This document shows positions 1 to 59,724 of a stretch of 59,724 nucleotides of DNA, piece after piece. Origin of the DNA: Myxococcaceae bacterium. Lineage in GTDB: Bacteria; Myxococcota; Myxococcia; Myxococcales; Myxococcaceae. The DNA lies in assembly GCA_017881265.1 (NCBI GenBank), contig JADGRA010000017.1, forward strand, positions 1 through 59,724, given 5' to 3'. The translations under genes were made by a program, and so were the position numbers. The stretch's first letter is position 1, and each line of letters opens with the position of its first letter. Under the pieces are notes generated by a model. That model was not told where the DNA came from. It did not search any database and worked only from the letters and a program-made list of their open reading frames with translations.

Positions 1-328
1 AGTCGTAGTAGAAGCCGTCCTCGATGGTGGGGCCGATGGTGACTTGCGTTCCGGGGAACAGCTTCTGCACCACACTGGCCACCACGTGAGCGGCATCGTG
101 TCGGATGGTGTCCAGCGCCTCGGGAGCCTTGGTGGTCAGCACCTCCAGTTTCCCGTCCTCCAGGAGAGGCGTGGCAAGGTCGACCAGCTGGCCGTTGTAC
201 CGGGCGAGCACGGCGGCTTTGGCCAGGCCAGCGCCAATCTGGGTCTTGACGAAGTCGGCGATGGACGTCCCAACCGGGGCGGCCTTCTCGGTTCCATCCG
301 GAAGAGTGACGTGGATGACGTCTGGCAT
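1..328 (-). CDS. thrS: threonyl-tRNA synthetase, N-terminal part (runs off the window)
   Basis: Cytoplasmic enzyme that charges tRNA-Thr. Only about the first 109 residues are inside the window; the rest lies beyond base 1. The protein starts [12 protein letters not shown], which is the beginning of a TGS domain, and continues into the editing domain, where the motif RHDAAHVVA (the family's RHxxxH zinc/editing motif) and the segment [12 protein letters not shown] are visible. The ATG at 326-328 is the natural start because the TGS domain begins directly there. The divergent neighbour starts 170 bp away. Identification rests on domain order and motifs and is secure; activity cannot be judged from the fragment. 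Confidence 0.95.
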
Positions 329-498
329 GACCGCGCGCTTCAGCCCGGGACACCTGGTGTGGCCCAAGGGGCAGCGCGGCGTTTCATCACGGCCCGCGAA
401 GCCCCGTCAACGCCGGCCGCCCGTCGCGGCCGGACTCCCCTGCCGGAGGTGGGTACCCAAGGGGTCAACGCCCCCCGCGGCCCGGGGGGAAGCCTTCC

Positions 499-990
499 AT
501 GACCGCCCTTCCGGAGGGTGAGGACTGGTACCAGCGGGCATGGGCCCTCGTGTTGAAGCGGCACGCGGGAAGAACAGACCAGCTCGGCCGTCCCTACAGA
601 GAGCACTTTTCCCGCGTCGCCCAGCAGCTGCTGCAGCGCTTCCCCGAGGGGACGCCAGCGCAGGTGCAGGCGGCACTCCTGCACGACGCCCTCGAGCCAG
701 GAGGCGGCCTGGATGAAGGCGTCCTGCTTGGGGCGGGAATTGACCTGCGGCCGTGGCCATCATCCGGAGCATCACCCTCCCCCCGGGAAGAGGCGCCCTA
801 CCAGCAGTACATCGCCGCGTTGTGCGCGAGCGGCGACGTCGCGGCCATCCGGGTCAAGCTGGCCGACAACCTCGACGCCTTCGCGCTCTACACCGCCCTC
901 GGTGACGAAGGGTCCCTCGAACTCGTGCGCACGAAGTACGTGCCCGCTCGCCGAGACCTCGAGGCTGCGCTCGCCAAACGCGGCGCTTGA
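499..990 (+). CDS. HD-domain hydrolase, RelA/SpoT-hydrolase (MESH1)-like
   Basis: A 163-residue cytoplasmic protein. Visible HD-family motifs are a histidine in YREHF, the metal-binding HD pair in ALLHDALE, and the late motif KLADNLD, an order typical of the (p)ppGpp-hydrolase type of HD domain. The protein is short and has no synthetase domain, so if the assignment is right it would be a small alarmone hydrolase or a related nucleotide phosphohydrolase. It lies 78 bp upstream of a B12-type radical SAM gene on the same strand. A G/C-only hairpin ends just before the ribosome-binding region. Substrate is inference from motifs. Confidence 0.75.
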   Translation: MTALPEGEDWYQRAWALVLKRHAGRTDQLGRPYREHFSRVAQQLLQRFPEGTPAQVQAALLHDALEPGGGLDEGVLLGAGIDLRPWPSSGASPSPREEAPYQQYIAALCASGDVAAIRVKLADNLDAFALYTALGDEGSLELVRTKYVPARRDLEAALAKRGA

Positions 991-1068
991 TTGCAGTCAA
1001 GGCGCCCCGAGGGCCAGCACGGCGAGAGTGCGCGCAATGACCCAACCTGGCGAAGCACCGGGGCGCCG

Positions 1069-2736
1069 ATGAAGGCGCTTCTCGTCTGGCCCAAATTCAG
1101 CAGCTTCTCGTTCTGGAACTTCGAAAAAGTCTGCACGCTGGTGGGAGTCAAGTACATGACTCCCCCACTGGGCCTGCTGACCATCGCGGCACTTCTGCCC
1201 GGCGACTGGGAACTCCGACTGGTGGACGAGAACGTGCGCCCGCTACGCGACGACGACCTCGCCTGGGCCGACCTGGTGCTGGTGGGCAGCAAGATTGTCC
1301 ACCGACACCGGGCGCTGGCCGTCATTCGCGAGGCCGTGGCCCTAGGCAAACGTGTCGTGGTCGGCGGGCCTGACCCCACCCTCCACCCGGCCCTTTATGA
1401 GCGTGCCGGCGCCACCTTCCTCTGTCTGGACGAGGGGGAGAGCACCATTCCCAAGCTGCTCGCCGACCTCGCCCGTGGCGCAGCTTCCGGCGTCTACCGC
1501 GCCGACCAGGTGGCTGACCTCTCGGAAAGCCCCGTCCCGCGCTTCGACCTGATTGACCACCGCGACTACCTCTACCTGGGGATTCAGTTCTCGCGCGGCT
1601 GCCCCCACCACTGCGAGTTCTGCAATGTGATTGACCTGTTTCAGCACAGCTACCGCACCAAGCGCCCCGAGCAAATGCTCGCCGAACTGGAAGAGCTCTA
1701 CCGCCTCGGCTACCGCGGGCAGGTCGACTTCTTCGACGACAATCTGGTGGGACACGTCGTCAAGGCCAAGTCACTGCTGCGGAAACTCATCCTCTGGTCG
1801 GAGGCCCATGGCCATCCGTTTCAATTCTCCACCAGCGTGACGCTCAACATCGCGAAGGACGACGAATTGCTGGGGCTGCTACGCGCCGCGCGCTTCAAGT
1901 ACCTCCTCGTCGGCATCGAGACGCCAGACGAGGCGGCCCTGAAGACGGCCGGGAAGCCGCAGAACCTGGGCCTCCCCGTGGCGGAGGCCGTGGACCGGAT
2001 TTACCGGGTCGCCGGCGCCACGGTCCACTCGGGTTTCCTCTTGGGCCTCGATGACGAAGCGGCAGACATTGGAGACCAAATCCTCAAATGCATCGACGCC
2101 ACCTCCATCCCGTGGGTGATGGCCGGGGTGGTCTACCCGCTGCCTGGCACGCAGCTGTCCCGCCGCCTCGACCGGGAAGGGCGGCTGTTTCCGAAGGCCC
2201 GGGCCTTCGACGACGAGAACGTCCGAGACCAGATTTCTGCCGGCATTCAGTTCCGGACGAAGCGCTCTCCGAGCCTCGTGCTTCTGGACCTGCTTCGGGT
2301 GCTTCGCCACTCCTTCGCGCCCGAGCAGTACTTCGCCCGGTGCGCGGACGTGGCCGTCCGGCTGAATACCATCCCCAACCTGTTCGCCGGCGGCCGGCTC
2401 TTCCTTCGCAACGTCCGCACCTTCCTCAGACTCTGCTGGAAAGCGACGCGCAGCCCCCCCCTCCGCAGGCCGTTCTGGCGGGCCGTCGGCCGGGTCGTCC
2501 GGAAGAATCCCGCGGGCCTCGAGGCGCTAGCCACCCTCTCCGTCCTGTACCTGCACTTCAACGACTTGCTCCCCTACTGCGAAGAGCAGCTCCAGGGGCA
2601 GCTGGCGGCCATCGCCGACCGCGGAGAGGAACTCTGGTTGGAGGACCGCTTGCGGGAACCCCTGCCGCAGCTGCCGCCACTGGTGCCAGGCGCGGCCGCG
2701 GCGGCGGTCAGTTCTGCACAGCCGAGATGGCCTTGA
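1069..2736 (+). CDS. B12-binding-domain radical SAM protein
   Basis: A 555-residue radical SAM enzyme. The N-terminal about 150 residues look like a cobalamin-binding Rossmann domain (opening KALLVWPKF, then VVVGGPDPTLHP). The radical SAM core follows with the cluster motif CPHHCEFC (C178, C182, C185). A C-terminal helical extension matches the DUF4070-type architecture of this family. The ATG at 1069 is preferred over an upstream in-frame TTG at 991 because the B12-binding fold starts there. Its last 29 bases overlap the 3' end of the convergent Crp/Fnr gene. Such proteins do methylations or rearrangements, often on lipids, hopanoids or natural products; the substrate cannot be read from sequence. 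Confidence 0.9.
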   Translation: MKALLVWPKFSSFSFWNFEKVCTLVGVKYMTPPLGLLTIAALLPGDWELRLVDENVRPLRDDDLAWADLVLVGSKIVHRHRALAVIREAVALGKRVVVGGPDPTLHPALYERAGATFLCLDEGESTIPKLLADLARGAASGVYRADQVADLSESPVPRFDLIDHRDYLYLGIQFSRGCPHHCEFCNVIDLFQHSYRTKRPEQMLAELEELYRLGYRGQVDFFDDNLVGHVVKAKSLLRKLILWSEAHGHPFQFSTSVTLNIAKDDELLGLLRAARFKYLLVGIETPDEAALKTAGKPQNLGLPVAEAVDRIYRVAGATVHSGFLLGLDDEAADIGDQILKCIDATSIPWVMAGVVYPLPGTQLSRRLDREGRLFPKARAFDDENVRDQISAGIQFRTKRSPSLVLLDLLRVLRHSFAPEQYFARCADVAVRLNTIPNLFAGGRLFLRNVRTFLRLCWKATRSPPLRRPFWRAVGRVVRKNPAGLEALATLSVLYLHFNDLLPYCEEQLQGQLAAIADRGEELWLEDRLREPLPQLPPLVPGAAAAAVSSAQPRWP

Positions 2737-3364
2737 GGGCGCCGACGTCCTGGACGCGATGTCCGCGCCCGGCGTCGATGGCTCCCCGGCTCACCAGCTC
2801 CCGCAGGCACCGCGACAGCGTCTCCGGCCGCATTCCCAGCAGGCGCGCCATGGTCTGCTTGCGCAGCGGCTTGCCGTCCTCCGGCCACAAGTCGCGTGCG
2901 AGGAGGTAACGCGCGACTCGCGTCAGGCTCTTGCCCTCGTGCCAGCCCACATCCCGCTGCCGCTCCTGGAACTCCGCCAGCAGAAGCGACACCACCGCCC
3001 GGGCCGGGGAGGACTCTGGCCCGACCCAGTGCATCAGCCTTCCGGACGACAGGCAGCACAACTTCACCTCGGACAGCGCGCGGATTTCCGCTGGGGCGGG
3101 AAGCCCGAGGAGGGCCTCCAGGCACAGCAAGGAACGCGGCCCCCGCAGGGCAAGGCCCCCCTCCCCGCCCGCGGCGTCGGTGGAGGCGAGGGCGAGCAGG
3201 CCTTCGCGCACGAAGATGACTCTGCCGGGCAGCTCTCCCTGGTTGCAGACGACTGAGCGGGCTGGCAGCTGCTGAGGCGTAAACGGGCAGCCGCCCGAGG
3301 CCGCCTTGCCAATGACGCAGTCCTCGCAGCTGACGACGGCGGCAGCAAAGGTGGGAGGTCGCAA
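2708..3364 (-). CDS. Crp/Fnr-family transcription regulator with cysteine-rich N-terminus
   Basis: A 218-residue DNA-binding regulator: N-terminal cyclic-nucleotide-binding-like fold, then a C-terminal winged helix with recognition-helix sequence MRPETLSRCLREL. The N-terminus carries C13, C16, C26 and C40, with C81, C103 and C104 further in. Clustered cysteines suggest an Fe-S or thiol redox sensor like FNR, but the spacing (C-x2-C-x9-C) differs from E. coli FNR, so this is inference. It starts at TTG 3364, divergent from a radical SAM gene, and its promoter region holds an FNR-like palindrome. It overlaps the 3' end of the other radical SAM gene. Confidence 0.85.
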   Translation of the reverse strand: MRPPTFAAAVVSCEDCVIGKAASGGCPFTPQQLPARSVVCNQGELPGRVIFVREGLLALASTDAAGGEGGLALRGPRSLLCLEALLGLPAPAEIRALSEVKLCCLSSGRLMHWVGPESSPARAVVSLLLAEFQERQRDVGWHEGKSLTRVARYLLARDLWPEDGKPLRKQTMARLLGMRPETLSRCLRELVSRGAIDAGRGHRVQDVGALKAISAVQN

Positions 3365-3376
3365 GCCCGGAACGTG

Positions 3377-3390
3377 GACGCAGTTGCGTC
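3377..3390. promoter_or_regulatory. inverted repeat beside the Crp/Fnr start
   Basis: GACGCA-GT-TGCGTC, a perfect 6-bp inverted repeat with a 2-bp spacer, 13 bp upstream of the TTG start of the Crp/Fnr gene. Position and symmetry suit an autoregulatory operator; no function is shown. Confidence 0.4.
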
Positions 3391-3416
3391 AGTCTGTCAA
3401 TGGCCCTCTCCCGGCA

Positions 3417-3434
3417 CCTTGACGACGGTCAAGG
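3417..3434. promoter_or_regulatory. FNR/CRP-like operator palindrome
   Basis: CCTTGAC-GACG-GTCAAGG: a perfect 7-bp inverted repeat with a 4-bp spacer. The inner TTGAC-N4-GTCAA closely resembles the FNR consensus TTGAT-N4-ATCAA. It lies in the 123-bp divergent promoter region between the Crp/Fnr gene and the radical SAM gene, centred 62 bp upstream of the latter's ATG. This fits binding by the neighbouring regulator and control of one or both genes. Confidence 0.6.
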
Positions 3435-3487
3435 CAGCGGTCCCCCGCCTTCCCTTATGGCCACTCTCCCCATGAGGAGAGACAGGC

Positions 3488-4765
3488 ATGACTGAAGCCC
3501 TCGACCACCGCGCCCTGTACCGGCTGCCGTGGAGCTTCTCTGACAACATTATCGCTTGGCTGGAGCCGACGGCGAAGTGCAACCTGGCCTGCGACGGTTG
3601 CTACCGGGAGAACGTCAACGCCCACAAGTCCCTCGAGGAGGTCTCCGAGGACTTGGACGTCTTTGCGCGCTGGCGAAAATTCGACGGGGTCTCCATCGCC
3701 GGCGGGGACCCGCTGATGCACCCGGACATCGTCGAGATTGTCCGGATGGTGGCGCGCCGCGGCCACAAGCCGGTGCTCAACACCAACGGCCACGCGCTGA
3801 CGGAGTCGCTTCTGCGCGAGCTGAAGGCCGCAGGCCTCGTCGGTTTCACCTTCCACGTCGACTCCAAGCAGGGCCGGCCAGGCTGGAAGGACAAGACGGA
3901 GCTCGAGCTCAACGCGCTGCGCTTGTGGCTGGCAGAGCTTGTCGCGAAGGTGGGCGGCCTGGCGTGTGCCTTCAACTCCACGGTGTACGAGGACACGCTC
4001 GACCAGGTCCCGGACTTGGTGCAGTTCGCGCAAGACCACATCGACATCATCCACACCATGGTCTTCATCACCTACCGGGCCGCGATGATGGACGGCAGCT
4101 TCGACTACTACCAGGCTGGTCAGAAAATCGACCCGAAGCCCCTGGCCTATGCGAGCCCCACGCAGCGCCGCATCGACCTGAGCTCGAGGCAGGTGGTGGC
4201 GAGGATTCAGGCGCGCTTCCCGGACTTTGCCCCGAGCGCCTACCTCGGCGGCACCGAGAGGCCGAACTCATTGAAGTGGTTGCTCACCGGCCGAGTCGGC
4301 GTACCCGGTCGAATCTTCGGCTACAGCGGCCCCCGCTTCATGGAGGCGGTCCAGACTGGCCACCACCTCCTCACCGGACGCTACGTCGCGTACACCCACC
4401 CCGGCTTGCTGGCGCGCAGCCGCTGGCTGCTGCCGCTGGGGGCACTCGAGTCGGGGCTCCGCGGGGCGCTCGGCAGCTACGTGCGGCACCTCACCAGCAA
4501 GCCCTTCGACGTGCGCCAGCCCGTCCATTTCCAGTCCATCATGGTGATTCAGCCGATTGACGTCCTGCCGGACGGTCGGCAGGACATGTGCGATGGGTGT
4601 CCCGACGTGACTGTCCACGAAGGGGAACTCGTCTGGTCCTGCCGCCTCGAGGAACGACTGAAGTTTGGCGGCCTCATCGAGACAGTGCCCAAGGAGTCCG
4701 GGGAAGCCCACCGCGCTCGGCCCGCTCCGCCGAGACCGAAGCCGGGCTCGGCCCAGCGGCATTGA
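3488..4765 (+). CDS. radical SAM protein with C-terminal Cys cluster
   Basis: A 425-residue radical SAM enzyme. The 4Fe-4S motif CNLACDGC (C31, C35, C38) is close to the N-terminus, followed by the family features SIAGGDP and LNTNG. A C-terminal cysteine group (MCDGCP and a later SC) could hold a second cluster, as in SPASM-type maturases, but the spacing is not canonical. A good ribosome-binding site (GAGGAGA) precedes ATG 3488. It is transcribed divergently from the Crp/Fnr-like regulator, whose putative operator sits in the shared promoter, so oxygen- or redox-dependent expression is plausible. Substrate unknown; peptide or heme/cofactor modification are possibilities for this family. Confidence 0.88.
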   Translation: MTEALDHRALYRLPWSFSDNIIAWLEPTAKCNLACDGCYRENVNAHKSLEEVSEDLDVFARWRKFDGVSIAGGDPLMHPDIVEIVRMVARRGHKPVLNTNGHALTESLLRELKAAGLVGFTFHVDSKQGRPGWKDKTELELNALRLWLAELVAKVGGLACAFNSTVYEDTLDQVPDLVQFAQDHIDIIHTMVFITYRAAMMDGSFDYYQAGQKIDPKPLAYASPTQRRIDLSSRQVVARIQARFPDFAPSAYLGGTERPNSLKWLLTGRVGVPGRIFGYSGPRFMEAVQTGHHLLTGRYVAYTHPGLLARSRWLLPLGALESGLRGALGSYVRHLTSKPFDVRQPVHFQSIMVIQPIDVLPDGRQDMCDGCPDVTVHEGELVWSCRLEERLKFGGLIETVPKESGEAHRARPAPPRPKPGSAQRH

Positions 4766-4789
4766 GCCCAGGCCCGGCGGGCCCAGCCC

Positions 4790-5050
4790 TCAACGGTAGA
4801 AATATGGGTCAAGGACAGTCACTTTGGTGATGCGGTCGACCGGCAGCTTGTTGCGCTCCGCGACGCGGCGAATCGCCTCCGGGTCCGGCCCGTCATAGAT
4901 GCAATACGTCTTCTTCTTGTCCTCGCTGACGTACGAATGGACCCACGTCACCGCCTGCTCGGCATTCCGGCCGACGACGCCGAGGCAAGCATCGGCGCCC
5001 TCGGCGGTGACGGGAATCTGCAGGCCACTCGGGAACGTCCTCTCCCCATG
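4790..5050 (-). CDS. DUF4242 (SCO4226-like) protein, 5' end uncertain
   Basis: The reading frame encodes ERTFPSGLQIP, then WVHSYVSEDKKKTYCIY and a C-terminal LDPYFYR, which match the small DUF4242 family (about 90 residues; one studied member binds nickel). The expected start a few residues before ERTFP is missing: there is no in-frame ATG, GTG or TTG nearby. An ATG at 5050-5048 lies one base out of frame, and one extra G in the following G run (5044-5047) would put it in frame. Either that base is missing from the sequence or the gene is damaged. It is convergent with the radical SAM gene, ending 24 bp from it. Confidence 0.65.
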   Translation of the reverse strand, partial: HGERTFPSGLQIPVTAEGADACLGVVGRNAEQAVTWVHSYVSEDKKKTYCIYDGPDPEAIRRVAERNKLPVDRITKVTVLDPYFYR

Positions 5051-5211
5051 GGGAGGGCGAGTCGTCCGCCCGGGGAATTGGTGGGAAAGTGGACGATTGG
5101 GCGCCTGGAATCGCCTCGGTCGCCTCTCAGCGTTTACGAATGGGCCGTCCTGGCGGCATCCGCTTCTCTCTGCGATCGACATTTGGCTCGCTCCGTCCCC
5201 CGGCGGCGCGG

Positions 5212-5501
5212 ATGAAAGTGCTCGGCGCAGCAGCGGTCGTGGCGATGATGCCCGGCTGCGACACCACCTCGCCTTGTTCCGACGCCTGCGAAAAGGTCCG
5301 TCTCTGCGGGGCGACCATTGTTTGCGGTCCATGTCCACTGCTGTCGGTCCCAGCAGTTGATTGCGCACAGGCGCGACCGACGTCACAGCGTGCCTCAACA
5401 AGTGCTCGCTCGTTCCCACCAGCCAGCAAGACCAGTTTCTACAGTGCGTCAGTGATGACCTAAACCTGAACTGTCTGGGCCTGGGAGCGTGCCAGCTGTG
5501 A
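5212..5501 (+). pseudogene. Cys-rich lipoprotein gene, frameshifted
   Basis: From ATG 5212 the frame encodes a signal sequence ending in a lipobox-like MMPGC, then paired cysteines (PCSDAC, RLCG, VCGPCP). This frame loses the pattern after about 5365. A frame one step over continues with ACLNKCSLV, FLQCVSDD and GLGACQL and stops at 5501. Joining the two frames gives a roughly 95-residue lipoprotein with regularly spaced cysteines, like small secreted Cys-rich lipoproteins of myxobacteria. The break lies between about 5365 and 5380 and is a one-base loss or two-base gain. It may be a real mutation or a sequence error. Function unknown. Confidence 0.55.
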
Positions 5502-5584
5502 GTTCTTCCAGCGGCGTGTCACTGCATGCCCGTCCCCAGGGGTCCTGGAGGGACGAGTATGTCATCCAAGTACCGCTAATCATG

Positions 5585-5656
<72 letters not shown>

Positions 5657-5733
5657 TGAAGCGCGCGGCAGATAACAGGTCTGCTGGCCCGTGTGTCAAG
5701 ACGGAGTCGCTGCTTCCGCTCGCGCGTCCACCC

Positions 5734-6528
5734 TCAGCGGGCTCCCGGTGCCGGGGGGGCGCGCACCGCCGGAACCGCAGCCGTGAGGACGGCGACCAGC
5801 GCCGCGGCTGCCATCGCGTCGGTGTCGTTGTCGACGCGGGTCCAGAGCTCGGCACCGGGGAAATGCACCAGAAGCTGCTTTAGCTCTGCCTCGGTGATTG
5901 ACACCGGCACCTCGAGCCGCAGCGCAAACCCGCACCCCGACGCCGAGGACTCGGCCTGCTGCACTGGCACACGCAGCCGAATGCGCCCTCCTCCCTTGAA
6001 GGGCCGCTGGCAGGCGGGCAAGCCGGCCGTGGGGTGGACCTCGAGACCGTGGAAGCCTCCCGTTCGCGCCCATTCCTCGGCGGTGGGCTCCCCGTCAGGT
6101 TGCCACCGGACGGCCTGAGGACGGAGGGTCTGAAGCGCCTGCGCACCGTCCGCCGACAGGGCGCCCACGACGTCGACGGCCGTCCCAACCGGGGCCCAGC
6201 GACGAAAGGCACTGACGTCCAGGCCTTCCAGCGCCACCAATGGGTGCACGCGCGGGCCGAATTGCTCCCGCACGGCCGCTCCCAACGGCTGCCGGACCTG
6301 GACGTAGCTGCTTTCAGCTCGGCCGAGTCGCTCGGCGACCGAGCGCTTCACGAGGTTGGAGCGCGTGCGCAGCCAGAGCACGACGCCCGGCCGCGCCAGG
6401 GCCTCCAGTCGGTCCGGCTCGACGTCCTCGGAGGTCTCTAGGTGAAGTCGAAACCCGGGCAGCACGAGGACTTCCGGGCCCGGAGAAGCCGCCAGCAGCA
6501 GCCAGGCCACGGCGGCCCAGTGCCTCAC
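5734..6528 (-). CDS. exported protein of unknown function, last gene of the FlgT/FecR-like operon
   Basis: A protein of about 264 residues that I do not recognise. It begins with a hydrophobic segment (WAAVAWLLLAA) consistent with a signal peptide and ends in an alanine/valine-rich hydrophobic stretch (AAAALVAVLTAAVPAV). The middle is a soluble domain without clear catalytic motifs. The GTG start at 6528 overlaps the stop of the upstream FecR-domain gene (GTGA), so the two are translationally coupled. That coupling and the shared export signals suggest it works with the envelope proteins encoded just before it. Confidence 0.65.
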   Translation of the reverse strand: MRHWAAVAWLLLAASPGPEVLVLPGFRLHLETSEDVEPDRLEALARPGVVLWLRTRSNLVKRSVAERLGRAESSYVQVRQPLGAAVREQFGPRVHPLVALEGLDVSAFRRWAPVGTAVDVVGALSADGAQALQTLRPQAVRWQPDGEPTAEEWARTGGFHGLEVHPTAGLPACQRPFKGGGRIRLRVPVQQAESSASGCGFALRLEVPVSITEAELKQLLVHFPGAELWTRVDNDTDAMAAAALVAVLTAAVPAVRAPPAPGAR

Positions 6529-7247
6529 GGATGCTTGTCGAGGAAGCGGTCCAGCGCGTCCTTCTTCTTCGGGTCGAAGGTGCCCGTGCGGAAGTAGGTG
6601 TCGCCGACGGCCACCTGCTGTCGGGCCTGGAGCTCCACGAAGCGCTTCTCCCATTCGTCGGCGGTGACTTCCGACGGCCCGGGCACCTCGTGTCGGGGGC
6701 TGGGCGCGGGCGTCGGCTGGCCCTTGGACTTTCGAATTTCCGCGTCCACGCCCACCTTCCCCTCGAGCACCCGCACCAGCGTCTCTCGAATCTTCGGCGG
6801 TCGCGAGCCGGCCACCAGGGGCGTCGCATCCACGCGGAAAATGGTGCCACGCACGCCGGCCACGGCCCGGCCTGCCTTCACCTCGAAGCGCGAGGTGGAA
6901 CCCGCTGCGGCCTTCTTCACCTTGGCCCAGAACTGGCCGAGCACCAGGCGCGCCGAGAAGGCGCCTCGCTCCTGTCCGGCGAATTCGGCGACATCGAAGA
7001 CGAGTTCGCTATCCGGACCGAGCGCGAGTGCGGTGCCGTCGGTCAGGACCAGCTTGAGAGAGCCGTCCGCGGACGTCCGGACGGTGTCCTCGAGCTCCAC
7101 GGGGACGCCGACGGCCAGCGCTTGCTCGGCCCCCGTCTTCGGGACCCGCACCGCCTTGCCGTCCAGCGCCGTCACTTGCCCCACCGCCGCCCAGCCCGGC
7201 GCGGCGAGCAGCACCCACAGCGCGAGCTGTGCCCGGAGCTTCTTCAC
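6525..7247 (-). CDS. FecR-domain exported protein
   Basis: A 240-residue protein with an N-terminal signal peptide (RAQLALWVLLAAPGWA) and a FecR-type domain: GQVTALDGKAVRV, a central DTVRTSADGSLKLVLTDGT, then FEVKAGRAVAGVRGTIFRV. FecR domains are beta-rich periplasmic modules, here without the usual iron-transport sigma/TonB partners. A charged C-terminal tail follows (DPKKKDALDRFLDKHP). The GTG start at 7247 overlaps the stop of the FlgT-like gene by four bases. A longer in-frame ORF to 7430 exists but lies over that gene and lacks a signal peptide. Confidence 0.82.
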   Translation of the reverse strand: MKKLRAQLALWVLLAAPGWAAVGQVTALDGKAVRVPKTGAEQALAVGVPVELEDTVRTSADGSLKLVLTDGTALALGPDSELVFDVAEFAGQERGAFSARLVLGQFWAKVKKAAAGSTSRFEVKAGRAVAGVRGTIFRVDATPLVAGSRPPKIRETLVRVLEGKVGVDAEIRKSKGQPTPAPSPRHEVPGPSEVTADEWEKRFVELQARQQVAVGDTYFRTGTFDPKKKDALDRFLDKHP

Positions 7248-8419
7248 TTTCCTAGTGTCACCTCGAGCGTGTTGCCGCTCACCCCCGTCACCGCCACCTT
7301 CTTGCCGTGGAAGGTCTTTCCTTCCAGCTGCTCGGCCAGCGCCGCCGCGGTGCCGAGGTAGGTGACTTCTAGGCGCGCTCGGCCGGCCGACAGGGTGGGG
7401 CTGGACAGCTGGCGCACCCCGGCGCTCCACTTGGGCATTTCCCGGGTGAAGGCCTGCAGCGAGCCGAAGTCCCCGACCCCCACCACCTCGAGGACCAGTC
7501 GGTTGCCGTTCTGCTCGGCCGAGCGCAGGGACTCCAGCACCGCCCGGCGCACCGACGTCACAATCTCTTCGGCATGCGCGCGCACCAGGTTGTAGGCGCT
7601 CTCCTCACGCGACTGCACACTCATGTCCTGGACGCTGCTGCGGAGCTTTCCGGAGACCTTCGCCAGTTGGCTCCCGGTGGAGGTGTCGAATACCCCGAAG
7701 TCGTAGTCCCCGGTGAGGGGGAAGGCGGCCCGCTGCCCGCCTCCGGAGAGCAGCAGGGCATCGGTCGGCGCGTCCCGGAACGCCACCGTCCCGTAGAGGA
7801 TGATGTCCGCCTTGGACAGCGTGCCAATCTCCTTGGCTTCGACCGCGCCGAGTGCCACGGCGGAGCCGACGTGCACCTTGCCGGCGGCAAAGGACGGGTC
7901 GACCAGCGTCCAGCCGTCGCGCTTGAAGGCCTCGGTGAGGACCGTGGCGGTGACTCCGGACGACACCGTCACGCCCTTGTCGTCGATGGTCTGCTCCTGC
8001 AGCAGGATGACGAGCCGGCGCCCGGCGAGCCGCCGCACCAGCGCCTGGACTGCCTGCAGGTCGCGGTCGAGTTCCTTGGTCCCCACCTCCGCGCGGACGG
8101 TGACCTTGACCACGCCCTTGTCCTGCGTCTGCGACAGGACCTGGTAGCTGCGGACGTAGCCGGCGCTGTGAGAGAAGACCTGGTCGCTGATGAGCTGACT
8201 GTTGGCCGAGATGGTCTGCGCCGAGATGAGGACGCCTGCCACCTGTTCCACCGCCTCGCGAAGGGCGGCTTCCTTGGCCTCGCGTGCCGCCCGGTCGACG
8301 TTGCCTCCGACGATGGCGGCTTCGCCGCTGGCCTCACGCGTGACCACCTCGGGGACTTTGTCGGCCGCCAGCGCGAGGCTGGCGCCCAGCAGGGGCCAGA
8401 GGACGAAGCGCGTCATCAT
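7244..8419 (-). CDS. FlgT-like exported protein
   Basis: About 391 residues. A signal peptide (TRFVLWPLLGASLALA) is followed by a domain with ASGEAAIVGGNVDRAA, KEAALREAVEQVAG and QVLSQTQDKGVVKVTVRAEV, the pattern of the FlgT N-terminal domain. The middle and C-terminal parts resemble the remaining FlgT-type domains in layout (VILLQEQTID, later DVQ/SREESAYNL). In Vibrio, FlgT is an outer-membrane-associated flagellar protein. There are no flagellar genes here, so the role is unknown. ATG 8419 follows the stop of the FlgP-like gene by 7 bp; a second ATG at 8416 is possible. Confidence 0.72.
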   Translation of the reverse strand: MMTRFVLWPLLGASLALAADKVPEVVTREASGEAAIVGGNVDRAAREAKEAALREAVEQVAGVLISAQTISANSQLISDQVFSHSAGYVRSYQVLSQTQDKGVVKVTVRAEVGTKELDRDLQAVQALVRRLAGRRLVILLQEQTIDDKGVTVSSGVTATVLTEAFKRDGWTLVDPSFAAGKVHVGSAVALGAVEAKEIGTLSKADIILYGTVAFRDAPTDALLLSGGGQRAAFPLTGDYDFGVFDTSTGSQLAKVSGKLRSSVQDMSVQSREESAYNLVRAHAEEIVTSVRRAVLESLRSAEQNGNRLVLEVVGVGDFGSLQAFTREMPKWSAGVRQLSSPTLSAGRARLEVTYLGTAAALAEQLEGKTFHGKKVAVTGVSGNTLEVTLGK

Positions 8420-8426
8420 GCGCCGC

Positions 8427-9224
8427 TCAGTTGTAGACAATGGTCACCCGGCCTTCCGCCAGCACTGTGGGGGGCAACTCCACCAGCGCCTTGGCCTCGG
8501 CCTTTCCCAGCACCAGGTCCGAGCCTTGGGCTCGCGCTGCCTTCACGACCAGTGGCGCGTCCCCGACGCTTTGCGCGCGGCTGGCCGCATCGGCGCTCTT
8601 GAACCAAGCGGCGACGCCGGCAGTCTTGCGCGTGGCCTCGGACAGCATCTCCAGCCCGTAGAGGACCTTCCCGGTTTCGTCGAGCAGGCGCGGGGCGAGC
8701 ACCGGCTGCACGCCCAAGCCGCGGACGTCCACTACCAGCCCGGTGTGGCGGTCTCCACCCGAGCGCTCGCCCGGCAGCGGCACCTCGGCGGGAGCCGGAA
8801 GCACGGCCAGGCTGATGGAGGCAAGCGGCACCTCGACGTCCAATTCGACGCCCTGGTCGCTGAAGTAGCGCTTCTTCACCACGCGGTAGCCCTTGATGAC
8901 GCCTTCCACCCGGGCCCGGACTTCCTCCTGGTCCATCTGCTCCCCAACGGTCTTCTCGGCCGTCACGTGAATGCCCTTCACCTGGCCGAGGAGGTTTCGG
9001 AACGCATCCAGCTGAGCGGCCTTCTCCGCGCCGAGCCGCGCCTGGGCTGGGCTGGTGGCCCGCATGTCCGGAGCCCCGGAGCCGGTGGCCTTGAGCAGCT
9101 GGTCCTGCCAGTCGACGGACGTCCGGCTGTCCGCTGCGGGCTTGGTCGGTGGAGGCGCAGGCTTCTTGTCCTCCGCGGCGCCGGCTGCAAGCAGGGCGGA
9201 CGCCAACAGCACCCACATGGTCAC
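8427..9224 (-). CDS. LPP20/FlgP-like exported protein
   Basis: A 265-residue protein with a signal peptide (MWVLLASALLAAGAA) but no lipobox cysteine, unlike LPP20 lipoproteins. The region ATSPAQARLGAEKAAQLDAF followed by NLLGQVKGIHVTAEKTV matches the LPP20/FlgP core, and the later YFSDQGVELDVEVPL is also typical. It is the first gene of a four-gene minus-strand run (FlgP-like, FlgT-like, FecR, unknown). In Vibrio, flgO, flgP and flgT are neighbours and build outer-membrane rings around the flagellum; here the same pair lacks flagellar context. Start is GTG 9224 or ATG 9218. Confidence 0.7.
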   Translation of the reverse strand: MTMWVLLASALLAAGAAEDKKPAPPPTKPAADSRTSVDWQDQLLKATGSGAPDMRATSPAQARLGAEKAAQLDAFRNLLGQVKGIHVTAEKTVGEQMDQEEVRARVEGVIKGYRVVKKRYFSDQGVELDVEVPLASISLAVLPAPAEVPLPGERSGGDRHTGLVVDVRGLGVQPVLAPRLLDETGKVLYGLEMLSEATRKTAGVAAWFKSADAASRAQSVGDAPLVVKAARAQGSDLVLGKAEAKALVELPPTVLAEGRVTIVYN

Positions 9225-9358
9225 GAGTCCTCCCCCGGAGCGACGCTGCTCCCATGAGATTCGAGCGCGTCAGCGAGTGTCAAGGAAAGCTGGGGAGTGC
9301 TGGCACCGCCCTCCCCGGGGAAGAACAGTCCCTGAGGCGCACGGCGGAGCGCTCGGCG

Positions 9359-9688
9359 TCAGTGGCCGGCGCGGCCTTGGACGTAGTCGCGAATGGCTCG
9401 GCGGTGTCGCTCGGTGAGGAGGGTGAACCTGACCGCATGGGTATGCGCAGACTCTGCCTCCACCCATTCGCGCACCACCTCGCCCTCGGCGTAGATGACT
9501 TCGGCGGAGCCCGGCAGCTGAAACTGCAACCCGACGCGCCGGCCGGTGCGGTCCGGCTCGAGGAGGCGTGCGAGCCGCACACCGTCCGGGCTGATGTCGC
9601 GCGCCCGCGCCGTGTAGGGCACGCCGCCGACGTATTTGTTGAGAAGGATGTCCAGGGCCGCGCGGCCCGACCTGCGCTGTTCGTCCAT
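9359..9688 (-). CDS. PilZ-domain protein
   Basis: A 109-residue cytoplasmic protein made of a single PilZ-type barrel. The second c-di-GMP motif is visible as DISPDGVRL (DxSxxG-like), followed by GLQFQLPG and a late REWVEAES segment. The first motif (RxxxR) is not clear in the N-terminal RRSGRAALDILL, so c-di-GMP binding is uncertain. ATG 9688 is chosen because PilZ homology begins soon after; an upstream ATG at 9757 would overlap a strong G/C hairpin. It precedes the FlgP-like operon on the same strand with a gap of about 135 bp. Confidence 0.75.
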   Translation of the reverse strand: MDEQRRSGRAALDILLNKYVGGVPYTARARDISPDGVRLARLLEPDRTGRRVGLQFQLPGSAEVIYAEGEVVREWVEAESAHTHAVRFTLLTERHRRAIRDYVQGRAGH

Positions 9689-9732
9689 ACAGCGAAACGC
9701 TAGGCCCGCCAGCCGATCGGTCAAGAAAGCGT

Positions 9733-9754
9733 CCCGGGGGGAAAGCCCCCCGGG
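9733..9754. other. G/C hairpin in the divergent leader
   Basis: CCCGGGGGG (9733-9741), loop AAAG, CCCCCCGGG (9746-9754): a perfect 9-bp stem followed on plus by AATTTT at 9761. It lies between the PilZ start and the FKBP start with no plus-strand gene reading into it, so it is not a simple end-of-gene terminator. Confidence 0.5.
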
Positions 9755-9788
9755 CACGGCAATTTTGGGCTAAACGAGCGCGCGTCTT

Positions 9789-9804
9789 GGGGGGTATTGC
9801 CCCC
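9789..9804. other. second G/C hairpin before the FKBP gene
   Basis: A G run (9789-9794), loop TATTG and CCCCC (9800-9804) form a short stem ending 24 bp before the FKBP start codon. Confidence 0.35.
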
Positions 9805-9828
9805 GGCAACGAAAGGACTTCACCGCTC

Positions 9829-10620
9829 ATGTCTCACAAGCCGTGGTTTCTCCTCGCCTTGCTGGCCCTGGCCAGTCCGGCCCTCGCCGCCGCGCCCGAT
9901 GGGGGCGTGCCCACTACCGCGGCCCCGGCCAAGCCCGAGGTGCCCGTCGGGCCGTTGAAGACCGCCGACGACAAGGCGCTGTACGTCCTCGCCTACGCGA
10001 CGGCGCACAACTGGGAGGTCCTGAACCTGTCGAAGGCCGAGCAGGAGATCATGAAGAAGGGCATCGCCGACGCCCTGGCGGGCACCAAGCCCCTGGTTCC
10101 GGTCCAGGAGTACGGTCCGCGCATCAAGGCCCTGGTGGAAAGCCGCCAGCCGCTCGCCGCAGCCGCGCGCGCCAAGAAGGACCAGCCCTTCCTCGACAAG
10201 ATGGCCAAGGAGAAGGGCGCCCAGACGTCCGCCGATGGCCTCGTCTACCTCTCCATCACCGAGGGCACCGGCGCCAGCCCGAAGGCGACGGAAGTCGCCA
10301 AGGTGCAGTACCGCGGCAGCTTCGTCGACGGAAACGAGTTCGACAGCACCTACCGCCGCGGGCAGCCGGCCGAGCTGCCGCTCGACCACGTCATCCCCTG
10401 CTGGTCCGAGGGCGTTCAGAAGATGAAGGTGGGCGGCAAGGCGAAGTTCGCCTGCCCGGCCTCCATTGGCTACAAGGAGAAGGGCGAGCCGCGGGGTGGG
10501 ATTCCCGGTGGCGCCGCACTCATCTTCGAGGTGGAGCTCCTCGAGGTGAAGCCGGCCCCGCCGGCCCCGCCGCCCTCGCCGGCCGCCCCGACGCCGGGCA
10601 TGCCGCCGAGCCCGAAGTAG
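9829..10620 (+). CDS. FKBP-type peptidyl-prolyl isomerase, exported
   Basis: A 263-residue periplasmic folding catalyst of the FkpA/Mip type. A signal peptide (FLLALLALASPALA) is followed by a low-complexity linker, an N-terminal helical dimerisation-like region (DKALYVLAYATAHNW, then LNLSKAEQEIMKKGIADAL), and a C-terminal FKBP domain (KVQYRGSFVDGNEFDSTY, PCWSEGVQKMKVGGKAKF, GGIPGGAALIFEVELL). A proline/alanine-rich tail ends the protein. ATG 9829 is chosen over an in-frame upstream ATG because the signal peptide starts there and GAAAGGA lies upstream. A strong two-tier hairpin follows the stop. Confidence 0.92.
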   Translation: MSHKPWFLLALLALASPALAAAPDGGVPTTAAPAKPEVPVGPLKTADDKALYVLAYATAHNWEVLNLSKAEQEIMKKGIADALAGTKPLVPVQEYGPRIKALVESRQPLAAAARAKKDQPFLDKMAKEKGAQTSADGLVYLSITEGTGASPKATEVAKVQYRGSFVDGNEFDSTYRRGQPAELPLDHVIPCWSEGVQKMKVGGKAKFACPASIGYKEKGEPRGGIPGGAALIFEVELLEVKPAPPAPPPSPAAPTPGMPPSPK

Positions 10621-10633
10621 GTCCCGCAATGAC

Positions 10634-10682
10634 GAAGCCCGAGGACTTCTCTCCTTGAAGCAAGGAGAGGGCCTCGGGCTTC
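10634..10682. terminator. two-tier bidirectional terminator hairpin
   Basis: Outer arms GAAGCCCGAGG (10634-10644) and CCTCGGGCTTC (10672-10682) enclose a second perfect stem CTCTCCTTG (10649-10657) and CAAGGAGAG (10661-10669). It sits between the convergent FKBP and cold-shock genes. Confidence 0.8.
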
Positions 10683-10744
10683 GGACGTTGCGAAGTGTTC
10701 AGCGCGCGAACGCGCCCCCTTCCGACGTCTTGGTCAAACGGACT

Positions 10745-10948
10745 TCAGACGGGACGGACGTTCTGAGCCTGCAGTCCCTTCGGGCCCTTGACGACCTCGA
10801 AAGTGACCTTCTGCCCTTCTGCCAGGGTGCGGAAACCATCCGACTGGATGGCGGTGTGGTGGCAGAACACGTCTTCTCCGCCGCCCTCCTGCGTGATGAA
10901 ACCGAACCCCTTCGCGTCGTTGAACCACTTCACGGTACCAACTGCCAT
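10745..10948 (-). CDS. cold-shock protein (CspA family)
   Basis: A 67-residue single cold-shock domain, the full family length. Both nucleic-acid-binding motifs are present: KGFGFI and the RNP2-like DVFCHH (more often VFVHH). The protein starts [17 protein letters not shown] and ends LQAQNVRPV. Members bind single-stranded RNA or DNA and act as RNA chaperones; whether this one is cold-induced cannot be told. It has its own promoter region of about 130 bp upstream and converges on the FKBP gene over a shared hairpin. Confidence 0.95.
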
Positions 10949-11084
10949 TGCTGTTGCCTTCTTTCAGTGCTGGCACGGGAATGAGCCCCGAGCCTTCCCT
11001 CGCCCGGGTATCCCGAGGCGCAAGGTCGCGGCGTCATAGGAGCGACGAAAGCCGAAGTCAATTCCTTCTGGTGGAATTCCGCTC

Positions 11085-12902
11085 TCACCACCCGCAGCGG
11101 CGTCCTTTGTTCTGCTCGGTGAGCCAGGCCTGTAGCGGGGCGAAGTACTCGAGCAGAGCACCGCCGTCCATCTTGCGTTCCCCGGTGAGGGCCTCCAGGG
11201 CATCGGGCCACGGGCGGCTGGCGCCGAGGGCCAGCATCGCCTCCAGACGCCGCCCCGCCTCCTTGTTGCCGTAGATGCTGCAGCCGTACAGCGGCCCCGT
11301 CACGCCAGCAGCGCGGCAGAGGGCGCGGTGGAACTGGAACTGGAGAACGCGGGCGAGGAAGTAGCGCGTGTATGGGACGTTGGCCGGCACGTGGTACTTG
11401 GCCCCCGGGTCGAAGTCGGCCTCGGTGCGGGGGACGGGCGGCGCAATCCCCTGGTCTCGCAGGCGGATGGCCCACCAGCCGGCGTTCAGCTGACTCGTCG
11501 GAATCTTCCCGCTGAAGACGTTCCATCGGTACTGGTCGATGTCCTTGCCAAACGGCAGGAAGGCCACCTTGGCCAGAGCGTCCTTCATCTGCTGGTTGAT
11601 GAGGGCCTGCTGGTTGACGGGCGGCAGCACGTCGAGGATGCCGACCTGCTTGTAGTAGCCCGGGTTGACGCTGAGCGCGATGGCGTCGCCGATGGCCTCG
11701 TGGAAGCCGTCGTTGGCTCCGTTTTGGAAGAGCGCCGGCAGCCGGTAGTACGCGTGGTAGTAGTAGTCGTGTCCGAGCTCGTGGTGGATGGTGACCAGGT
11801 CCTCCTCGTTGACCTTGATGCACATCTTGATGCGCAGGTCGTCGTGGAGGGTCACGTCCCAGGCCGAGGCGTGGCACACCACCTCGCGGTCCGCGGGCTT
11901 GGTGAACATCGACCGCTGCCAGAACGTCTCCGGCAGTTTGTCCAAGCCGAGCGAGAGGTAGAAGGCCTCGCCGCGCTTCACCAGCTTGATGGGGTCATAG
12001 CCTTTGGCCTTGAGGGCCGCGGTGATGTCGAGATTCCCCACGCCCTTGTAGGGTTCGACCAGCGGGTAGATGTTGGCCCACTCCTGCGCCCACATGTTGC
12101 CGAGCAGGTGGGCCGGGATGGGCCCTCCGTCCGGGATGCGCTGCTTGCCGTAGACGTCCTGTAGCTTGGCCCGCACGTAGCAGTGAAGCGCCTCGTACAA
12201 GGGCTTCACCTGGGCCCAGATGCGCTCGGTGTCCTGCTCGAAGTCGGCCGGGGGCATGTCGTAGGCGCTCCGCCAGAGGTCGCCCAGGTTGGCGAAGCCG
12301 TTGTCGCGCGCGCCCTGGTTGGCCACTTCGACGAAGCGGACGTACAGGGGCCGAATCTGCGCCCCCACCGCGTGCCAGCCCGTCCAGGCGTCGAGCAGCG
12401 CATCCCAGTCGCGGCTCTGGTCCATGACGTCGGAGAGCTGCTCGAGGTCGCGGCAGGGTCCCTTGCCGTCCTTGCCGCAATACTTGCCCTTGCCGTAGAG
12501 GCCCTCCATCTTCGCGCCGAGCTCGGTCAATTCCTTGCGCGCCTTGGCGTCGTTGGGCGCGAGCAGCGAGTTGTTGACCCGCAGCAGAAACAGCATCCGC
12601 GCTGTCTGCGGGTCGAGCTTCAGTCCCTGAAAGCGCTGCGCGTCCCGCAGCGCCTGCGCGGTGTAGGCGAGCATCGCGTCGTCCGCGTCCGCCGCCAGCC
12701 GCTCGGTGTCATCGGTGATGTAGGTGTTCTTCACCCATTGGGCCGTGCCTTGCCGGGCGCCCAGCTGCAGCAGGTCCGCATTCAGCTTCTCGACGTAGGC
12801 CTTGACCTCCTCGGCGGTGGGGGGTTTGGGCGTCGGGGGCGCCGCGCCCGCCAGGGAGGCGATGAGGGCCGTCGCGAGCGTCAACAAGGGGGGCAGTTTC
12901 AT
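11085..12902 (-). CDS. M2-family peptidyl-dipeptidase (ACE-like)
   Basis: A 605-residue zinc metallopeptidase related to angiotensin-converting enzyme; such bacterial enzymes remove dipeptides from peptide C-termini. A signal peptide (PPLLTLATALIASLAGA) indicates export. The catalytic zinc motif HELGH spans H374 to H378, followed by the second metal ligand region DGFHEAIGD. Conserved M2 segments such as QVGILDVLPP and the C-terminal PYTRYFLARVLQFQFHRALC are present. The ATG at 12902 places the start at the signal peptide; the longer ORF to 13346 overlaps the divergent SixA gene. Monocistronic, about 100 bp from the divergent gene. Confidence 0.93.
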   Translation of the reverse strand: MKLPPLLTLATALIASLAGAAPPTPKPPTAEEVKAYVEKLNADLLQLGARQGTAQWVKNTYITDDTERLAADADDAMLAYTAQALRDAQRFQGLKLDPQTARMLFLLRVNNSLLAPNDAKARKELTELGAKMEGLYGKGKYCGKDGKGPCRDLEQLSDVMDQSRDWDALLDAWTGWHAVGAQIRPLYVRFVEVANQGARDNGFANLGDLWRSAYDMPPADFEQDTERIWAQVKPLYEALHCYVRAKLQDVYGKQRIPDGGPIPAHLLGNMWAQEWANIYPLVEPYKGVGNLDITAALKAKGYDPIKLVKRGEAFYLSLGLDKLPETFWQRSMFTKPADREVVCHASAWDVTLHDDLRIKMCIKVNEEDLVTIHHELGHDYYYHAYYRLPALFQNGANDGFHEAIGDAIALSVNPGYYKQVGILDVLPPVNQQALINQQMKDALAKVAFLPFGKDIDQYRWNVFSGKIPTSQLNAGWWAIRLRDQGIAPPVPRTEADFDPGAKYHVPANVPYTRYFLARVLQFQFHRALCRAAGVTGPLYGCSIYGNKEAGRRLEAMLALGASRPWPDALEALTGERKMDGGALLEYFAPLQAWLTEQNKGRRCGW

Positions 12903-13001
12903 AGGGGGCGGCACCCTACCAGGGCCCTCGCCGGTTGGGGGCGGACAGCTTTCGGCAGTGCCAAGGTCTGGACAGCCACGCGGCTTCCGTGCCCAGGGTG
13001 A

Positions 13002-13514
13002 ATGGCCATGCAGCCGACCGAGCTCTACCTCGTCCGTCACGGACTGGCCGGGGAGGCAGACCCCACCCGGGACGACCGTCAGCGTCCCCTCACCCCGGCT
13101 GGCCGCCAGCGGACGCGGGCCGTCGCCAAACGCCTTCAGGCGCTGGACCTGCACTTCGACGGCCTCCTCAGCAGTCCGCTGGTGCGTGCCACGCAGACGG
13201 CCGAGTTGCTGCGGCGCGCCGGGCTGTGCAAGCGCGTGGAGGAGTCGGACGTCCTCGCCCCGGGTGGAGACTTCGAGGCTTGGCTGCGCTGGCTCCGGCA
13301 CTGGCGCCGCAGCCCCGGCCACCGGCGCCTCTGCCTGGTGGGGCATATGCCGGCCCTCGCCGCCTGGGCGGAGCTGCTGGTCTTCGGGCAGCCCCAGCAG
13401 CGTCTGGTGCTGAAGAAGGCCGGGGTGCTGGGCCTCACCCTGCCCGCTCGCGGCTCGCCCCTCGCGCGCAGCGCGCTCTTCCTCCTGGCCTCGCCGAGGT
13501 ACCTCCTGGAATGA
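13002..13514 (+). CDS. sixA: SixA-like phosphohistidine phosphatase
   Basis: A 170-residue histidine-phosphatase-superfamily protein. The catalytic RHG motif is near the N-terminus (YLVRHGLAG), followed by RPLTPAGRQRT, SSPLVRATQTAE and the second catalytic histidine in LVGHMP. Length and motifs match SixA, which dephosphorylates phosphohistidine in HPt domains. The start is ATG 13002 or ATG 13008. The stop overlaps the start of a glycosyltransferase gene (ATGA), so the two are coupled, which is not an obvious functional pairing. Confidence 0.85.
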   Translation: MAMQPTELYLVRHGLAGEADPTRDDRQRPLTPAGRQRTRAVAKRLQALDLHFDGLLSSPLVRATQTAELLRRAGLCKRVEESDVLAPGGDFEAWLRWLRHWRRSPGHRRLCLVGHMPALAAWAELLVFGQPQQRLVLKKAGVLGLTLPARGSPLARSALFLLASPRYLLE

Positions 13515-14545
13515 GGGCGCTCCTCTTCCTGAAGGGGGGGATTGGCGACGTCGTCTTCTCCCTACCGCTTGTGGCCGACCTCCGGGCCGGCTGGCCCGGC
13601 GTCGAGGTGTGGGCCCTCACCCATGCGCAGGGCAAGGGCGTGCTGGACTTGTGCCCGGACGTCGCCCGGACGCTGTCGTACGGCCCGGTGTCGACCGAGC
13701 CCCGCCTCGGCGCCCTCGTCTCGGCGGTGCAGGGCCAGCGCTTCGATGCAGCCCTGACGCCCGTGCGTTCACCCCGGGCGGCGTGGCTTCTGTGGAAAAG
13801 CAAAGCGCCCGTGCGGGCAGGCTTCCGGGGCGGGCCAGAGGCCCTTCTGTACACGCACCGCGCCCCGGTGCGTCCCTTCGAGGTCACGTTCTCCCGGCGC
13901 CTTGAGCGGCTGGCCGCGGCCCTGGGCCTGGCCGTCCTGGGCCGCCCGGCCCCGCTTTTGGTGTCCCCGGCGCGTCGTGCACAGGCCGTCCAGACGCTGC
14001 GGGCAGCGGGCTGGGACGCAGAGTCCCCCCTCGTCGCCCTGCACGCGGGCGGCGGCTGGCCGACGAAGCAGTGGCCCGTGGAACACGCCGCCGCACTGGC
14101 GGCCGCCCTGGCCCGGCGCCATGGCCTGCGGACCCTCCTCCTCGGCGGCACCGCCGACCGTCCCCGCGCCGAGGCCATCGCCGCGGCCAGCGGCGGTGCA
14201 GCGCTGGTGCAGGTGGGAAGACCGGTGGAGGAGGCCCTGGCCCAGGTGGACTTGTGCACGGCCGCCGTCGGACTCGACTCCGGGCTGTCCCACGCCGGGG
14301 TGGCCCTGGGCGTCCCCACGGTGTCCCTCTTCGGACCGAATGACCCCCGAAGCATCCAGCTGGCGCCCACCCAGCGGCTGCTCGTCCAGGAGGGGCTGGC
14401 CTGCCGGCCGTGCAACCGCCTCGGGAAGCTGGGCTGCCCCCTGGGCCACCACCGCTGCATGCGCGACACGACGGCAGCCCAGGTGCTTGCCGCGCTGGAG
14501 CCGCTTCTGGCCCTCGGCGAACTGCGCCTGCGGGAACGCGCCTAG
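13511..14545 (+). CDS. glycosyltransferase family 9 (heptosyltransferase-like)
   Basis: A 344-residue GT-B enzyme. It begins MRALLFLKGGIGDVVFSLP, the usual N-terminal signature of LPS heptosyltransferases, and contains HAGGGWPTKQWP in the C-terminal Rossmann domain, then GLDSGLSHAGVALG and VSLFGPNDP. These enzymes transfer heptose or a similar sugar onto the lipopolysaccharide core on the cytoplasmic face of the inner membrane. The ATG overlaps the SixA stop by four bases. The short Cys motif CRPCNRLG near the C-terminus is common in GT9 proteins. The acceptor sugar cannot be told. Confidence 0.9.
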   Translation: MRALLFLKGGIGDVVFSLPLVADLRAGWPGVEVWALTHAQGKGVLDLCPDVARTLSYGPVSTEPRLGALVSAVQGQRFDAALTPVRSPRAAWLLWKSKAPVRAGFRGGPEALLYTHRAPVRPFEVTFSRRLERLAAALGLAVLGRPAPLLVSPARRAQAVQTLRAAGWDAESPLVALHAGGGWPTKQWPVEHAAALAAALARRHGLRTLLLGGTADRPRAEAIAAASGGAALVQVGRPVEEALAQVDLCTAAVGLDSGLSHAGVALGVPTVSLFGPNDPRSIQLAPTQRLLVQEGLACRPCNRLGKLGCPLGHHRCMRDTTAAQVLAALEPLLALGELRLRERA

Positions 14546-14599
14546 CTGCTGTTGGCTTCCCCCCCAGCGCCACCTCCGTCCCGCGCGGCCCGGCCCTCC

Positions 14600-15754
14600 T
14601 CAGCTGCCCTGGAAGGCGAGCGCGGCCTCCACCGCCGCCCGCGGCCGGACGACGCCCCAGCCCTGCCGGTCGACGTCGATGCCGGAGACGCGCTCGGCCG
14701 TCCGGAGGAGGAGGCGCTTCACCTGGCCGGGCGTCAGGCCGGGGTTGGCTTCCAGCATCTGGGCCACGACGGACGTGACGATGGGAGCGGCGAAGCTGGT
14801 GCCGTCGACGCGCTTGTAATGCTCATCGATGACGGAGCCGTCGTGCAGCCCGGCGGCGATGACTTGTCGAATGAGGTAGGCCGGCCGCCCCTCCACCGCA
14901 TCCAGCGGGGCAAACACGCCGCGGTTTTGGGCAATGAGGGCGGTCAGCTCGCTGTCGGGCGCCGCGTCGAGCGTCGCCAGCAGGGCCGCCTCCCGCGCCG
15001 TCGGCGTTCCGGGGAGGATGGGGGCAGCGACGAAGTCCGCCAGGGTGATGACCTCGGGCTTCTGCACGCCGTCGATGGTGGGGCCGTGCGAGGAGCGGTA
15101 CGGGAGCAGACGGCCGAGGCTGGGGTCGCCGAAGTCATTGACGCCGCCCACGCTGATGACGGCCGGGACACTGGCCGGGGGGACGACGTAGCCGGGCCGC
15201 TCGCCGTTGTTGCCGACGGCGGCCACCACCACAATCCCCGCCCGGATGGCGGCCTCGGCGAAGCGCGACAGCGTGTCCTCGAGGTAGGACACTTCGTAGT
15301 CGCCGCCGCAGGAGATGTTGAGGATGCGGATGTCGTAGCGGGGCCGATTGACCAGCACCCATTCAATGCCCCGGGTGATGTCGTCGTGGTGCACCCGCGA
15401 CAGCGTCCCGACCTTCACCAGCACCAGCCCGAGGTCCGGGGCGAGCGAGCGGTAGCGCCCGCCGGACAGCGCCCCGTTTCCGGCGGCGACGACGCTGGAC
15501 ATCATCCCGTGCCAGCTCGACGCGTCCACTGAGGTGAGGTGCTCCACCCCCGACTGGCGGCCGATGAGGTCCACGTACCCGTGAATCCGGCTGTGGGGCC
15601 GGGTGAGGTCCGGGTGCGCGTAGAAGCCCGAGTCGAGGAAGGCCGCCACCACGCCCTTGCCGGTGAAGCGCGGGTCCGCGCCGAGGCGCTCGGCCACGGA
15701 GAGCGGCGCGGCGGGCGGCTCGGTCGGGGGAACGGAGCGGGGAGCGGTGCTCAT
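14600..15754 (-). CDS. subtilisin-like serine peptidase (S8), no signal peptide
   Basis: A 384-residue S8 peptidase with all three catalytic residues: D41 in FLDSGF, H82 in SSWHGMM and S320 in DGTSFAAP; AAVGNNGE supplies the oxyanion-hole asparagine. There is no signal peptide or prodomain, so it looks like an intracellular or co-exported protease. Between about residues 230 and 300 there is an insertion carrying acidic and hydrophobic stretches (PDSELTALIAQNRG). It is divergent from, and 87 bp away from, an amidotransferase gene that opens a ligase operon; it may process the product or a ligase of that system. That link is inference from position. Confidence 0.88.
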   Translation of the reverse strand: MSTAPRSVPPTEPPAAPLSVAERLGADPRFTGKGVVAAFLDSGFYAHPDLTRPHSRIHGYVDLIGRQSGVEHLTSVDASSWHGMMSSVVAAGNGALSGGRYRSLAPDLGLVLVKVGTLSRVHHDDITRGIEWVLVNRPRYDIRILNISCGGDYEVSYLEDTLSRFAEAAIRAGIVVVAAVGNNGERPGYVVPPASVPAVISVGGVNDFGDPSLGRLLPYRSSHGPTIDGVQKPEVITLADFVAAPILPGTPTAREAALLATLDAAPDSELTALIAQNRGVFAPLDAVEGRPAYLIRQVIAAGLHDGSVIDEHYKRVDGTSFAAPIVTSVVAQMLEANPGLTPGQVKRLLLRTAERVSGIDVDRQGWGVVRPRAAVEAALAFQGS

Positions 15755-15841
15755 CGAAGATTGACCCCCCTCTTATCGCGTCCCGGCCTAGCAGGGGCTG
15801 ACACCATCACGGCCTCTGAGGTACTCCAGTACGGCCAGCTT

Positions 15842-16750
15842 ATGGAGCCCCTCCGACTCAGCCTCGTCGACATGAACAACGGGGTCCCCAACGAAGCGGT
15901 GCGCTGCTTCCGGCGCCTACTGGACGCCTTCGCAGCGCGCGTCCGGGCGGCCAACCCCCGGCTTTCGGTGGTGCAGGAGCACGTCCAGCCCCGAAACCTG
16001 GGCGAGCTCCCCTCCCGGCAGGCGGACCTCATCCTCTCCTCCGGAGGACCCGGCTCTCCGCATGACGGCTGGGAGGAGCCGTGGTGCACGGGCTACCGCC
16101 TGTTTCTGGACAGCGTCCTTGACCGGACCGCGCAGCACCCGGACACCGCCCCGGCGGCCTTCGTCGTGTGCCACTCCTTTGAGCTTGCCATCCAGCACTT
16201 CCGCTTCGCCGAGATGGCGCGGCGCCAGGAGCTGAAGTTCGCGATTTTCCCGGCCTATGTCACCGAGGAGGGAAGCCGGTGTGACTTCCTCCAGCCCTTT
16301 GGCGAGCGCCTCTTCGTCTGGGAACACCGCCGCTACCAGGCCGTTGCCCTCGACGTCCCCCGGCTGCACCAGCAGCAGGGCGCCCTGCTGGCGCGCGAGA
16401 GCCGCCCGGGCCGCGACGACAAGGGCGAGGCCGTGCTCGCCTTGCGTTTTGGGCCGGGGCTGGAAGGGAGCCAGTTTCACCCGGAGGCGGACCGGCCCGG
16501 CGTCCTCGCCTGGATTCACCGGCCCGAGCACACCACCGCCCTGCGCGACGCCTATGGCCACTCGCTGCTGGAGCGAATGATGAAGACGCTCGACGACCCC
16601 GGGCGGCTGGCGCGGACGTACGCCTTACTCATCCCCGGCTGGCTCACCTCCCGCTTCAACCGCCTGGCGGCCGTGCGCGGCCTGCGGCCGATTCCGCCTC
16701 CGGTGCAGAGCATGCGCGAGTTCGAGGCGCAGGTGCCCCTCGCCTCGTAG
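15842..16750 (+). CDS. class I glutamine amidotransferase-like protein
   Basis: A 302-residue protein with the GATase class I triad: nucleophile C110 in VVCHSFELAIQ, H213 and E215 in QFHPEA. The usual GxCxG elbow is replaced by VCHSFEL, so it is a divergent member. An N-terminal segment (LSLVDMNNGVPNEAV, later LILSSGGPGSPHDG) matches the class I fold. The C-terminal 90 residues are an extension without recognised domain. The ATG at 15842 is favoured because homology begins there; the longer ORF upstream runs into the opposing peptidase gene. It is the first gene of a plus-strand set with an ATP-grasp ligase and a YbdK-type ligase, and could supply ammonia or remove a gamma-glutamyl group. Confidence 0.82.
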   Translation: MEPLRLSLVDMNNGVPNEAVRCFRRLLDAFAARVRAANPRLSVVQEHVQPRNLGELPSRQADLILSSGGPGSPHDGWEEPWCTGYRLFLDSVLDRTAQHPDTAPAAFVVCHSFELAIQHFRFAEMARRQELKFAIFPAYVTEEGSRCDFLQPFGERLFVWEHRRYQAVALDVPRLHQQQGALLARESRPGRDDKGEAVLALRFGPGLEGSQFHPEADRPGVLAWIHRPEHTTALRDAYGHSLLERMMKTLDDPGRLARTYALLIPGWLTSRFNRLAAVRGLRPIPPPVQSMREFEAQVPLAS

Positions 16751-16833
16751 GCCCCGGCTTCTGCTATGTCCGTACGAGGCGTCCGGCCCCCAGCGCACTG
16801 CTGGGACGGGGTGCTGTGGAGGACGGACGGGGG

Positions 16834-17814
16834 ATGACTGAACGCATCGGGATTCTGGTCGGGCAGGAGCAGAGTTTTCCGCAGGCCTTCATCGCCAAGG
16901 TGAACGAGACACCGGGCTTTCGTGCCGAATTCGCGCGGGTGGGCGGAACGCCGGAGCGCTTCGTCTCTCCCTACCGCGTGCTGGTGGACCGCATCAGCCA
17001 CGAGGTGCCCTTCTACCGGTACCATCTCAAGGCGGCCTCGCTCGGTGGCGCCTACGTCATCAACGACCCCTTCTGGTGGAGCGCGGACGACAAGTTCTTC
17101 GGCTACTCGCTCGCCGCGCAGATTGGCGTGACGGTGCCGCGTACGGTGATGTTGCCGTCCAAGGCCTACGTCCCCTCCATCGACCCAGGGAAGAGTCTGC
17201 GCAACCTCGAGTACCCCCTCGACTGGGACGGCATCGCCAAGTACGTCGGTTTCCCCGCCATCCTCAAGCCAGCCGACGGCGGAGGCTGGAAGAACGTCAG
17301 CCGGATCAACAACCTGGAGGAATTGCACCGCGTCTACGACCAGAGCGGCACGCTGGTCATGACGCTGCAGCAATTCATCGACTTCGAGGACTACGTCCGC
17401 TGCATCTGCATCGGCAAGGAATTCATCCTCCCCATCCAGTATGACCCGAAGCGCAGGTGCTACCTCGAGTCGGACCACTTCCTGCCAGCGGCGCTCGAGT
17501 ACAGGGTCCTCGACGGCGCCTGGGCGCTCAACCACGCGCTGGGCTACGACATGAACTCGGTCGAGTTCGCCATCAAGGACGGAGTGGCCTACGCCATCGA
17601 CTTCACCAACCCGGCGCCGGACATGGACGTGCATTCCATCCTCCCCAAGCACTTCCACATCGTGGTGGACCAGATGGCGAAGTTCGCCATCGGCTGCGCG
17701 CGCGAGGGCCGCACCAACCACGACGGGTTCCCCTTCCGGCGCTTCCTCCAGGCCCCCCACCCCCGCCCGCCCGGCCACGGAGAGGGCTTCGCGGCCAAGC
17801 GAGCGCGGCCGTGA
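16834..17814 (+). CDS. ATP-grasp ligase (paralogue of the 23588-24550 gene)
   Basis: A 326-residue RimK-like ATP-grasp protein. Visible segments are LVDRISHEVPFYRYH, NDPFWWSADDKF, the ATP-binding LKPADGGGWKNVSR and the metal-binding C-terminal YDMNSVEFAIKDG with FTNPAPDMD. It shares most of these, in order, with the ATP-grasp gene on the other arm of the cluster (LVDRISHEVPSY, LKPHWGGGWRDVSR, YDMNTVEFAIHDG), so they are paralogues. Such enzymes join a carboxylate to an amine or thiol through an acyl phosphate. Its stop overlaps the GTG of the YbdK-type gene (GTGA), so the two are made together. Substrates unknown. Confidence 0.88.
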   Translation: MTERIGILVGQEQSFPQAFIAKVNETPGFRAEFARVGGTPERFVSPYRVLVDRISHEVPFYRYHLKAASLGGAYVINDPFWWSADDKFFGYSLAAQIGVTVPRTVMLPSKAYVPSIDPGKSLRNLEYPLDWDGIAKYVGFPAILKPADGGGWKNVSRINNLEELHRVYDQSGTLVMTLQQFIDFEDYVRCICIGKEFILPIQYDPKRRCYLESDHFLPAALEYRVLDGAWALNHALGYDMNSVEFAIKDGVAYAIDFTNPAPDMDVHSILPKHFHIVVDQMAKFAIGCAREGRTNHDGFPFRRFLQAPHPRPPGHGEGFAAKRARP

Positions 17815-18917
17815 TTGACGGACAATTCACGCTCGGGGTCGAGGAGGAGTACCAAATCGTCCATCCCGAGACCCGGGACCTTCGTTCCTACGTCAGCGCG
17901 ATTATGGAGGAGGGCGGCCGCACCGTCCTCCGCGAGCGCGTGCGGCAGGAGCTGCACCAGTCGATGGTGGAAGTCGCCACCACCATCTGCAACGACGTCG
18001 GCGAGGTGCAGTCGCAACTGGTGGAGATGCGCGGCGAGCTCGACCGGCTGGCGCGCAAGGGCGGCCTGCGCATCGTGGCCGCCAGCACCCACCCCTTCAG
18101 CGACTGGACGACGCAGCAGATTACCGAGTCGGACCGCTACCACAACATCGTCAACGACATGCAGGACCTGGCGCGGGCCAACCTCATCTTCGGGCTCCAC
18201 GTCCACGTCGGCATCAAGGACAAGCAGGTGGCCGTGGCCCTGGCCAACCAGGTCCGCTACTTCCTGCCACACCTGCTGGCGCTCTCCTGCAGCTCGCCCT
18301 TCTGGCTCGGGCGCAAGACCGGGCTGATGAGCAACCGCAGCCACATCTTCAAGCGCTTTCCCCGGACTGGCATCCCCGACGAGTTCGAGAGCTACGAGCA
18401 GCTGGAGAACCTGGTCAAGCTGTTGGTGAAGACCCACTGCATCGACACCGGCAAGAAGCTGTGGTGGGACGTCCGGGCGCACTACCTCTACGACACGGTG
18501 GAGATTCGCATCTGCGACATGCCCACCTCGATGAAGGACACGCTGGCGCTGGTGGCGCTGGCCCAGGCGCTGATGGCCAAGCTGTACCTCATGTACCAGC
18601 GCAACACCGCCTGGCGCAGCTACGGGCGCTCGCTCATCGAGGAGAACAAGTGGCGGGCGCAGCGCTACGGCACCGACGCGATGATGATTGACTTCGGCAT
18701 GCTCTGCGAACGTCCCTTCCCGGAGCTCGCCGACGAACTGGTGGAATTCGTCGCCGAGGCCTCCGACCAGCTCGGCACCACCGGCGCGCTGCAGCACATT
18801 CGGCAGATGGCCCGCGCCGGTACGTCGGCCCACCGGCAGATTGAGGTGTGGGAGCGCACCAAGGACATGCGCGCGGTGGTGGACTGGCTGATTGAAGAGA
18901 CGATGCGGGGCGTCTGA
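17811..18917 (+). CDS. YbdK-type carboxylate-amine ligase (GCS2 family)
   Basis: A 368-residue member of the GCS2/YbdK family of glutamate-cysteine-ligase-like enzymes. It starts with the family signature GVEEEYQIV, followed by ELHQSMVEVAT, GLHVHVGI and DVRAHYLYDTVEIRICD. It lacks the size of a classical plant or proteobacterial GshA. YbdK enzymes show weak glutamate-cysteine ligase activity, and many are thought to join glutamate to unknown amines. The GTG start overlaps the upstream ATP-grasp stop. Together with the amidotransferase and ATP-grasp genes it forms a compact plus-strand set that converges on the minus-strand ligase operon 12 bp downstream. Confidence 0.9.
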   Translation: MIDGQFTLGVEEEYQIVHPETRDLRSYVSAIMEEGGRTVLRERVRQELHQSMVEVATTICNDVGEVQSQLVEMRGELDRLARKGGLRIVAASTHPFSDWTTQQITESDRYHNIVNDMQDLARANLIFGLHVHVGIKDKQVAVALANQVRYFLPHLLALSCSSPFWLGRKTGLMSNRSHIFKRFPRTGIPDEFESYEQLENLVKLLVKTHCIDTGKKLWWDVRAHYLYDTVEIRICDMPTSMKDTLALVALAQALMAKLYLMYQRNTAWRSYGRSLIEENKWRAQRYGTDAMMIDFGMLCERPFPELADELVEFVAEASDQLGTTGALQHIRQMARAGTSAHRQIEVWERTKDMRAVVDWLIEETMRGV

Positions 18918-18929
18918 CTCACGTCGCGC

Positions 18930-19313
18930 TCAGCCGGCCGGGGCGAGCTCCATGGCAAACAGCGCCCCCTGAAGTTCGTACGGGTCGTCACCCTGGGCCC
19001 AAGCCCGGTGGGTGGCACACGGGCAGGACCGGCGCTGGGGCGTCGGGCAGCTGAGCAGCCCCTCCTCGAGGATGCGCAGCGTCGCCTCGGGCGCTGCATA
19101 CCCCCAGTGCCGCCAGGACTCGCCAGCGCCACGACGTGACTCCTCGTAGACGGCCACCGCGCCCGCGCCGCAGGCGCGACAACGCGCCAGCTGCACCTGC
19201 ACCTCGTCGCTGTCGGCGCCCGGGGGCAGCTCCAGGGTACATCCCAGCGTCAGCGTCGGCTGGCCGCAGGCGTAGCAGCGGAAGCACCCGGGGCCTGGCG
19301 GGGGCGGTTGCAT
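18930..19313 (-). CDS. small Cys-rich zinc-ribbon-like protein
   Basis: A 127-residue protein with CxxC pairs CYAC, CRAC and a CPC group: an N-terminal FRCYACGQPTLTLGC and RCRACGAGAVAVY form a likely zinc ribbon, and SCPCATHRAW lies near the C-terminus. Between them is a helical segment (LRILEEGLLSCP). There is no signal peptide. It is the last gene of the minus-strand ligase operon, 32 bp after the permuted ATP-grasp gene, and may be an accessory or acceptor protein for it. I do not recognise a named family. The start at 19313 is chosen because the N-terminus before it in the longer ORF is unrelated low-complexity sequence. Confidence 0.6.
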   Translation of the reverse strand: MQPPPPGPGCFRCYACGQPTLTLGCTLELPPGADSDEVQVQLARCRACGAGAVAVYEESRRGAGESWRHWGYAAPEATLRILEEGLLSCPTPQRRSCPCATHRAWAQGDDPYELQGALFAMELAPAG

Positions 19314-19345
19314 GGCGGCATACCCACCGACCCGGGCGCGGCCGC

Positions 19346-20545
19346 TCAGGCCCGCCACAGGCCGACCGAGCCCCCCACCCAGGTGAGGCCTTTGTTCTGG
19401 TCCACGCCCAGCATCTTCCCGCGGGAAAGCCGGACCAGGTGGATGATTGGCTCGAGCGCGGGGGCGGCCGGCGGCCGCAGCAACATGACGCGCACCTCGG
19501 CCTTCACCGGCGAGCCGTCGGGGGCGTGGATGGCAGGGGCGTAGGTGACTTTCTCCTGAAGCACCCAGCCATGGCGTTGCTCGGCCGGCACCCGGGAGAT
19601 GTCCTCTTGGGTGACGTCGATGACGACGCCCGAGCCGGCGAAGGAGAAGAGTGGCTTCAGCACGTAGCCCGACAGGTCGGCGGGCAGCGTCCCCACCTCG
19701 GAGAGGAAGGTGGACCTGGGGACGGCCGGGTGCCGGAGGAAGGGAAGACTGTACTTGCTCCAGGGCCAGTACCAGTTGGGGTGGCTGCACCAGGTGACGT
19801 CGAGGGACTCGTTCCAGGCGAAAGGCAGCCGGTAGCCCTTGTGTTCCAGCTCATCGAAGACCATCCGGTTGTAGATGCGCCGCACCGGCACCAACCGGCC
19901 GTCCTTGCGCCGGAAGAGCTGCCGCCCCTGCTTCACCAGCTGCGTCGCGCAGACCGACTCGACGCCGAAGAGGCGTTCGGTGGCGACGAAGTCAGGAACC
20001 GTTTTCTGCCGCTCCGGCTCGAAGTCCACCAGGGCCACCGCCTCGGGCGCCTCACCGCCGAGGATGGTGTCGCGCATCAGCCGCATGCCTTCCTCGCGCG
20101 GGCGGACGAAGCAGCTCCAGCCGCCGGCCAGCCCGGGCAGGGTCTGGAATTCGGCGGCCCACGCGTCGGCGAAGTACGTCATCATCGCGTAGCCCGAAGG
20201 AAAGGCCTGTAGCTCCACCACCTTCCCCTCCAGGCCGCCGGCGGGCCCCGGGGTGATGGCGAAGTCGACCTGCACGCAGTTGGGCAGCGGGTCCATCCCC
20301 GGCGTGTCGTACTGAGAGGGAATGACTTTCATCAGCTGCCCCAGCAGCGCGGGCTGGGCCAGCTGCTGGACAATCTCCAAGGCGCTCCGGGTGAGCGAGT
20401 CCCGCAGGGCGGGCGTCATGAAGAAGGGCGTCTCGGCCAGCGCGAACGGGATGGGGCCAAGCTGCGCTTCCAGCCGGGCACGGTAGCGGCCGTACAGCTC
20501 GGGCGTCCAGGCCCGGTTGAAGGCGGCGCGGTAGGCAGCATCCAT
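19346..20545 (-). CDS. circularly permuted-type ATP-grasp ligase
   Basis: A 399-residue protein. The N-terminal half carries NCVQVDFAITPG and KVVELQAFPSGY. The C-terminal half holds an ATP-grasp pattern: YVLKPLFSFAGSGVVIDV, GWVLQEKVTY and PVKAEVRVMLL. This order and the middle segments are like glutathionylspermidine-synthase-type, circularly permuted ATP-grasp proteins. It would join a carboxylate to an amine. It begins 21 bp after another ATP-grasp gene and is followed by the zinc-ribbon protein, so the three are likely one transcript. The family assignment at the fold level is fair; the substrate is unknown. Confidence 0.7.
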   Translation of the reverse strand: MDAAYRAAFNRAWTPELYGRYRARLEAQLGPIPFALAETPFFMTPALRDSLTRSALEIVQQLAQPALLGQLMKVIPSQYDTPGMDPLPNCVQVDFAITPGPAGGLEGKVVELQAFPSGYAMMTYFADAWAAEFQTLPGLAGGWSCFVRPREEGMRLMRDTILGGEAPEAVALVDFEPERQKTVPDFVATERLFGVESVCATQLVKQGRQLFRRKDGRLVPVRRIYNRMVFDELEHKGYRLPFAWNESLDVTWCSHPNWYWPWSKYSLPFLRHPAVPRSTFLSEVGTLPADLSGYVLKPLFSFAGSGVVIDVTQEDISRVPAEQRHGWVLQEKVTYAPAIHAPDGSPVKAEVRVMLLRPPAAPALEPIIHLVRLSRGKMLGVDQNKGLTWVGGSVGLWRA

Positions 20546-20566
20546 GGGGCGCAGGTCCCTCCTTTG

Positions 20567-21745
20567 TCAGTGTGCTGGCCGGTCCATGGCCGGAAGCGTG
20601 GTCGAGTGGTCACGGCAAAGGCGCTGGGCGTAGTCCGAAAGCAGCGCCTGCACCCGCTCGAAGCTGGGGGAGTGCACCACCAGCCCCGCGTGGTACGGCT
20701 CATCGGCGCGGAGCCAGACCTCCGGGTCGGCGTAGGCCGAGACGTCCGGATGCTCCTCCCGGGCCAGCGTCATGAGCAGCCCTCCGTACTCCGTCCTCCG
20801 GGGGGGAAGCTGGTAGGCGGCACCGTCAATCTCGACGTTTGCCCACTCCTCCCAGAGGTTGAGCCCGGTGGCCGCCTCCACCATGTCGGCGGTGTAGGCG
20901 CCGCCCACCCGGGCGGACGTCTCCAGCATGTACAGGGTGCCGTCCGGAGAGCGGATGAATTCCACGTGGCAAACGCCCTGCACCATCCCCAACTCCTCGA
21001 GAATGCGGGCGTTGAATGCCCGCAGGCCCTGGTCCACCGGGCCTCCCCGCTGGACGGTGTGCGAGGTGTAGACGCCGCCCCCGTGCGCCACGTCGAAGGG
21101 TGGCGTTCCACAGCGGTGCACTTCGCAGAACAGCACGCGGCGGTCCTGGACGATGGAGTCGACGTGGTAGACGTCGCCCGGCAGGTACTTCTCGAGCAGG
21201 AAGTAGGACTGTCGGTCCCCCAGGGCGTCCAGCGTCCTCCACAGCTGGTCCGGCGACTGCACCTTGGTGATGCCCGCCGCGCTGGCCTCGCTCCGGGGCT
21301 TCAGCATCCACGGCGGCGGGACGCGTTCCATGAAGTCCCGTAACTCGTCGTAGTTGAGGACCCGGACGAAGCGCGGGACGGCCAGGCCGGCGGCGCCGGC
21401 CCGGGTGCGCATGGCCAGCTTGTCGCGGAAGTACCGCGCGGTAGTGTCCCCCATCCCCGGCAGTCGCAGGTGCTCGCGCAGGGCGGCGGCCGTCTCCACG
21501 TCGTAGTCGTCGAGCGCCACGACGCGGTCAAACACGTGCGTGCGGGCCAGGTACGCCACCGCGTGCAGGGTGTGGTGCAGCGGGCTGCCGTCCGGCTGGG
21601 CGAAGACGTCCACCAGCGCCTGGCGCGGCCAGGGCCGGTCCAGCAGCTTCGCCTGGGTGAAGAGGTACACCTTGGCGCCGCGTCGGTGTGCCTGGACGAG
21701 GAAGCGCTCGCCTTTGAAGTAACTGGCCAGCGCCAACACTCTCAT
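20567..21745 (-). CDS. ATP-grasp carboxylate-amine ligase
   Basis: A 392-residue ATP-grasp protein of the carbamoyl-phosphate-synthase/biotin-carboxylase-like type. It has an N-terminal Rossmann preATP-grasp domain (RVLALASYFKGERFL, VFDRVVALDDYDVETAA), then PPWMLKPRSEASAAGITKV and the metal-binding GVCHVEFIRSPDGTLYMLE with VGGAYTADM. These are classic ATP-grasp features, distinct from the RimK-like pair nearby. The ATG at 21745 starts the preATP-grasp fold. There are 85 bp to the M61 gene upstream and 21 bp to the next ligase. It is the third of four different ATP-grasp ligases in this block. Confidence 0.88.
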   Translation of the reverse strand: MRVLALASYFKGERFLVQAHRRGAKVYLFTQAKLLDRPWPRQALVDVFAQPDGSPLHHTLHAVAYLARTHVFDRVVALDDYDVETAAALREHLRLPGMGDTTARYFRDKLAMRTRAGAAGLAVPRFVRVLNYDELRDFMERVPPPWMLKPRSEASAAGITKVQSPDQLWRTLDALGDRQSYFLLEKYLPGDVYHVDSIVQDRRVLFCEVHRCGTPPFDVAHGGGVYTSHTVQRGGPVDQGLRAFNARILEELGMVQGVCHVEFIRSPDGTLYMLETSARVGGAYTADMVEAATGLNLWEEWANVEIDGAAYQLPPRRTEYGGLLMTLAREEHPDVSAYADPEVWLRADEPYHAGLVVHSPSFERVQALLSDYAQRLCRDHSTTLPAMDRPAH

Positions 21746-21830
21746 CGGCCGGTCTTCCACGGACGCGGGGGCCTCCTGGGGGACTTTCCCCGACTCTCCG
21801 GCAATAGCACGGACTGTCCACCGGACGCCT

Positions 21831-23591
21831 TTAGAGGACCCTCTGGACGCCATGAAAGTTGTCGTAGGCGTCCAGCGGAATAGCCGCGCCTGGCGCCGGC
21901 TGGAAGGCGGCGCCGCCGAGCCACGCCCGGACGTGCTCGGCCTGGGCCGCGCTGCCGGCCCACACAAGCTGGGAGACCTCGCTGCGCCGGCCTACGGGCA
22001 CCTGCAGGCTCCACGTCCGCTCGGCACGCCGCACGGTGAGGGACACCGTCGCCCGGCGCTCCAGGCAGTAGCGCAACAGGCCGAGGCGGTACGGCCGCCC
22101 TTCCACGGCCAGCAACTCGTCCCCGGCGGCCAGGCCCGCCTCTGCCGCCGGGGAGGCGTCGGCGACGTCGCGGACCGCCGGCCCGGTGTCGTCCTGCAGC
22201 ACGACGCCGAGAAAGCCCACCTCGTGACAAAGGACGTCGAAGCCGAGGCTTTGCAGGGACGCCAGCGTCTGCACACCCGCCGCCTCCCGAACCCCGCGGG
22301 CGACTACTTCCCCGGACCGGGCGCTGCGGGCCGAGAAGAAACCCAGCACGTCCTCGCTGGTATACCCGGTGGCACGCCCGGCCCAGCTGGAAAACAAGTC
22401 ACGCATCGCCGCATCAAGGGAGTCGCCCTGCTGGCGCAGGGCGACGTCCACGTCGAAGGCGACCAGCATCCCCTGGTCGTAGTAATCGAGGCTGGCATTC
22501 ACCGCGCCGGCGAAGCGGTGGTGGTTGAGGAAGGTGGCGCGGCTCGAGTCTTCCGCGGTGACCCGGGCCCAGGCCGGCCGCATCGCCAGGTGGCGGTGGT
22601 AGTTCACCAGGTTGGACAGCACCGCCGACGCCGGCAGCCAACCGGCGCGGGCGCCCAGCACAAACTCGTAGTAGCGGGTGAAGCCCTCGGTGAGCCACAG
22701 CCCGTCCGGGAAGGAGCCGGCCAGCAAGTCCGGGGCGCCGAGCGGTGCCGCCTTCAGCCGGGCGCCATTCCAGGCGTGGAAGAGTTCATGGGCGCACACC
22801 CGGAGGGCCTCTGCGCGCTTGGCCTTCCGGGCGAAGACTTCCGGGTCGAGCGTCACCAGGGTGCTGGTGGCGTGCTCCATGCCCCAGCCGGAGCTGCCGC
22901 TGGTCTCGAAGATGAAGCTGTAGCCAGCGAAGGGAAAGCTGCCAAAAATGTCGTGGCAGCACTCGGCCAGCCGAGACAGTTCGCCGAGGAAGCCGGGGGC
23001 CTCCTCCTCGTAGCCGAGGGGCAGGGAGACGAAGAGGGCGGAGAACGCCGTCCCGCGCACCGTCCAGTCGGCGCGCGTCACCCTGCCGGCCACGACGGGC
23101 GTGTCCACCAGCGCGGCGTGGTTCTGGTAGCGAAAACGCCCCGCGGCGAGCCCGACTGCGCCCGCCGGGTGGTGCAGCGACCAGCCCTCGGGCAGCCGGT
23201 ACTCCACCTCGGGCGGCCCGGGAAGCTCCGGGGCGAAGGGGTAGCGGGTGGCGAGCAGCAGCGCCCACTCCTCGTCCACCAGCCCCGCAAACTCCGCGGT
23301 GGATGGGTCCCAGGCATTCAGCTGGGCGTGGACGCGCCGACGCGAGCCGCCGCCTTCCACGCGCCAGCCGCTCCAGCCATCCCGGGTGACGCGCAGCACC
23401 CCTCCCGTGGCCGCGTCCTCTGCCCAAAGCTGGAGGACGTCACGCCCGTAGCGCTGGAAGGCATAGGCCCCGGGCACCCAGGTGGGAACGGCGAGCCGAA
23501 GGGGCCCGTCGGGCACGCCTTCCAGCAAGAGGGTGAGCTTGAGCTGGTGACGGCGCGGCTCGACCTCGACGGTGTAGCGGTGCAGCGTCAT
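21831..23591 (-). CDS. M61 glycyl-aminopeptidase-like protein with PDZ domain
   Basis: A 586-residue zinc peptidase. The N-terminal beta domain (PTWVPGAYAFQRYGRDV) and the catalytic HELFH (H268, E269, H272, in VCAHELFHAWNG) with downstream LWLTEGFTRYYE match the M61 family. A C-terminal PDZ-like domain (ASPAAEAGLAAGDELLAVEG) is typical of this group. No signal peptide is visible, so it would act in the cytoplasm. Its ATG overlaps the stop of the upstream ATP-grasp gene (ATGA), so it is produced with a ligase, consistent with trimming glycine or another residue from a ligase product. That role is inference. Confidence 0.88.
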   Translation of the reverse strand: MTLHRYTVEVEPRRHQLKLTLLLEGVPDGPLRLAVPTWVPGAYAFQRYGRDVLQLWAEDAATGGVLRVTRDGWSGWRVEGGGSRRRVHAQLNAWDPSTAEFAGLVDEEWALLLATRYPFAPELPGPPEVEYRLPEGWSLHHPAGAVGLAAGRFRYQNHAALVDTPVVAGRVTRADWTVRGTAFSALFVSLPLGYEEEAPGFLGELSRLAECCHDIFGSFPFAGYSFIFETSGSSGWGMEHATSTLVTLDPEVFARKAKRAEALRVCAHELFHAWNGARLKAAPLGAPDLLAGSFPDGLWLTEGFTRYYEFVLGARAGWLPASAVLSNLVNYHRHLAMRPAWARVTAEDSSRATFLNHHRFAGAVNASLDYYDQGMLVAFDVDVALRQQGDSLDAAMRDLFSSWAGRATGYTSEDVLGFFSARSARSGEVVARGVREAAGVQTLASLQSLGFDVLCHEVGFLGVVLQDDTGPAVRDVADASPAAEAGLAAGDELLAVEGRPYRLGLLRYCLERRATVSLTVRRAERTWSLQVPVGRRSEVSQLVWAGSAAQAEHVRAWLGGAAFQPAPGAAIPLDAYDNFHGVQRVL

Positions 23592-24550
23592 CGCGTGGCA
23601 GGGCGCCCGAGCAGCGCATCCCACCGCCGCAAGGGCGCTGCGTCCGCATCCCGCGCAAGCTGCAGCAGGAGCTCCGCCATGTGCTCCACCACCCAGGCGA
23701 AGTGCGCCTCGCCGAGCGAGGCCAGGTCGAGGTCGGGAGCGGAGTTCATGAAGTCGATGGCGTAGGGCACGCCGTCGTGGATGGCAAACTCCACCGTATT
23801 CATGTCGTACCCGAGCGCCTCGCACAGCAGTCGCGCCTGCTGCTCGACGTGCGCCTCGAGCGCCTCCTCGAGCAGCGGCATGGACTCACTGGCCCGCTGG
23901 TACCGCTCGGCGTGGGGAAGCCGCGGGTCCCACAGCGCCGGTCGCACGTGGGTTTGGCCAATCACCAGACAGCGGACGTACTGCGTCCAGGTGACCTCGC
24001 TCTGCGCAATCATGGTGAGGTGTCCACTGCGGTCATAGGCTGCGAGCAGCTCCTCCTTGGTGGTGACGCGCGAGACGTCGCGCCAGCCCCCTCCCCAGTG
24101 CGGCTTCAGGTACAGGGGCAACCCCAGCTCGGCCACCAGCGCGTCCCAGTCCACCCAGTCCAGGTTGCGAAGCGAGTCCGGGGTGACGTCGGGCGCAGGC
24201 GTCTTGTTGGGCAACAGCACGGTGCGCGGGACGGCGACCCCGAGGGCGGCGGCCAGTCCCGCATCGAGAAACTTGTCGTCCACGGTGCGCCAGAACGGGT
24301 CATTCACCACGCGCGTGCCGTTGAGGGCGGCCAACTTGAGCCACGGCTGGTAGGAGGGCACCTCGTGCGAGATGCGGTCCACCAGCACGTCATAGGGGGG
24401 CCTGACGTCGGCGCGGGGCGCCTTCAGCTTCGGGAGGTCCAGCAGTACCCTCGGGTCGCGCCGGGCCACCTCCGCGGCGAGCGCCTCGGGGAAGCTGCGC
24501 TCCCGGCCCACCAGCAGGCCGATGCGGGGCCGCGCGCGCGGAGGTGTCAC
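23588..24550 (-). CDS. ATP-grasp ligase (paralogue of the 16834-17814 gene)
   Basis: A 320-residue RimK-like ATP-grasp protein, clearly the same family as the plus-strand ligase at 16834: shared segments are GRERSFPEAL, LVDRISHEVPSY, VVNDPFWRTVDDKF, PRTVLLPNK, LKPHWGGGWRDVSR and YDMNTVEFAIHDG. It probably forms an amide or similar bond to a related but different partner. The GTG start at 24550 overlaps the esterase stop (GTGA) and its stop overlaps the M61 start, so esterase, ligase and peptidase are tightly coupled. A longer ORF start at 24598 would overlap the esterase. Confidence 0.88.
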   Translation of the reverse strand: MTPPRARPRIGLLVGRERSFPEALAAEVARRDPRVLLDLPKLKAPRADVRPPYDVLVDRISHEVPSYQPWLKLAALNGTRVVNDPFWRTVDDKFLDAGLAAALGVAVPRTVLLPNKTPAPDVTPDSLRNLDWVDWDALVAELGLPLYLKPHWGGGWRDVSRVTTKEELLAAYDRSGHLTMIAQSEVTWTQYVRCLVIGQTHVRPALWDPRLPHAERYQRASESMPLLEEALEAHVEQQARLLCEALGYDMNTVEFAIHDGVPYAIDFMNSAPDLDLASLGEAHFAWVVEHMAELLLQLARDADAAPLRRWDALLGRPATR

Positions 24551-25308
24551 CAGCCCACCCGCTCGCTCAGGGCGTGGGGCAGCATGCGCCGCCACCACGG
24601 CCAGTCATGGTTGACGTCGTGGCCCCAGAGGTCGAGCTGGTGGGGAATCCCCTTTGCCGACAGGGCCTGGCTGAAGCGGATGGAGGCCTCGGGCGCCTCA
24701 TACGCCCCGCGACCGGAGGCGATGTAGAGACGCGCGCTGCGCAGCAGCTCCAGCGCCCGACCGTCGCTCAGCCCCGGCAGGTAGGAGTAGGGGTTGTTGA
24801 AGTAGACGTTGTCGTCGCCGTAGCCGTGCAGGTAGGTGGGCCCCAGGTCATAGAAACCACTCATGGCGATGAGGGTGTCGAAGAGGTCCGGCCGGCGCAG
24901 GACGGCGTTGGCCGCGTAGAAGGCACCGAAGCTTGCGCCCGTGGCGCCGATGCGCGCGCTGGGGTTTTGCAGGGCGCGGCGAATGTGCGGCACCACCTCC
25001 TCCTCGATGTAACCCGAATACAGCGCCTGGCGCCGGGCGGCCTCGGCCACACCCACCTCCTCGTTCATCCAGGCGTGCCGGTTGATGCTGTCGATGCTGA
25101 ATACCGTCACCCGGCCCGCCAGCAGCAGCGGTTCAACGGACTTGATGAGCCACATCCGCTCGGCCTCGAGGAAGTCCCCGGACGCGGTCGGCAGAAGCAG
25201 CAGCGCCCGTCCAAAGTGGCCGTACCGGACGATGGGCATGTCGAGCCCCAGGCGTGGGCTGTGCCAGCCGAAAATCTCGCGCCGCAGTGCGGGGTCGACG
25301 TAATTCAT
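24547..25308 (-). CDS. esterase, alpha/beta-hydrolase fold (COG4947-like)
   Basis: A 253-residue cytoplasmic alpha/beta hydrolase. The nucleophile elbow is GASFGAF, preceded by EEVVPHIRRAL, with acid and histidine candidates late in the protein (LWGHDVNHDWPWW). It resembles the uncharacterised esterase group often annotated COG4947. It opens the minus-strand ligase operon, 113 bp from a divergent kinase gene, and overlaps the next gene by four bases. Within a cluster of ligases it could release a product, cleave an ester intermediate or hydrolyse a substrate; none of this can be decided from sequence. Confidence 0.82.
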   Translation of the reverse strand: MNYVDPALRREIFGWHSPRLGLDMPIVRYGHFGRALLLLPTASGDFLEAERMWLIKSVEPLLLAGRVTVFSIDSINRHAWMNEEVGVAEAARRQALYSGYIEEEVVPHIRRALQNPSARIGATGASFGAFYAANAVLRRPDLFDTLIAMSGFYDLGPTYLHGYGDDNVYFNNPYSYLPGLSDGRALELLRSARLYIASGRGAYEAPEASIRFSQALSAKGIPHQLDLWGHDVNHDWPWWRRMLPHALSERVGW

Positions 25309-25421
25309 GTACCCGTCCCTTCTCCTGCACGCATTGTGCTGACAACCGACGGGGGAAGGGCCAGCCTTTTTGTACCCTCCCCTCGACGCCCGGCTGCCGA
25401 GGACTATGCTCTGGGCCCTGA

Positions 25422-27164
25422 GTGACACAGATGAATAGCGCGCTCCAGCACCGGACGGCAGACCAGGGGGCAGGGCCTCAAGGCCTGCCGTCGGACTGGG
25501 AGCTCCGCATCGGGGCCGCGAGCGGCGCAGGCCGGGTGGTGGTGGTGCCGGCCGCCGGCGGCACCCTCGGCGCGGACCCCGGCTGCACCCTTCCGGTGAC
25601 GGGAGAGGGGGTGGCGGGGGTGCATCTGCGCATTGCCCGGCGCCTGGATGGCGCCCTGGGGTGGGAGTCGGCGACGTCCGCCTCCGTGCTGCTGGACGGT
25701 CAGCCGGCGCGCTCGGGGCCGCTGGTCGACGGCAGTCGCCTGCAGCTCGGGGCCGTGGTGGTGACGGTGGTGCGCCGTCCTGTGTCCGGCCTGCCCTCGC
25801 TTCCGTCGGCCCCCCCGGAGCCGCCGGACCAGCTGCTTGCGCCCGGGACGGTGCTCGGGGAGCGCTACCGCATCGAGCAAGTCATTGGCCAGGGAGGGAT
25901 GGGCACCGTCTACCGGGCGCAGCACCTCACCCTGGGAAAGACGTTCGCCGTCAAGGTGCTGAAGGCTATGCACAGCGCCCGGCCTGACTTCGTCGCCCGG
26001 TTTCAGCGCGAGGCGGTGGCCGCCAGCCAGATTCGCCACCCCGGCATCGTCGACGTCCTGGACTTCGGCCGGGCGGTGGAGGGCAGCTTCTACTGCGTCA
26101 TGGAGTACCTGGAGGGGGAGACGCTCGCCGCGCGGGTGGCGCGCCAGGGCGCCCTGCCGGTGGCGGAGGCGGTACGCGTGGGTCGCGACATGGCCCGCGC
26201 CCTGACCGCAGCCCACACCCAGGGCATTTTTCACCGCGACATCAAGCCGGAAAACGTCCTCCTCGTCCCGGTGACGGGCGCACCGGACACCGTCAAGCTC
26301 GTCGACTTCGGCATCGCGCGGCTGGTCGACCCGGCGCGCAACAGCCGGGAGACGGGCGAAGGCGTCATCCTCGGCACACCCCAGTACATGTCCCCGGAGC
26401 AGGCCTCCGGCCTCTCCCAGGACGCCCGGGCGGACGTCTATTCGCTCGGCGTCCTGCTGTGGGAACTCCTGGCCGGGGCGCCTCCCTTCCACGGGGCCAG
26501 TGCGACGCACGTGCTGGCCGCACACCTCCTCGAGCCGGCGCCGCGCCTGCCGCACACCGGCCCGCACGGGCCCATCCCGCGGCGCCTCGGACGGCTGCTG
26601 GTGCGGATGATGGCCAAGCGCCCCGAGGACCGGCCGGCGCGCATGCAGGACGTGGTAGCCGAGCTGGACGCCGTGCTGGCACCGCCCAGGCCCCGCGTGG
26701 GCTGGGCCGCCACCACGCTGGGGCTTCTGGCGGTGGCCTCCGCCGCGGGCGCCCTGGCTCTCTTCCTCGCGCGCCACCGCCAGCGTCCGCCAGGCGTGGT
26801 GCCCGTGGCGCAGGCGGCCCCGCTGCCCACCCCGGCTCCCCTCCCCGCCCCTCCGGCCGTCCTTCAAGGTGCACCCACGGTCGCGGCCGCCTCCCTTGCC
26901 CCGCGCGTCGCGCCCGCTGTGGCGGCGGTGGACATCTCCTCGGAGCCGCCGGGCGCAGCGGTGGTGGTGGAGGGACGGCCCCGGGGCGTTACGCCCGTGA
27001 AACTCCTCCTGCGCCAGGGGGCGCCGCAGCGGCTGGAGGTGAGTCGGCTGGGCTATGCATCCGAGACGCGCCTGGTGCGGCCGAGCCCCGGGTTGAGCGT
27101 CCACGTCACCTTGCAACCCCTCGCCCGCCCGTCCCTCCCGGACCTCAAAGATTCACCGTACTGA
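25422..27164 (+). CDS. Ser/Thr protein kinase with FHA-like and PEGA domains
   Basis: A 580-residue membrane kinase. The N-terminal about 110 residues look like a degenerate FHA domain (GTLGADPGCTLP, GVAGVHLRIARR). The kinase domain has the glycine loop GQGGMGTVY, the catalytic lysine in AVKVLK, HRDIKPENVLL, DFGIARL and PQYMSPEQAS, so it looks active. A transmembrane segment (TLGLLAVASAAGALALFLA) and a Pro/Ala-rich linker lead to a PEGA domain (ISSEPPGAAVVVEG). GTG 25422 or ATG 25431 can be the start. It precedes a TPR-PEGA gene by 48 bp and likely shares its transcript. Confidence 0.9.
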   Translation: MTQMNSALQHRTADQGAGPQGLPSDWELRIGAASGAGRVVVVPAAGGTLGADPGCTLPVTGEGVAGVHLRIARRLDGALGWESATSASVLLDGQPARSGPLVDGSRLQLGAVVVTVVRRPVSGLPSLPSAPPEPPDQLLAPGTVLGERYRIEQVIGQGGMGTVYRAQHLTLGKTFAVKVLKAMHSARPDFVARFQREAVAASQIRHPGIVDVLDFGRAVEGSFYCVMEYLEGETLAARVARQGALPVAEAVRVGRDMARALTAAHTQGIFHRDIKPENVLLVPVTGAPDTVKLVDFGIARLVDPARNSRETGEGVILGTPQYMSPEQASGLSQDARADVYSLGVLLWELLAGAPPFHGASATHVLAAHLLEPAPRLPHTGPHGPIPRRLGRLLVRMMAKRPEDRPARMQDVVAELDAVLAPPRPRVGWAATTLGLLAVASAAGALALFLARHRQRPPGVVPVAQAAPLPTPAPLPAPPAVLQGAPTVAAASLAPRVAPAVAAVDISSEPPGAAVVVEGRPRGVTPVKLLLRQGAPQRLEVSRLGYASETRLVRPSPGLSVHVTLQPLARPSLPDLKDSPY

Positions 27165-27212
27165 AGCGACTGGCAGCCTGCCGCCTTCTTGGTCTAAGGC
27201 TTTCGCCTGAGC

Positions 27213-28079
27213 ATGGTCGCGTTGGCCCTCGCCGTCGGGCTCCTCCTCAACACCCAGCCGGAGGAAGCGCGCGACCGCGCCCGCGACGCGTTCACCCAAG
27301 GCCAGGAGCTGTACCGCACTGGGGACTTCGCCGGGGCGCTCGCTGCCTTCCAGAAGGCCGAGGCCATCCAGCCCAGCCCGGCCACGCAGTACAACATCGG
27401 CCGCTGCCACGAGCGCCTGGGGCAGCTGCCGGACGCGGTGGCGGCCTATGAGCGCTACCTCTCGGAGGCCCCCGGCGCCCCGGACCACGACGCGCTCGCC
27501 GGGCACGTGGCGGAGCTTCGACGCCAAATCCCCCCGGTGGGGCACCTGAAAGTCTCCGTGGAGCCTCCCGGCGCCTCCGTCACGGTGGACCAAGCCGCCC
27601 CGGAACCTGCCCCCATCGACAAGCTGGTGCCGGCCGGACAACACCTGGTGCTCGCCGAGCTCAGCGGCTACACCCCTGCGCGCCGGGACGTGGAGGTGGT
27701 GGCCGGCGGCTCGCTGCAGCTCGAATTGACCTTGCGCCCGGTGGAGACACCGCCCGCGACGCGGGCGCCAGATGCGGCTGTGCGGCGGGACGTGCCCGCG
27801 CCCGCCCCGCCCCCCAGCGGGGGGCGCACCTGGACATACGTCGCCCTGGCGGTGGCGGTGGTGGCCGCCGGCGTCGGCGTGGGCTTCGGCCTCAGCTCGA
27901 AGTCCGCCCAGGACAACCTGCAGTCGCGCGTGCACACCCAGGCGCAGGCCCAGCAGCTGTATGACACCGCCAACAGCCGCGCCGTCACCGCCAATGGCTT
28001 CTACGTGGGCGCGGCGGTGGCCGGGGCCGCCGCTATTACCCTCTTCTTCCTCGAGCCGGCAGCGGGCCACTCGCCATGA
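27213..28079 (+). CDS. TPR and PEGA-domain membrane protein
   Basis: A 288-residue protein: a hydrophobic N-terminus (ALALAVGLLLN) likely acting as a signal peptide, two TPR-like repeats (YRTGDFAGALAAFQKAEAI, ERLGQLPDAVAAYERYL), a PEGA domain (SVEPPGASVTVDQ), a linker rich in Pro/Ala, and two hydrophobic segments at the C-terminus (YVALAVAVVAAGVGVGFGL and YVGAAVAGAAAITLFFL). It follows the kinase gene and overlaps the next gene by four bases (ATGA), so it probably works with both. PEGA and TPR parts suggest an envelope scaffold or adaptor. Myxobacteria carry many such kinase-linked PEGA proteins of unknown function. Confidence 0.85.
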   Translation: MVALALAVGLLLNTQPEEARDRARDAFTQGQELYRTGDFAGALAAFQKAEAIQPSPATQYNIGRCHERLGQLPDAVAAYERYLSEAPGAPDHDALAGHVAELRRQIPPVGHLKVSVEPPGASVTVDQAAPEPAPIDKLVPAGQHLVLAELSGYTPARRDVEVVAGGSLQLELTLRPVETPPATRAPDAAVRRDVPAPAPPPSGGRTWTYVALAVAVVAAGVGVGFGLSSKSAQDNLQSRVHTQAQAQQLYDTANSRAVTANGFYVGAAVAGAAAITLFFLEPAAGHSP

Positions 28080-31000
28080 AGTGGGCTGGCCTGGCGGCTG
28101 GCGTCCTCGTCGCGGGCTGTGTCCCGCACCTCACCGGCGCTCCCTGCCACGCGGACAACAACTGCCCCGCCAGCCAGTACTGTGACGGGGCGCACTGTCA
28201 GGCGGGCCCCCCGCCGCCGACCCGCGTCACCCAGCTGCTCGTCACCACGCCGGCCGAAATCCTCCCCCTCGGCTCGACGGTGCAGGCCACCGCCACCGCC
28301 GTCCTGCAGTCCGGGGACCACCAGGACGTGACGGCGACCGCCAGCTGGAGTTCCTCCAACGACCTGGTGGCGCAAGTCTCCAACGACGCCGGGGCCCAAG
28401 GGACAGTGCTGGCGCTGGCCACCGGGGAAGTCGACGTCACCGCAACCCTCGGTGCGAATGCCGCAAGCGCGCACCTGGTGGTCACCAACGCGGAACTGGT
28501 GTCGCTGGTGGTCACCGTCGACCGACCGGTGGTGGCTCCGAGAACCGACGTCGCCGCCACCGCGACGGGCTTCTTCACCGACGGCACCCACGCGGACTTG
28601 ACCAGCCTGGCCAGCTGGAACAGCAGCCAGCCCGGCGTGGTGTCCGTGTCCACCTCGCCGGGCAGCGTCGGGTCGCTGGTGGCGCTGGCCAGCGGCACCG
28701 CGCTTCTGCAAGCCAGCTACCAGCAGCACGCGGGCGCGGCCAGCGTCACCGTCACCCATGCGACGCTTCAGCAGCTGGCCGTCTCCCCGCTGTTGCCGTA
28801 CGTGACGCCCGCCACCAGCACCGCGCTCCAGGCCACCGGACTCTTCTCCGATGGGACGGCCCAGCCGATGACGGGCAGCGTCCAGTGGACGGTGGATGAC
28901 CCGTCCCTTGCATTCTTCCTCTCCTCCGTCCCGGGCCAGCTTCAGGGCTTCTCGGCGGGCCAAACCGACTTGGAGGCGCAGGTCGGGACGGTGGTGGCGC
29001 AGGTTCCTCTGGTGGTCAGCGCCGCCTCCCTGGCCGGCCTGGAAGTCTCCCCCGTCCTGCCCGACCCGCTGGGCGTCCTCGGAGCGGCCGACTTCACCAC
29101 CTGGGGCACCTTCGGCGACGACGGGGTGCTCGAGCTGACCACCCAGGCCAGCTGGAGCTCGACCGTCCCCGACGTGCTGGCCGTCTCCGCGAGCGCTGGT
29201 ACCGCCTCCGCGCTCGACGCGGGCGTCAGCAGCGTCCAGGCTTCCTTCGATGGCCTCATCGCGTCCGCCGTGCAAACCGTCGACGGAGCCCGGCCGGCCC
29301 TGTTGCTGGTCTGGCCCCCCGAAGCGACGTTGACGGTGGGACTCCCCGGCACCCTCGCCGCCGAGCGTGTGTTTTCCGACGCCGGCGTGGACGACGCCAC
29401 CGGGCTGGCGGGTTGGACCTCGTCCTGTCCCTTAGACGTGCAGGTGTCGACCGGCGTCCGCGGCGGTGCCCTGACGGCCCGCGCGCCGAAGACCTGCACC
29501 ATCGCCGCAGCGCTCGCCGGCCTGTCGGGCAGCACCGCGGTGACGGCGACGGCGCGTGCCGTCCAGCGCCTCGAGGTCAACCCCTCGCAAGTCGCCATGG
29601 GACCGGGGGGGTGGGCGGCATTCACGGCGACGGCCATCTTCGGCGACGGAAGCCTCCGGGATGTGACCTCGCTGGCTGCCTGGAGCTCCGCCAACGCGGA
29701 CGTTCTGGCCGCCGGCAGCGGACCGCAAGCAGGCCAGGCGCTCGCCGTGGACGGAGGCATCTCACAGCTGACCGCCACCTTCGGCGATGCCACTGCGAGC
29801 GCCCCCATCACCATCAGCCCTGCCCCCGGGGTCCCCGCCCTCGAGGTCTGGCCTCCCCTGCTGCAGCTACACGCCGGGACCGAGCGGCCGCTGTCCGCCA
29901 CTGCCGTCTGGCCGACGGGAGACGCGCTGGACGTCACAGCGTGGACTGTCTTCTCCTCAAGTGACGTCTTGGTGGCGTCGGTGGCCAACGCCGCCGGACG
30001 CCGCGGACAGCTGGCAGCCCTCAGCCCCGGCAGGGCCAGCATCACCGCCGCCTTCGGCCCGGCGGCCACCGCCGCCTCGGTGGCCGTCGACGCCGCCGCA
30101 GTCGACGCCCTGGCCGTCGTGGGGCCAGCGTCCCTCCCGGCGGGCGAGCCTGACTTCCTTCGGGCGCAGGCGCATTTTCTCGATGGCTCGCAAATGGACG
30201 TCACCTCTCAGGCTTCCTTCACCTCCTCCCCCACCTCCTTCCTGCGGGTGCGGGGGACGGGGCCCCAGCGCGGCACTGCGGTGGCCCTGGCCGGCGGTAC
30301 CACCACCGCGCAGGCGCGCTTTGGGGGAACACTGGGCGCGGCGCAAGTCGCGACCACGCCCGGCGGGGTGCAGTCCTTGTCCATCCAGGGGCTTCCGACG
30401 GCCGTCCCGGCGGGCGTGCAACTGCAGCTTGCCGCCACCGCCGGCTTCCCGGGGCCCATCCCGCGGGACGTCACCCCCCGCGCCGTCTGGACGTCCAGCG
30501 TCCCCCAGGTGGCCTCCGTCTCCAGTGGCCAGGCCGGGGGCGTGCTGGCGACGGCCACGCCTGGTTCCGCGCAGCTAACGGCCAGCTTCGGCGGCAGCAC
30601 GGCCAGCACGTCCGTCAACGTGACTGCGGCCGTCCTCACCGGGCTCAGCATCCTGCCCGCCGGGCCCACTGGCCCCGTGGGTGTCGAGGTACCGCTTCGC
30701 GTCCAGGGCACCTATTCCGACGGTACCCAGCTGGACCTCACCGCGCAGGCCAGGTGGTCGAGCGCGAGTCCCGCGCTTTTGGCCGTCTCCAACGGCGAGC
30801 GAAGCCGTGGGGCCGCCATGGCGCTGGCGCCGGGCAGCACCACCGTCTCGGCCTTCGTCCTGCGGCCGGACGGCAGCGTGCTGGGCACCAGTGCGCCCTT
30901 CGTCGGCGGACCGGCCCTTCCGGTCGGCGTCGAGATAGCCCCGGCCAGCGTCGTGCTGTCCTTGTCGGGCAAGCCCACGCTGGCCGTGCAGGCGCGCGCG

Positions 31001-31180
31001 CACCTGAGCGACGGCACTACCCGCGACGTCTCGACGGCGGCCACCTGGGCCGTGCAGGCCGCAGACATTGCGCAGGTGACGGCCCTCGGCGCACTGACCG
31101 CCTTCCGGGCCGGCAGCACGAATGTGTCGGCAACTTATGGCTCCGTCACCGGTTCCGCGCCGCTGACCGTTGTCCCCTAA
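28076..31180 (+). CDS. lipoprotein with about 11 Big_2 (bacterial Ig-like) repeats
   Basis: A 1034-residue surface or periplasmic lipoprotein. The signal peptide ends in a lipobox, LVAGC (C15), then a short Cys-containing region (PCHADNNCPASQYCDG). The rest is about 11 tandem Ig-like repeats of roughly 90 residues. Each contains a pattern such as DVTATASWSSS, then a D/V stretch, then ALATGEVDVTATLG; the repeats are diverged but aligned by this motif. Such proteins serve as adhesins or envelope spacers. It is the third gene of the kinase operon (ATGA overlap), so its export or display could be regulated by phosphorylation. Count of repeats is by eye. Confidence 0.85.
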   Translation: MKWAGLAAGVLVAGCVPHLTGAPCHADNNCPASQYCDGAHCQAGPPPPTRVTQLLVTTPAEILPLGSTVQATATAVLQSGDHQDVTATASWSSSNDLVAQVSNDAGAQGTVLALATGEVDVTATLGANAASAHLVVTNAELVSLVVTVDRPVVAPRTDVAATATGFFTDGTHADLTSLASWNSSQPGVVSVSTSPGSVGSLVALASGTALLQASYQQHAGAASVTVTHATLQQLAVSPLLPYVTPATSTALQATGLFSDGTAQPMTGSVQWTVDDPSLAFFLSSVPGQLQGFSAGQTDLEAQVGTVVAQVPLVVSAASLAGLEVSPVLPDPLGVLGAADFTTWGTFGDDGVLELTTQASWSSTVPDVLAVSASAGTASALDAGVSSVQASFDGLIASAVQTVDGARPALLLVWPPEATLTVGLPGTLAAERVFSDAGVDDATGLAGWTSSCPLDVQVSTGVRGGALTARAPKTCTIAAALAGLSGSTAVTATARAVQRLEVNPSQVAMGPGGWAAFTATAIFGDGSLRDVTSLAAWSSANADVLAAGSGPQAGQALAVDGGISQLTATFGDATASAPITISPAPGVPALEVWPPLLQLHAGTERPLSATAVWPTGDALDVTAWTVFSSSDVLVASVANAAGRRGQLAALSPGRASITAAFGPAATAASVAVDAAAVDALAVVGPASLPAGEPDFLRAQAHFLDGSQMDVTSQASFTSSPTSFLRVRGTGPQRGTAVALAGGTTTAQARFGGTLGAAQVATTPGGVQSLSIQGLPTAVPAGVQLQLAATAGFPGPIPRDVTPRAVWTSSVPQVASVSSGQAGGVLATATPGSAQLTASFGGSTASTSVNVTAAVLTGLSILPAGPTGPVGVEVPLRVQGTYSDGTQLDLTAQARWSSASPALLAVSNGERSRGAAMALAPGSTTVSAFVLRPDGSVLGTSAPFVGGPALPVGVEIAPASVVLSLSGKPTLAVQARAHLSDGTTRDVSTAATWAVQAADIAQVTALGALTAFRAGSTNVSATYGSVTGSAPLTVVP

Positions 31181-31290
31181 AACTCCCGCCCTTCCGCGCT
31201 GCCCAAGCTGGGGCTGCTTCCGCGGCCCGCACTCCGCCCCCTTGAAACAAGCTGGCGGCCCTCGCGTCCGCGAACGCACGCGCCCCATCC

Positions 31291-32793
31291 TCAGAAGGCT
31301 TCGCCAGCTCCCAGGTAGACCCCGAAGCCGGTCTGGCTGAAAGCGAAGTCCAGCGTGATGTTGGTCCGGGAGGCCCGGTTCATCATGAAGCGAAGGCCGA
31401 TGCCCCCCGCGGGACGCAAGTTCTGGAACAGGGGTTCCCCGGGGTTGGAGTACCCGGTAACGGCGACGGCTGGACGCGAAAAGGTGGAGACGTTGGCAAA
31501 CACCACGGCGCCCAGGAAGCCGTCGTTGGTCAGTCGAAACCGAAGCTCGCCTTCCAGGTAGACCTCGGACGTCCCGCGAAAGCGTCCCTGAACGTAGCCG
31601 CGGCCGGTTCGACTCCGCGCATCCCAGCCAATGGCAGGGAGAGCCAAATACGGAAGGTTCCCGCCCGTCACTCCCTGGGCCAGAAACCAGAACGCGAGGA
31701 CATTCCTCGGGATGTTGGGGTCGAGGCCCACGTACGTCCTGAACTCACCGTTGAGCTGCGTGCTGTTTTGGGAGCTGCCAAGCCAGGTGGGGTTCCCGCG
31801 GAAGACGAGGTTTGCGTAGACGCCCCGGTACGGATTGATGGTGGAGTCCCGGCTGTCGTAGAGGACCTCCAGGCCAACGCTGACGATGCTGTACTGGGTC
31901 GGGTTGAAGCCGTAGTAGCGGCTGTACGCGTAGCTGCTGGTGACGACGGGCGGCGTCACATTGAGGTTGAGCAGCTCATCGTCAATGTCGAAGTAGCGGT
32001 CGAATCGTACGGTAATACCGGCGTACAACGAGCCCACCAGCTTCTTCAGCACCGACTGGTGGATGCGCAGCAGGTCGAACTTCATCGGCTGCGCTCCCGG
32101 AACGGGCGCCGTTTCTCCGTAGCCGCCGAGGGTGAAGCCCGTGGAGACCGGCGTGATACCCGACCCGAGCCCGTACGTGTCCTGGTTGAAGATGAGGAAC
32201 CGGTAGTCGCCCTGGAGCTCCCACTCGTTCCCGGACGTCATCAACGTGCTTGGCATCTGAAAAATCAGTTGATTGTTGGAGGTGTAGATGAACGCTGGTT
32301 GCGCGTTGGAGATGGTGGTCGTCTCCGGGTCGCCAAGGTAGATGCCCAGAAAGGCGGTGACGCCAATGACGAAGCCGAGGGCCGGGTTGTAGCCGACGAC
32401 CGGAAGGATGGCCGGCAACAGCTCGTACGCCTTCGGCTCCACCTTGCCGCTCTTGGTCATGTGCAGGAGCGTGAAGAGGTCGGCGCGGTCTTCGTACTCC
32501 TCGCAGTTGCTCGCGACGCAGACTTGCCCGTACTCGTACTTCTCGCTGCACTGCAGACTCGAGGAACAGTCGCCCTGGACCCCTCGGACGGGTGAATAGG
32601 GGATGAGGTGCTCGCGCTCGGTTTCGAGCTGGCGCGGTCCGGCCCGGGGCTTCACGCCAGCGTCCGGAGTCTGGGCGGAGACCTCGTCGGCAGGCGTCGA
32701 ACCCGCAGCGGCGTCAGCTGTCGCGCTCGCCGGGGCCAGCGGCCCCGCGCCGAGCACGAGGAACAAGACCAGCGTGGTACGCCGGTGGCGCAT
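31291..32793 (-). CDS. Omp85/BamA-like outer-membrane beta-barrel protein
   Basis: A 500-residue protein with a signal peptide (LVLFLVLGAGPLAPASA) and a Cys-containing N-terminal region (CSSSLQCSEKYEY, CVASNCEEYED). The C-terminal about 350 residues are a barrel of the surface-antigen/BamA type: VGLEVLYDSRDSTINPYRG matches the conserved strand-turn, and the end has FMMNRASRTNITLDFAF. No POTRA repeats are evident, so it is not a full BamA; it may be a single-barrel secretion or lipid-transport protein. It is convergent with the Big_2 lipoprotein gene, about 110 bp apart. The Cys pairs near the N-terminus are unusual for the family. Confidence 0.78.
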   Translation of the reverse strand: MRHRRTTLVLFLVLGAGPLAPASATADAAAGSTPADEVSAQTPDAGVKPRAGPRQLETEREHLIPYSPVRGVQGDCSSSLQCSEKYEYGQVCVASNCEEYEDRADLFTLLHMTKSGKVEPKAYELLPAILPVVGYNPALGFVIGVTAFLGIYLGDPETTTISNAQPAFIYTSNNQLIFQMPSTLMTSGNEWELQGDYRFLIFNQDTYGLGSGITPVSTGFTLGGYGETAPVPGAQPMKFDLLRIHQSVLKKLVGSLYAGITVRFDRYFDIDDELLNLNVTPPVVTSSYAYSRYYGFNPTQYSIVSVGLEVLYDSRDSTINPYRGVYANLVFRGNPTWLGSSQNSTQLNGEFRTYVGLDPNIPRNVLAFWFLAQGVTGGNLPYLALPAIGWDARSRTGRGYVQGRFRGTSEVYLEGELRFRLTNDGFLGAVVFANVSTFSRPAVAVTGYSNPGEPLFQNLRPAGGIGLRFMMNRASRTNITLDFAFSQTGFGVYLGAGEAF

Positions 32794-32987
32794 GCATTCC
32801 CCTAGCGAGGTAAGGCAAGAGGACTGTACCGTAGGGCTTCGTCGCTGGCGGCGTTTTTGCGACGTGCCGCTGCCACGACCGCAGACATCCTCGCTTGCCC
32901 CGACGTTGCAGCCCTCAGCAGTCCCCCCCGCCTCCCCCTTTGGCGACGGCCCGGAGTCGGCCGCGGCTCAGCCAGGCCAGACGAAGG

Positions 32988-33431
32988 CTAGGGGGCCTCA
33001 GCCCCTGGCGGATGCGGTGCGCGCGACAGCCAGTAGGCCCAAACGATGAGGAGGCCCTGCAGCGGGAGTCGGACCGGGTGGTACCAGGCCGGCGCGGGCG
33101 TTCCCCCTAGGGCCATGCCGCTCAGCCAATGGTAGACGTTTGCTGGGAAGACCGCGACGAGGAAGACGCAGACGCCCAGCGCTGCCCCACGGGACAGACG
33201 CGGAACCAGCAGTGCCAGCCCGAGGCCCAACTCGGCCGCTCCCGAGAGGTACACGGCGGCCAGCGGCCAGGGAACGGCCGGTGGCACAATCGGCACGAAG
33301 ACCGTGGGACGCAGAAAGTGCGTCGTCCCCGCGGAGACCAACAGCAGCGCCAGCAGCCAGACGCTGAGCCTCCGGCTCCATGGGGAGACAGCCACCGGCG
33401 AAGCAGAGCCGAGATGGCCCTCGACAGTCAC
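32988..33431 (-). CDS. DoxX-like membrane protein
   Basis: About 148 residues with four hydrophobic segments: LSVWLLALLLVSAGTTHF, the WPLAAVYLSGAAELGLGLAL stretch, ALGVCVFLVAVFPANVY and LPLQGLLIVWAYWL. The pattern GTTHFLRP, then a GAAELGLG-type second helix, matches DoxX family proteins, which are small inner-membrane proteins of mostly unclear function, some linked to redox or sulfur metabolism. The GTG at 33431 is preferred because the ORF upstream of it has no membrane character; the exact start is uncertain. It lies after a periplasmic repeat protein gene on the same strand with a terminator-like hairpin between them. Confidence 0.7.
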   Translation of the reverse strand: MTVEGHLGSASPVAVSPWSRRLSVWLLALLLVSAGTTHFLRPTVFVPIVPPAVPWPLAAVYLSGAAELGLGLALLVPRLSRGAALGVCVFLVAVFPANVYHWLSGMALGGTPAPAWYHPVRLPLQGLLIVWAYWLSRAPHPPGAEAP

Positions 33432-33505
33432 CGGAAATCGAGGCGCTACCCCGCGGACGGCGGCGCGAGCGCACTCAGCCGCCAGAGAGGTGGCTGAACA
33501 CAGAA

Positions 33506-33533
33506 GCCCCGCCAGTGTGCGTTCTGGCGGGGC
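33506..33533 (-). terminator. hairpin after the exported repeat protein
   Basis: GCCCCGCCA (33506-33514), 10-nt loop, TGGCGGGGC (33525-33533): a perfect 9-bp stem located 48 bp past the stop of the minus-strand gene at 33581, followed on that strand by TTCTGTGTT. Confidence 0.7.
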
Positions 33534-33580
33534 CTGGTGTGACGTCTTTGCGGGGACGCGTACGGCCCGCGGCACCCGAG

Positions 33581-34162
33581 CTACTTCTTCGCGGGCGCCG
33601 GGGCCGGCTCGACGGCCACGGCGAGGGCCTGCGTGTACGTAATCGCGACGTCGTCGCCGACCTTCACCCCGTCCAGCTTCTTCGGGTCCTTGACCTTGAT
33701 GGTGACCGAGTTGCCTTCCGGACCGACCAGCGTCACCGACTCCTTCTTCTTTCCGATGGCGGTCACCTTGGCCTTGATGGTGTCCTGGCTCATCACCGCG
33801 CCTCCGGGAAGCTGACCCGGCGCCGCAGCGGCTGCCGCATCCACTTCAGAGGCCGCGGGTGCGCCTGGCTTGGTCACGCGGACCGCGATGGACTCGTAGT
33901 ATTTGGCGACGACGATGTCTCCAACCTTGACCTGCGCGAGGTTCTTGACGTCATCGCTCACGTGAAAGGTGTAGCTGTTCCCCTTGGGGCCCTTGAGCGT
34001 GACCACCCTGCCCGGGACGTCGATGCCGGTCACCGTCGCCTTCACGGTGGTCACCGCAGAGACGGAGCCTGAGGGCATCTTCGTCGCGCCATCTGCCCAC
34101 GCCAACGACGCGAGACTGAGGGCGGACAGCACAACCATGAACTTCGTTCGACCTGCAAGCAT
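33581..34162 (-). CDS. exported protein with two copies of a small beta domain
   Basis: A 193-residue protein with a signal peptide (FMVVLSALSLASLAWA). The mature part contains the same about 55-residue unit twice: VTGIDVPGRVVTLKGPKGNS with VKVGDIVVAKYYESIAVRV, and VTAIGKKKESVTLVGPEGNS with VKVGDDVAITYTQALAVAV. The copies differ at many positions, so the duplication is old. A short Ala/Pro-rich segment joins them and the tail is lysine-rich. It has a clear ribosome-binding site (AAGGAGA) before ATG 34162. No enzymatic motif is seen; a small periplasmic binding or structural role is likely. Name not recognised. Confidence 0.75.
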   Translation of the reverse strand: MLAGRTKFMVVLSALSLASLAWADGATKMPSGSVSAVTTVKATVTGIDVPGRVVTLKGPKGNSYTFHVSDDVKNLAQVKVGDIVVAKYYESIAVRVTKPGAPAASEVDAAAAAAPGQLPGGAVMSQDTIKAKVTAIGKKKESVTLVGPEGNSVTIKVKDPKKLDGVKVGDDVAITYTQALAVAVEPAPAPAKK

Positions 34163-34281
34163 GTGCCTTCTCCTTCTTCGGTCAGTGCAATGTCACCGAC
34201 GCGGGCCGCCTATAAGCCAACCTGTGGCCCGCGTCCACTGGCATGAGTTCTCATGACAAGTCGCCAGCGACGGGGCGCGCC

Positions 34282-35434
34282 TCAGTGTGGCCGCGGCCCG
34301 GGACGCTGCACGCTGAGCGCCACCAACAGGGCCATCAACAGAGCGGTGACGACGATGGGCGCAGGTGAAAAAGACGCCAAGAGCACCAGCACGGCCAAGG
34401 CTGGGAACCCCGTGCTCGTCCCTCGAGAGGCGTGGAGCAACCCAAGGCCCAGCAAGTAGACACTCACCGGAAGGGTGGTGGCCATTGCCGCCGACAGTTT
34501 CAACAGACTCGCCTCGTGTCTCTGGGAGTCCACGGCCAGGCCCAATCCCGCACCCACCGCGGCAGCCGCGGCGAAAATGAAGAGGTGCCCGTACCCCCAA
34601 TTTGCGCAGCGAGGTCAGGTGCTGGTGAGCCGGCTGGTCAAAGTACAGCCACCACATCGAGAAGACGATGACCAGGCCAGCGATGGCCAGCCAAGCGAGT
34701 CCACGCACGTGCTCGTGGGCGGCGAGCCCGGTCTGGATGGCCATCGTGGCGGAGAGCACCGACTCGCCGAGCACAATCAGCGTGAAGCACCCATAGCGCT
34801 CGGCAATGTGGCGCGGGTGCCAGGTGGTGGGGGCGAGGCGTTCGCCCAACACCGGAACGAGCAACTCGCACGCGGCCAGCACCGCAAAGCCAGTAAGAAA
34901 CAGGCTCTGCGGGAGCGCGAGCCTGCAAATCCAACCCGCCTGAACGACGGCGATGCCGCCGGCGAAGAAGAGAGCCGCCTTGCGCCCGGGTGGGTCGCCC
35001 TTGGCGGCCCGCAGCCACTGAGCGACCATCGCCAGCCGCATGATGACGTACCCCACCGTGATGACGGTGAGGTCGTGCGTCTGCGCGGCCGGGGTGACCC
35101 CTGCGGCAAGCACGAGGCCGCCAGCGATTTGCACCAGCGTCGTCACTCGGTAGAGCCCATCGTCCGTGTCGTAGGCCGAGGCGAACCACGTGACATTCAT
35201 CCACGCCCACCAGATGGCGAAGAAGACGAGCAGGTAGTTGAGGACGCCGCTTCCCGGATGACCCTCGGCGAGCGCGTGGTGCAGGCAGGCTGCCGCCTGG
35301 GAGACGGCGACGACGAAGCAGAGGTCAAAGAGCAACTCGAGGGGTGTCGAGGTGCGTTGGGCCTCGCCCGGGTGCCGGGCCACCATCGGCCTGTACCAAC
35401 GACGCCCCGCCGCTGAAGTCGCTTGGTTGCTCAC
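34282..35434 (-). pseudogene. LtrA-family membrane protein, frameshifted
   Basis: The frame from GTG 35434 encodes a low-temperature-requirement-A (LtrA) type membrane protein: STPLELLFDLCFVVAVSQ, FFAIWWAWMNVTWFASAYD, RYGCFTLIVLGESVLSAT and SMWWLYFDQPAH. At about 34594-34603, in a TTGGGGG run, the frame is lost. The family's WGYGH segment and the remaining helices (AGLGLAVDSQRH, SVYLLGLGLLHASRG) continue in another frame, ending at 34282. Deleting one base in that run restores the reading frame. The function of LtrA proteins is not known. Either a real pseudogene or a homopolymer error. Confidence 0.8.
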
Positions 35435-35765
35435 GCGCGGCGCCTCCGCTTCGCTTCGAGGCGGTGTCTCTTAGCGTATGTGGCCGCAGACTGTTCGCGT
35501 CGTCGCGCCGCGTGCGGAAGGGGAGGACCGATGCCTCGGCTCCCCCGCCCTGCGAGCGCGGCGAATGCTTTTGGATTGCCCGAGCCGTCCGCCCGCACCG
35601 GCCACCACGGTTGCAGGCCGGCAGCAGACGCAAGCGCTTGATGAACACTGCTCGCCACCGCTTGGCATCGCGGCCGCCAGCGCTGGCGTCATTTTGCAGT
35701 GCTTGGCCAGCCGACCGCGGGCTAGCCTCAACCGCTGCCGCCCAAGCCCGGGGCCGAGCGACCTC

Positions 35766-36356
35766 ATGCCCTTTGACTTGCGCACGTTCGCCACCGTCTT
35801 CGCCGTCATCTTTGTCGCGGAGCTACCCGACAAGACGGCGCTAGCGACGCTAGTCCTCGCAACCCGCTACAGGCCACTTCCGGTTTTTCTGGGCGCCGCT
35901 CTCGCGTTGACGGTGCAAAGCATGGTGGCTGTTGCCGCTGGTGGGCTTCTCGCCCTTTTGCCCGCTCGACCCGTTCACATCGGCGCTGGAGTCCTGTTTC
36001 TGCTTTCAGCAGTCGTCATGTGGCGCCGGCACACACCACCGGCGGTCGACCCGGAACTGCTGGAGAGCGCTGAGCGCGAGCCAGGGTTCCTCCAGTCATT
36101 CGCCTCGACCTTTGGCGTCATCTTCATCGCCGAATGGGGCGACCTGACGCAACTCGGAACGGCGGCCTTGGCTGCGCGGTACCGAAGTCCGCTGACCGTG
36201 TTCTTCGCTGCCACGTTTGCCTTGTGGGCCGTCGCCGGACTGGCTGTTCTTCTGGGCAATCGCGCCGGAGCACTGATGCACCCCGAGGTCACGAAGCGCG
36301 TCGCGGCAGTCATCTTCCTCGCCCTCGGCATCGCCCTCATCGCAGGCCTGCTCTGA
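35766..36356 (+). CDS. TMEM165/GDT1 (UPF0016) family cation transporter
   Basis: A 196-residue inner-membrane protein with six hydrophobic helices in two repeats. Each repeat opens with the family's acidic motif: VIFVAELPDKTALATL and VIFIAEWGDLTQLGTA (ExxDK/LT-type). Bacterial members such as MneA export manganese, and eukaryotic GDT1 moves Mn2+ or Ca2+ across the Golgi membrane. ATG 35766 starts directly before the first motif; the longer upstream ORF is not membrane-like. It has neighbours in transport (NiCoT-like, DoxX, LtrA) but no shared operon. The exact ion is inference from the family. Confidence 0.9.
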   Translation: MPFDLRTFATVFAVIFVAELPDKTALATLVLATRYRPLPVFLGAALALTVQSMVAVAAGGLLALLPARPVHIGAGVLFLLSAVVMWRRHTPPAVDPELLESAEREPGFLQSFASTFGVIFIAEWGDLTQLGTAALAARYRSPLTVFFAATFALWAVAGLAVLLGNRAGALMHPEVTKRVAAVIFLALGIALIAGLL

Positions 36357-36660
36357 GGCAGCCCGCGGTTGCTCGCCCGCAAGGCGCTGCGCCGGCGACG
36401 CTGCCTCATTTGCGGGCTATAACGATGCAAGACCGAGGGCCGGCCGAGGCTGCTTCCTGCACCGGGAGTCAATTCATGCGCGAAAGGCTCGGCTGCTGCA
36501 TCCGTGGGGCGGCCCGGTGCGGGGCCGCGCACGGGCTGGTGCTCGCAATCCACGGGCAGACGGCATTCCTCTGCTTCCGGGCGACGTCTAAGGGGAGTTT
36601 CGACGGCGAGGGGCCGGGGCAGGTCGTCGAAAGTGCTGACCTCCGCACAGTGGGGCAGGC
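36357..36660. other. intergenic region, nothing recognised
   Basis: About 300 bp between the GDT1 and NiCoT-like genes. I see no ORF with family resemblance, no tRNA and no strong hairpin. It presumably holds the promoter of the nickel/cobalt-type transporter. Confidence 0.5.
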
Positions 36661-37356
36661 TTGCTCGGCGTCCTGATGATTGGCTTCACCCTCGGCCTCA
36701 AGCACGCGCTTGATTCCGACCACCTCGCGGCCGTCGCGACGCTGGCCACCGGGACGGCCTCCCTGCCGCGTGCCCTCAAACATGGTGCGATGTGGGGACT
36801 CGGCCACACCATCACGCTGCTCGCAGTGGGTGGCACCGTCCTGGTGTTGGGACGCGTCATCCCTCAGGTGGCGAGCGACGTCTTGGAGTTGATTGTGGGT
36901 CTCGTGCTCATCTGGCTCGGGGTCGACGTGCTGTGGCGCGTGCGCAAGCTGCACACACACCCGCACCGGCACGATGACCACCCGGCGCACCTTCACGTCC
37001 ATCAGCACGACCGGCCCGAGGGGTCTTCGACCCATGCGCATGCCCACCCCGTCGTCCCGCCACGCAGGGCGCTGGTGGTCGGGATGGTGCATGGGCTGGC
37101 CGGGTCCGCCGCGCTGGTGCTGATTACCGTGCAAGCCATCGCCTCTCCGTTTCTGGGTGTGGTGTACATGCTCATCTTCGGGCTCGGCTCGATGGTGGGC
37201 ATGTCCCTGGTGTCGATGTGCGTGGCGGTCCCGCTACACCTGTCCAAACACCGGGCGTTTCGCATCGAATGGTTGATGATGGCTGCCGCGGCAGCGAGCC
37301 TCTTTGTCGGCGTCAGAATCCTCTTCAACGCGGGCGCGGCGCTGGGCCTGGTGTGA
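36661..37356 (+). CDS. NiCoT/UreH-type nickel-cobalt transporter-like protein
   Basis: A 231-residue membrane protein. The first helix carries the NiCoT signature LGLKHALDSDHLAA, and the second a GLGHTITLL segment. Between helices 3 and 4 is a His-rich loop (KLHTHPHRHDDHPAHLHVHQ and THAHAHP), suited to metal capture. Helices near the C-terminus (ASLFVGVRILFNAGAALGL) complete a six-helix layout. TTG 36661 or ATG 36676 can be the start. No urease, hydrogenase or B12 genes lie nearby, so the metal use is open; the B12-type radical SAM gene is 34 kb away. Confidence 0.85.
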   Translation: MLGVLMIGFTLGLKHALDSDHLAAVATLATGTASLPRALKHGAMWGLGHTITLLAVGGTVLVLGRVIPQVASDVLELIVGLVLIWLGVDVLWRVRKLHTHPHRHDDHPAHLHVHQHDRPEGSSTHAHAHPVVPPRRALVVGMVHGLAGSAALVLITVQAIASPFLGVVYMLIFGLGSMVGMSLVSMCVAVPLHLSKHRAFRIEWLMMAAAAASLFVGVRILFNAGAALGLV

Positions 37357-37406
37357 GGCGCTGGGAAGTGGGTGGCACCCCGAAAGTCCATGGTTAGGCT
37401 CGTGGC

Positions 37407-37823
37407 ATGTACCGCTGCAACTCCTGTGGGGCTCTCAACAATGTACGGCCGGGCGCCAGTGGCACTGCCGTCTGCGGACGCTGCAAGTCGGCGCTTGACC
37501 TGGCCGGCGCTCCTCAGGACGTGGATGCCGCGGGGCTGGAACGCGCTGTGAATTCGGCTTCCGTTCCAGTCCTGTTGGACTTCTGGGCGCCCTGGTGCGG
37601 CCCGTGCCGGATGACCTCGCCCGTCGTCGAGGCCTTTGCGCGCGAGGCGAGGGGTCGCTTCATTACCCTCAAACTGAACACCGACGAGAATCCCGCCGCC
37701 GCCAGCGCCTATGGCATCCAGAGCATCCCGACCTTCCTTCTCTTCAAGAATGGAGGCGTCGTCGGCCGCCACAGCGGGGCGATGGGGAAGGATGCACTCG
37801 CCAGCTGGGCGACGCAGGCCTGA
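37407..37823 (+). CDS. trxC: thioredoxin 2 (zinc-ribbon thioredoxin)
   Basis: A 138-residue thioredoxin with an N-terminal zinc ribbon: C4, C7, C23 and C26 (CNSC and CGRC). The catalytic motif WCGPC has C64 and C67, and the cis-proline segment IPTFLLFK is present. This architecture is that of TrxC, an oxidative-stress disulfide reductase in the cytoplasm. ATG 37407 is the only reasonable start. It stands alone, 50 bp after the NiCoT-like gene. A 7-bp inverted repeat about 140 bp beyond the stop is a weak terminator candidate. Confidence 0.95.
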   Translation: MYRCNSCGALNNVRPGASGTAVCGRCKSALDLAGAPQDVDAAGLERAVNSASVPVLLDFWAPWCGPCRMTSPVVEAFAREARGRFITLKLNTDENPAAASAYGIQSIPTFLLFKNGGVVGRHSGAMGKDALASWATQA

Positions 37824-37965
37824 GATTTCGCGCCCTCGCCTCTACAGCTTTCAGCGGCGAGTCCAGCGAGGGTCCGAGTCGCGGCGAGCCCGAGAAGGTG
37901 TGCGGGGCGCATCCGCACCGCCGAGGCGTCGCGTGGTCGCGGCTCGCTACCCGGCATTCCTTGGG

Positions 37966-37986
37966 AGGGCCTGATGGGTAGGCCCT
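37966..37986. terminator. weak hairpin downstream of trxC
   Basis: AGGGCCT (37966-37972), loop GATGGGT, AGGCCCT (37980-37986). A perfect 7-bp stem without a T run, so only a weak terminator candidate. Confidence 0.35.
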
Positions 37987-38109
37987 ACCCGGTCCTGTAA
38001 AGTCGCGTCGCGGAGAACGACTGGTCCCCTAGGCTTGCCTTGGCGGTGGTGCTCTGCACCACCGCCGACGGTCCCTTGAGTTCCGGCCGGGCGGCTTTAA
38101 GCACTCGGC

Positions 38110-38472
38110 CTACCTGGAGCTCAGGACAAAGGTGTTGCCATCGGCGTCTTGGAAGATGGCGGACGTTCCCCAGGACTCCTTCTTCGGCGGCTTGGAGAAT
38201 TCCACGCCACGAGCGGAGAGCTCTCGGTAGTCCCGCTCCACGTCATCACTCTCGAACGAGATGCCGGAGAAGGTCCCGATGCGGCCCTCGTGCCCTTCGG
38301 GCGTGAAGAGGGCCAGCCCTGTCTGCCCACCGGGCACCTTCAACTCAATCCACCGCTGACCCGGGCCCATCGCCTGGTCCGTCGCGACTTGCAGGCCCAT
38401 CTTCTGCGTCCAAAAAGCGAGGGCCCTGTCCTGGTCCCGGACGGGGACGCTGATGAATTTGATTCGCTTCAC
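38110..38472 (-). CDS. VOC (glyoxalase/bleomycin-resistance) superfamily protein
   Basis: A 120-residue VOC protein of one beta-alpha-beta-beta-beta pair. It starts VKRIKFISVPVRDQDRALAF and contains MGPGQRWIELKVPG, GRIGTFSGISFESDDVERDY and the C-terminal FQDADGNTFVLSS. The GTG at 38472 follows a good AGGAGACC site. It is divergent from an HTH gene, with an operator-like palindrome in the shared promoter. VOC proteins include dioxygenases, glyoxalases and resistance factors; the metal ligands here are not clear enough to choose. Four VOC proteins occur in the window. Confidence 0.88.
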   Translation of the reverse strand: MKRIKFISVPVRDQDRALAFWTQKMGLQVATDQAMGPGQRWIELKVPGGQTGLALFTPEGHEGRIGTFSGISFESDDVERDYRELSARGVEFSKPPKKESWGTSAIFQDADGNTFVLSSR

Positions 38473-38556
38473 GGGGTCTCCTGGAGCAGTGAGAAAGACG
38501 GGATTGTTGGCGCCAGGCGCACCTGCTGAACACGCCCTTCTGCATTTTTCGAAACC

Positions 38557-38588
38557 ACGACTACTATAGTCTTTGGTACCATAGTCGT
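38557..38588. promoter_or_regulatory. operator-like repeats in the VOC/HTH promoter
   Basis: ACGACTA (38557-38563) and TAGTCGT (38582-38588) form a perfect 7-bp inverted repeat separated by 18 bp. Inside are two direct copies, ACTATAGTC (38563-38571) and ACCATAGTC (38578-38586). The element is AT-rich in a GC-rich background and ends at the HTH start codon, fitting autorepression and control of the VOC gene. Confidence 0.6.
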
Positions 38589-38589
38589 T

Positions 38590-38889
38590 GTGCGCAAGAC
38601 ATTCGAAGTGGACGGCTACCTCGTCGAGGTCCTGCTTCCAGACCTGGTCGGACACGACAAGCGCCCCGCGGCTTTTGTCCTTTACCTTTGGCTCTGGGCG
38701 AACACGCATGCTGCCGGCCGGACCGCCGCGTTCTTCAGCTACCAGGCAATGACGGACAGGACGGGACTGTCGAAGAGTGCTGTGCAGCGCGCCGTCGCAT
38801 GGCTCGAACGCCGCCAACTCCTGCGAGTCCGCAAGCGCTCAGCGACCGCCGTCCCGGAGTACACGGTGCTTACCCCGTGGCTCCGGTGA
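38590..38889 (+). CDS. HTH transcription regulator (small)
   Basis: A 99-residue protein with a helix-turn-helix of the replication-initiator/DnaD-like winged type: AMTDRTGLSKSAVQRAVAWL, followed by a basic segment LLRVRKRSATA. The N-terminal half (VEVLLPDLVGHDKRPAAFVL) is conserved-looking but unnamed. GTG 38590 is used, since the upstream palindrome overlaps it. Its stop overlaps the GTG of a DoxX-type remnant. Regulator and divergent VOC gene probably form a small response unit. Function of the unit is unknown. Confidence 0.7.
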   Translation: MRKTFEVDGYLVEVLLPDLVGHDKRPAAFVLYLWLWANTHAAGRTAAFFSYQAMTDRTGLSKSAVQRAVAWLERRQLLRVRKRSATAVPEYTVLTPWLR

Positions 38890-39160
38890 CTCTCCGCCGA
38901 GTCCAGCTCATCGGCCTGGCCGAGGTCCTCGGAGCCGTCGGGCTCATCGTGCCCCGGGGCAACCGGCCTCTTCCCCGTCCTCACTCCCAGTGCCGCCCTC
39001 TGCCTCGCAGTCTTCATGCCGGGCCCTGGCGGTCCACATCCGCCGCAAGGAGCCGCCGTTTCCACCGCTCATTCTCGGCGTCCTCTCCGCAGTCCTCGCC
39101 GGCTCCGTTTCAGAAGGGTCCCCGCCTGCGAGCGGCCCCCAGGGTCGGCTAACACCCTGA
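38886..39160 (+). pseudogene. DoxX-family remnant, 5'-truncated with two frameshifts
   Basis: From GTG 38886, overlapping the HTH stop, the frame reads QLIGLAEVLGAVGLIVP, a typical DoxX second-helix segment. At about 38955 it shifts to ATGLFPVLTPSAALCLAVFM, and at about 39018 to ALAVHIRRKEPPFPPLILG, which ends in the DoxX C-terminal part. The three pieces in order form a normal DoxX protein, but the first about 50 residues are absent and each join needs a one-base change. The remainder of this 400-bp gap before aceK shows nothing else. Decay is likely; sequence errors could explain the shifts but not the missing N-terminus. Confidence 0.65.
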
Positions 39161-39289
39161 TGGCAGCAATGCCTCTGAGGCCCTCCGCGGGCCGGGAGCT
39201 GCTGTCGAGGCGCCCTGGCTCCGTCCTGGTCCAGTAGGCTTTCCGCGCCGAGGCAGCGTCAGCGTCCGTCTGTCTCGGTCCCAGAAACC

Positions 39290-41011
39290 ATGAGCACCCC
39301 CCAGGCGATTGCGCGCACCATCCTCGACGGGTTTGAGAAACACTACGCACAGTTCCGGGAAATCAGCGCCGCCGCCAAGGAACGCTTCGAGCGCGCCGAC
39401 TGGCCGGGAACCCAGGAGGCCAACCGGAAGCGCCTCGGCTTCTACGACGGACGGGTGGGCGAATCAGTCGCATTGGTGACACGCCTCTACCCAGACGCGC
39501 AGACCGACGAGGCCCTCTGGCCTCGGGTGAAGCAGGCTTACATCGCGCTGCTCTACGACCACAAACGTCCGGAGTGCGCCGAGACGTTCTACAATTCCGT
39601 GGCCTGCCGCGTCCTTGCGCGGACGTACTACCGCAACGAGTACATCTTCTGGCGGCAGGCAGTTGCGACCGACTTCATTGACGCAGAGGAGCCCACCTGG
39701 AGGGCCTGGTACCCCGCGACGCATGGGGTGTCGCGAACCTTTGCCGCCATCCTTCACAGCTTCAAGCTAGCCCTGCCATTCGAAAACCTCCGCCGCGACC
39801 TCCGACGTGTCCTAAGGACGACCCGCGAGCACTTTCCCGGTCGCCGGGAGCGTTACCCCAACTTCCAAGTGCAGGTGCTCTCCTCCCTCTTCTTTCGTGA
39901 CAAGGGAGCCTACGTCGTCGGCCGCATCGTCAACGGGACGCACGAGATTCCTTTCGTCGTCCCCATCCGCCACACCCGGCAAGGCGGTTCGCTCTACGTG
40001 GACGCGGTGCTCTTCAAGGCCGAGCACCTGGCAGCACTCTTCAGCCTGGCCCGCGCCTACTTCATGGTGGACATGGACGTCCCGTCCGCTTACGTGTCCT
40101 TCCTGCAGCAGCTGATGCCAGCGAAGTCCAAAGCCGAGTTGTACATGTCGGTCGGACTCCAGAAGCAGGGCAAGACCCTCTTCTACCGGGACCTGCACGC
40201 CAGCCTCAAACATTCGACCGACTCGTTCATCCTCGCGCCCGGCGCGCGGGGTTTGGTGATGATGGTCTTCACGCTTCCATCCATCCCGTGGGTCTTCAAG
40301 GTCATCCGCGACGAGTTTCCGCCACCGAAGCAGACGACGCGCGAGGAGGTGCGTGCGAAGTACCTCCTGGTGAAGTACCACGACCGCGTCGGGCGGATGC
40401 CCGACGCGCTCGAGTATTCCGACGTACTCTTCCCCGCCCGGCGCATGCACTCGGCGGTTGTCCAGGAGCTGGAACGCACCTGCGCGAAGAGTCTCGAGCG
40501 CGACGGCGACCGGCTGGTCATCAAGCACCTCTACGTCGAGCGTCGGATGACGCCACTCGACCTATGGCTGAAGGACGCCGATGAGGCGCAGCAACGGCAT
40601 GGTGTCCGCGAGTTCGGGCGGGCAATTCGCGAGCTGGCCGAGGCGAACATTTTCCCTGGGGACCTGCTGCTCAAGAATTTCGGCGTGACGGGGTGGGGGC
40701 GGGTTGTTTTCTACGACTACGACGAGATTGCGCCCCTGACCGAGGTGACATTCCGACGGCTGCCGACTGCGCGCGACGACGAAGAGGACACCGCCGCCGA
40801 GCCTTGGTTCCACGTCGGCCCACGCGACGTGTTTCCGGAGGAATTCCTTCGCTTCCTGTTCCCCCCCGGCCAGCTCCGCGACCTCTTCCTCGAGATGCAC
40901 CGCGAGTTGCTCGACCCGGCCTGGTGGATTGCGCAACAGGACGCCATCCGTGCCGGCGCGCAAACTGAGTTCATCCCCTACCCCCACGAGCTGCGCTTCA
41001 ACGCGTCCTGA
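39290..41011 (+). CDS. aceK: isocitrate dehydrogenase kinase/phosphatase
   Basis: A 573-residue protein matching AceK over its whole length. It has the N-terminal regulatory region (ARTILDGFEKHYAQFREI) and the ATP-binding kinase part (LAPGARGLVMMVFTLPSIPW, VFKVIRDEFPPPK). The catalytic region is NIFPGDLLLKNFG with FYDYDEI, and the C-terminus is PYPHELRF. In enteric bacteria it phosphorylates and inactivates isocitrate dehydrogenase to push carbon into the glyoxylate shunt. Here no aceA, aceB or icd lies nearby, so it is an orphan. The length equals the usual size, and motifs appear intact. Confidence 0.96.
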   Translation: MSTPQAIARTILDGFEKHYAQFREISAAAKERFERADWPGTQEANRKRLGFYDGRVGESVALVTRLYPDAQTDEALWPRVKQAYIALLYDHKRPECAETFYNSVACRVLARTYYRNEYIFWRQAVATDFIDAEEPTWRAWYPATHGVSRTFAAILHSFKLALPFENLRRDLRRVLRTTREHFPGRRERYPNFQVQVLSSLFFRDKGAYVVGRIVNGTHEIPFVVPIRHTRQGGSLYVDAVLFKAEHLAALFSLARAYFMVDMDVPSAYVSFLQQLMPAKSKAELYMSVGLQKQGKTLFYRDLHASLKHSTDSFILAPGARGLVMMVFTLPSIPWVFKVIRDEFPPPKQTTREEVRAKYLLVKYHDRVGRMPDALEYSDVLFPARRMHSAVVQELERTCAKSLERDGDRLVIKHLYVERRMTPLDLWLKDADEAQQRHGVREFGRAIRELAEANIFPGDLLLKNFGVTGWGRVVFYDYDEIAPLTEVTFRRLPTARDDEEDTAAEPWFHVGPRDVFPEEFLRFLFPPGQLRDLFLEMHRELLDPAWWIAQQDAIRAGAQTEFIPYPHELRFNAS

Positions 41012-41242
41012 CCGCGCGCTGGAAGCGCCTACCCTGCCCCGGATAGCCCCGTCCTGACGCCATCACCCAGTCCTTGAAGGACCAGGAAGGCACCGAGACC
41101 ATCACCATTCACCTGGGACCCCGAACACCGACGGCTTCCGTCAGGGCCTGCGCCGGTGCCGACTGTGAAATGGCCGGCAGCGTCCGAAGGACGCGCGTGA
41201 TGGGCAAAGCCGCACGGCATCCTGTTCCTCTCGGCCGCACCG

Positions 41243-41716
41243 TCATTCGACTGCGATGAGCTCGAGTTCACGCCGACCCCCGCCCGTCAAGATTTCACAG
41301 ACGTCACCCACCCGTTTCCCGATGAGCGCCTCGCCGAGGGGGGACCTCGGGGTGACCACCTGGACCGACCCGCTCGCGAGCCGATATCCGCCTCCACAGG
41401 GTGCGATGAGAAACTTGACGGTGCGGTCGCCCTCCTCTGCGGTGACCAGCGCTCCAACGCTGACGGGTTCACTGGGCCCAAAGACAGCGACCTCCAGGCG
41501 GCTAACCGCGGCGAGGGTTTCACGAAGCTCTTCAGCCCTCTTCGCTTGTCCACGCGCGAGATAGGACTGCTCCAAAGCGCGGGTGTCCTTGTCATTCTCC
41601 GGCTTGGCTTGCTCATGCGTCGCTCCCACCACCGCCGCCCGATGCGCGCGCTCCAGGGTTTCGAGGTCGGCTCCAACGACCGAGACCAATTCCTGTTTCA
41701 ATGCCGGCTTGTTCAT
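41243..41716 (-). CDS. GreA/GreB-type transcription elongation factor-like protein
   Basis: A 157-residue protein with the two Gre parts: an N-terminal helical coiled-coil segment (KQELVSVVGADLETLERAHR, EELRETLAAVSRLE) and a C-terminal FKBP-like GreA/B domain (FLIAPCGGGYRLA, TPRSPLGEALIGKRVGDVCE). In standard GreA/B, a pair of acidic residues at the tip of the coiled coil cleaves backtracked RNA. Here the tip region is KPENDKDTRALEQ, so activity is uncertain. ATG 41716 begins the coiled coil; the ORF upstream to 41863 is unrelated. Divergent from a molybdopterin oxidoreductase gene. Confidence 0.82.
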   Translation of the reverse strand: MNKPALKQELVSVVGADLETLERAHRAAVVGATHEQAKPENDKDTRALEQSYLARGQAKRAEELRETLAAVSRLEVAVFGPSEPVSVGALVTAEEGDRTVKFLIAPCGGGYRLASGSVQVVTPRSPLGEALIGKRVGDVCEILTGGGRRELELIAVE

Positions 41717-41904
41717 CGTGGTCCTTCCGTTGCACGACTCTTTCCTCGTGTCGAGTCGGACCTGGCCGAGGTTGCGCTTCTGGGGGGCTTGGCGCTCACC
41801 GTGGGAGACTGGGTAGCCGCCGGGACGAGAGCTCGGCGACTGGGGGCCACTCATCGCCATCACACCCTCGCCCTTTTCGTAGTGAGCTTGCTACCCTTCC
41901 CGGC

Positions 41905-44157
41905 ATGGCTGGCACCGAATGGAAGCCGACGGCGTGCATCCTCTGTGAGTGCAACTGCGGGCTGGAGGTTGAACTGGGTGGGGAGGACGGCCGGCACCTC
42001 GTGAAGTTCCGCGGGGACAAGCGGCACCCAGCATCGCAGGGCTACGCGTGCGAGAAGCCCCACCGGCTGGACCATTACCAGCACGGGCGTGACCGACTGA
42101 CCAGTCCACTCCGGCGGCGAAAGGATGGGACGTTCGAGGCAATCGACTGGGAGACCGCGATTTCCGAGGTCGCTGCGCGGCTGGCCAATGTGCGCGACAG
42201 CTGGGGCGGCGACACCATTTTCTATTACGGCGGCGGCGGGCAGGGGAACCACCTCCCCGGCGCCTATGCGACGGCGACGCGGCGTGCGCTTGGTTCACGC
42301 TGGCGCTCCAGCGCGCTGGCGCAGGAGAAGACCGGCGAATTCTGGGTGGGCGACCGGATGATGGGAGTGGCGACGACGCGGGCAGACTTCGAGCATTGCG
42401 ACGTGGCGCTCTTCATCGGCAAGAACCCCTGGCACTCGCACTCGTTCCCTCGCGCCCGGGTGACGCTGAAGGAAATCTCGCAGGATCCGGCGCGGACCCT
42501 CATTGTCATCGACCCGCGCCGAACCGAGACGGCAGAACTCGCCGATATTCACCTCCAAGTCCGCCCGGGGAGCGACGCGTGGCTTCTCACTGCTCTCCTC
42601 GGCGTGCTGGTGCAGGAGGATCTGGTGAACCAGGCCTTTGTTGCCGAGCACACCAACGGGGCGGACGATGTGCTGGCGGTACTCCGGAGCGTGGCGGTGG
42701 CGGAGTGCTCGGCTCGCGCAGGCCTCGACGAGGGGCTGGTACGCAAGGCGGCGCGGGCGATCGGCAAGGCACCGGCGCTCTCGAGCTTTGAAGACCTCGG
42801 GGTGCAGATGAACCACCACTCCACGCTGGTGAGCTACCTGCACCGGCTAGTGGTTTTCCTGACGGGGAGCATCGGCAAGCCGGGCACCCACTACATCCCG
42901 ACCACGATGATTCCTTTTGCCACCGGGGCCTCGAAGCAGGTGAGTCCAGTGGCGGGTGCGCCAATCATCAGCGGACTGGTGCCGTGCAACCTGATTGCCG
43001 AGGAGATTCTCAGCGATCACCCGAAGCGTTACCGGGCAATGCTGGTGGAGGCGGCGAATCCGGCGCACTCGCTGGCCGACTCCAAGCGGATGCGGGAGGC
43101 GCTGACCGCTCTCGACACGGTTGTCGTAATCGACGTGGCGATGAGCGAGACGGCGCGGCTGGCGCACTACGTGCTCCCGGCGAGCACGCAGTTCGAGAAG
43201 GCGGAGGCAACCTTCTTCAACTTCGACTTCCCCAAGAACACCTTTCACCTGCGGCCACGGCTGCTGGAGCCGATGCCCGGGCCGCTGCCCGAGGCGGAGA
43301 TTCACTCCCGGCTGTGCGAAGCCCTCGGGGCAGTCACCGAGGCCGACCTGGCCCCGCTGCGCGAGGCGGCGGAGCTGGGGCCGGAGGCGTACGGCCAGGC
43401 GGTGGCGGAGGCGGTGATGGGCGATCAGCGGCTGGGGGCTCAGGCGCCAGTGCTGCTTTACCGGACGATGAAGCTGCCCGAGACGCTGCGCGAGGGCGCG
43501 GTGATGCTCGGCCTGGCGCTGCGACTGGCAATGAAGGAAGGTCCGTCGCTGGCGCGCGCAGGCTTCGCGGGAGACAACCCGCTGGCTGTGGCGAAGTCGC
43601 TCTTCGAAGCAATCATTGCGTCTCCGTCGGGCGTGGTGTTCGCGGTCGACGAGTGGTCCGACGTGCTGCGTCGCATTGCGACGCCGGACAGGAAGATTCA
43701 GCTGGCGCTTCCGGACTTACTCGAGGCCTGGAGAGCGCTGCTGAGCGAAGCGGCCGATGTTCGCGACTCGGCCTTCCCGTTCGTGCTCTCAGCGGGCGAA
43801 CGACGCTCCTTCACCGCCAACACCATCATCCGCGACCCGACCTGGCGAAAGAAGGACGCCGACGGGGCGCTGAGAATCAACCCGGAGGACGCGAAGCGCC
43901 TAGGCGTGGGTTCGGGAGAGCAGGTGCGGCTCACGACGAAGCGCGGCTCGGCGTTGGTGCGGGTCGAGCTTTCCGACAGCATGCAGCGCGGGCACGTGTC
44001 GCTGCCAAACGGGCTCGGGCTCAGCTACCCGACCGAGGGGGGCGAGAAGGCGACCGGCGTGGCACCGAATGAACTCACCGCTTCGGAGGACCGCGATCCG
44101 TTCGTGGGCACGCCATGGCACAAGCACGTCGCGGCTCGGGTCGAGGCAGTGGGGTAG
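41905..44157 (+). CDS. molybdopterin (bis-MGD) oxidoreductase
   Basis: A 750-residue enzyme of the DMSO-reductase superfamily. The N-terminal 4Fe-4S motif is C11-x2-C14-x3-C18 with a fourth ligand C49 (ACILCECNC and GYACEK). Cofactor-binding segments include RRKDGTFEAIDWETA, YYGGGGQGNH, IGKNPWHSHSF and IDPRRTETA; the C-terminal molydopterin-binding domain has LPNGLGLSYP and VAPNELTASEDRDPFVGTPW. No Tat signal is seen, so it is probably cytoplasmic. No partner subunit or ferredoxin gene is adjacent. Substrate (formate, nitrate or other) cannot be told. ATG 41905 is chosen because the cluster motif follows at once. Confidence 0.9.
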   Translation: MAGTEWKPTACILCECNCGLEVELGGEDGRHLVKFRGDKRHPASQGYACEKPHRLDHYQHGRDRLTSPLRRRKDGTFEAIDWETAISEVAARLANVRDSWGGDTIFYYGGGGQGNHLPGAYATATRRALGSRWRSSALAQEKTGEFWVGDRMMGVATTRADFEHCDVALFIGKNPWHSHSFPRARVTLKEISQDPARTLIVIDPRRTETAELADIHLQVRPGSDAWLLTALLGVLVQEDLVNQAFVAEHTNGADDVLAVLRSVAVAECSARAGLDEGLVRKAARAIGKAPALSSFEDLGVQMNHHSTLVSYLHRLVVFLTGSIGKPGTHYIPTTMIPFATGASKQVSPVAGAPIISGLVPCNLIAEEILSDHPKRYRAMLVEAANPAHSLADSKRMREALTALDTVVVIDVAMSETARLAHYVLPASTQFEKAEATFFNFDFPKNTFHLRPRLLEPMPGPLPEAEIHSRLCEALGAVTEADLAPLREAAELGPEAYGQAVAEAVMGDQRLGAQAPVLLYRTMKLPETLREGAVMLGLALRLAMKEGPSLARAGFAGDNPLAVAKSLFEAIIASPSGVVFAVDEWSDVLRRIATPDRKIQLALPDLLEAWRALLSEAADVRDSAFPFVLSAGERRSFTANTIIRDPTWRKKDADGALRINPEDAKRLGVGSGEQVRLTTKRGSALVRVELSDSMQRGHVSLPNGLGLSYPTEGGEKATGVAPNELTASEDRDPFVGTPWHKHVAARVEAVG

Positions 44158-44184
44158 CACGTGTTGGAGGCACGGTCCGGGTGC

Positions 44185-44217
44185 GGGTCACTTGTCCCCA
44201 TTCACATGCCGTGACCC
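44185..44217. repeat. inverted repeat after the oxidoreductase gene
   Basis: GGGTCAC (44185-44191) and GTGACCC (44211-44217), perfect arms with a 19-nt loop, 28 bp past the stop. Could be a weak terminator or a regulator site for the downstream VOC gene. Confidence 0.3.
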
Positions 44218-44323
44218 TGACGTGTCGGCCGGTTAGGCTGTCTCGTGGTTCGACCGTTTGGCGTCTGTCGAGGCTCGCTGTCACGACGTTTCCGGTCACC
44301 GCATCCCGCCGAACGGAGGCTCT

Positions 44324-44689
44324 TTGGCATTCCATCCGGTCATCCCCATTCTTCGCAGCTTCGACGAAGGCAAGGCGCGCGAGTTCTACCTCGACTGGCT
44401 CGGCTTCAAATTCGACTTCGAGCACCGCTTTGAACCGGGCACGCCGCTCTACATGCAGGTGTCCCGTGGAAGCTGCGTCCTTCACCTAAGCGAGCACCAC
44501 GGCGATGGTAGTCCGGGCGCGTGCGTCCGCATTCTTGTCCACGACTTGGAAGCGTTTCATGCCGAGTTACAGTCTCGCCCGTACAAGAGCTACCGACCCG
44601 GCCTGCAGAATCAGGAATGGGGCACGCGAGAGATGGTGGTGCAGGACGGCGCGAGCAACCGACTCATCTTCTATCGAGACCTCAAGTAG
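44324..44689 (+). CDS. VOC-family protein
   Basis: About 121 residues, a VOC fold starting LAFHPVIPILRSFDEGKAR, then EFYLDWLGFKFDFEHRF, a LHLSEHHGDGSPG segment and VQDGASNRLIFYRD at the end. The family name often used is glyoxalase superfamily or bleomycin-resistance-like. TTG 44324 is chosen because a ribosome-binding site (GGAGG at 44315) lies at the correct distance and the fold begins right after it. The in-frame ATG at 44258 adds a segment with no family resemblance. It ends 129 bp before the next gene on the same strand. Function unknown. Confidence 0.78.
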   Translation: MAFHPVIPILRSFDEGKAREFYLDWLGFKFDFEHRFEPGTPLYMQVSRGSCVLHLSEHHGDGSPGACVRILVHDLEAFHAELQSRPYKSYRPGLQNQEWGTREMVVQDGASNRLIFYRDLK

Positions 44690-44818
44690 CTGGTTGTGGC
44701 GTCAGGAGAGAGCGCCCGGCGCCTTGGGCCGGAAGTGCGTGACGCTTCGGTCCTCGAACGCGCGCTACGTGCGGACGTATTGCAGGAGAGGCGGTCGCCT
44801 CGGAAGGAGAGGTTGCAC

Positions 44819-46498
44819 ATGCGGTTCCCCGGGTTCTTGCTCGCAGCACTGGGCGCAATCTGCCTCGCACCCGGCTCCTCGCCGCGTGCCGCGCCCCAAG
44901 AGTCAACGGGCGAATCCGCGGGTTTCGCCGAGCTGGCCCAGCAGTGGCGAGCCCTCCCGGCGCCAACCGTGAAGAACTGCGTCCCCGACTATGGCGCGAC
45001 GGCAATGGCAGAGAAAGCCGCGCAGCTCGCTTCCTTCAAGAAGAGGCTGGCGAAGCTCGACCGCAAGGGGTGGCCTACAGCGCAGGTGGCCGACGCGCGG
45101 TTGCTCGAGGCCGAAACCAACGGCATGGATTTCGACCTGCGGGTGCTTCGCCCCTGGGCCCGCGACCCATCGTTCTATGCCACCGTCTTCGGCGAGCAGT
45201 CCGACGTCCCGGCGCACGAGGGTCCCACGGCCCAGCCGGTCATTGACCTGTTCAAGTATCGCTATCCCCTCTCGGCAGCGGACCAGGAACAACTCACATG
45301 CTTGATCGGGGCCATTCCTACGCTGTTGGACCAGGCGAGGCGCAACCTCCAGGGCAGCCGCGCCCACGACCTCTGGGCGTACGGTTCGCGTGCCTTTCGC
45401 GAACAGGCCGAGGTGCTGCAGCAGTTGGAGGCTGGTACGCTGCGCATGCGGACGTTGCACGGATTCGTCGCGGGCACATTGAATGAAGCCTCCGACGAAC
45501 TCCGCGCCGCGGTGGCGTCGGCGCGTGCGGCGACCGAGTCGTTCCGCGACTGGGTGGCCACCGAAGCGCCCGGGCGAATCGGCCCTTCGGGCGTCGGGAA
45601 GGCTCATTACTCGTGGTCCCAGAAGAACGTCCACCTCGTGCCCTATGACTGGGACACCCAGGTCGTCCTGCTGACCCGTGAGCTGGAACGCGCTCAGGCG
45701 GGGCTGCGCTACGAGGAGTTCCGCAACCGCTCCCGGCCGCCGCTGGAGCCCGTGGCGAGCGCAGAAGCATTCGCAGCGCTGGGACAGCAGCGCATGCGAA
45801 AGCTCACGGATTTTCTCATCGACGGCGGACTGGTCCCCGACAAGCCCGCGTACCGCGACGCGCTCATGCAGCAGGTGGGGAGCTACCCCGGTGCCGGGCA
45901 GCGCAATTTCTTCCAGCACACGGCAGTGCGCGAACCGCTGGGGCTCTATTCACACTGCTATCACTGGATCGAACTGGCCCGGCTCGAGAACGAGCCGCAC
46001 GCGAGCCCAGTGCGCCGCGAAGCGCCCCGCTACAACATCTTCGACACTCGCTCTGAGGGCCTCGCCACTGCGATGGAGGAAATCCTCATGCACGCGGGGC
46101 TCTATGACGACCTTCCGCGCGGCCGCGAGATCGTCTGGGTGATGCTCGCCAATCGAGCCGCGCGCGGCCTCGCTTCACTGCGCGTGCAGGCCAACGAGAT
46201 GACCCTGGCGGAGGCGGGCCGGTTCCACGCGGAATGGACTCCACGGGGGTGGTCCGAGTCGCAGAGCGACCTGGTGGCCTTCGAACAGTTGCTTTACCTG
46301 CGTCAGCCCGGCTACGGCACGAGCTACATCGTCGGCAAGTTGCAGTTCGACCGTCTACTTGCCGACACCGCACAGGCGCGCGAGATCCGGGGCGAGCCCT
46401 TCGCTTTCGCGGAGTTCTTCCGCGCCGTCGCGAGCGAAGGCATCCTGCCTTTCGCCCTCATCGAAGAGCCGCTCAAGGCGCCGGCGCGTGCGCGCTGA
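44819..46498 (+). CDS. exported DUF885-like protein
   Basis: A 559-residue protein with a signal peptide (PGFLLAALGAICLAPGSS). It is mostly helical with regularly spaced charged residues. The segment FDTRSEGLATAMEEILMHAG resembles the EGLAxxxE region of DUF885 proteins, and EMTLAEAGRFHAEW is another match in layout. DUF885 proteins are likely peptidase-like but untested in most cases; I do not see a complete metal-binding motif. ATG 44819 follows AAGGAGA and begins the signal peptide. It converges with the next gene only 19 bp away. Confidence 0.6.
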   Translation: MRFPGFLLAALGAICLAPGSSPRAAPQESTGESAGFAELAQQWRALPAPTVKNCVPDYGATAMAEKAAQLASFKKRLAKLDRKGWPTAQVADARLLEAETNGMDFDLRVLRPWARDPSFYATVFGEQSDVPAHEGPTAQPVIDLFKYRYPLSAADQEQLTCLIGAIPTLLDQARRNLQGSRAHDLWAYGSRAFREQAEVLQQLEAGTLRMRTLHGFVAGTLNEASDELRAAVASARAATESFRDWVATEAPGRIGPSGVGKAHYSWSQKNVHLVPYDWDTQVVLLTRELERAQAGLRYEEFRNRSRPPLEPVASAEAFAALGQQRMRKLTDFLIDGGLVPDKPAYRDALMQQVGSYPGAGQRNFFQHTAVREPLGLYSHCYHWIELARLENEPHASPVRREAPRYNIFDTRSEGLATAMEEILMHAGLYDDLPRGREIVWVMLANRAARGLASLRVQANEMTLAEAGRFHAEWTPRGWSESQSDLVAFEQLLYLRQPGYGTSYIVGKLQFDRLLADTAQAREIRGEPFAFAEFFRAVASEGILPFALIEEPLKAPARAR

Positions 46499-46517
46499 CT
46501 AGGTGTCGCCCCCCACA

Positions 46518-47303
46518 TCACGGATTGAAATTGCTATACGGCCCGCCCGCGCGGTCGTACGTGTTGCCGAAGTCATCCTGCGTGATGTGCGCGATGCCGT
46601 TGTCCGGAATGAGGATCAGATCCTTGTCGAGCACCGGCGCCCGGAACTTCCAGCCGGAGGGAAGCTTCAGGCGGTTACCAAGGGTCCCGAGGTCCTCAAA
46701 TTTTTGGTCGGGCCGGGTGATGAGGCTCATGGATTTCATGACCCACGGATTGCCCTCTGCGTCTTCCAGAATGAACACCTGCGTGCCCTGGTTGAAACCG
46801 AATTTCGTGTGGCGCCCAACAGTGATGTTTTTGTAGGCGGCTTCACCAGGCTTTAGGCTGAGTCCCTTCAGGTCCAGCCAGTTCACCCAGCGGGCTTTCA
46901 TGCCCTCGAAATCCAGCTCATTGCCCATCTCGACTTCGATCCAATCCAGCGTCCACAAACGAGGACCGTTCTTGAACGCGGCAAGCACATGGTACTGCTC
47001 CTTCAGCGACTTGACGTCGACCTTGTCCAGCAGCGCTGCGGCAGAGGAATCCCCGGTGGTCGCGCCGCCGTTGAGACCCGTGGTGTTATAGACGTTCGCG
47101 CTCAAATCCTTGGTGATCGCGTTCCCGCCGATGAGGAACATCTCCGTATAGCGCTGACCGCGTACGCCCTTGAATGTGAACGGCTTGGCGCCAGCTCCAT
47201 CGTTCGGCAGGGTCACGACCAGCTTGGGGTACATGATGCCGCCGATCGCGGCGACCACGGCGACGATGCCAAGGGGTATCGCGAGCTTGAGCTGCTTCGT
47301 CAT
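46518..47303 (-). CDS. exported protein of unknown function
   Basis: A 261-residue protein I do not recognise. A single N-terminal membrane segment (LAIPLGIVAVVAAIGGIMY) anchors or exports it. The rest is a soluble, aromatic-rich domain with DWIEVEMGNELDFEG, then KARWVNWLDLKGLSLKP and NITVGRHTKFGFNQGTQVF. No catalytic motif is apparent. Its AT content and codon choice look slightly different from neighbouring genes, for instance more AAA and TTG. It is convergent with the DUF885-like gene and followed upstream by a 600-bp gap. Confidence 0.65.
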   Translation of the reverse strand: MTKQLKLAIPLGIVAVVAAIGGIMYPKLVVTLPNDGAGAKPFTFKGVRGQRYTEMFLIGGNAITKDLSANVYNTTGLNGGATTGDSSAAALLDKVDVKSLKEQYHVLAAFKNGPRLWTLDWIEVEMGNELDFEGMKARWVNWLDLKGLSLKPGEAAYKNITVGRHTKFGFNQGTQVFILEDAEGNPWVMKSMSLITRPDQKFEDLGTLGNRLKLPSGWKFRAPVLDKDLILIPDNGIAHITQDDFGNTYDRAGGPYSNFNP

Positions 47304-47926
47304 CGCACCCTCCTGCGGCTACCAACGCCACGTTTCCGCCTCGCCGCGGTGCCGCTCCAAATGCATCCTGTATGCCTGCCCGCTGGTTGGGTGCGTCTGG
47401 TACCAGTCGGCGAAAAGGGCCGAAGCCTTTGCGCTCCAGGGGCCGTTGCCGCAAAAAGAGGTCGCCAGAGTGCGCCGCCGCACAGGCGGGGTCAGGTCGT
47501 TTCGCCGAGCAAGTAGAGGCGCGGACCTCCTAGGACAGTATCCCCCCTCCGGCGTCGGTGAGTTGCGACGCGCAGGACAAACCACGAACGAGAGATGAGT
47601 GCCGCGCACGAAGGCGAGCGCATTCGTCGTTCTCGCGCCGACCTACTCGCTCGAGCCGCTTAGGTCGAACTTTGAGTGCGCTCGCCCTTCTCGGGGCATC
47701 TTCGATGCGAGGATCGCCAGGCGCAGGCGGCCGTTGATGCCCTGTACCGCGCCGTCAGCGTCAACGGCTGCAGCTGTGGCTATTTTTTTACGACGCTGAC
47801 GGCCGCCGACACCAAGCAGGCAAGCCCATTCGAGCTCTCGCCGTCGAAGGCGCTGTACCACCGCTACCCACAGGGGGCGGGGTACGCCTTGAGACCAGGC
47901 CTCGGAACGTGCTTGTAACTGGCGCC
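47304..47926. other. intergenic region with a long inverted repeat
   Basis: No gene with family resemblance. A short minus ORF (47319-47609) ends in a plausible-looking segment FADWYQTHPTSGQAYRMHLE but has no other support. From 47751 there is a strong inverted repeat, listed separately. The rest carries nothing I recognise. Confidence 0.5.
47751..47803. repeat. perfect 12-bp inverted repeat with a T-rich loop
   Basis: GCCGTCAGCGTC (47751-47762) and GACGCTGACGGC (47792-47803) are perfect arms around a 29-nt loop that contains seven Ts in a row (47783-47789). It lies 120 bp upstream of the DUF1592 gene with no gene reading toward it closely. Confidence 0.75.
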
Positions 47927-49588
47927 ATGGGAGCTCGCTCTTGGATCGCGCTGCTGCTCTCGCTGGCGGGTTGCATCGGGTCAATCAATAGCCCTCAGGC
48001 ACCCGCATCGTCGCCAGCAACGCCGCCGACACAGATGCCGAGCGGCCGCTACGTGTGCAACGACAAGATTCACCCCGCGGTGACGCAGGCCCGACGGCTG
48101 ACCGCGGTGGAGTACCAGAACGCCATCTCGGACTTGTTCGACGGCCGCCTGACTCCCAGCACCAACTACCCGGGCTCGGCGGGTAAGTCGGTCACGGGCT
48201 TTTCGACCGAGGCGGTCCTCAACGACATTGGAACGGGCGGAGCCGAGCAATTGATGTTCGCGGCGGAAGACGTGGCTCTGCAGCTACCCGCGGCGCTGGC
48301 TCAGATGACTCCCTGTGCAACGTCGGCCCCCAATGAAAGCTGTGTGAACACCTTCCTCGATGTCTACGGCACCCGTGCCTACCGGCGGCTGCTGTCGGCT
48401 GCCGAGCGCACCGAGCTGCTGGACGAATACCGGGCCGGAGTGGCCTCGGGCGCCAGCTTCACCGAGTCGATGGCCATGCTGGTGGACCACCTACTGCAGA
48501 TGCCGCAGTTCTTGTACGTGGCCGAAGGAGCCGCCGGCACGGGGCGACCGCTCAACGGCTACGAGCTGGCTAGTCGGCTGTCGTTCATGCTGACGGATTC
48601 GATACCCGACGACGCGCTGCTGGCGGCCGCACCCAGCCTGACCGACCCGGCGACGCTCACCGCCCAGGCCACCCGGCTGTTGGCTTCGACCAAGGCCAAC
48701 ACCACCATCGCCCGGTTCTTTCGGGAGTGGACGGGCACCACCCAGGTGGCGCCGGCTGACAAGAACCAGGTCGCTTTCCCCTTCTTCGACGCAGCGTATG
48801 CCCAGTCGATGAACCAATCCTTCGACCGGTTCGTGGTCGATCAGGTACGCAGCCAGGGCACCTTGCGCACTCTGTTGCGCAGCACCGACGCCTTCGTCGA
48901 CTCGACTATGGCCTCGTTTTTCGGAGTAACCGCTCCGCCCCAAGGCCAGTGGGCTAAGGTCTCGCTGGACGGCCAGCGCTACTCAGGGGTGGTGACGCAG
49001 CCGGCGATGATGGCCTCGCTGGCTCACGAGAGCGAGACGTCGTTCGTCTTTCGCGGCCGGTTCATTCGCAAACACCTGCTGTGCGAGAACCTGGGGACTC
49101 CGCCGGCCGACGCGCAGTCGATTTTTGGCTCACTTCCTCTGCCGCCCAACCCCACCGGCAAGGACATCTCGGCGGTGGTGGTCGCCCGTCCCGAATGTTC
49201 AGGGTGCCACGCACTGATGAACCCGGCCGGGCTGGCGTTCGAACAATTCGACGCAGTGGGCCGGTACCGCACCAGCTACAGCAGTGGCAAGACCATCGAC
49301 CCGTCGGGCGTACTGCCCAGCGTCGGGGCGAGGCCGGGAGTTGCTGCGCACGATCTGTCGTTTGCCGACCAGACGTCGATGATGGAGCAACTGACGAACG
49401 AACCCCTGGTCGCCGACTGCCTGGCGACCCAGGTGTTTCGCTTCACCTTCTCACGAATGGAGACGCCGGCCGACGCCTGCGCGATTCAAGCCATCGGCGA
49501 TGCGCTCACTGCATCGGGCGGAACGCTGAGCCAGGCCATCATGGCGATGACTACCACCGACGCGTTCACCCACCGGAGTGACCTGTGA
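47927..49588 (+). CDS. DUF1592/DUF1588/DUF1585-type lipoprotein
   Basis: A 553-residue protein. A lipobox-like SLAGC ends the signal peptide. The domain order is the DUF1592/1588/1585 set common in planctomycetes and myxobacteria, seen as RRLTAVEYQNAISDLFDG (DUF1587-like start), LSAAERTELLDEYRAG, HLLQMPQFLYVAEG, ECSGCHALMNPAGLAFEQFD and TFSRMETPADACAI. A CxxCH-like ECSGCH motif could bind heme. ATG 47927 or GTG 47909 is the start. It overlaps the DUF1552 gene by four bases, and the pair is a known conserved unit with unsettled function. Confidence 0.86.
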   Translation: MGARSWIALLLSLAGCIGSINSPQAPASSPATPPTQMPSGRYVCNDKIHPAVTQARRLTAVEYQNAISDLFDGRLTPSTNYPGSAGKSVTGFSTEAVLNDIGTGGAEQLMFAAEDVALQLPAALAQMTPCATSAPNESCVNTFLDVYGTRAYRRLLSAAERTELLDEYRAGVASGASFTESMAMLVDHLLQMPQFLYVAEGAAGTGRPLNGYELASRLSFMLTDSIPDDALLAAAPSLTDPATLTAQATRLLASTKANTTIARFFREWTGTTQVAPADKNQVAFPFFDAAYAQSMNQSFDRFVVDQVRSQGTLRTLLRSTDAFVDSTMASFFGVTAPPQGQWAKVSLDGQRYSGVVTQPAMMASLAHESETSFVFRGRFIRKHLLCENLGTPPADAQSIFGSLPLPPNPTGKDISAVVVARPECSGCHALMNPAGLAFEQFDAVGRYRTSYSSGKTIDPSGVLPSVGARPGVAAHDLSFADQTSMMEQLTNEPLVADCLATQVFRFTFSRMETPADACAIQAIGDALTASGGTLSQAIMAMTTTDAFTHRSDL

Positions 49589-51090
49589 GCCAGCGAATCG
49601 ATCGCCGCCGCTTCTTGATCGGCTCGGCTGGCTCGCTCTTGGCCCTGCCGATGCTCGAGGCCCTGGCGCCGCGCACCGGGTTTGCCCAGACCGCGGCACC
49701 TCCCAAACGCCTGGTGGTGGTCTTTCACCCCCACGGCCGTGTTGTAGGGCCGGGCAGCAACGAGAACTGGTCCCCGGCTTCCGCCACCGGCCCGCTGCCG
49801 CCCGTGGGGACGGCGCCCAGCGGCGCGTTGGCGGCCCTGGCGCCGATTAGCAATGAGATCGTCACGCTGTCGAACATCGACAACATCGTGCGGCACACCT
49901 CGGGCGACGCCGACGGCCACGCCAGCCCCAGCGCCACCTGCATGACGTGTGTGGTACCCAACGGCGGCACCGCTCGAGGGCCGGCGCTCGACTACGTGGC
50001 GGGCCTGCGGCTGCGCTCGAGTCCGGCTCAGAGGATGGCCATCGTCATCCCCGCGCAAGCGGCGCCCTTCGACAACTCGGTCACGGAGAACAACGTCTTC
50101 TTGGGACCCAACGGGACGCCTGGCAACTACCAGGCCATCGACCCGGTGCAGCTGATTTCCGACCTCTTCGCCTCGGTGCAGGCTGGCCCACCGCCACCAC
50201 CGCCGCCGACGCCCACCTTGATAGACCGCCTCACCGCCCGGCGCGGTAGCATTCTCGACGGCGTCGCCGCGGGCTTCACCAGTTTTCGCGCCGGCCTAAA
50301 CTCAGCTGACCAGGCGCGCCTCGACCAGCACGCTCAATTCATTCGCGACACCGAGCTGCGCTACCCCGCGGTGCCACCCACCCCGTCGCCCGCCCCGCTG
50401 AGTTGTGCGCCGCCGTCGGCGAGCTCGGTGCCGAACTACAACTGGCCCGACTTTCGAAAAGGCGAGCACGACGACGTCTTCGCGCAGACCCAAATCGAGA
50501 CCCTGGTGCAGGCGCTGGCCTGCGACGTCACCCGCACCGCTAGCTTGAACTTTTGGCCACAATACGACCCCGGCTTCGTTACCGAGTTCGCGCCAGCGAC
50601 CAGCCCATACATTGCCGGCAACTGGCACGCCAGCATTCACGGCGATGGCAGCCCCAATGACCCCAGCCCCGGCAGCCTCACGAAGGGCTTCGGCTTCTAC
50701 GCCAAGTACTACACCAAGCTGATTCAGCGCCTTGCCGCCATTCGCGATGTCGACGGCAGCCGGCTGCTCGACAACACCTTAGTGGTGTGGGTGAGCGACT
50801 TGGGCTACGGCTCGGCGCACTACTGCTACAACTACCCGGTGGTGCTCGCGGGCATGAAGAGCGCCTTCCCCAAGGGGCAAGGGCGGCATGTGGTGGGCCA
50901 GGTCAACTCGCTGGGCGACCTTTACGCTCAAGTGCTGCGCATGCTGGGTGGCTCCGACACCACCTTCGGCTCGACCGGCACGCTGGCCAGCGCCGCGGGG
51001 TCAACCAGCATCAACTTCATGACGCAGCTGGGTCGCCCGGGACTGATCACCAAAGACACGCCGCTACACTTCGGCCCACTCGACTTGTAG
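49585..51090 (+). CDS. DUF1552 protein with Tat signal
   Basis: A 501-residue protein with a twin-arginine signal (RRRFLIGSAGSLLALPML), so it is folded in the cytoplasm before export. The body matches DUF1552: KRLVVVFHPHGRVVGPGSNE, then SNIDNIVRHTSG, SATCMTCVVPNG and the late LLDNTLVVWVSDLG. It starts with GTG at the stop of the DUF1592 gene. Proline-rich stretches around residue 200-215 (PPPPPPTPT) break the sequence. The pair usually occurs together; a link to surface carbohydrate or cytochrome metabolism has been suggested but is not shown. Confidence 0.86.
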   Translation: MSQRIDRRRFLIGSAGSLLALPMLEALAPRTGFAQTAAPPKRLVVVFHPHGRVVGPGSNENWSPASATGPLPPVGTAPSGALAALAPISNEIVTLSNIDNIVRHTSGDADGHASPSATCMTCVVPNGGTARGPALDYVAGLRLRSSPAQRMAIVIPAQAAPFDNSVTENNVFLGPNGTPGNYQAIDPVQLISDLFASVQAGPPPPPPPTPTLIDRLTARRGSILDGVAAGFTSFRAGLNSADQARLDQHAQFIRDTELRYPAVPPTPSPAPLSCAPPSASSVPNYNWPDFRKGEHDDVFAQTQIETLVQALACDVTRTASLNFWPQYDPGFVTEFAPATSPYIAGNWHASIHGDGSPNDPSPGSLTKGFGFYAKYYTKLIQRLAAIRDVDGSRLLDNTLVVWVSDLGYGSAHYCYNYPVVLAGMKSAFPKGQGRHVVGQVNSLGDLYAQVLRMLGGSDTTFGSTGTLASAAGSTSINFMTQLGRPGLITKDTPLHFGPLDL

Positions 51091-51149
51091 GTTTGCGCTA
51101 CGCACAACCCGATACAGTCGGACCCGCCGCTGAGCAGTTCGCGGGGAAG

Positions 51150-51556
51150 CCCTTCTGAACCCGCGTCGAGGCCACCGGACTCGACGGCCTCTGGTTCCAC
51201 GACCTCCAAGCGGATTGTCTTCACACCGCGGGAGACGCGTGCCGGTGCTGCCTGGGAGCTCCGGACGGCGGTGGGCCTACCGTCCGCCGAGGAGCTCGAG
51301 CTCCTCTAGGCGCAGCGCGAGAGCGCCACCGAGGAGGAGCTCCTCAAAGTCTTCCGTAAACAACCGGGCCCATCTTCCACGACGGCCCAACGGGCCTCCA
51401 AAGAGGCGACCGGGGCCCTGACGCTCTAACGGGAGTTGCGGGGGCAGGATTTGTCCACCTCGCTCCCTGCACGGGTGGCTGCTCTCGCCGAGCTGGCGCC
51501 CGGGGCCGACTACGCGGCGCTGCGCGCGCTCTGGTGGTTCCCCAGGGCCGTCTAGG
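51150..51556 (+). pseudogene. degraded coding remnant with in-frame stops
   Basis: One plus frame reads as protein through three stops: RIVFTPRETRAGAAWELR with AVGLPSAEELELL, stop, AQRESATEEELLKVF with PGPSSTTAQRASKEAT, stop, and LPARVAALAELAPGADYAA, stop. Codon third positions stay G/C-rich, as in real genes here. Several TAG/TAA codons and no start make it a remnant. I do not recognise the family. Confidence 0.4.
51435..51453. repeat. tRNA-fMet 3'-end-like segment (copy A)
   Basis: GTTGCGGGGGCAGGATTTG reads, on the minus strand, as the T-arm/acceptor end of a tRNA-fMet (CAAATCCTGCCCCCGCAAC), without the rest of a tRNA. Three further copies of the first 11 bases (GTTGCGGGGGC) lie at 52103, 54373 and 59301 in the same orientation. 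Confidence 0.5.
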
Positions 51557-51667
51557 TCGGCCGTGTCTAGGTCGGCCGTCGCTCTCCTCGACCGAAGGTG
51601 CTACGAGTGCCGCTGATTCACGGCGATGGGACCGATTGCTGTCCCACAGGGGGGGACGGTCTGACCT

Positions 51668-51999
51668 ATGCGGCTCCACATCCTCAGCATATTTGCGGTG
51701 GCATCCGTCGCTGCGTGCGGCACTAGCAATGGTGGTGGGCCGAACGCCGTTTGCGATGGCGGAATCTCCACCGGCACCGCTCAGCCTCCGTGGGCGGACC
51801 AGCGGAGATTTGGCCCTTCCCGAGCGGCTCCCTCACCGTGACGCTCGCGCCGCTTTTCAGCACTGACGGAGGCGCCACCGTCAGCGTGACATTTGCGCCT
51901 TCCGAACTGAATACACCTCAGAGAGTGTGGCCGGACAATCTCGGCTCGGGCGGCTGCCAACAGCGCGGCGCCCGCTACTCTTCAGGCACGTTGGGCTGA
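51668..51999 (+). pseudogene. small lipoprotein gene, frameshifted
   Basis: ATG 51668 gives a signal peptide with a lipobox (LSIFAVASVAAC), then GTSNGGGPNAVCDGG and stops at 51841. A frame one step over takes up a beta-rich protein pattern, SVGGPAEIWPFPSGSLTVTL, then TDGGATVSVTFAPSEL and ends at 51999. Together they read as one secreted lipoprotein of about 110 residues, broken by one base near 51790. Function unknown. Confidence 0.5.
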
Positions 52000-52102
52000 G
52001 GTTGCTGCTTACTTCGAGCCGATTCTGCTCACGCCCTGCGAGGGCCGTGGGTCGGCCGTGACAAGCTGTTCAAGCCGCTTCGCCTGCTCAAACTGCCAAA
52101 AA

Positions 52103-52221
52103 GTTGCGGGGGCACGGTTTGCCCTAATGACTCCCTGCGCATCGTGGCGTCGACGGCGGACCTGTTTACGGGCAAAGGCCGACTCGCCTTGCGCGCGGTG
52201 GCCATGCGGCCGGCCGCTTAG
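52103..52221 (+). repeat. 119-bp repeat, copy B
   Basis: Matches 54373-54491 over 119 bp without gaps at 106 positions (89%). In one frame it encodes SCGGTVCPNDSLRIVASTAD and then GKGRLALRAVAMRPAA, ending in TAG. Could be the 3' end of a duplicated gene. It begins with GTTGCGGGGGC. Confidence 0.8.
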
Positions 52222-52586
52222 GCCCCGGCGCTGGGCGGCGGGTCCGATGGCAGATGGAGTTGTCCCCACGCTCGGAACCAGTAGAAGAGGGCAGTGTGCA
52301 GTCCCCAGACGAACTGCACGCTGCCCGGGTGGATGATGAGGTCCATGAACCTGGCGTCGTCGTAATTCCTCTGGAAATGGCAGACCCCGTGGCGGTAGCG
52401 CTTCAGCGTCTTCACCAGCGCGTCCGCCAAGAGCGGGTCAATCGTGGCGTCGCTGAACCCGACGTCCCGCCGGCCCTCGACCACCACGTAGAGCGCCGAG
52501 TACCAGAAGCAGGCCGCGATGAACATCGGGTGCGCCACTGCGTTCGCGCCCCAGGACGTCAGGTGGATCGAGCCCGTCTTGCTCAA
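52218..52586 (-). CDS. conserved hypothetical protein
   Basis: A 122-residue protein. The second half, ATIDPLLADALVKTLKRYRH with GVCHFQRNYDDARFMD and LHTALFYWFRAWG, looks like a short conserved family with the KRYRxGVCHFQ core that I have seen unnamed; no enzyme motif is clear. TTG 52586 overlaps the stop of the VOC gene by four bases (TTGA), so it is the second gene of a pair. Its 3' end runs into the copy-B repeat. Real but unnamed gene. Confidence 0.55.
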   Translation of the reverse strand: MSKTGSIHLTSWGANAVAHPMFIAACFWYSALYVVVEGRRDVGFSDATIDPLLADALVKTLKRYRHGVCHFQRNYDDARFMDLIIHPGSVQFVWGLHTALFYWFRAWGQLHLPSDPPPSAGA

Positions 52587-52987
52587 GCTTGTTTGTTTTT
52601 TTCATCCCATGTCTTCGGTTCCCACAGCTCAATCTTATTTTCCTCGGGGTCGAGGAGCCACGCGAACTTTCCGTTCTCGTGTGACTCGGGGCCTTTGATG
52701 ATTTCGATCCCCGCGCTCTTCAGCCGAGTCAGTAGCGCAGCCAGGTCATCGACTCGGTAGTTGATCATGAAGCGCGCACTGCTCGGATTGAACCATTTGC
52801 TGTCCTTCTCCGCGACGTGCCAGACGGTGAGGCCTTTGTCCTCGGCGATATCAGCCGGCCACTTCAGTACCGCGCCCCCCCAATCCTCGAGCGGGATTCC
52901 GAGGTGCCTCTGGTACCAAGCCGACAGCGCTTTGTGATCGTGGTTGGAGAGAAAGAAGACGCCCCCGATGCCGGTCACCCTTGCCAT
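52583..52987 (-). CDS. VOC-family protein
   Basis: A 134-residue VOC protein: MARVTGIGGVFFLSNHDHKA, then WYQRHLGIPLEDWGG, a FMINYRVDDLAALLTRLK segment and the C-terminal FAWLLDPEENKIELWEP. Glyoxalase-like metal ligand candidates are the histidine in SNHDHK and E in NKIELWE. ATG 52987 is the start; an upstream in-frame ATG adds only nine residues. It is followed by a small conserved gene with a four-base overlap. Isolated from any resistance gene, so a substrate is not known. Confidence 0.85.
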   Translation of the reverse strand: MARVTGIGGVFFLSNHDHKALSAWYQRHLGIPLEDWGGAVLKWPADIAEDKGLTVWHVAEKDSKWFNPSSARFMINYRVDDLAALLTRLKSAGIEIIKGPESHENGKFAWLLDPEENKIELWEPKTWDEKNKQA

Positions 52988-53218
52988 GAGCAGCTTGTAC
53001 CGCGCGGAGGGCACGACCGGAAGGGGGCCTTCACGGCGCTCAACGACTCGTGCCCCATGTGCGCTTCGCTGAATCCGCCTGCGGGGGAACGCCAGTCTCG
53101 GCGAACGTCGTCGAAGACAGGTTTCCCGAACTCACCCAGGTGCCAGCAGAGCCGGGCCACGATGCCGTCTCAGCCTCGCTCTTGTTAGGTCTGCCGCCCG
53201 CGCGAGACTGTACCGGGA

Positions 53219-53710
53219 ATGACGCTTGACGACCTCCTCCGAGAGCACGGGCCTGCCCTGTGGAGGGTGATTGCCGGTTACACCCAAGCCGGTGCGGAGC
53301 GGGACGATCTGACCCAGGACGTCCTCGTTGCCGTATGGCTGGCGCTGCCCCATTTTCGCCGCGAAAGCTCGGCGCGGTCGTTCGTCCTGCGCATCGCACA
53401 CAACCGCGGTCTCTCGCATGCCTGGCGCCGCGCGAGGCTTCCGTCGCCGGACGCTGAGTCGGTGGAGGTCGCGGACCCACGGCCTGGAGCGGACGAGCAC
53501 ATAGCGACGAGCGAGCGCGCTGAACAGTTTCTGCGCCACCTGCGGACGTTGCCCCTCGGCCAGCGCGAAGTTCTAGCCCTTGCACTCGAAGGCCTTCCTC
53601 ACACGGAGATCGCCGAGATTGTCGGCATCACTGCAGAGAACGTCGCTGTTCGTCTCAGCCGCGCCCGCGAGGCGATGCGCCGCTCGATCGAAAGGGAGGA
53701 AGCAGCATGA
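53219..53710 (+). CDS. ECF-type RNA polymerase sigma factor
   Basis: A 163-residue sigma factor. Region 2 is AERDDLTQDVLVAVWLALPH with the following FRRESSARSFVLRIAHNRGL (promoter -10 contact), and region 4 is LPLGQREVLALALEGLPHTE with IAEIVGITAENVAVRLSRAR (the -35 helix-turn-helix). The length is usual for the ECF group. Its stop overlaps the start of a membrane protein gene by four bases, so the partner is probably its anti-sigma factor or a regulated membrane protein. Confidence 0.93.
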   Translation: MTLDDLLREHGPALWRVIAGYTQAGAERDDLTQDVLVAVWLALPHFRRESSARSFVLRIAHNRGLSHAWRRARLPSPDAESVEVADPRPGADEHIATSERAEQFLRHLRTLPLGQREVLALALEGLPHTEIAEIVGITAENVAVRLSRAREAMRRSIEREEAA

Positions 53711-54279
53711 CCGATGTCGAATGGAAGTCCTGGCAATCCACCTGGGCCGGTGCCACGGGTCCACTGCCCGACGTCCGCGCCCGAGCACAGCGCGAGGTGC
53801 GGCTACATAGGCTGGCCAGCGTGGTCTTCTTCCTGCTCGTCGCGATCGCGGTTGCCGCCTCCAGCGTACCCTTCACCGATCGTTCGAGCGCCGTACGCTC
53901 GATTGGCTGGATCTTCATCGCCTTCATCGCCGCCATGTCGATCGGCTATTTCTTCATCCGGCGGGGCATCGACCTGACTCGGAACGGGAATCCGCGCGAC
54001 GCCCTTGGGTTCTTAGAGCGCCGCCTGCGCTTCGAACGCGCTACCGCTCACCTCGTGCGCTGGGCCTACGCTGGCCTCTGCGTTGCCTTCGTGTTCGTCT
54101 TCCCGCATGTCGTCGCTGGGCACTCGGCGCCCCGGCTGGAGATGGCCATCTCCTTCCCCCTTATGTTCGTTCTCTTCGTCGTGACCTTTTCCGCCCCCTG
54201 GTGGGTCGCGCGTAGAAACCGCCGCCACGAAGAGGAGATCGGCCACTGGCGCCAGTGGATGGACGAACAGCACCTCTGA
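53707..54279 (+). CDS. membrane protein, candidate anti-sigma partner
   Basis: A 190-residue protein with four hydrophobic helices: LASVVFFLLVAIAVAASSVP, SIGWIFIAFIAAMSIGYFF, WAYAGLCVAFVFVFPHVV and FPLMFVLFVVTFSAPWWV. The first 40 residues are charged and face the cytoplasm. Translation is coupled to the ECF sigma gene (ATGA), a typical anti-sigma arrangement, but the N-terminal segment does not show the zinc-binding HxxxCxxC motif of ZAS domains. So an anti-sigma role is inference from position only. A terminator hairpin follows about 55 bp downstream. Confidence 0.65.
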   Translation: MTDVEWKSWQSTWAGATGPLPDVRARAQREVRLHRLASVVFFLLVAIAVAASSVPFTDRSSAVRSIGWIFIAFIAAMSIGYFFIRRGIDLTRNGNPRDALGFLERRLRFERATAHLVRWAYAGLCVAFVFVFPHVVAGHSAPRLEMAISFPLMFVLFVVTFSAPWWVARRNRRHEEEIGHWRQWMDEQHL

Positions 54280-54332
54280 CGGGGAGCTTCGTCACCCGCA
54301 TCCGGGACGTCGGATTGCCGGTTCTGACCAAA

Positions 54333-54358
54333 GCCCCACCGGCAAATAACGGTGGGGC
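54333..54358 (+). terminator. terminator hairpin after the sigma/membrane gene pair
   Basis: GCCCCACCG (54333-54341), loop GCAAATAA, CGGTGGGGC (54350-54358) then TT. Perfect 9-bp stem, 54 bp past the stop. It is followed after a short spacer by a GTTGCGGGGGC copy. Confidence 0.75.
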
Positions 54359-54372
54359 TTCAGGTCGTCGGA

Positions 54373-54491
54373 GTTGCGGGGGCACGGTTTGCCCTACTGA
54401 CCCCCTTCGCATCGTGGCGTCGACGGCGGACCTGCCCACGGGCAAGGGCCGTCTCGCCCTGCGCGCGGTGGCGATGCAGACGGCCGCGTAG
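54373..54491 (+). repeat. 119-bp repeat, copy C
   Basis: Second copy of the repeat at 52103-52221, 106 of 119 positions identical and no gaps. In frame it encodes SCGGTVCPTDPLRIVASTAD and GKGRLALRAVAMQTAA, ending in TAG. Copies share their frame and stop, and several differences are silent, so the ancestor was probably coding. Confidence 0.8.
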
Positions 54492-54641
54492 GACTGCCTC
54501 CGACAAAACGGCCCAAGCTGCCCGGTCCAGTGGCATTCGAGAACACCGTAATGCAGCGGCGTCGGCAAGCTACGGCGTCTTTTCCAACAAGCACAGTTCG
54601 AACCGCGCTAAGAGTTTTCTGACTCTCCAGGAGGACCATTC

Positions 54642-55031
54642 ATGGCAACAAGTTTAGAGACCATCCGCGCCGTCTATGCAGCGTTCGCCCGCGGGGATAT
54701 TCCCGCGGTCCTTGGAGCGCTCGATGCAAGCGTGAAGTGGACGGAGGCGGAGGGCTTCCCTTACGGGGGGACCTATTCTGGGCCCGAGGCGGTTCTGCAG
54801 AACGTCTTCATGAAACTCGGGACGGAGTGGGAAGGCTTCTCCGCTGTTCCCCACGATTTCGTCGTCGACGGTGACACGGTCGTTGCGCTCGGGACGTATG
54901 GCGGCAAATTCAAGGCGACTGGCAAACGAATCTCGGTTCCGTTCGCGCACGTCTGGAAGCTTCAAAACGGCAAGGTGCGAACGTTCTGGCAGCACACCGA
55001 CACCGCCTTGGTCCAAAAGGCGTTGCGATAG
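54642..55031 (+). CDS. NTF2-like (SnoaL-type) protein
   Basis: A 129-residue cone-shaped fold of the nuclear-transport-factor-2/SnoaL type: ETIRAVYAAFARGDIPAVLG, VKWTEAEGFPYGGTYSGPEA, VVDGDTVVALGTYGGKFK, then VPFAHVWKLQNGKVRTFWQH. Such small proteins act as cyclases, isomerases or binding proteins in polyketide or steroid-like metabolism, or as stress proteins; the pocket residues do not identify which. ATG 54642 follows a clear AGGAGG site. The stop is followed 67 bp later by a hairpin shared with the opposite gene. Confidence 0.9.
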   Translation: MATSLETIRAVYAAFARGDIPAVLGALDASVKWTEAEGFPYGGTYSGPEAVLQNVFMKLGTEWEGFSAVPHDFVVDGDTVVALGTYGGKFKATGKRISVPFAHVWKLQNGKVRTFWQHTDTALVQKALR

Positions 55032-55098
55032 CTCCGGAGTTCTGCCTCGTAGGGCACGTCAAACTGACGGGCCATACGCCGGTGCCTGCTAGAAACGA

Positions 55099-55120
55099 GC
55101 CGCGCCCCGCTAGGCGCGGC
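55099..55120. terminator. bidirectional hairpin between convergent genes
   Basis: GCCGCGCC (55099-55106), loop CCGCTA, GGCGCGGC (55113-55120). Perfect 8-bp stem that contains the stop codon of the minus-strand gene and lies 68 bp past the NTF2-like gene. Confidence 0.65.
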
Positions 55121-55712
55121 GCCAGTGGCCGGGCACCCATTTCCACCCGTGGTGAGTGGTCTGCCATTGGCCGGGCGCCCAGGCGTAGCCCGACCGGGGG
55201 GCTGACCAGGTGCCCACTACCCAGACGTAGCGGTGGCCGCTCCAATGCCAGTACCCCGGAATCCAGACTACCCCGGCGTAGGGTGGCGGCGGCTGTCTCT
55301 CAGGCAACGCTGCCGGCGGAGCTTCGCCGACAGTGACGCTGTAGGCTGGCGGAGGCATGTAGACGGTGGGGGCGGTGGACGGGGCGGGCGTCCAGTGGCC
55401 TTCACGGAAGTACCAGGCACCCTCCCTCTGGACCCAGCGCGCCGGCACCCACGCGTAGCCCGGGCCGGGAGGGCGCGCCCAGTGGCCCGAAATCCAGACG
55501 TAGGAGCCTTCCTGCCAACGCCAGTGGCCCGAAATCCAGACGTGCCCGTGCTTCGGCTGAGGAGGGCGAGTCTCGACGCGCTCGGGCGGGGGCGGAGCGT
55601 GCACTTGGATGGAAACTTCGGGGGGCTCGCCCACCCAGGTGGCGGACGCCGTGGCTTGCGCCAGAGCGCCACACGCGAGCAGCGAGCAGGCGACCGTGAG
55701 GACACGCAACAT
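55110..55712 (-). CDS. YXWGXW-type repeat protein, exported
   Basis: A 200-residue protein. A signal peptide (LTVACSLLACGALAQA) is followed by six or so repeats with the WxxGxW pattern (HVWISGHWRWQEGSY, YVWISGHWARPPGP, YAWVPARWVQREGAW, GVVWIPGYWHWSGHRY, YVWVVGTWSAPRSG, YAWAPGQWQTTHHGWKWVPG). This is the YXWGXW repeat family, probably surface or envelope proteins in myxobacteria, function unclear. Proline-rich linkers separate repeats. Monocistronic, convergent with the NTF2-like gene. Repeat counting is by eye. Confidence 0.88.
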   Translation of the reverse strand: MLRVLTVACSLLACGALAQATASATWVGEPPEVSIQVHAPPPPERVETRPPQPKHGHVWISGHWRWQEGSYVWISGHWARPPGPGYAWVPARWVQREGAWYFREGHWTPAPSTAPTVYMPPPAYSVTVGEAPPAALPERQPPPPYAGVVWIPGYWHWSGHRYVWVVGTWSAPRSGYAWAPGQWQTTHHGWKWVPGHWRRA

Positions 55713-55811
55713 GGGAAGGCTCCTTTGGACTCGGCGTCGTCGTGGATTCGTCGTCCTCAGCCGCTGGGCCCCGGCACTCGCATCCCGAGGCCGTGCAGCG
55801 GCCTGCCCCGT

Positions 55812-56060
55812 CTAACGTACGCCGAGCGTCTCAGCGACCGACGAGGCCCCGTACAGCGCGTGGAGGCCGAAGCGGACGACTGGGACAGCGTGGCGGCTTC
55901 CGTCGGCCGCGGCCACCTCATCGTCCGTGACTGCAAGGCCCCTACAGCCGCAGCCGGCTGCCGTGCAGGGGCCAACCCCGTCCAATTCGTGCAGGCCCGC
56001 CGGGTGTCCACAGTCGCACGGCTTAGCCTTCTTCTTGTCCTCGACAACTTCGGCTTCCAT
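55812..56060 (-). CDS. small Cys/His-rich protein, zinc-binding type
   Basis: An 82-residue protein with CDCGHPAGLHELDG and CTAAGCGCRGL, a spacing of C-x-C-x2-H-x4-H followed by C-x4-C-x-C. This resembles small metal-binding proteins met in myxobacteria and phages (CGHPxxxH, CxxxGCxC type). The C-terminus is amphipathic (VPVVRFGLHALYGASS). ATG 56060 is the start; the ORF upstream is unrelated. It lies alone between the YXWGXW gene and an 870-bp gap. Binding of zinc or an Fe-S cluster is inference. Confidence 0.6.
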   Translation of the reverse strand: MEAEVVEDKKKAKPCDCGHPAGLHELDGVGPCTAAGCGCRGLAVTDDEVAAADGSRHAVPVVRFGLHALYGASSVAETLGVR

Positions 56061-56931
56061 ACGGAACAAGGTAGGGCGTAATGGGGTTGGCGGGTAGTGG
56101 CCCAGCGCTCCCATCGGCAGCAGCCGCCGCATCCGGACGCTCTCTACCCGCAGCTCGTGTCGCTCCACTGCCGGCCGCCGAACGCGCGGAGCTGCTCGAG
56201 GTGCTAGGCGACGTTGTGGATGAATGTTGGGTCTGGCTGTGGACGGGCTGAAGGCACGCCTCACCCGGGCTAGCCAGGCGGTCCCACCAGCCGCACCGCC
56301 CGGTGTGGCCGTCGGGGGCCGGCTCCAGATGCGCACCTCGCAGCAACACGACGTGGGAGGGACGCCGGGCTTCGGCGGGGGCCTCGAGAAAGGCGCTCGG
56401 GTCGATCGTCGCGCCGCCGCGCCCCTATGAAAATCACACAACAGCTGGCCGGACCGCTGCTCAAGTGACCCGCTCCTGTGCTTGGCCGACGCGCAACGCC
56501 ACATTGCCGCCTCCGGAGCCGAAGGCCACTGGTTCGAGCCAGTATCGCGCGTTGCAAAGAGCTGCCGAAGGGGTTGAGCTTTCCGGTCCGCTGTGGAGTC
56601 GAAAGACCTTCGCCGTCCGGGTTCGAAGCCTATCTGTCTTAATTTGGATTCAGGGCACCACCACTTGGCGCGCCGAACCGCAGGACCCGCCGAATGCTCC
56701 TGAGGAGGCGCGCCACGAGCGGAGGACGGCAGCCAGAACTCGAGCGCGGTTTCGCGATAAGAGCAAGCGCCGTGACGGGCGGCCTCCCGAAAGTCGGCGC
56801 GTAACCGTGCGTTATTGCGAGAAGATCGCGAGGTCAAAAAGAAAAATACCGCGTTATGTCGAGAGCTGCTCGTCTGCTCCGACCTCTGGGTGACGCCGGG
56901 ACAGGCCCGGCCAGAACAGCGGAGACCGACC
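56061..56931. other. gene-poor region with possible gene remnants
   Basis: No intact gene is recognised. One plus frame from about 56144 reads APLPAAERAELLEVLGDVVDE, which resembles a putative addiction-module (antitoxin) N-terminus but stops after a few more residues. The rest shows mixed composition, somewhat lower in G+C than average from about 56600 to 56860. It may contain the promoter of the VOC gene at 56932. Low confidence in any remnant. Confidence 0.4.
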
Positions 56932-57405
56932 ATGACCACCTCGATCACGACCTTCCTCACGTACGACACTCAAGCCGAAGAGGCCGCGAAGCTCTACACC
57001 TCGCTCTTCGGCGGAACGATCAAGGAGACGATGCGCTACCCGGCCGGCGGGCCGCGAGCGGACGGCGCCATCCTCTCGTTGACATTCGAGCTCTTGGGGC
57101 AGACGTACATCGCGCTGAACGGCGGCCCCAGTTTCACTTTCGCGCAGGGCTTCTCGCTCATGGTGCAGGTTGACACGCAAGCGGAGATCGATCGGCTCTG
57201 GAACAAGCTGACGGAGAACGGCGGCAAGGAAGTGCAGTGCGGGTGGCTCGTCGACAAGTTCGGCGTGTCCTGGCAGATCGTCCCGAAGCAGCTCAGCGGA
57301 ATGCTCTCGGACAAAGACATTGCGAAGTCGGGGCGCGCGATGAAGGCGATGATGGGAATGCGGAAGCTGGATCTTGCAAGGCTACAGTCCGCATTCGACG
57401 GCTGA
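56932..57405 (+). CDS. VOC/PhnB-like protein
   Basis: A 157-residue protein of the PhnB/3-demethylubiquinone-methyltransferase-like VOC group. It starts MTTSITTFLTYDTQAEEAAK and has LYTSLFGGTIKETMRYPAGG, a DTQAEIDRLWNKLTENGGK segment, and a GVSWQIVPKQL core, all typical. PhnB-type proteins do not methylate and their role is unknown. ATG 56932 is used because the fold begins there. It stands 24 bp before a DGPF-type gene and an ECF sigma factor gene, and could be co-transcribed with them. Confidence 0.9.
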   Translation: MTTSITTFLTYDTQAEEAAKLYTSLFGGTIKETMRYPAGGPRADGAILSLTFELLGQTYIALNGGPSFTFAQGFSLMVQVDTQAEIDRLWNKLTENGGKEVQCGWLVDKFGVSWQIVPKQLSGMLSDKDIAKSGRAMKAMMGMRKLDLARLQSAFDG

Positions 57406-57429
57406 GGACGTGACGAAGGAGACCCGACG

Positions 57430-57824
57430 ATGAAGTTCATGCTGATGATGCACGCGCCGCGCGGCAACGGCGACTATCAGACCAACCAGTGGAAGCCCGA
57501 GGAGTTCCGGGCCAACATCCAGTTCATGATAAACCTCAACAAGGGCCTGGTGAAGCCGGCGAGCTCCTCGGCGCGGAAGGCCTCGCGCCTCCCGGCCAGG
57601 CACGCATCGTCCGCTCGAACGGAGGCGCTCCCGAGGTGACGGACGGCCCCTTCGCCGAGTCCAAGGAGTTCCTCGTGGGCTTTTGGATCGTCGACGTGGA
57701 GAACGCGGAGCGCGCGTATGCCATCGCAGGTAAGGCGTCGACCGCACCCGGCCCGGGTGGGAAGCCTCTCGGCATCAAGATCGAGGTGCGTCAGGTGATG
57801 AGCGGACCGCCCGAATCACCGTAG
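57430..57824 (+). pseudogene. DGPF/YCII-family protein, frameshifted
   Basis: ATG 57430 opens the typical start KFMLMMHAPRG and PEEFRANIQFMINLNKGLV. After GTG at 57550-57552 the frame breaks. From about 57553 a second frame continues GEAGELLGAEGLAPPGQARI, VTDGPFAESKEFLVGFWIV (the DGPF motif) and NAERAYAIAG and ends at 57824. One missing G (GTG-GAA) would restore a 130-residue protein. DGPF proteins usually sit next to ECF sigma factors of the ECF42 type, as here. Either a mutation or a sequence error; the other genes in this set are intact. Confidence 0.85.
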
Positions 57825-57839
57825 AACCTTTGCCCCGCG

Positions 57840-59087
57840 ATGAAAACGACTGGCGAGCACCTGCTCCGCGAGCTTGCGCCGCAGGTGCTCGTCGCCATCG
57901 TCCTTCGCTACGGCGACTTCGATGCCGCGGAAGCCGCCGTGCAAGAAGCCCTCACCGCGGCTGCGTTCCAGTGGCCTCGCACCGGCGTGCCCGAAAACCC
58001 TCGCGCGTGGCTCATTCAGGTTGCCGCTCGGAAGCTCACCGATCGGATCCGGTCCGAGTCTGCGCGCCGCCGGCGCGAAACGAAGATCGTCCTCGAGACG
58101 CCGCCGGGAGAGAAAGTGGTACCGCCGCCCGACGAAGCACCCGTGGAAGAGGACGACACGCTCGCCCTTCTCTTCATGTGTTGCCATCCGGCGCTCACGC
58201 GGCCGTCCGCGATCGCCCTGACGTTGCGCGCGGTGGGGGGTCTCACCACGATGGAGATCGCGAGCGCGTTCCTCGTGCCCGAGGCGACGATGGCGCAGCG
58301 AATCAGCCGCGCCAAGCAGAGCATCAAGAGCTCGGGCGTCGGCTTCGCGTTGCCGCTGCCGGAAGCGCGAAGCGCGAGCCTCGGCGCCGTCCTCCACGTC
58401 CTCTACCTCATCTTCAACGAGGGCTACGCCACGAGCTCGGGGAGAGCGCACCAGCGTGTGGACCTCGCGAGTGAAGCGATCCGCCTCGCCCGCGCGGCGC
58501 ATGAGCTCGTCCCGGACAGCGGCGAGGTGAGCGGCCTCCTCGCACTCATGCTCCTCACCGACGCGCGGCGCGCCGCGCGGTCGGGACCGGATGGCGAGAT
58601 CGTCCAGCTCGACGAGCAGGATCGGTCGCTCTGGAGCAAGGAGGCGATCGCCGAAGGCGTGCAGCTAGTCACCGACGCGATGACGCGTGGCCCGGCGGGC
58701 TCGTATCTGCTGCAGGCCGCCATCGCGGCCGTGCATGACGAAGCGGCGCCCGCCGAAAACACGGACTGGCCGCAGATCGTCGCGCTCTACGACGTGCTGA
58801 TGCATATGTCCGACAACCCGATGGTCGCGTTGAACCACGCCGTCGCCGTCGCGATGATGCGAGGGCCGGCCGAAGGCCTCGCCCTCCTCAAGAAGCTCGA
58901 TCGCGATCCGCGGATCAAGGATCACTACCGCCTCGATGCGGTGCGCGGCCACCTCCTCGAGCGCTCGGGAGAGATCGAGGCCGCCCTGACCTACTACGAA
59001 GCGGCGGCCGAGAAGACTGCGAGCATCCCGGAGCGCGATTACCTGCTCCTTCAGATCAGGCGTCTGCGATTCCTGCATGCGCACTGA
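57840..59087 (+). CDS. ECF42-type RNA polymerase sigma factor with C-terminal extension
   Basis: A 415-residue ECF sigma factor. Regions 2 and 4 are in the N-terminal 175 residues (RYGDFDAAEAAVQEAL, GLTTMEIASAFLVPEATMAQ with RISRAKQSIKSSG), and a long C-terminal helical extension follows (HVLYLIFNEGYATSSGRAHQ, ARAAHELVPDSGEVSGLLAL, VALNHAVAVAMMRGPAEGL). This architecture, next to a DGPF-family gene, is that of ECF42. The extension controls activity instead of an anti-sigma factor. ATG 57840 is 16 bp after the DGPF stop. A strong hairpin lies about 170 bp downstream. Confidence 0.92.
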   Translation: MKTTGEHLLRELAPQVLVAIVLRYGDFDAAEAAVQEALTAAAFQWPRTGVPENPRAWLIQVAARKLTDRIRSESARRRRETKIVLETPPGEKVVPPPDEAPVEEDDTLALLFMCCHPALTRPSAIALTLRAVGGLTTMEIASAFLVPEATMAQRISRAKQSIKSSGVGFALPLPEARSASLGAVLHVLYLIFNEGYATSSGRAHQRVDLASEAIRLARAAHELVPDSGEVSGLLALMLLTDARRAARSGPDGEIVQLDEQDRSLWSKEAIAEGVQLVTDAMTRGPAGSYLLQAAIAAVHDEAAPAENTDWPQIVALYDVLMHMSDNPMVALNHAVAVAMMRGPAEGLALLKKLDRDPRIKDHYRLDAVRGHLLERSGEIEAALTYYEAAAEKTASIPERDYLLLQIRRLRFLHAH

Positions 59088-59257
59088 GCGGACAACCGCG
59101 GCGGCACGCTCCAGTGCGGGCCCTGTCCACACGCCCGAGCTTCGCCAGAAGGTCCTGGAACGGAAGGATGAGCGGGACCAAGGTACTTTCGAGCGTGGCG
59201 TGGCGTGCCGCCCAGTGAAATGACGGACGACTTGTCAGCGTCCACTCCAGAAATACC

Positions 59258-59290
59258 GAAGCCCCGCTACGTAACGTCTAGCGGGGCTTC
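59258..59290 (+). terminator. strong terminator hairpin after the ECF42 gene
   Basis: GAAGCCCCGCTA (59258-59269), loop CGTAACGTC, TAGCGGGGCTTC (59279-59290). Perfect 12-bp stem. It is followed after a short spacer by copy D of GTTGCGGGGGC at 59301. Confidence 0.8.
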
Positions 59291-59300
59291 GGCTTTCAGA

Positions 59301-59559
59301 GTTGCGGGGGCGTGCTACCGGATTATTCAGAGACCGGGTGGATGCCAATGGAATTCGTGACCGGGCGATCTGCTGGCTGACAGCACCTATCCGTCGGAGT
59401 GCCACCCTCGGCGTCCACCTTGGCAAAGGGACTGAGGGCGTAACAGGCCGTAACGGGCAGTTCCAAGTCGGCAGAATCACAGACCGAGGCGCAACCTGGA
59501 CGTCCAGCCCGTTACGCCGAGGTGGTGGGAAAAGTGGTGGAAAAACGAAGAGGCACTAA
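59301..59559 (+). other. region with tRNA-like copy D and a possible integrase remnant
   Basis: Copy D of GTTGCGGGGGC is at 59301-59311. The plus frame from 59302 to 59559 ends RRGGGKSGGKTKRH and stop, a C-terminal composition I have seen in phage-type integrases, but no catalytic residues are visible. An inverted pair GCCGTAACGGGC (about 59448) and GCCCGTTACGCC (about 59508), one mismatch, lies inside. Nothing is certain here. Confidence 0.3.
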
Positions 59560-59596
59560 AACAAACCCACGGCCTTTGGCCTGACGAGCGTCGCGG

Positions 59597-59724
59597 GTGC
59601 CGATCTCGCGCAAACCGCGGTGGCCCCTTCCCGCGGCGCTCAGCGCCCGGGATCGAATCATCATCGATCTCGCTCGGCGCAAGTTGCGCGACACCCGGGT
59701 CGAGTTCGGCGACGCTGTGCGCGC
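59597..59724 (+). CDS. possible partial ORF at the window end
   Basis: From GTG 59597 one frame reads PISRKPRWPLPAALS, RDRIIIDLARRKLRDTRVEF with the coding continuing past the window. It lacks a ribosome-binding site and a recognisable domain. Reported as possible only. Confidence 0.25.
   Translation, partial: MPISRKPRWPLPAALSARDRIIIDLARRKLRDTRVEFGDAVR

Follow-up and report, generated by a model that had tools for sequence, protein, structure and literature searches.

A block of amide ligases and hydrolases in a Myxococcaceae genome: a candidate NRPS-independent peptide assembly system

Here, we describe a compact block of ten genes at positions 14600-25308 of a 59,724-nucleotide window (the whole stretch of DNA that was analysed) from a Myxococcaceae bacterium, the genome of which is represented by a 4.4 Mb draft assembly of 81 contigs. 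A preliminary description had read this region as a ten-gene ligase and peptidase block, and all ten genes were confirmed by open reading frames, codon-position GC, and searches against the Pfam and NCBIfam families (Table 1). The proposed layout of two converging operons flanked by a subtilisin holds as well: a plus-strand operon, GAT-GR1-GCS2, converges with a minus-strand operon, EST-GR2-M61-CPSL-GSPS-ZnR, and S8 is divergent at the left. Half of the genes (5/10), namely GR1, GR2, CPSL, GSPS, and GCS2, are assigned to amide ligases.

Table 1. Genes of the ligase and hydrolase block, with positions in the window and the evidence behind each assignment
Gene and assignment	Position	Strand	Evidence
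S8, subtilisin	14600..15754	-	Pfam PF00082, E 3.5e-34; orthologues adjoin the same ligases in Myxococcota and Chloroflexota
GAT, class I GATase-fold enzyme	15842..16750	+	AF2 model, Foldseek, triad C110-H213-E215 in an alignment of 10
GR1, Ddl/RimK-type ATP-grasp ligase	16834..17814	+	NCBIfam and PDB matches; kept in at least six phyla
GCS2, GCS2/YbdK carboxylate-amine ligase	17811..18917	+	PF04107, E 9.4e-63; TIGR02050, NF010039; PDB 1r8g
ZnR, small zinc-ribbon-like protein	18930..19313	-	Homologue absent from every other locus examined
GSPS, GSPS/eukaryotic-glutathione-synthetase-fold ATP-grasp ligase	19346..20545	-	AF2 and Foldseek; genome distribution matches GAT
CPSL, ATP-grasp_4 ligase akin to L-amino acid (dipeptide) ligases	20567..21745	-	PF13535; 4wd3, 3vot
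M61, glycyl aminopeptidase-like, with PDZ	21831..23591	-	PF05299, PF17899, PDZ
GR2, GR1 paralogue	23588..~24550	-	Probable GTG start at 24550
EST, alpha/beta-hydrolase	24547..25308	-	PF00756; adjoins a GR-type ligase here and in other phyla

The genes are closely packed. Six tight junctions had been taken as a sign of coordinated expression, a claim that stands for the 4-bp overlaps at GR1/GCS2 and M61/GR2, to which EST/GR2 adds a third if GR2 begins at the GTG codon, and for the short same-strand gaps of 21 bp (GSPS/CPSL) and 32 bp (ZnR/GSPS), but not for the 12-bp spacing of GCS2 and ZnR, which is no evidence of co-expression because these two genes are convergent. Other gaps, of 83-87 bp, are less tight, and scans for promoters and terminators gave no signal above shuffles. 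Neither a transporter nor a tailoring enzyme is encoded inside the block. The largest intergenic gap within it is at most 113 bp, so that a precursor or tag gene cannot fit between the block genes; a precursor peptide gene, which in graspetide RiPP clusters adjoins the ATP-grasp gene, would have to lie elsewhere.

By score, GCS2 is a full member of the YbdK family, exceeding the curated cut-offs of TIGR02050 (304.2 vs 176.4 bits) and NF010039 (490.5 vs 371 bits) and matching YbdK in the PDB (1r8g, E 3e-49). It can thus be placed among E. coli YbdK and the TIGR02050/PRK13515 carboxylate-amine ligases, and it differs from E. coli YbdK in being tied to four ATP-grasp enzymes and a set of hydrolases. 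GR1 and GR2, initially described as two RimK-like paralogues, are indeed paralogous (46-49% identity). Among ATP-grasp enzymes they stand nearest to D-Ala-D-Ala ligases and RimK, but both proteins fall far below the cut-off of the ribosomal protein S6 glutamate ligase family TIGR00768 (37.9 and 24.9 bits, respectively, vs 143.4) and their best matches in the PDB are D-Ala-D-Ala ligases. The LysX / LysW carrier-protein system was rejected as well, the score for TIGR02144 being 31.3 bits against a cut-off of 275.6. In phylogenetic trees, GR1 and GR2 fall into separate, fully supported clades, so that a recent duplication of GR1 as the origin of GR2 is unsupported. The first tree placed GR2 with the type found in Chloroflexota and Gemmatimonadota, as the adjacency of GR2 and EST would suggest; this placement is not robust (AU test p 0.093, with a single Myxococcota clade not rejected), and GR2 forms a long branch of odd composition.

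CPSL, originally called CPSase-like, is an ATP-grasp protein by its Pfam match, and its identity can be sharpened to that of a putative L-amino acid ligase, given significant full-domain similarity to such ligases in the PDB (4wd3, E 8.8e-18; 3vot, BL00235, E 4.2e-8), from which it differs in belonging to a set of multiple ligases. GSPS yielded no match in Pfam, and its earlier designation as glutathionylspermidine-synthase-like is backed by fold instead. An AF2 model (pLDDT 80, built from a shallow input alignment of 6 sequences) retrieved with Foldseek the GSPS-like protein 3n6x (E 8.2e-13, TM 0.59), glutathione synthetases of human and yeast (TM 0.63 for 2hgs), YgiC, and the E-64 ligase Cp1B, so that most of the protein is predicted to take up the fold of GSPS and eukaryotic glutathione synthetase. 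In the characterised ligase Cp1B, the active site comprises R139, D141, E163, and N165, and mutating these residues impairs activity (PMC12568646). The block protein shares this type of ATP-grasp fold with Cp1B of the E-64 pathway and with the peptidyl-polyamine synthetases YgiC/YjfC, from which it differs in its low identity (~12-16%), its genomic context, and the replacement of the last Asn by Gln. The corresponding residues of GSPS are D94 and E111-L-Q113; the predicted activity is less certain because Q113 stands where Cp1B, as well as F5, a permuted ATP-grasp encoded at related loci in other phyla, have Asn.

GAT likewise gave no match in Pfam. Its AF2 model (pLDDT 86, with a shallow alignment of 10 sequences behind it) matches class I GATases, gamma-glutamyl peptidase 1, DnfC, and MetA in Foldseek, and C110, H213, and E215 are invariant in the alignment of 10. 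The modelled fold, together with the intact Cys-His-Glu triad, agrees with the class I amidotransferase assignment of the preliminary description. This is the fold and triad of PuuD-type C26 gamma-glutamyl hydrolases and class I GATases, among which GAT is a family of its own, found here only in Myxococcota. The assignments of the YbdK/GCS2 ligase, the M61 enzyme, and the subtilisin were similarly borne out, and catalytic motifs are intact in the enzymes that were checked: D41, H82, N182, and S320 of S8 are invariant in 15 orthologues, the HExxH motif (H268, E269, H272) and E302 are conserved in M61, and G124-x-S126-x-G128 and H234 are conserved in EST. Judged by eye, S8 lacks an obvious signal peptide. 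The C-terminus of ZnR (...ELAPAG) does not have the EDWGE tail of LysW.

Conservation of the block in Myxococcota was surveyed at loci taken around GR1 relatives. The order S8-GAT-GR1-GCS2 recurs in several families of the phylum, and a near-identical two-operon copy is present at L025/L044, where GSPS-CPSL-M61-EST converge on S8-GAT-GR1-GCS2. M61 is syntenic there and at L034, few loci overall, and both GR2 and M61 were found in some genomes only. When 195 Myxococcota genomes were searched, strong GAT matches were detected in 14, and GSPS was found in those same 14 and in one more genome that carries three distant copies. The co-occurrence is highly significant (Fisher p 2.7e-19 by genome and 2e-11 by genus, with kinship inflating both values). 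At the 14 loci with strong GAT matches, short extracts show S8 in 13 and GR1 in 13. In genome G053, GAT and GSPS are ~350 kb apart, and therefore the match between the two is not explained by linkage alone; where GSPS is unlinked, it adjoins CPSL in G053, G044, and G056 and lies at most ~2 kb from it in G049.

Recurrence in many independent genomes places the block beyond chance. Co-conservation was the check set beforehand, and both S8-GAT-GR1-GCS2 and the CPSL/GSPS pair recur across Myxococcota; the genes are co-conserved, contrary to the outcome that had been named as refuting the claim. Such co-conservation marks functional linkage, not one common product. The view of all ten genes as one system stands for the co-conserved ligase and hydrolase core but not for the whole block: no homologue of ZnR was detected at any other locus examined and M61 is present at very few, which leaves fewer than ten genes in the conserved system, and ZnR is probably accessory to it or outside it.

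A profile search with GR1 identified at least 558 relatives in genome contigs, of which the best 80 were examined, so that loci outside Myxococcota were chosen by similarity to GR1, not randomly. The carriers span at least six phyla (Myxococcota, Chloroflexota, Acidobacteriota, Gemmatimonadota, Melainabacteria, and Planctomycetota). Among the best 80 of at least 558, the order EST-GR-F5-GCS2 was observed in Chloroflexota, Gemmatimonadota, Melainabacteria, and some Acidobacteriota, where F5 is distantly similar to CP_ATPgrasp_2, with a score below the cut-off. In several Chloroflexota, the block is preceded by an S8 orthologue that bears a C-terminal CBM48 domain and is far closer to the S8 described here than is the other S8 of the host genome. 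In some Gemmatimonadota, two LAL-like ligases and another esterase precede the block and a C26 GATase follows it, and at several Acidobacteriota loci the GR ligase stands alone within the available stretch. The adjacency of EST to a GR-type ligase is common to the host block, Chloroflexota, Gemmatimonadota, and Melainabacteria. At loci of at least 20 kb, 64 partners lie less than 5 kb from the GR gene, compared with 9 at 5-10 kb. In the F5 family, R-x-D and E-x-N are invariant, a pattern as in the Cp1B active site; the kinship of F5 and GSPS rests on fold type, because their profiles align weakly (hhalign probability 24%). Other phyla keep the logic of the block with partly different parts, and this co-inheritance crosses phylum boundaries.

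We consider it reasonably probable that the block is an NRPS-independent, carrier-free assembly line for a peptide or amide, with turnover enzymes of its own. A short product, probably containing a gamma-glutamyl moiety, would be assembled stepwise and then trimmed or recycled. GCS2 would join the gamma-carboxylate of glutamate, or of a similar acid, to an amine, and the LAL-like CPSL, the Ddl/RimK-like GR1 and GR2, and the glutathione-synthetase-fold GSPS would each contribute one building block via an acyl-phosphate. GAT may feed ammonia for an amide or may hydrolyse a gamma-glutamyl bond, as its C26 counterpart elsewhere suggests, and EST, S8, and M61 would trim or recycle the product. The ligases would need just free acids, amines, and ATP, and the hydrolases would cut ester, gamma-glutamyl, or peptide bonds. 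That all the enzymes serve a single product, the order of the steps, the gamma-glutamyl linkage, and the biological role are proposed with moderate confidence. The block is probably not the glutathione route of the host, given that strong matches to GCS2 (a second one) and to GshB are present elsewhere in the host genome.

The preliminary description had left open whether the proteins build a peptide or attach a tag. The former fits the enzyme families; the latter is less likely, as the block shows neither a Pup-like gene nor a carrier gene. GCS2-like ligases encoded beside a GATase-like peptidase, in neighbourhoods that lack Pup-like ORFs, have been read as makers of glutathione-like peptides rather than as enzymes of protein conjugation (PMC2588565). 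A more speculative version of the assembly line, which we hold to be unlikely, is a dedicated cytosolic system with carriers in at least six phyla. Here, several ATP-grasp enzymes and GCS2 would make, without ribosomes, a tag or a peptide resembling a cofactor, which the conserved subtilisin and a gamma-glutamyl hydrolase would remove or mature. If this were true, the small peptide would be a cofactor, or a modifier of proteins, of a new kind.

Protein or peptide tagging appears quite unlikely. In this reading, the ligases would extend a protein side chain or C-terminus by a single amino acid or by several, in the manner of RimK, the Pup ligase, and TTL, and S8, M61, and GAT would remove the tag or degrade the target. 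It is retained as a rival because a cytosolic subtilisin is the main point for a protein substrate: S8, without an obvious signal peptide and conserved as a partner across two phyla, is better suited to such a substrate, the Ddl/RimK-type and GCS2 folds include tagging enzymes, and the block has no transporter. These points are set against the distance of GR1 and GR2 from RimK, intergenic gaps in the block too short to hold a tag gene, the absence from it of a proteasome, Anbu, and an alpha-E domain protein, and the published reading of GCS2-like ligases without Pup-like ORFs as peptide makers.

More doubtful still is an osmolyte or stress peptide comparable to N-acetylglutaminylglutamine amide (NAGGN) or glutathionylspermidine, that is, a short cytoplasmic amidated peptide with a terminal amide supplied by the GATase. 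The NAGGN operon combines a GATase with ligases and a peptidase, a logic shared by the block, which also lacks an exporter and encodes a GSPS-fold ligase resembling the peptidyl-polyamine synthetase YgiC. However, no NCBIfam model of the NAGGN system matches any block protein (the GNAT/ATP-grasp, class II GATase, and M42 models are all absent among the matches), the block GATase is of class I and that of NAGGN of class II, and such dipeptides need fewer than four or five ligases.

Least probable, and in our estimate very unlikely, is that S8-GAT-GR1-GCS2, CPSL-GSPS, and M61-GR2-EST are chance neighbours making different things. In favour of this reading, modules are unlinked in four genomes (G053, G044, G049, and G056), GR2 and M61 are of patchy occurrence, and the GR2 clade stands apart from that of GR1; against it, the first two modules share the same 14/195 genomes even when unlinked, and equivalents of several genes sit in one cluster in other phyla.

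Several other known systems were compared and rejected. The Pfam families of the predicted COG2308 / alpha-E / Anbu tagging system (alpha-E, transglutaminase, and CP_ATPgrasp) are absent from the block, as are a Pup gene, PafA, and the proteasome of pupylation. With regard to anti-phage defence, generic subtilase models were the sole matches, and with regard to phage origin, PHROG gave no match for the five proteins tried. Amidoligase neighbourhoods with ATP-grasp enzymes, GCS2/GS-like ligases, and peptidases, for which peptide synthesis or tagging was inferred by comparative genomics, were reportedly described in 2009 by Iyer, Abhiman, Burroughs, and Aravind, and are said to hold the same enzyme classes and to have led to the same inference as the block. 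Neither these enzyme classes nor the concept of neighbourhoods of this type is new. A literature search, whose scope lay outside that survey, returned no paper on this gene set, its product, or its experimental characterisation.

A functional linkage would point to a peptide-like metabolite or modification whose synthesis needs neither ribosomes nor NRPSs, in six phyla many members of which are hard to grow, and tools that rely on NRPS or RiPP signatures likely miss clusters of this kind. Versions of the block from Myxococcota are carried by the cultured strains Hyalangium versicolor H56D21, Minicystis rosea DSM 24000, and Polyangium fumosum DSM 14668; with these carriers at hand and a gene set that is small, soluble, and compact enough for expression in E. 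coli, the question of the product is directly testable.

The subtilisin at the left end of the ligase/hydrolase block has orthologues at three Chloroflexota loci (L075, L087 and L110), which carry a CxxC...CxxC segment at the N-terminus and a CBM48/AMPK1_CBM domain at the C-terminus, with a PfkB kinase encoded within the same frame in L110. Among the window neighbours of the block, the large Big_2 protein shows raised second-position GC. Kinase-like genes also lie near the gene for the YbdK-type carboxylate-amine ligase (GCS2) in the compared loci L055, L057 and L062.

Features flanking the block and Chloroflexota orthologues of its subtilisin
Feature	Location	E-value	Remark
M2 peptidase (angiotensin-converting enzyme family)	11085-13346	2e-221	left of block
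Ser/Thr kinase with C-terminal PEGA domain, then TPR-PEGA protein	25422-28079		divergent from esterase
Large protein, three Big_2 (bacterial Ig-like) stretches	28076-31180		
Subtilisin orthologue, L075	6990-8861		
Subtilisin orthologue, L087	5656-7515		
Subtilisin orthologue, L110	7905-10592		

A third version of the block in Myxococcota, found at four loci (L037, L038, L041 and L042), consists of a 410-aa ligase resembling the Ddl/RimK-type GR1, an esterase and a CBS-fused GCS2-like protein, accompanied at most of these loci by one to three ATP-grasps of the L-amino acid ligase type and adjoined in L041 by an S51-like peptidase. The distant Myxococcota genome G191 encodes three diverged copies (L168, L169 and L170; 30-35% identity) of GSPS, the ATP-grasp ligase with the GSPS/eukaryotic glutathione synthetase fold, and lacks the block's remaining genes.
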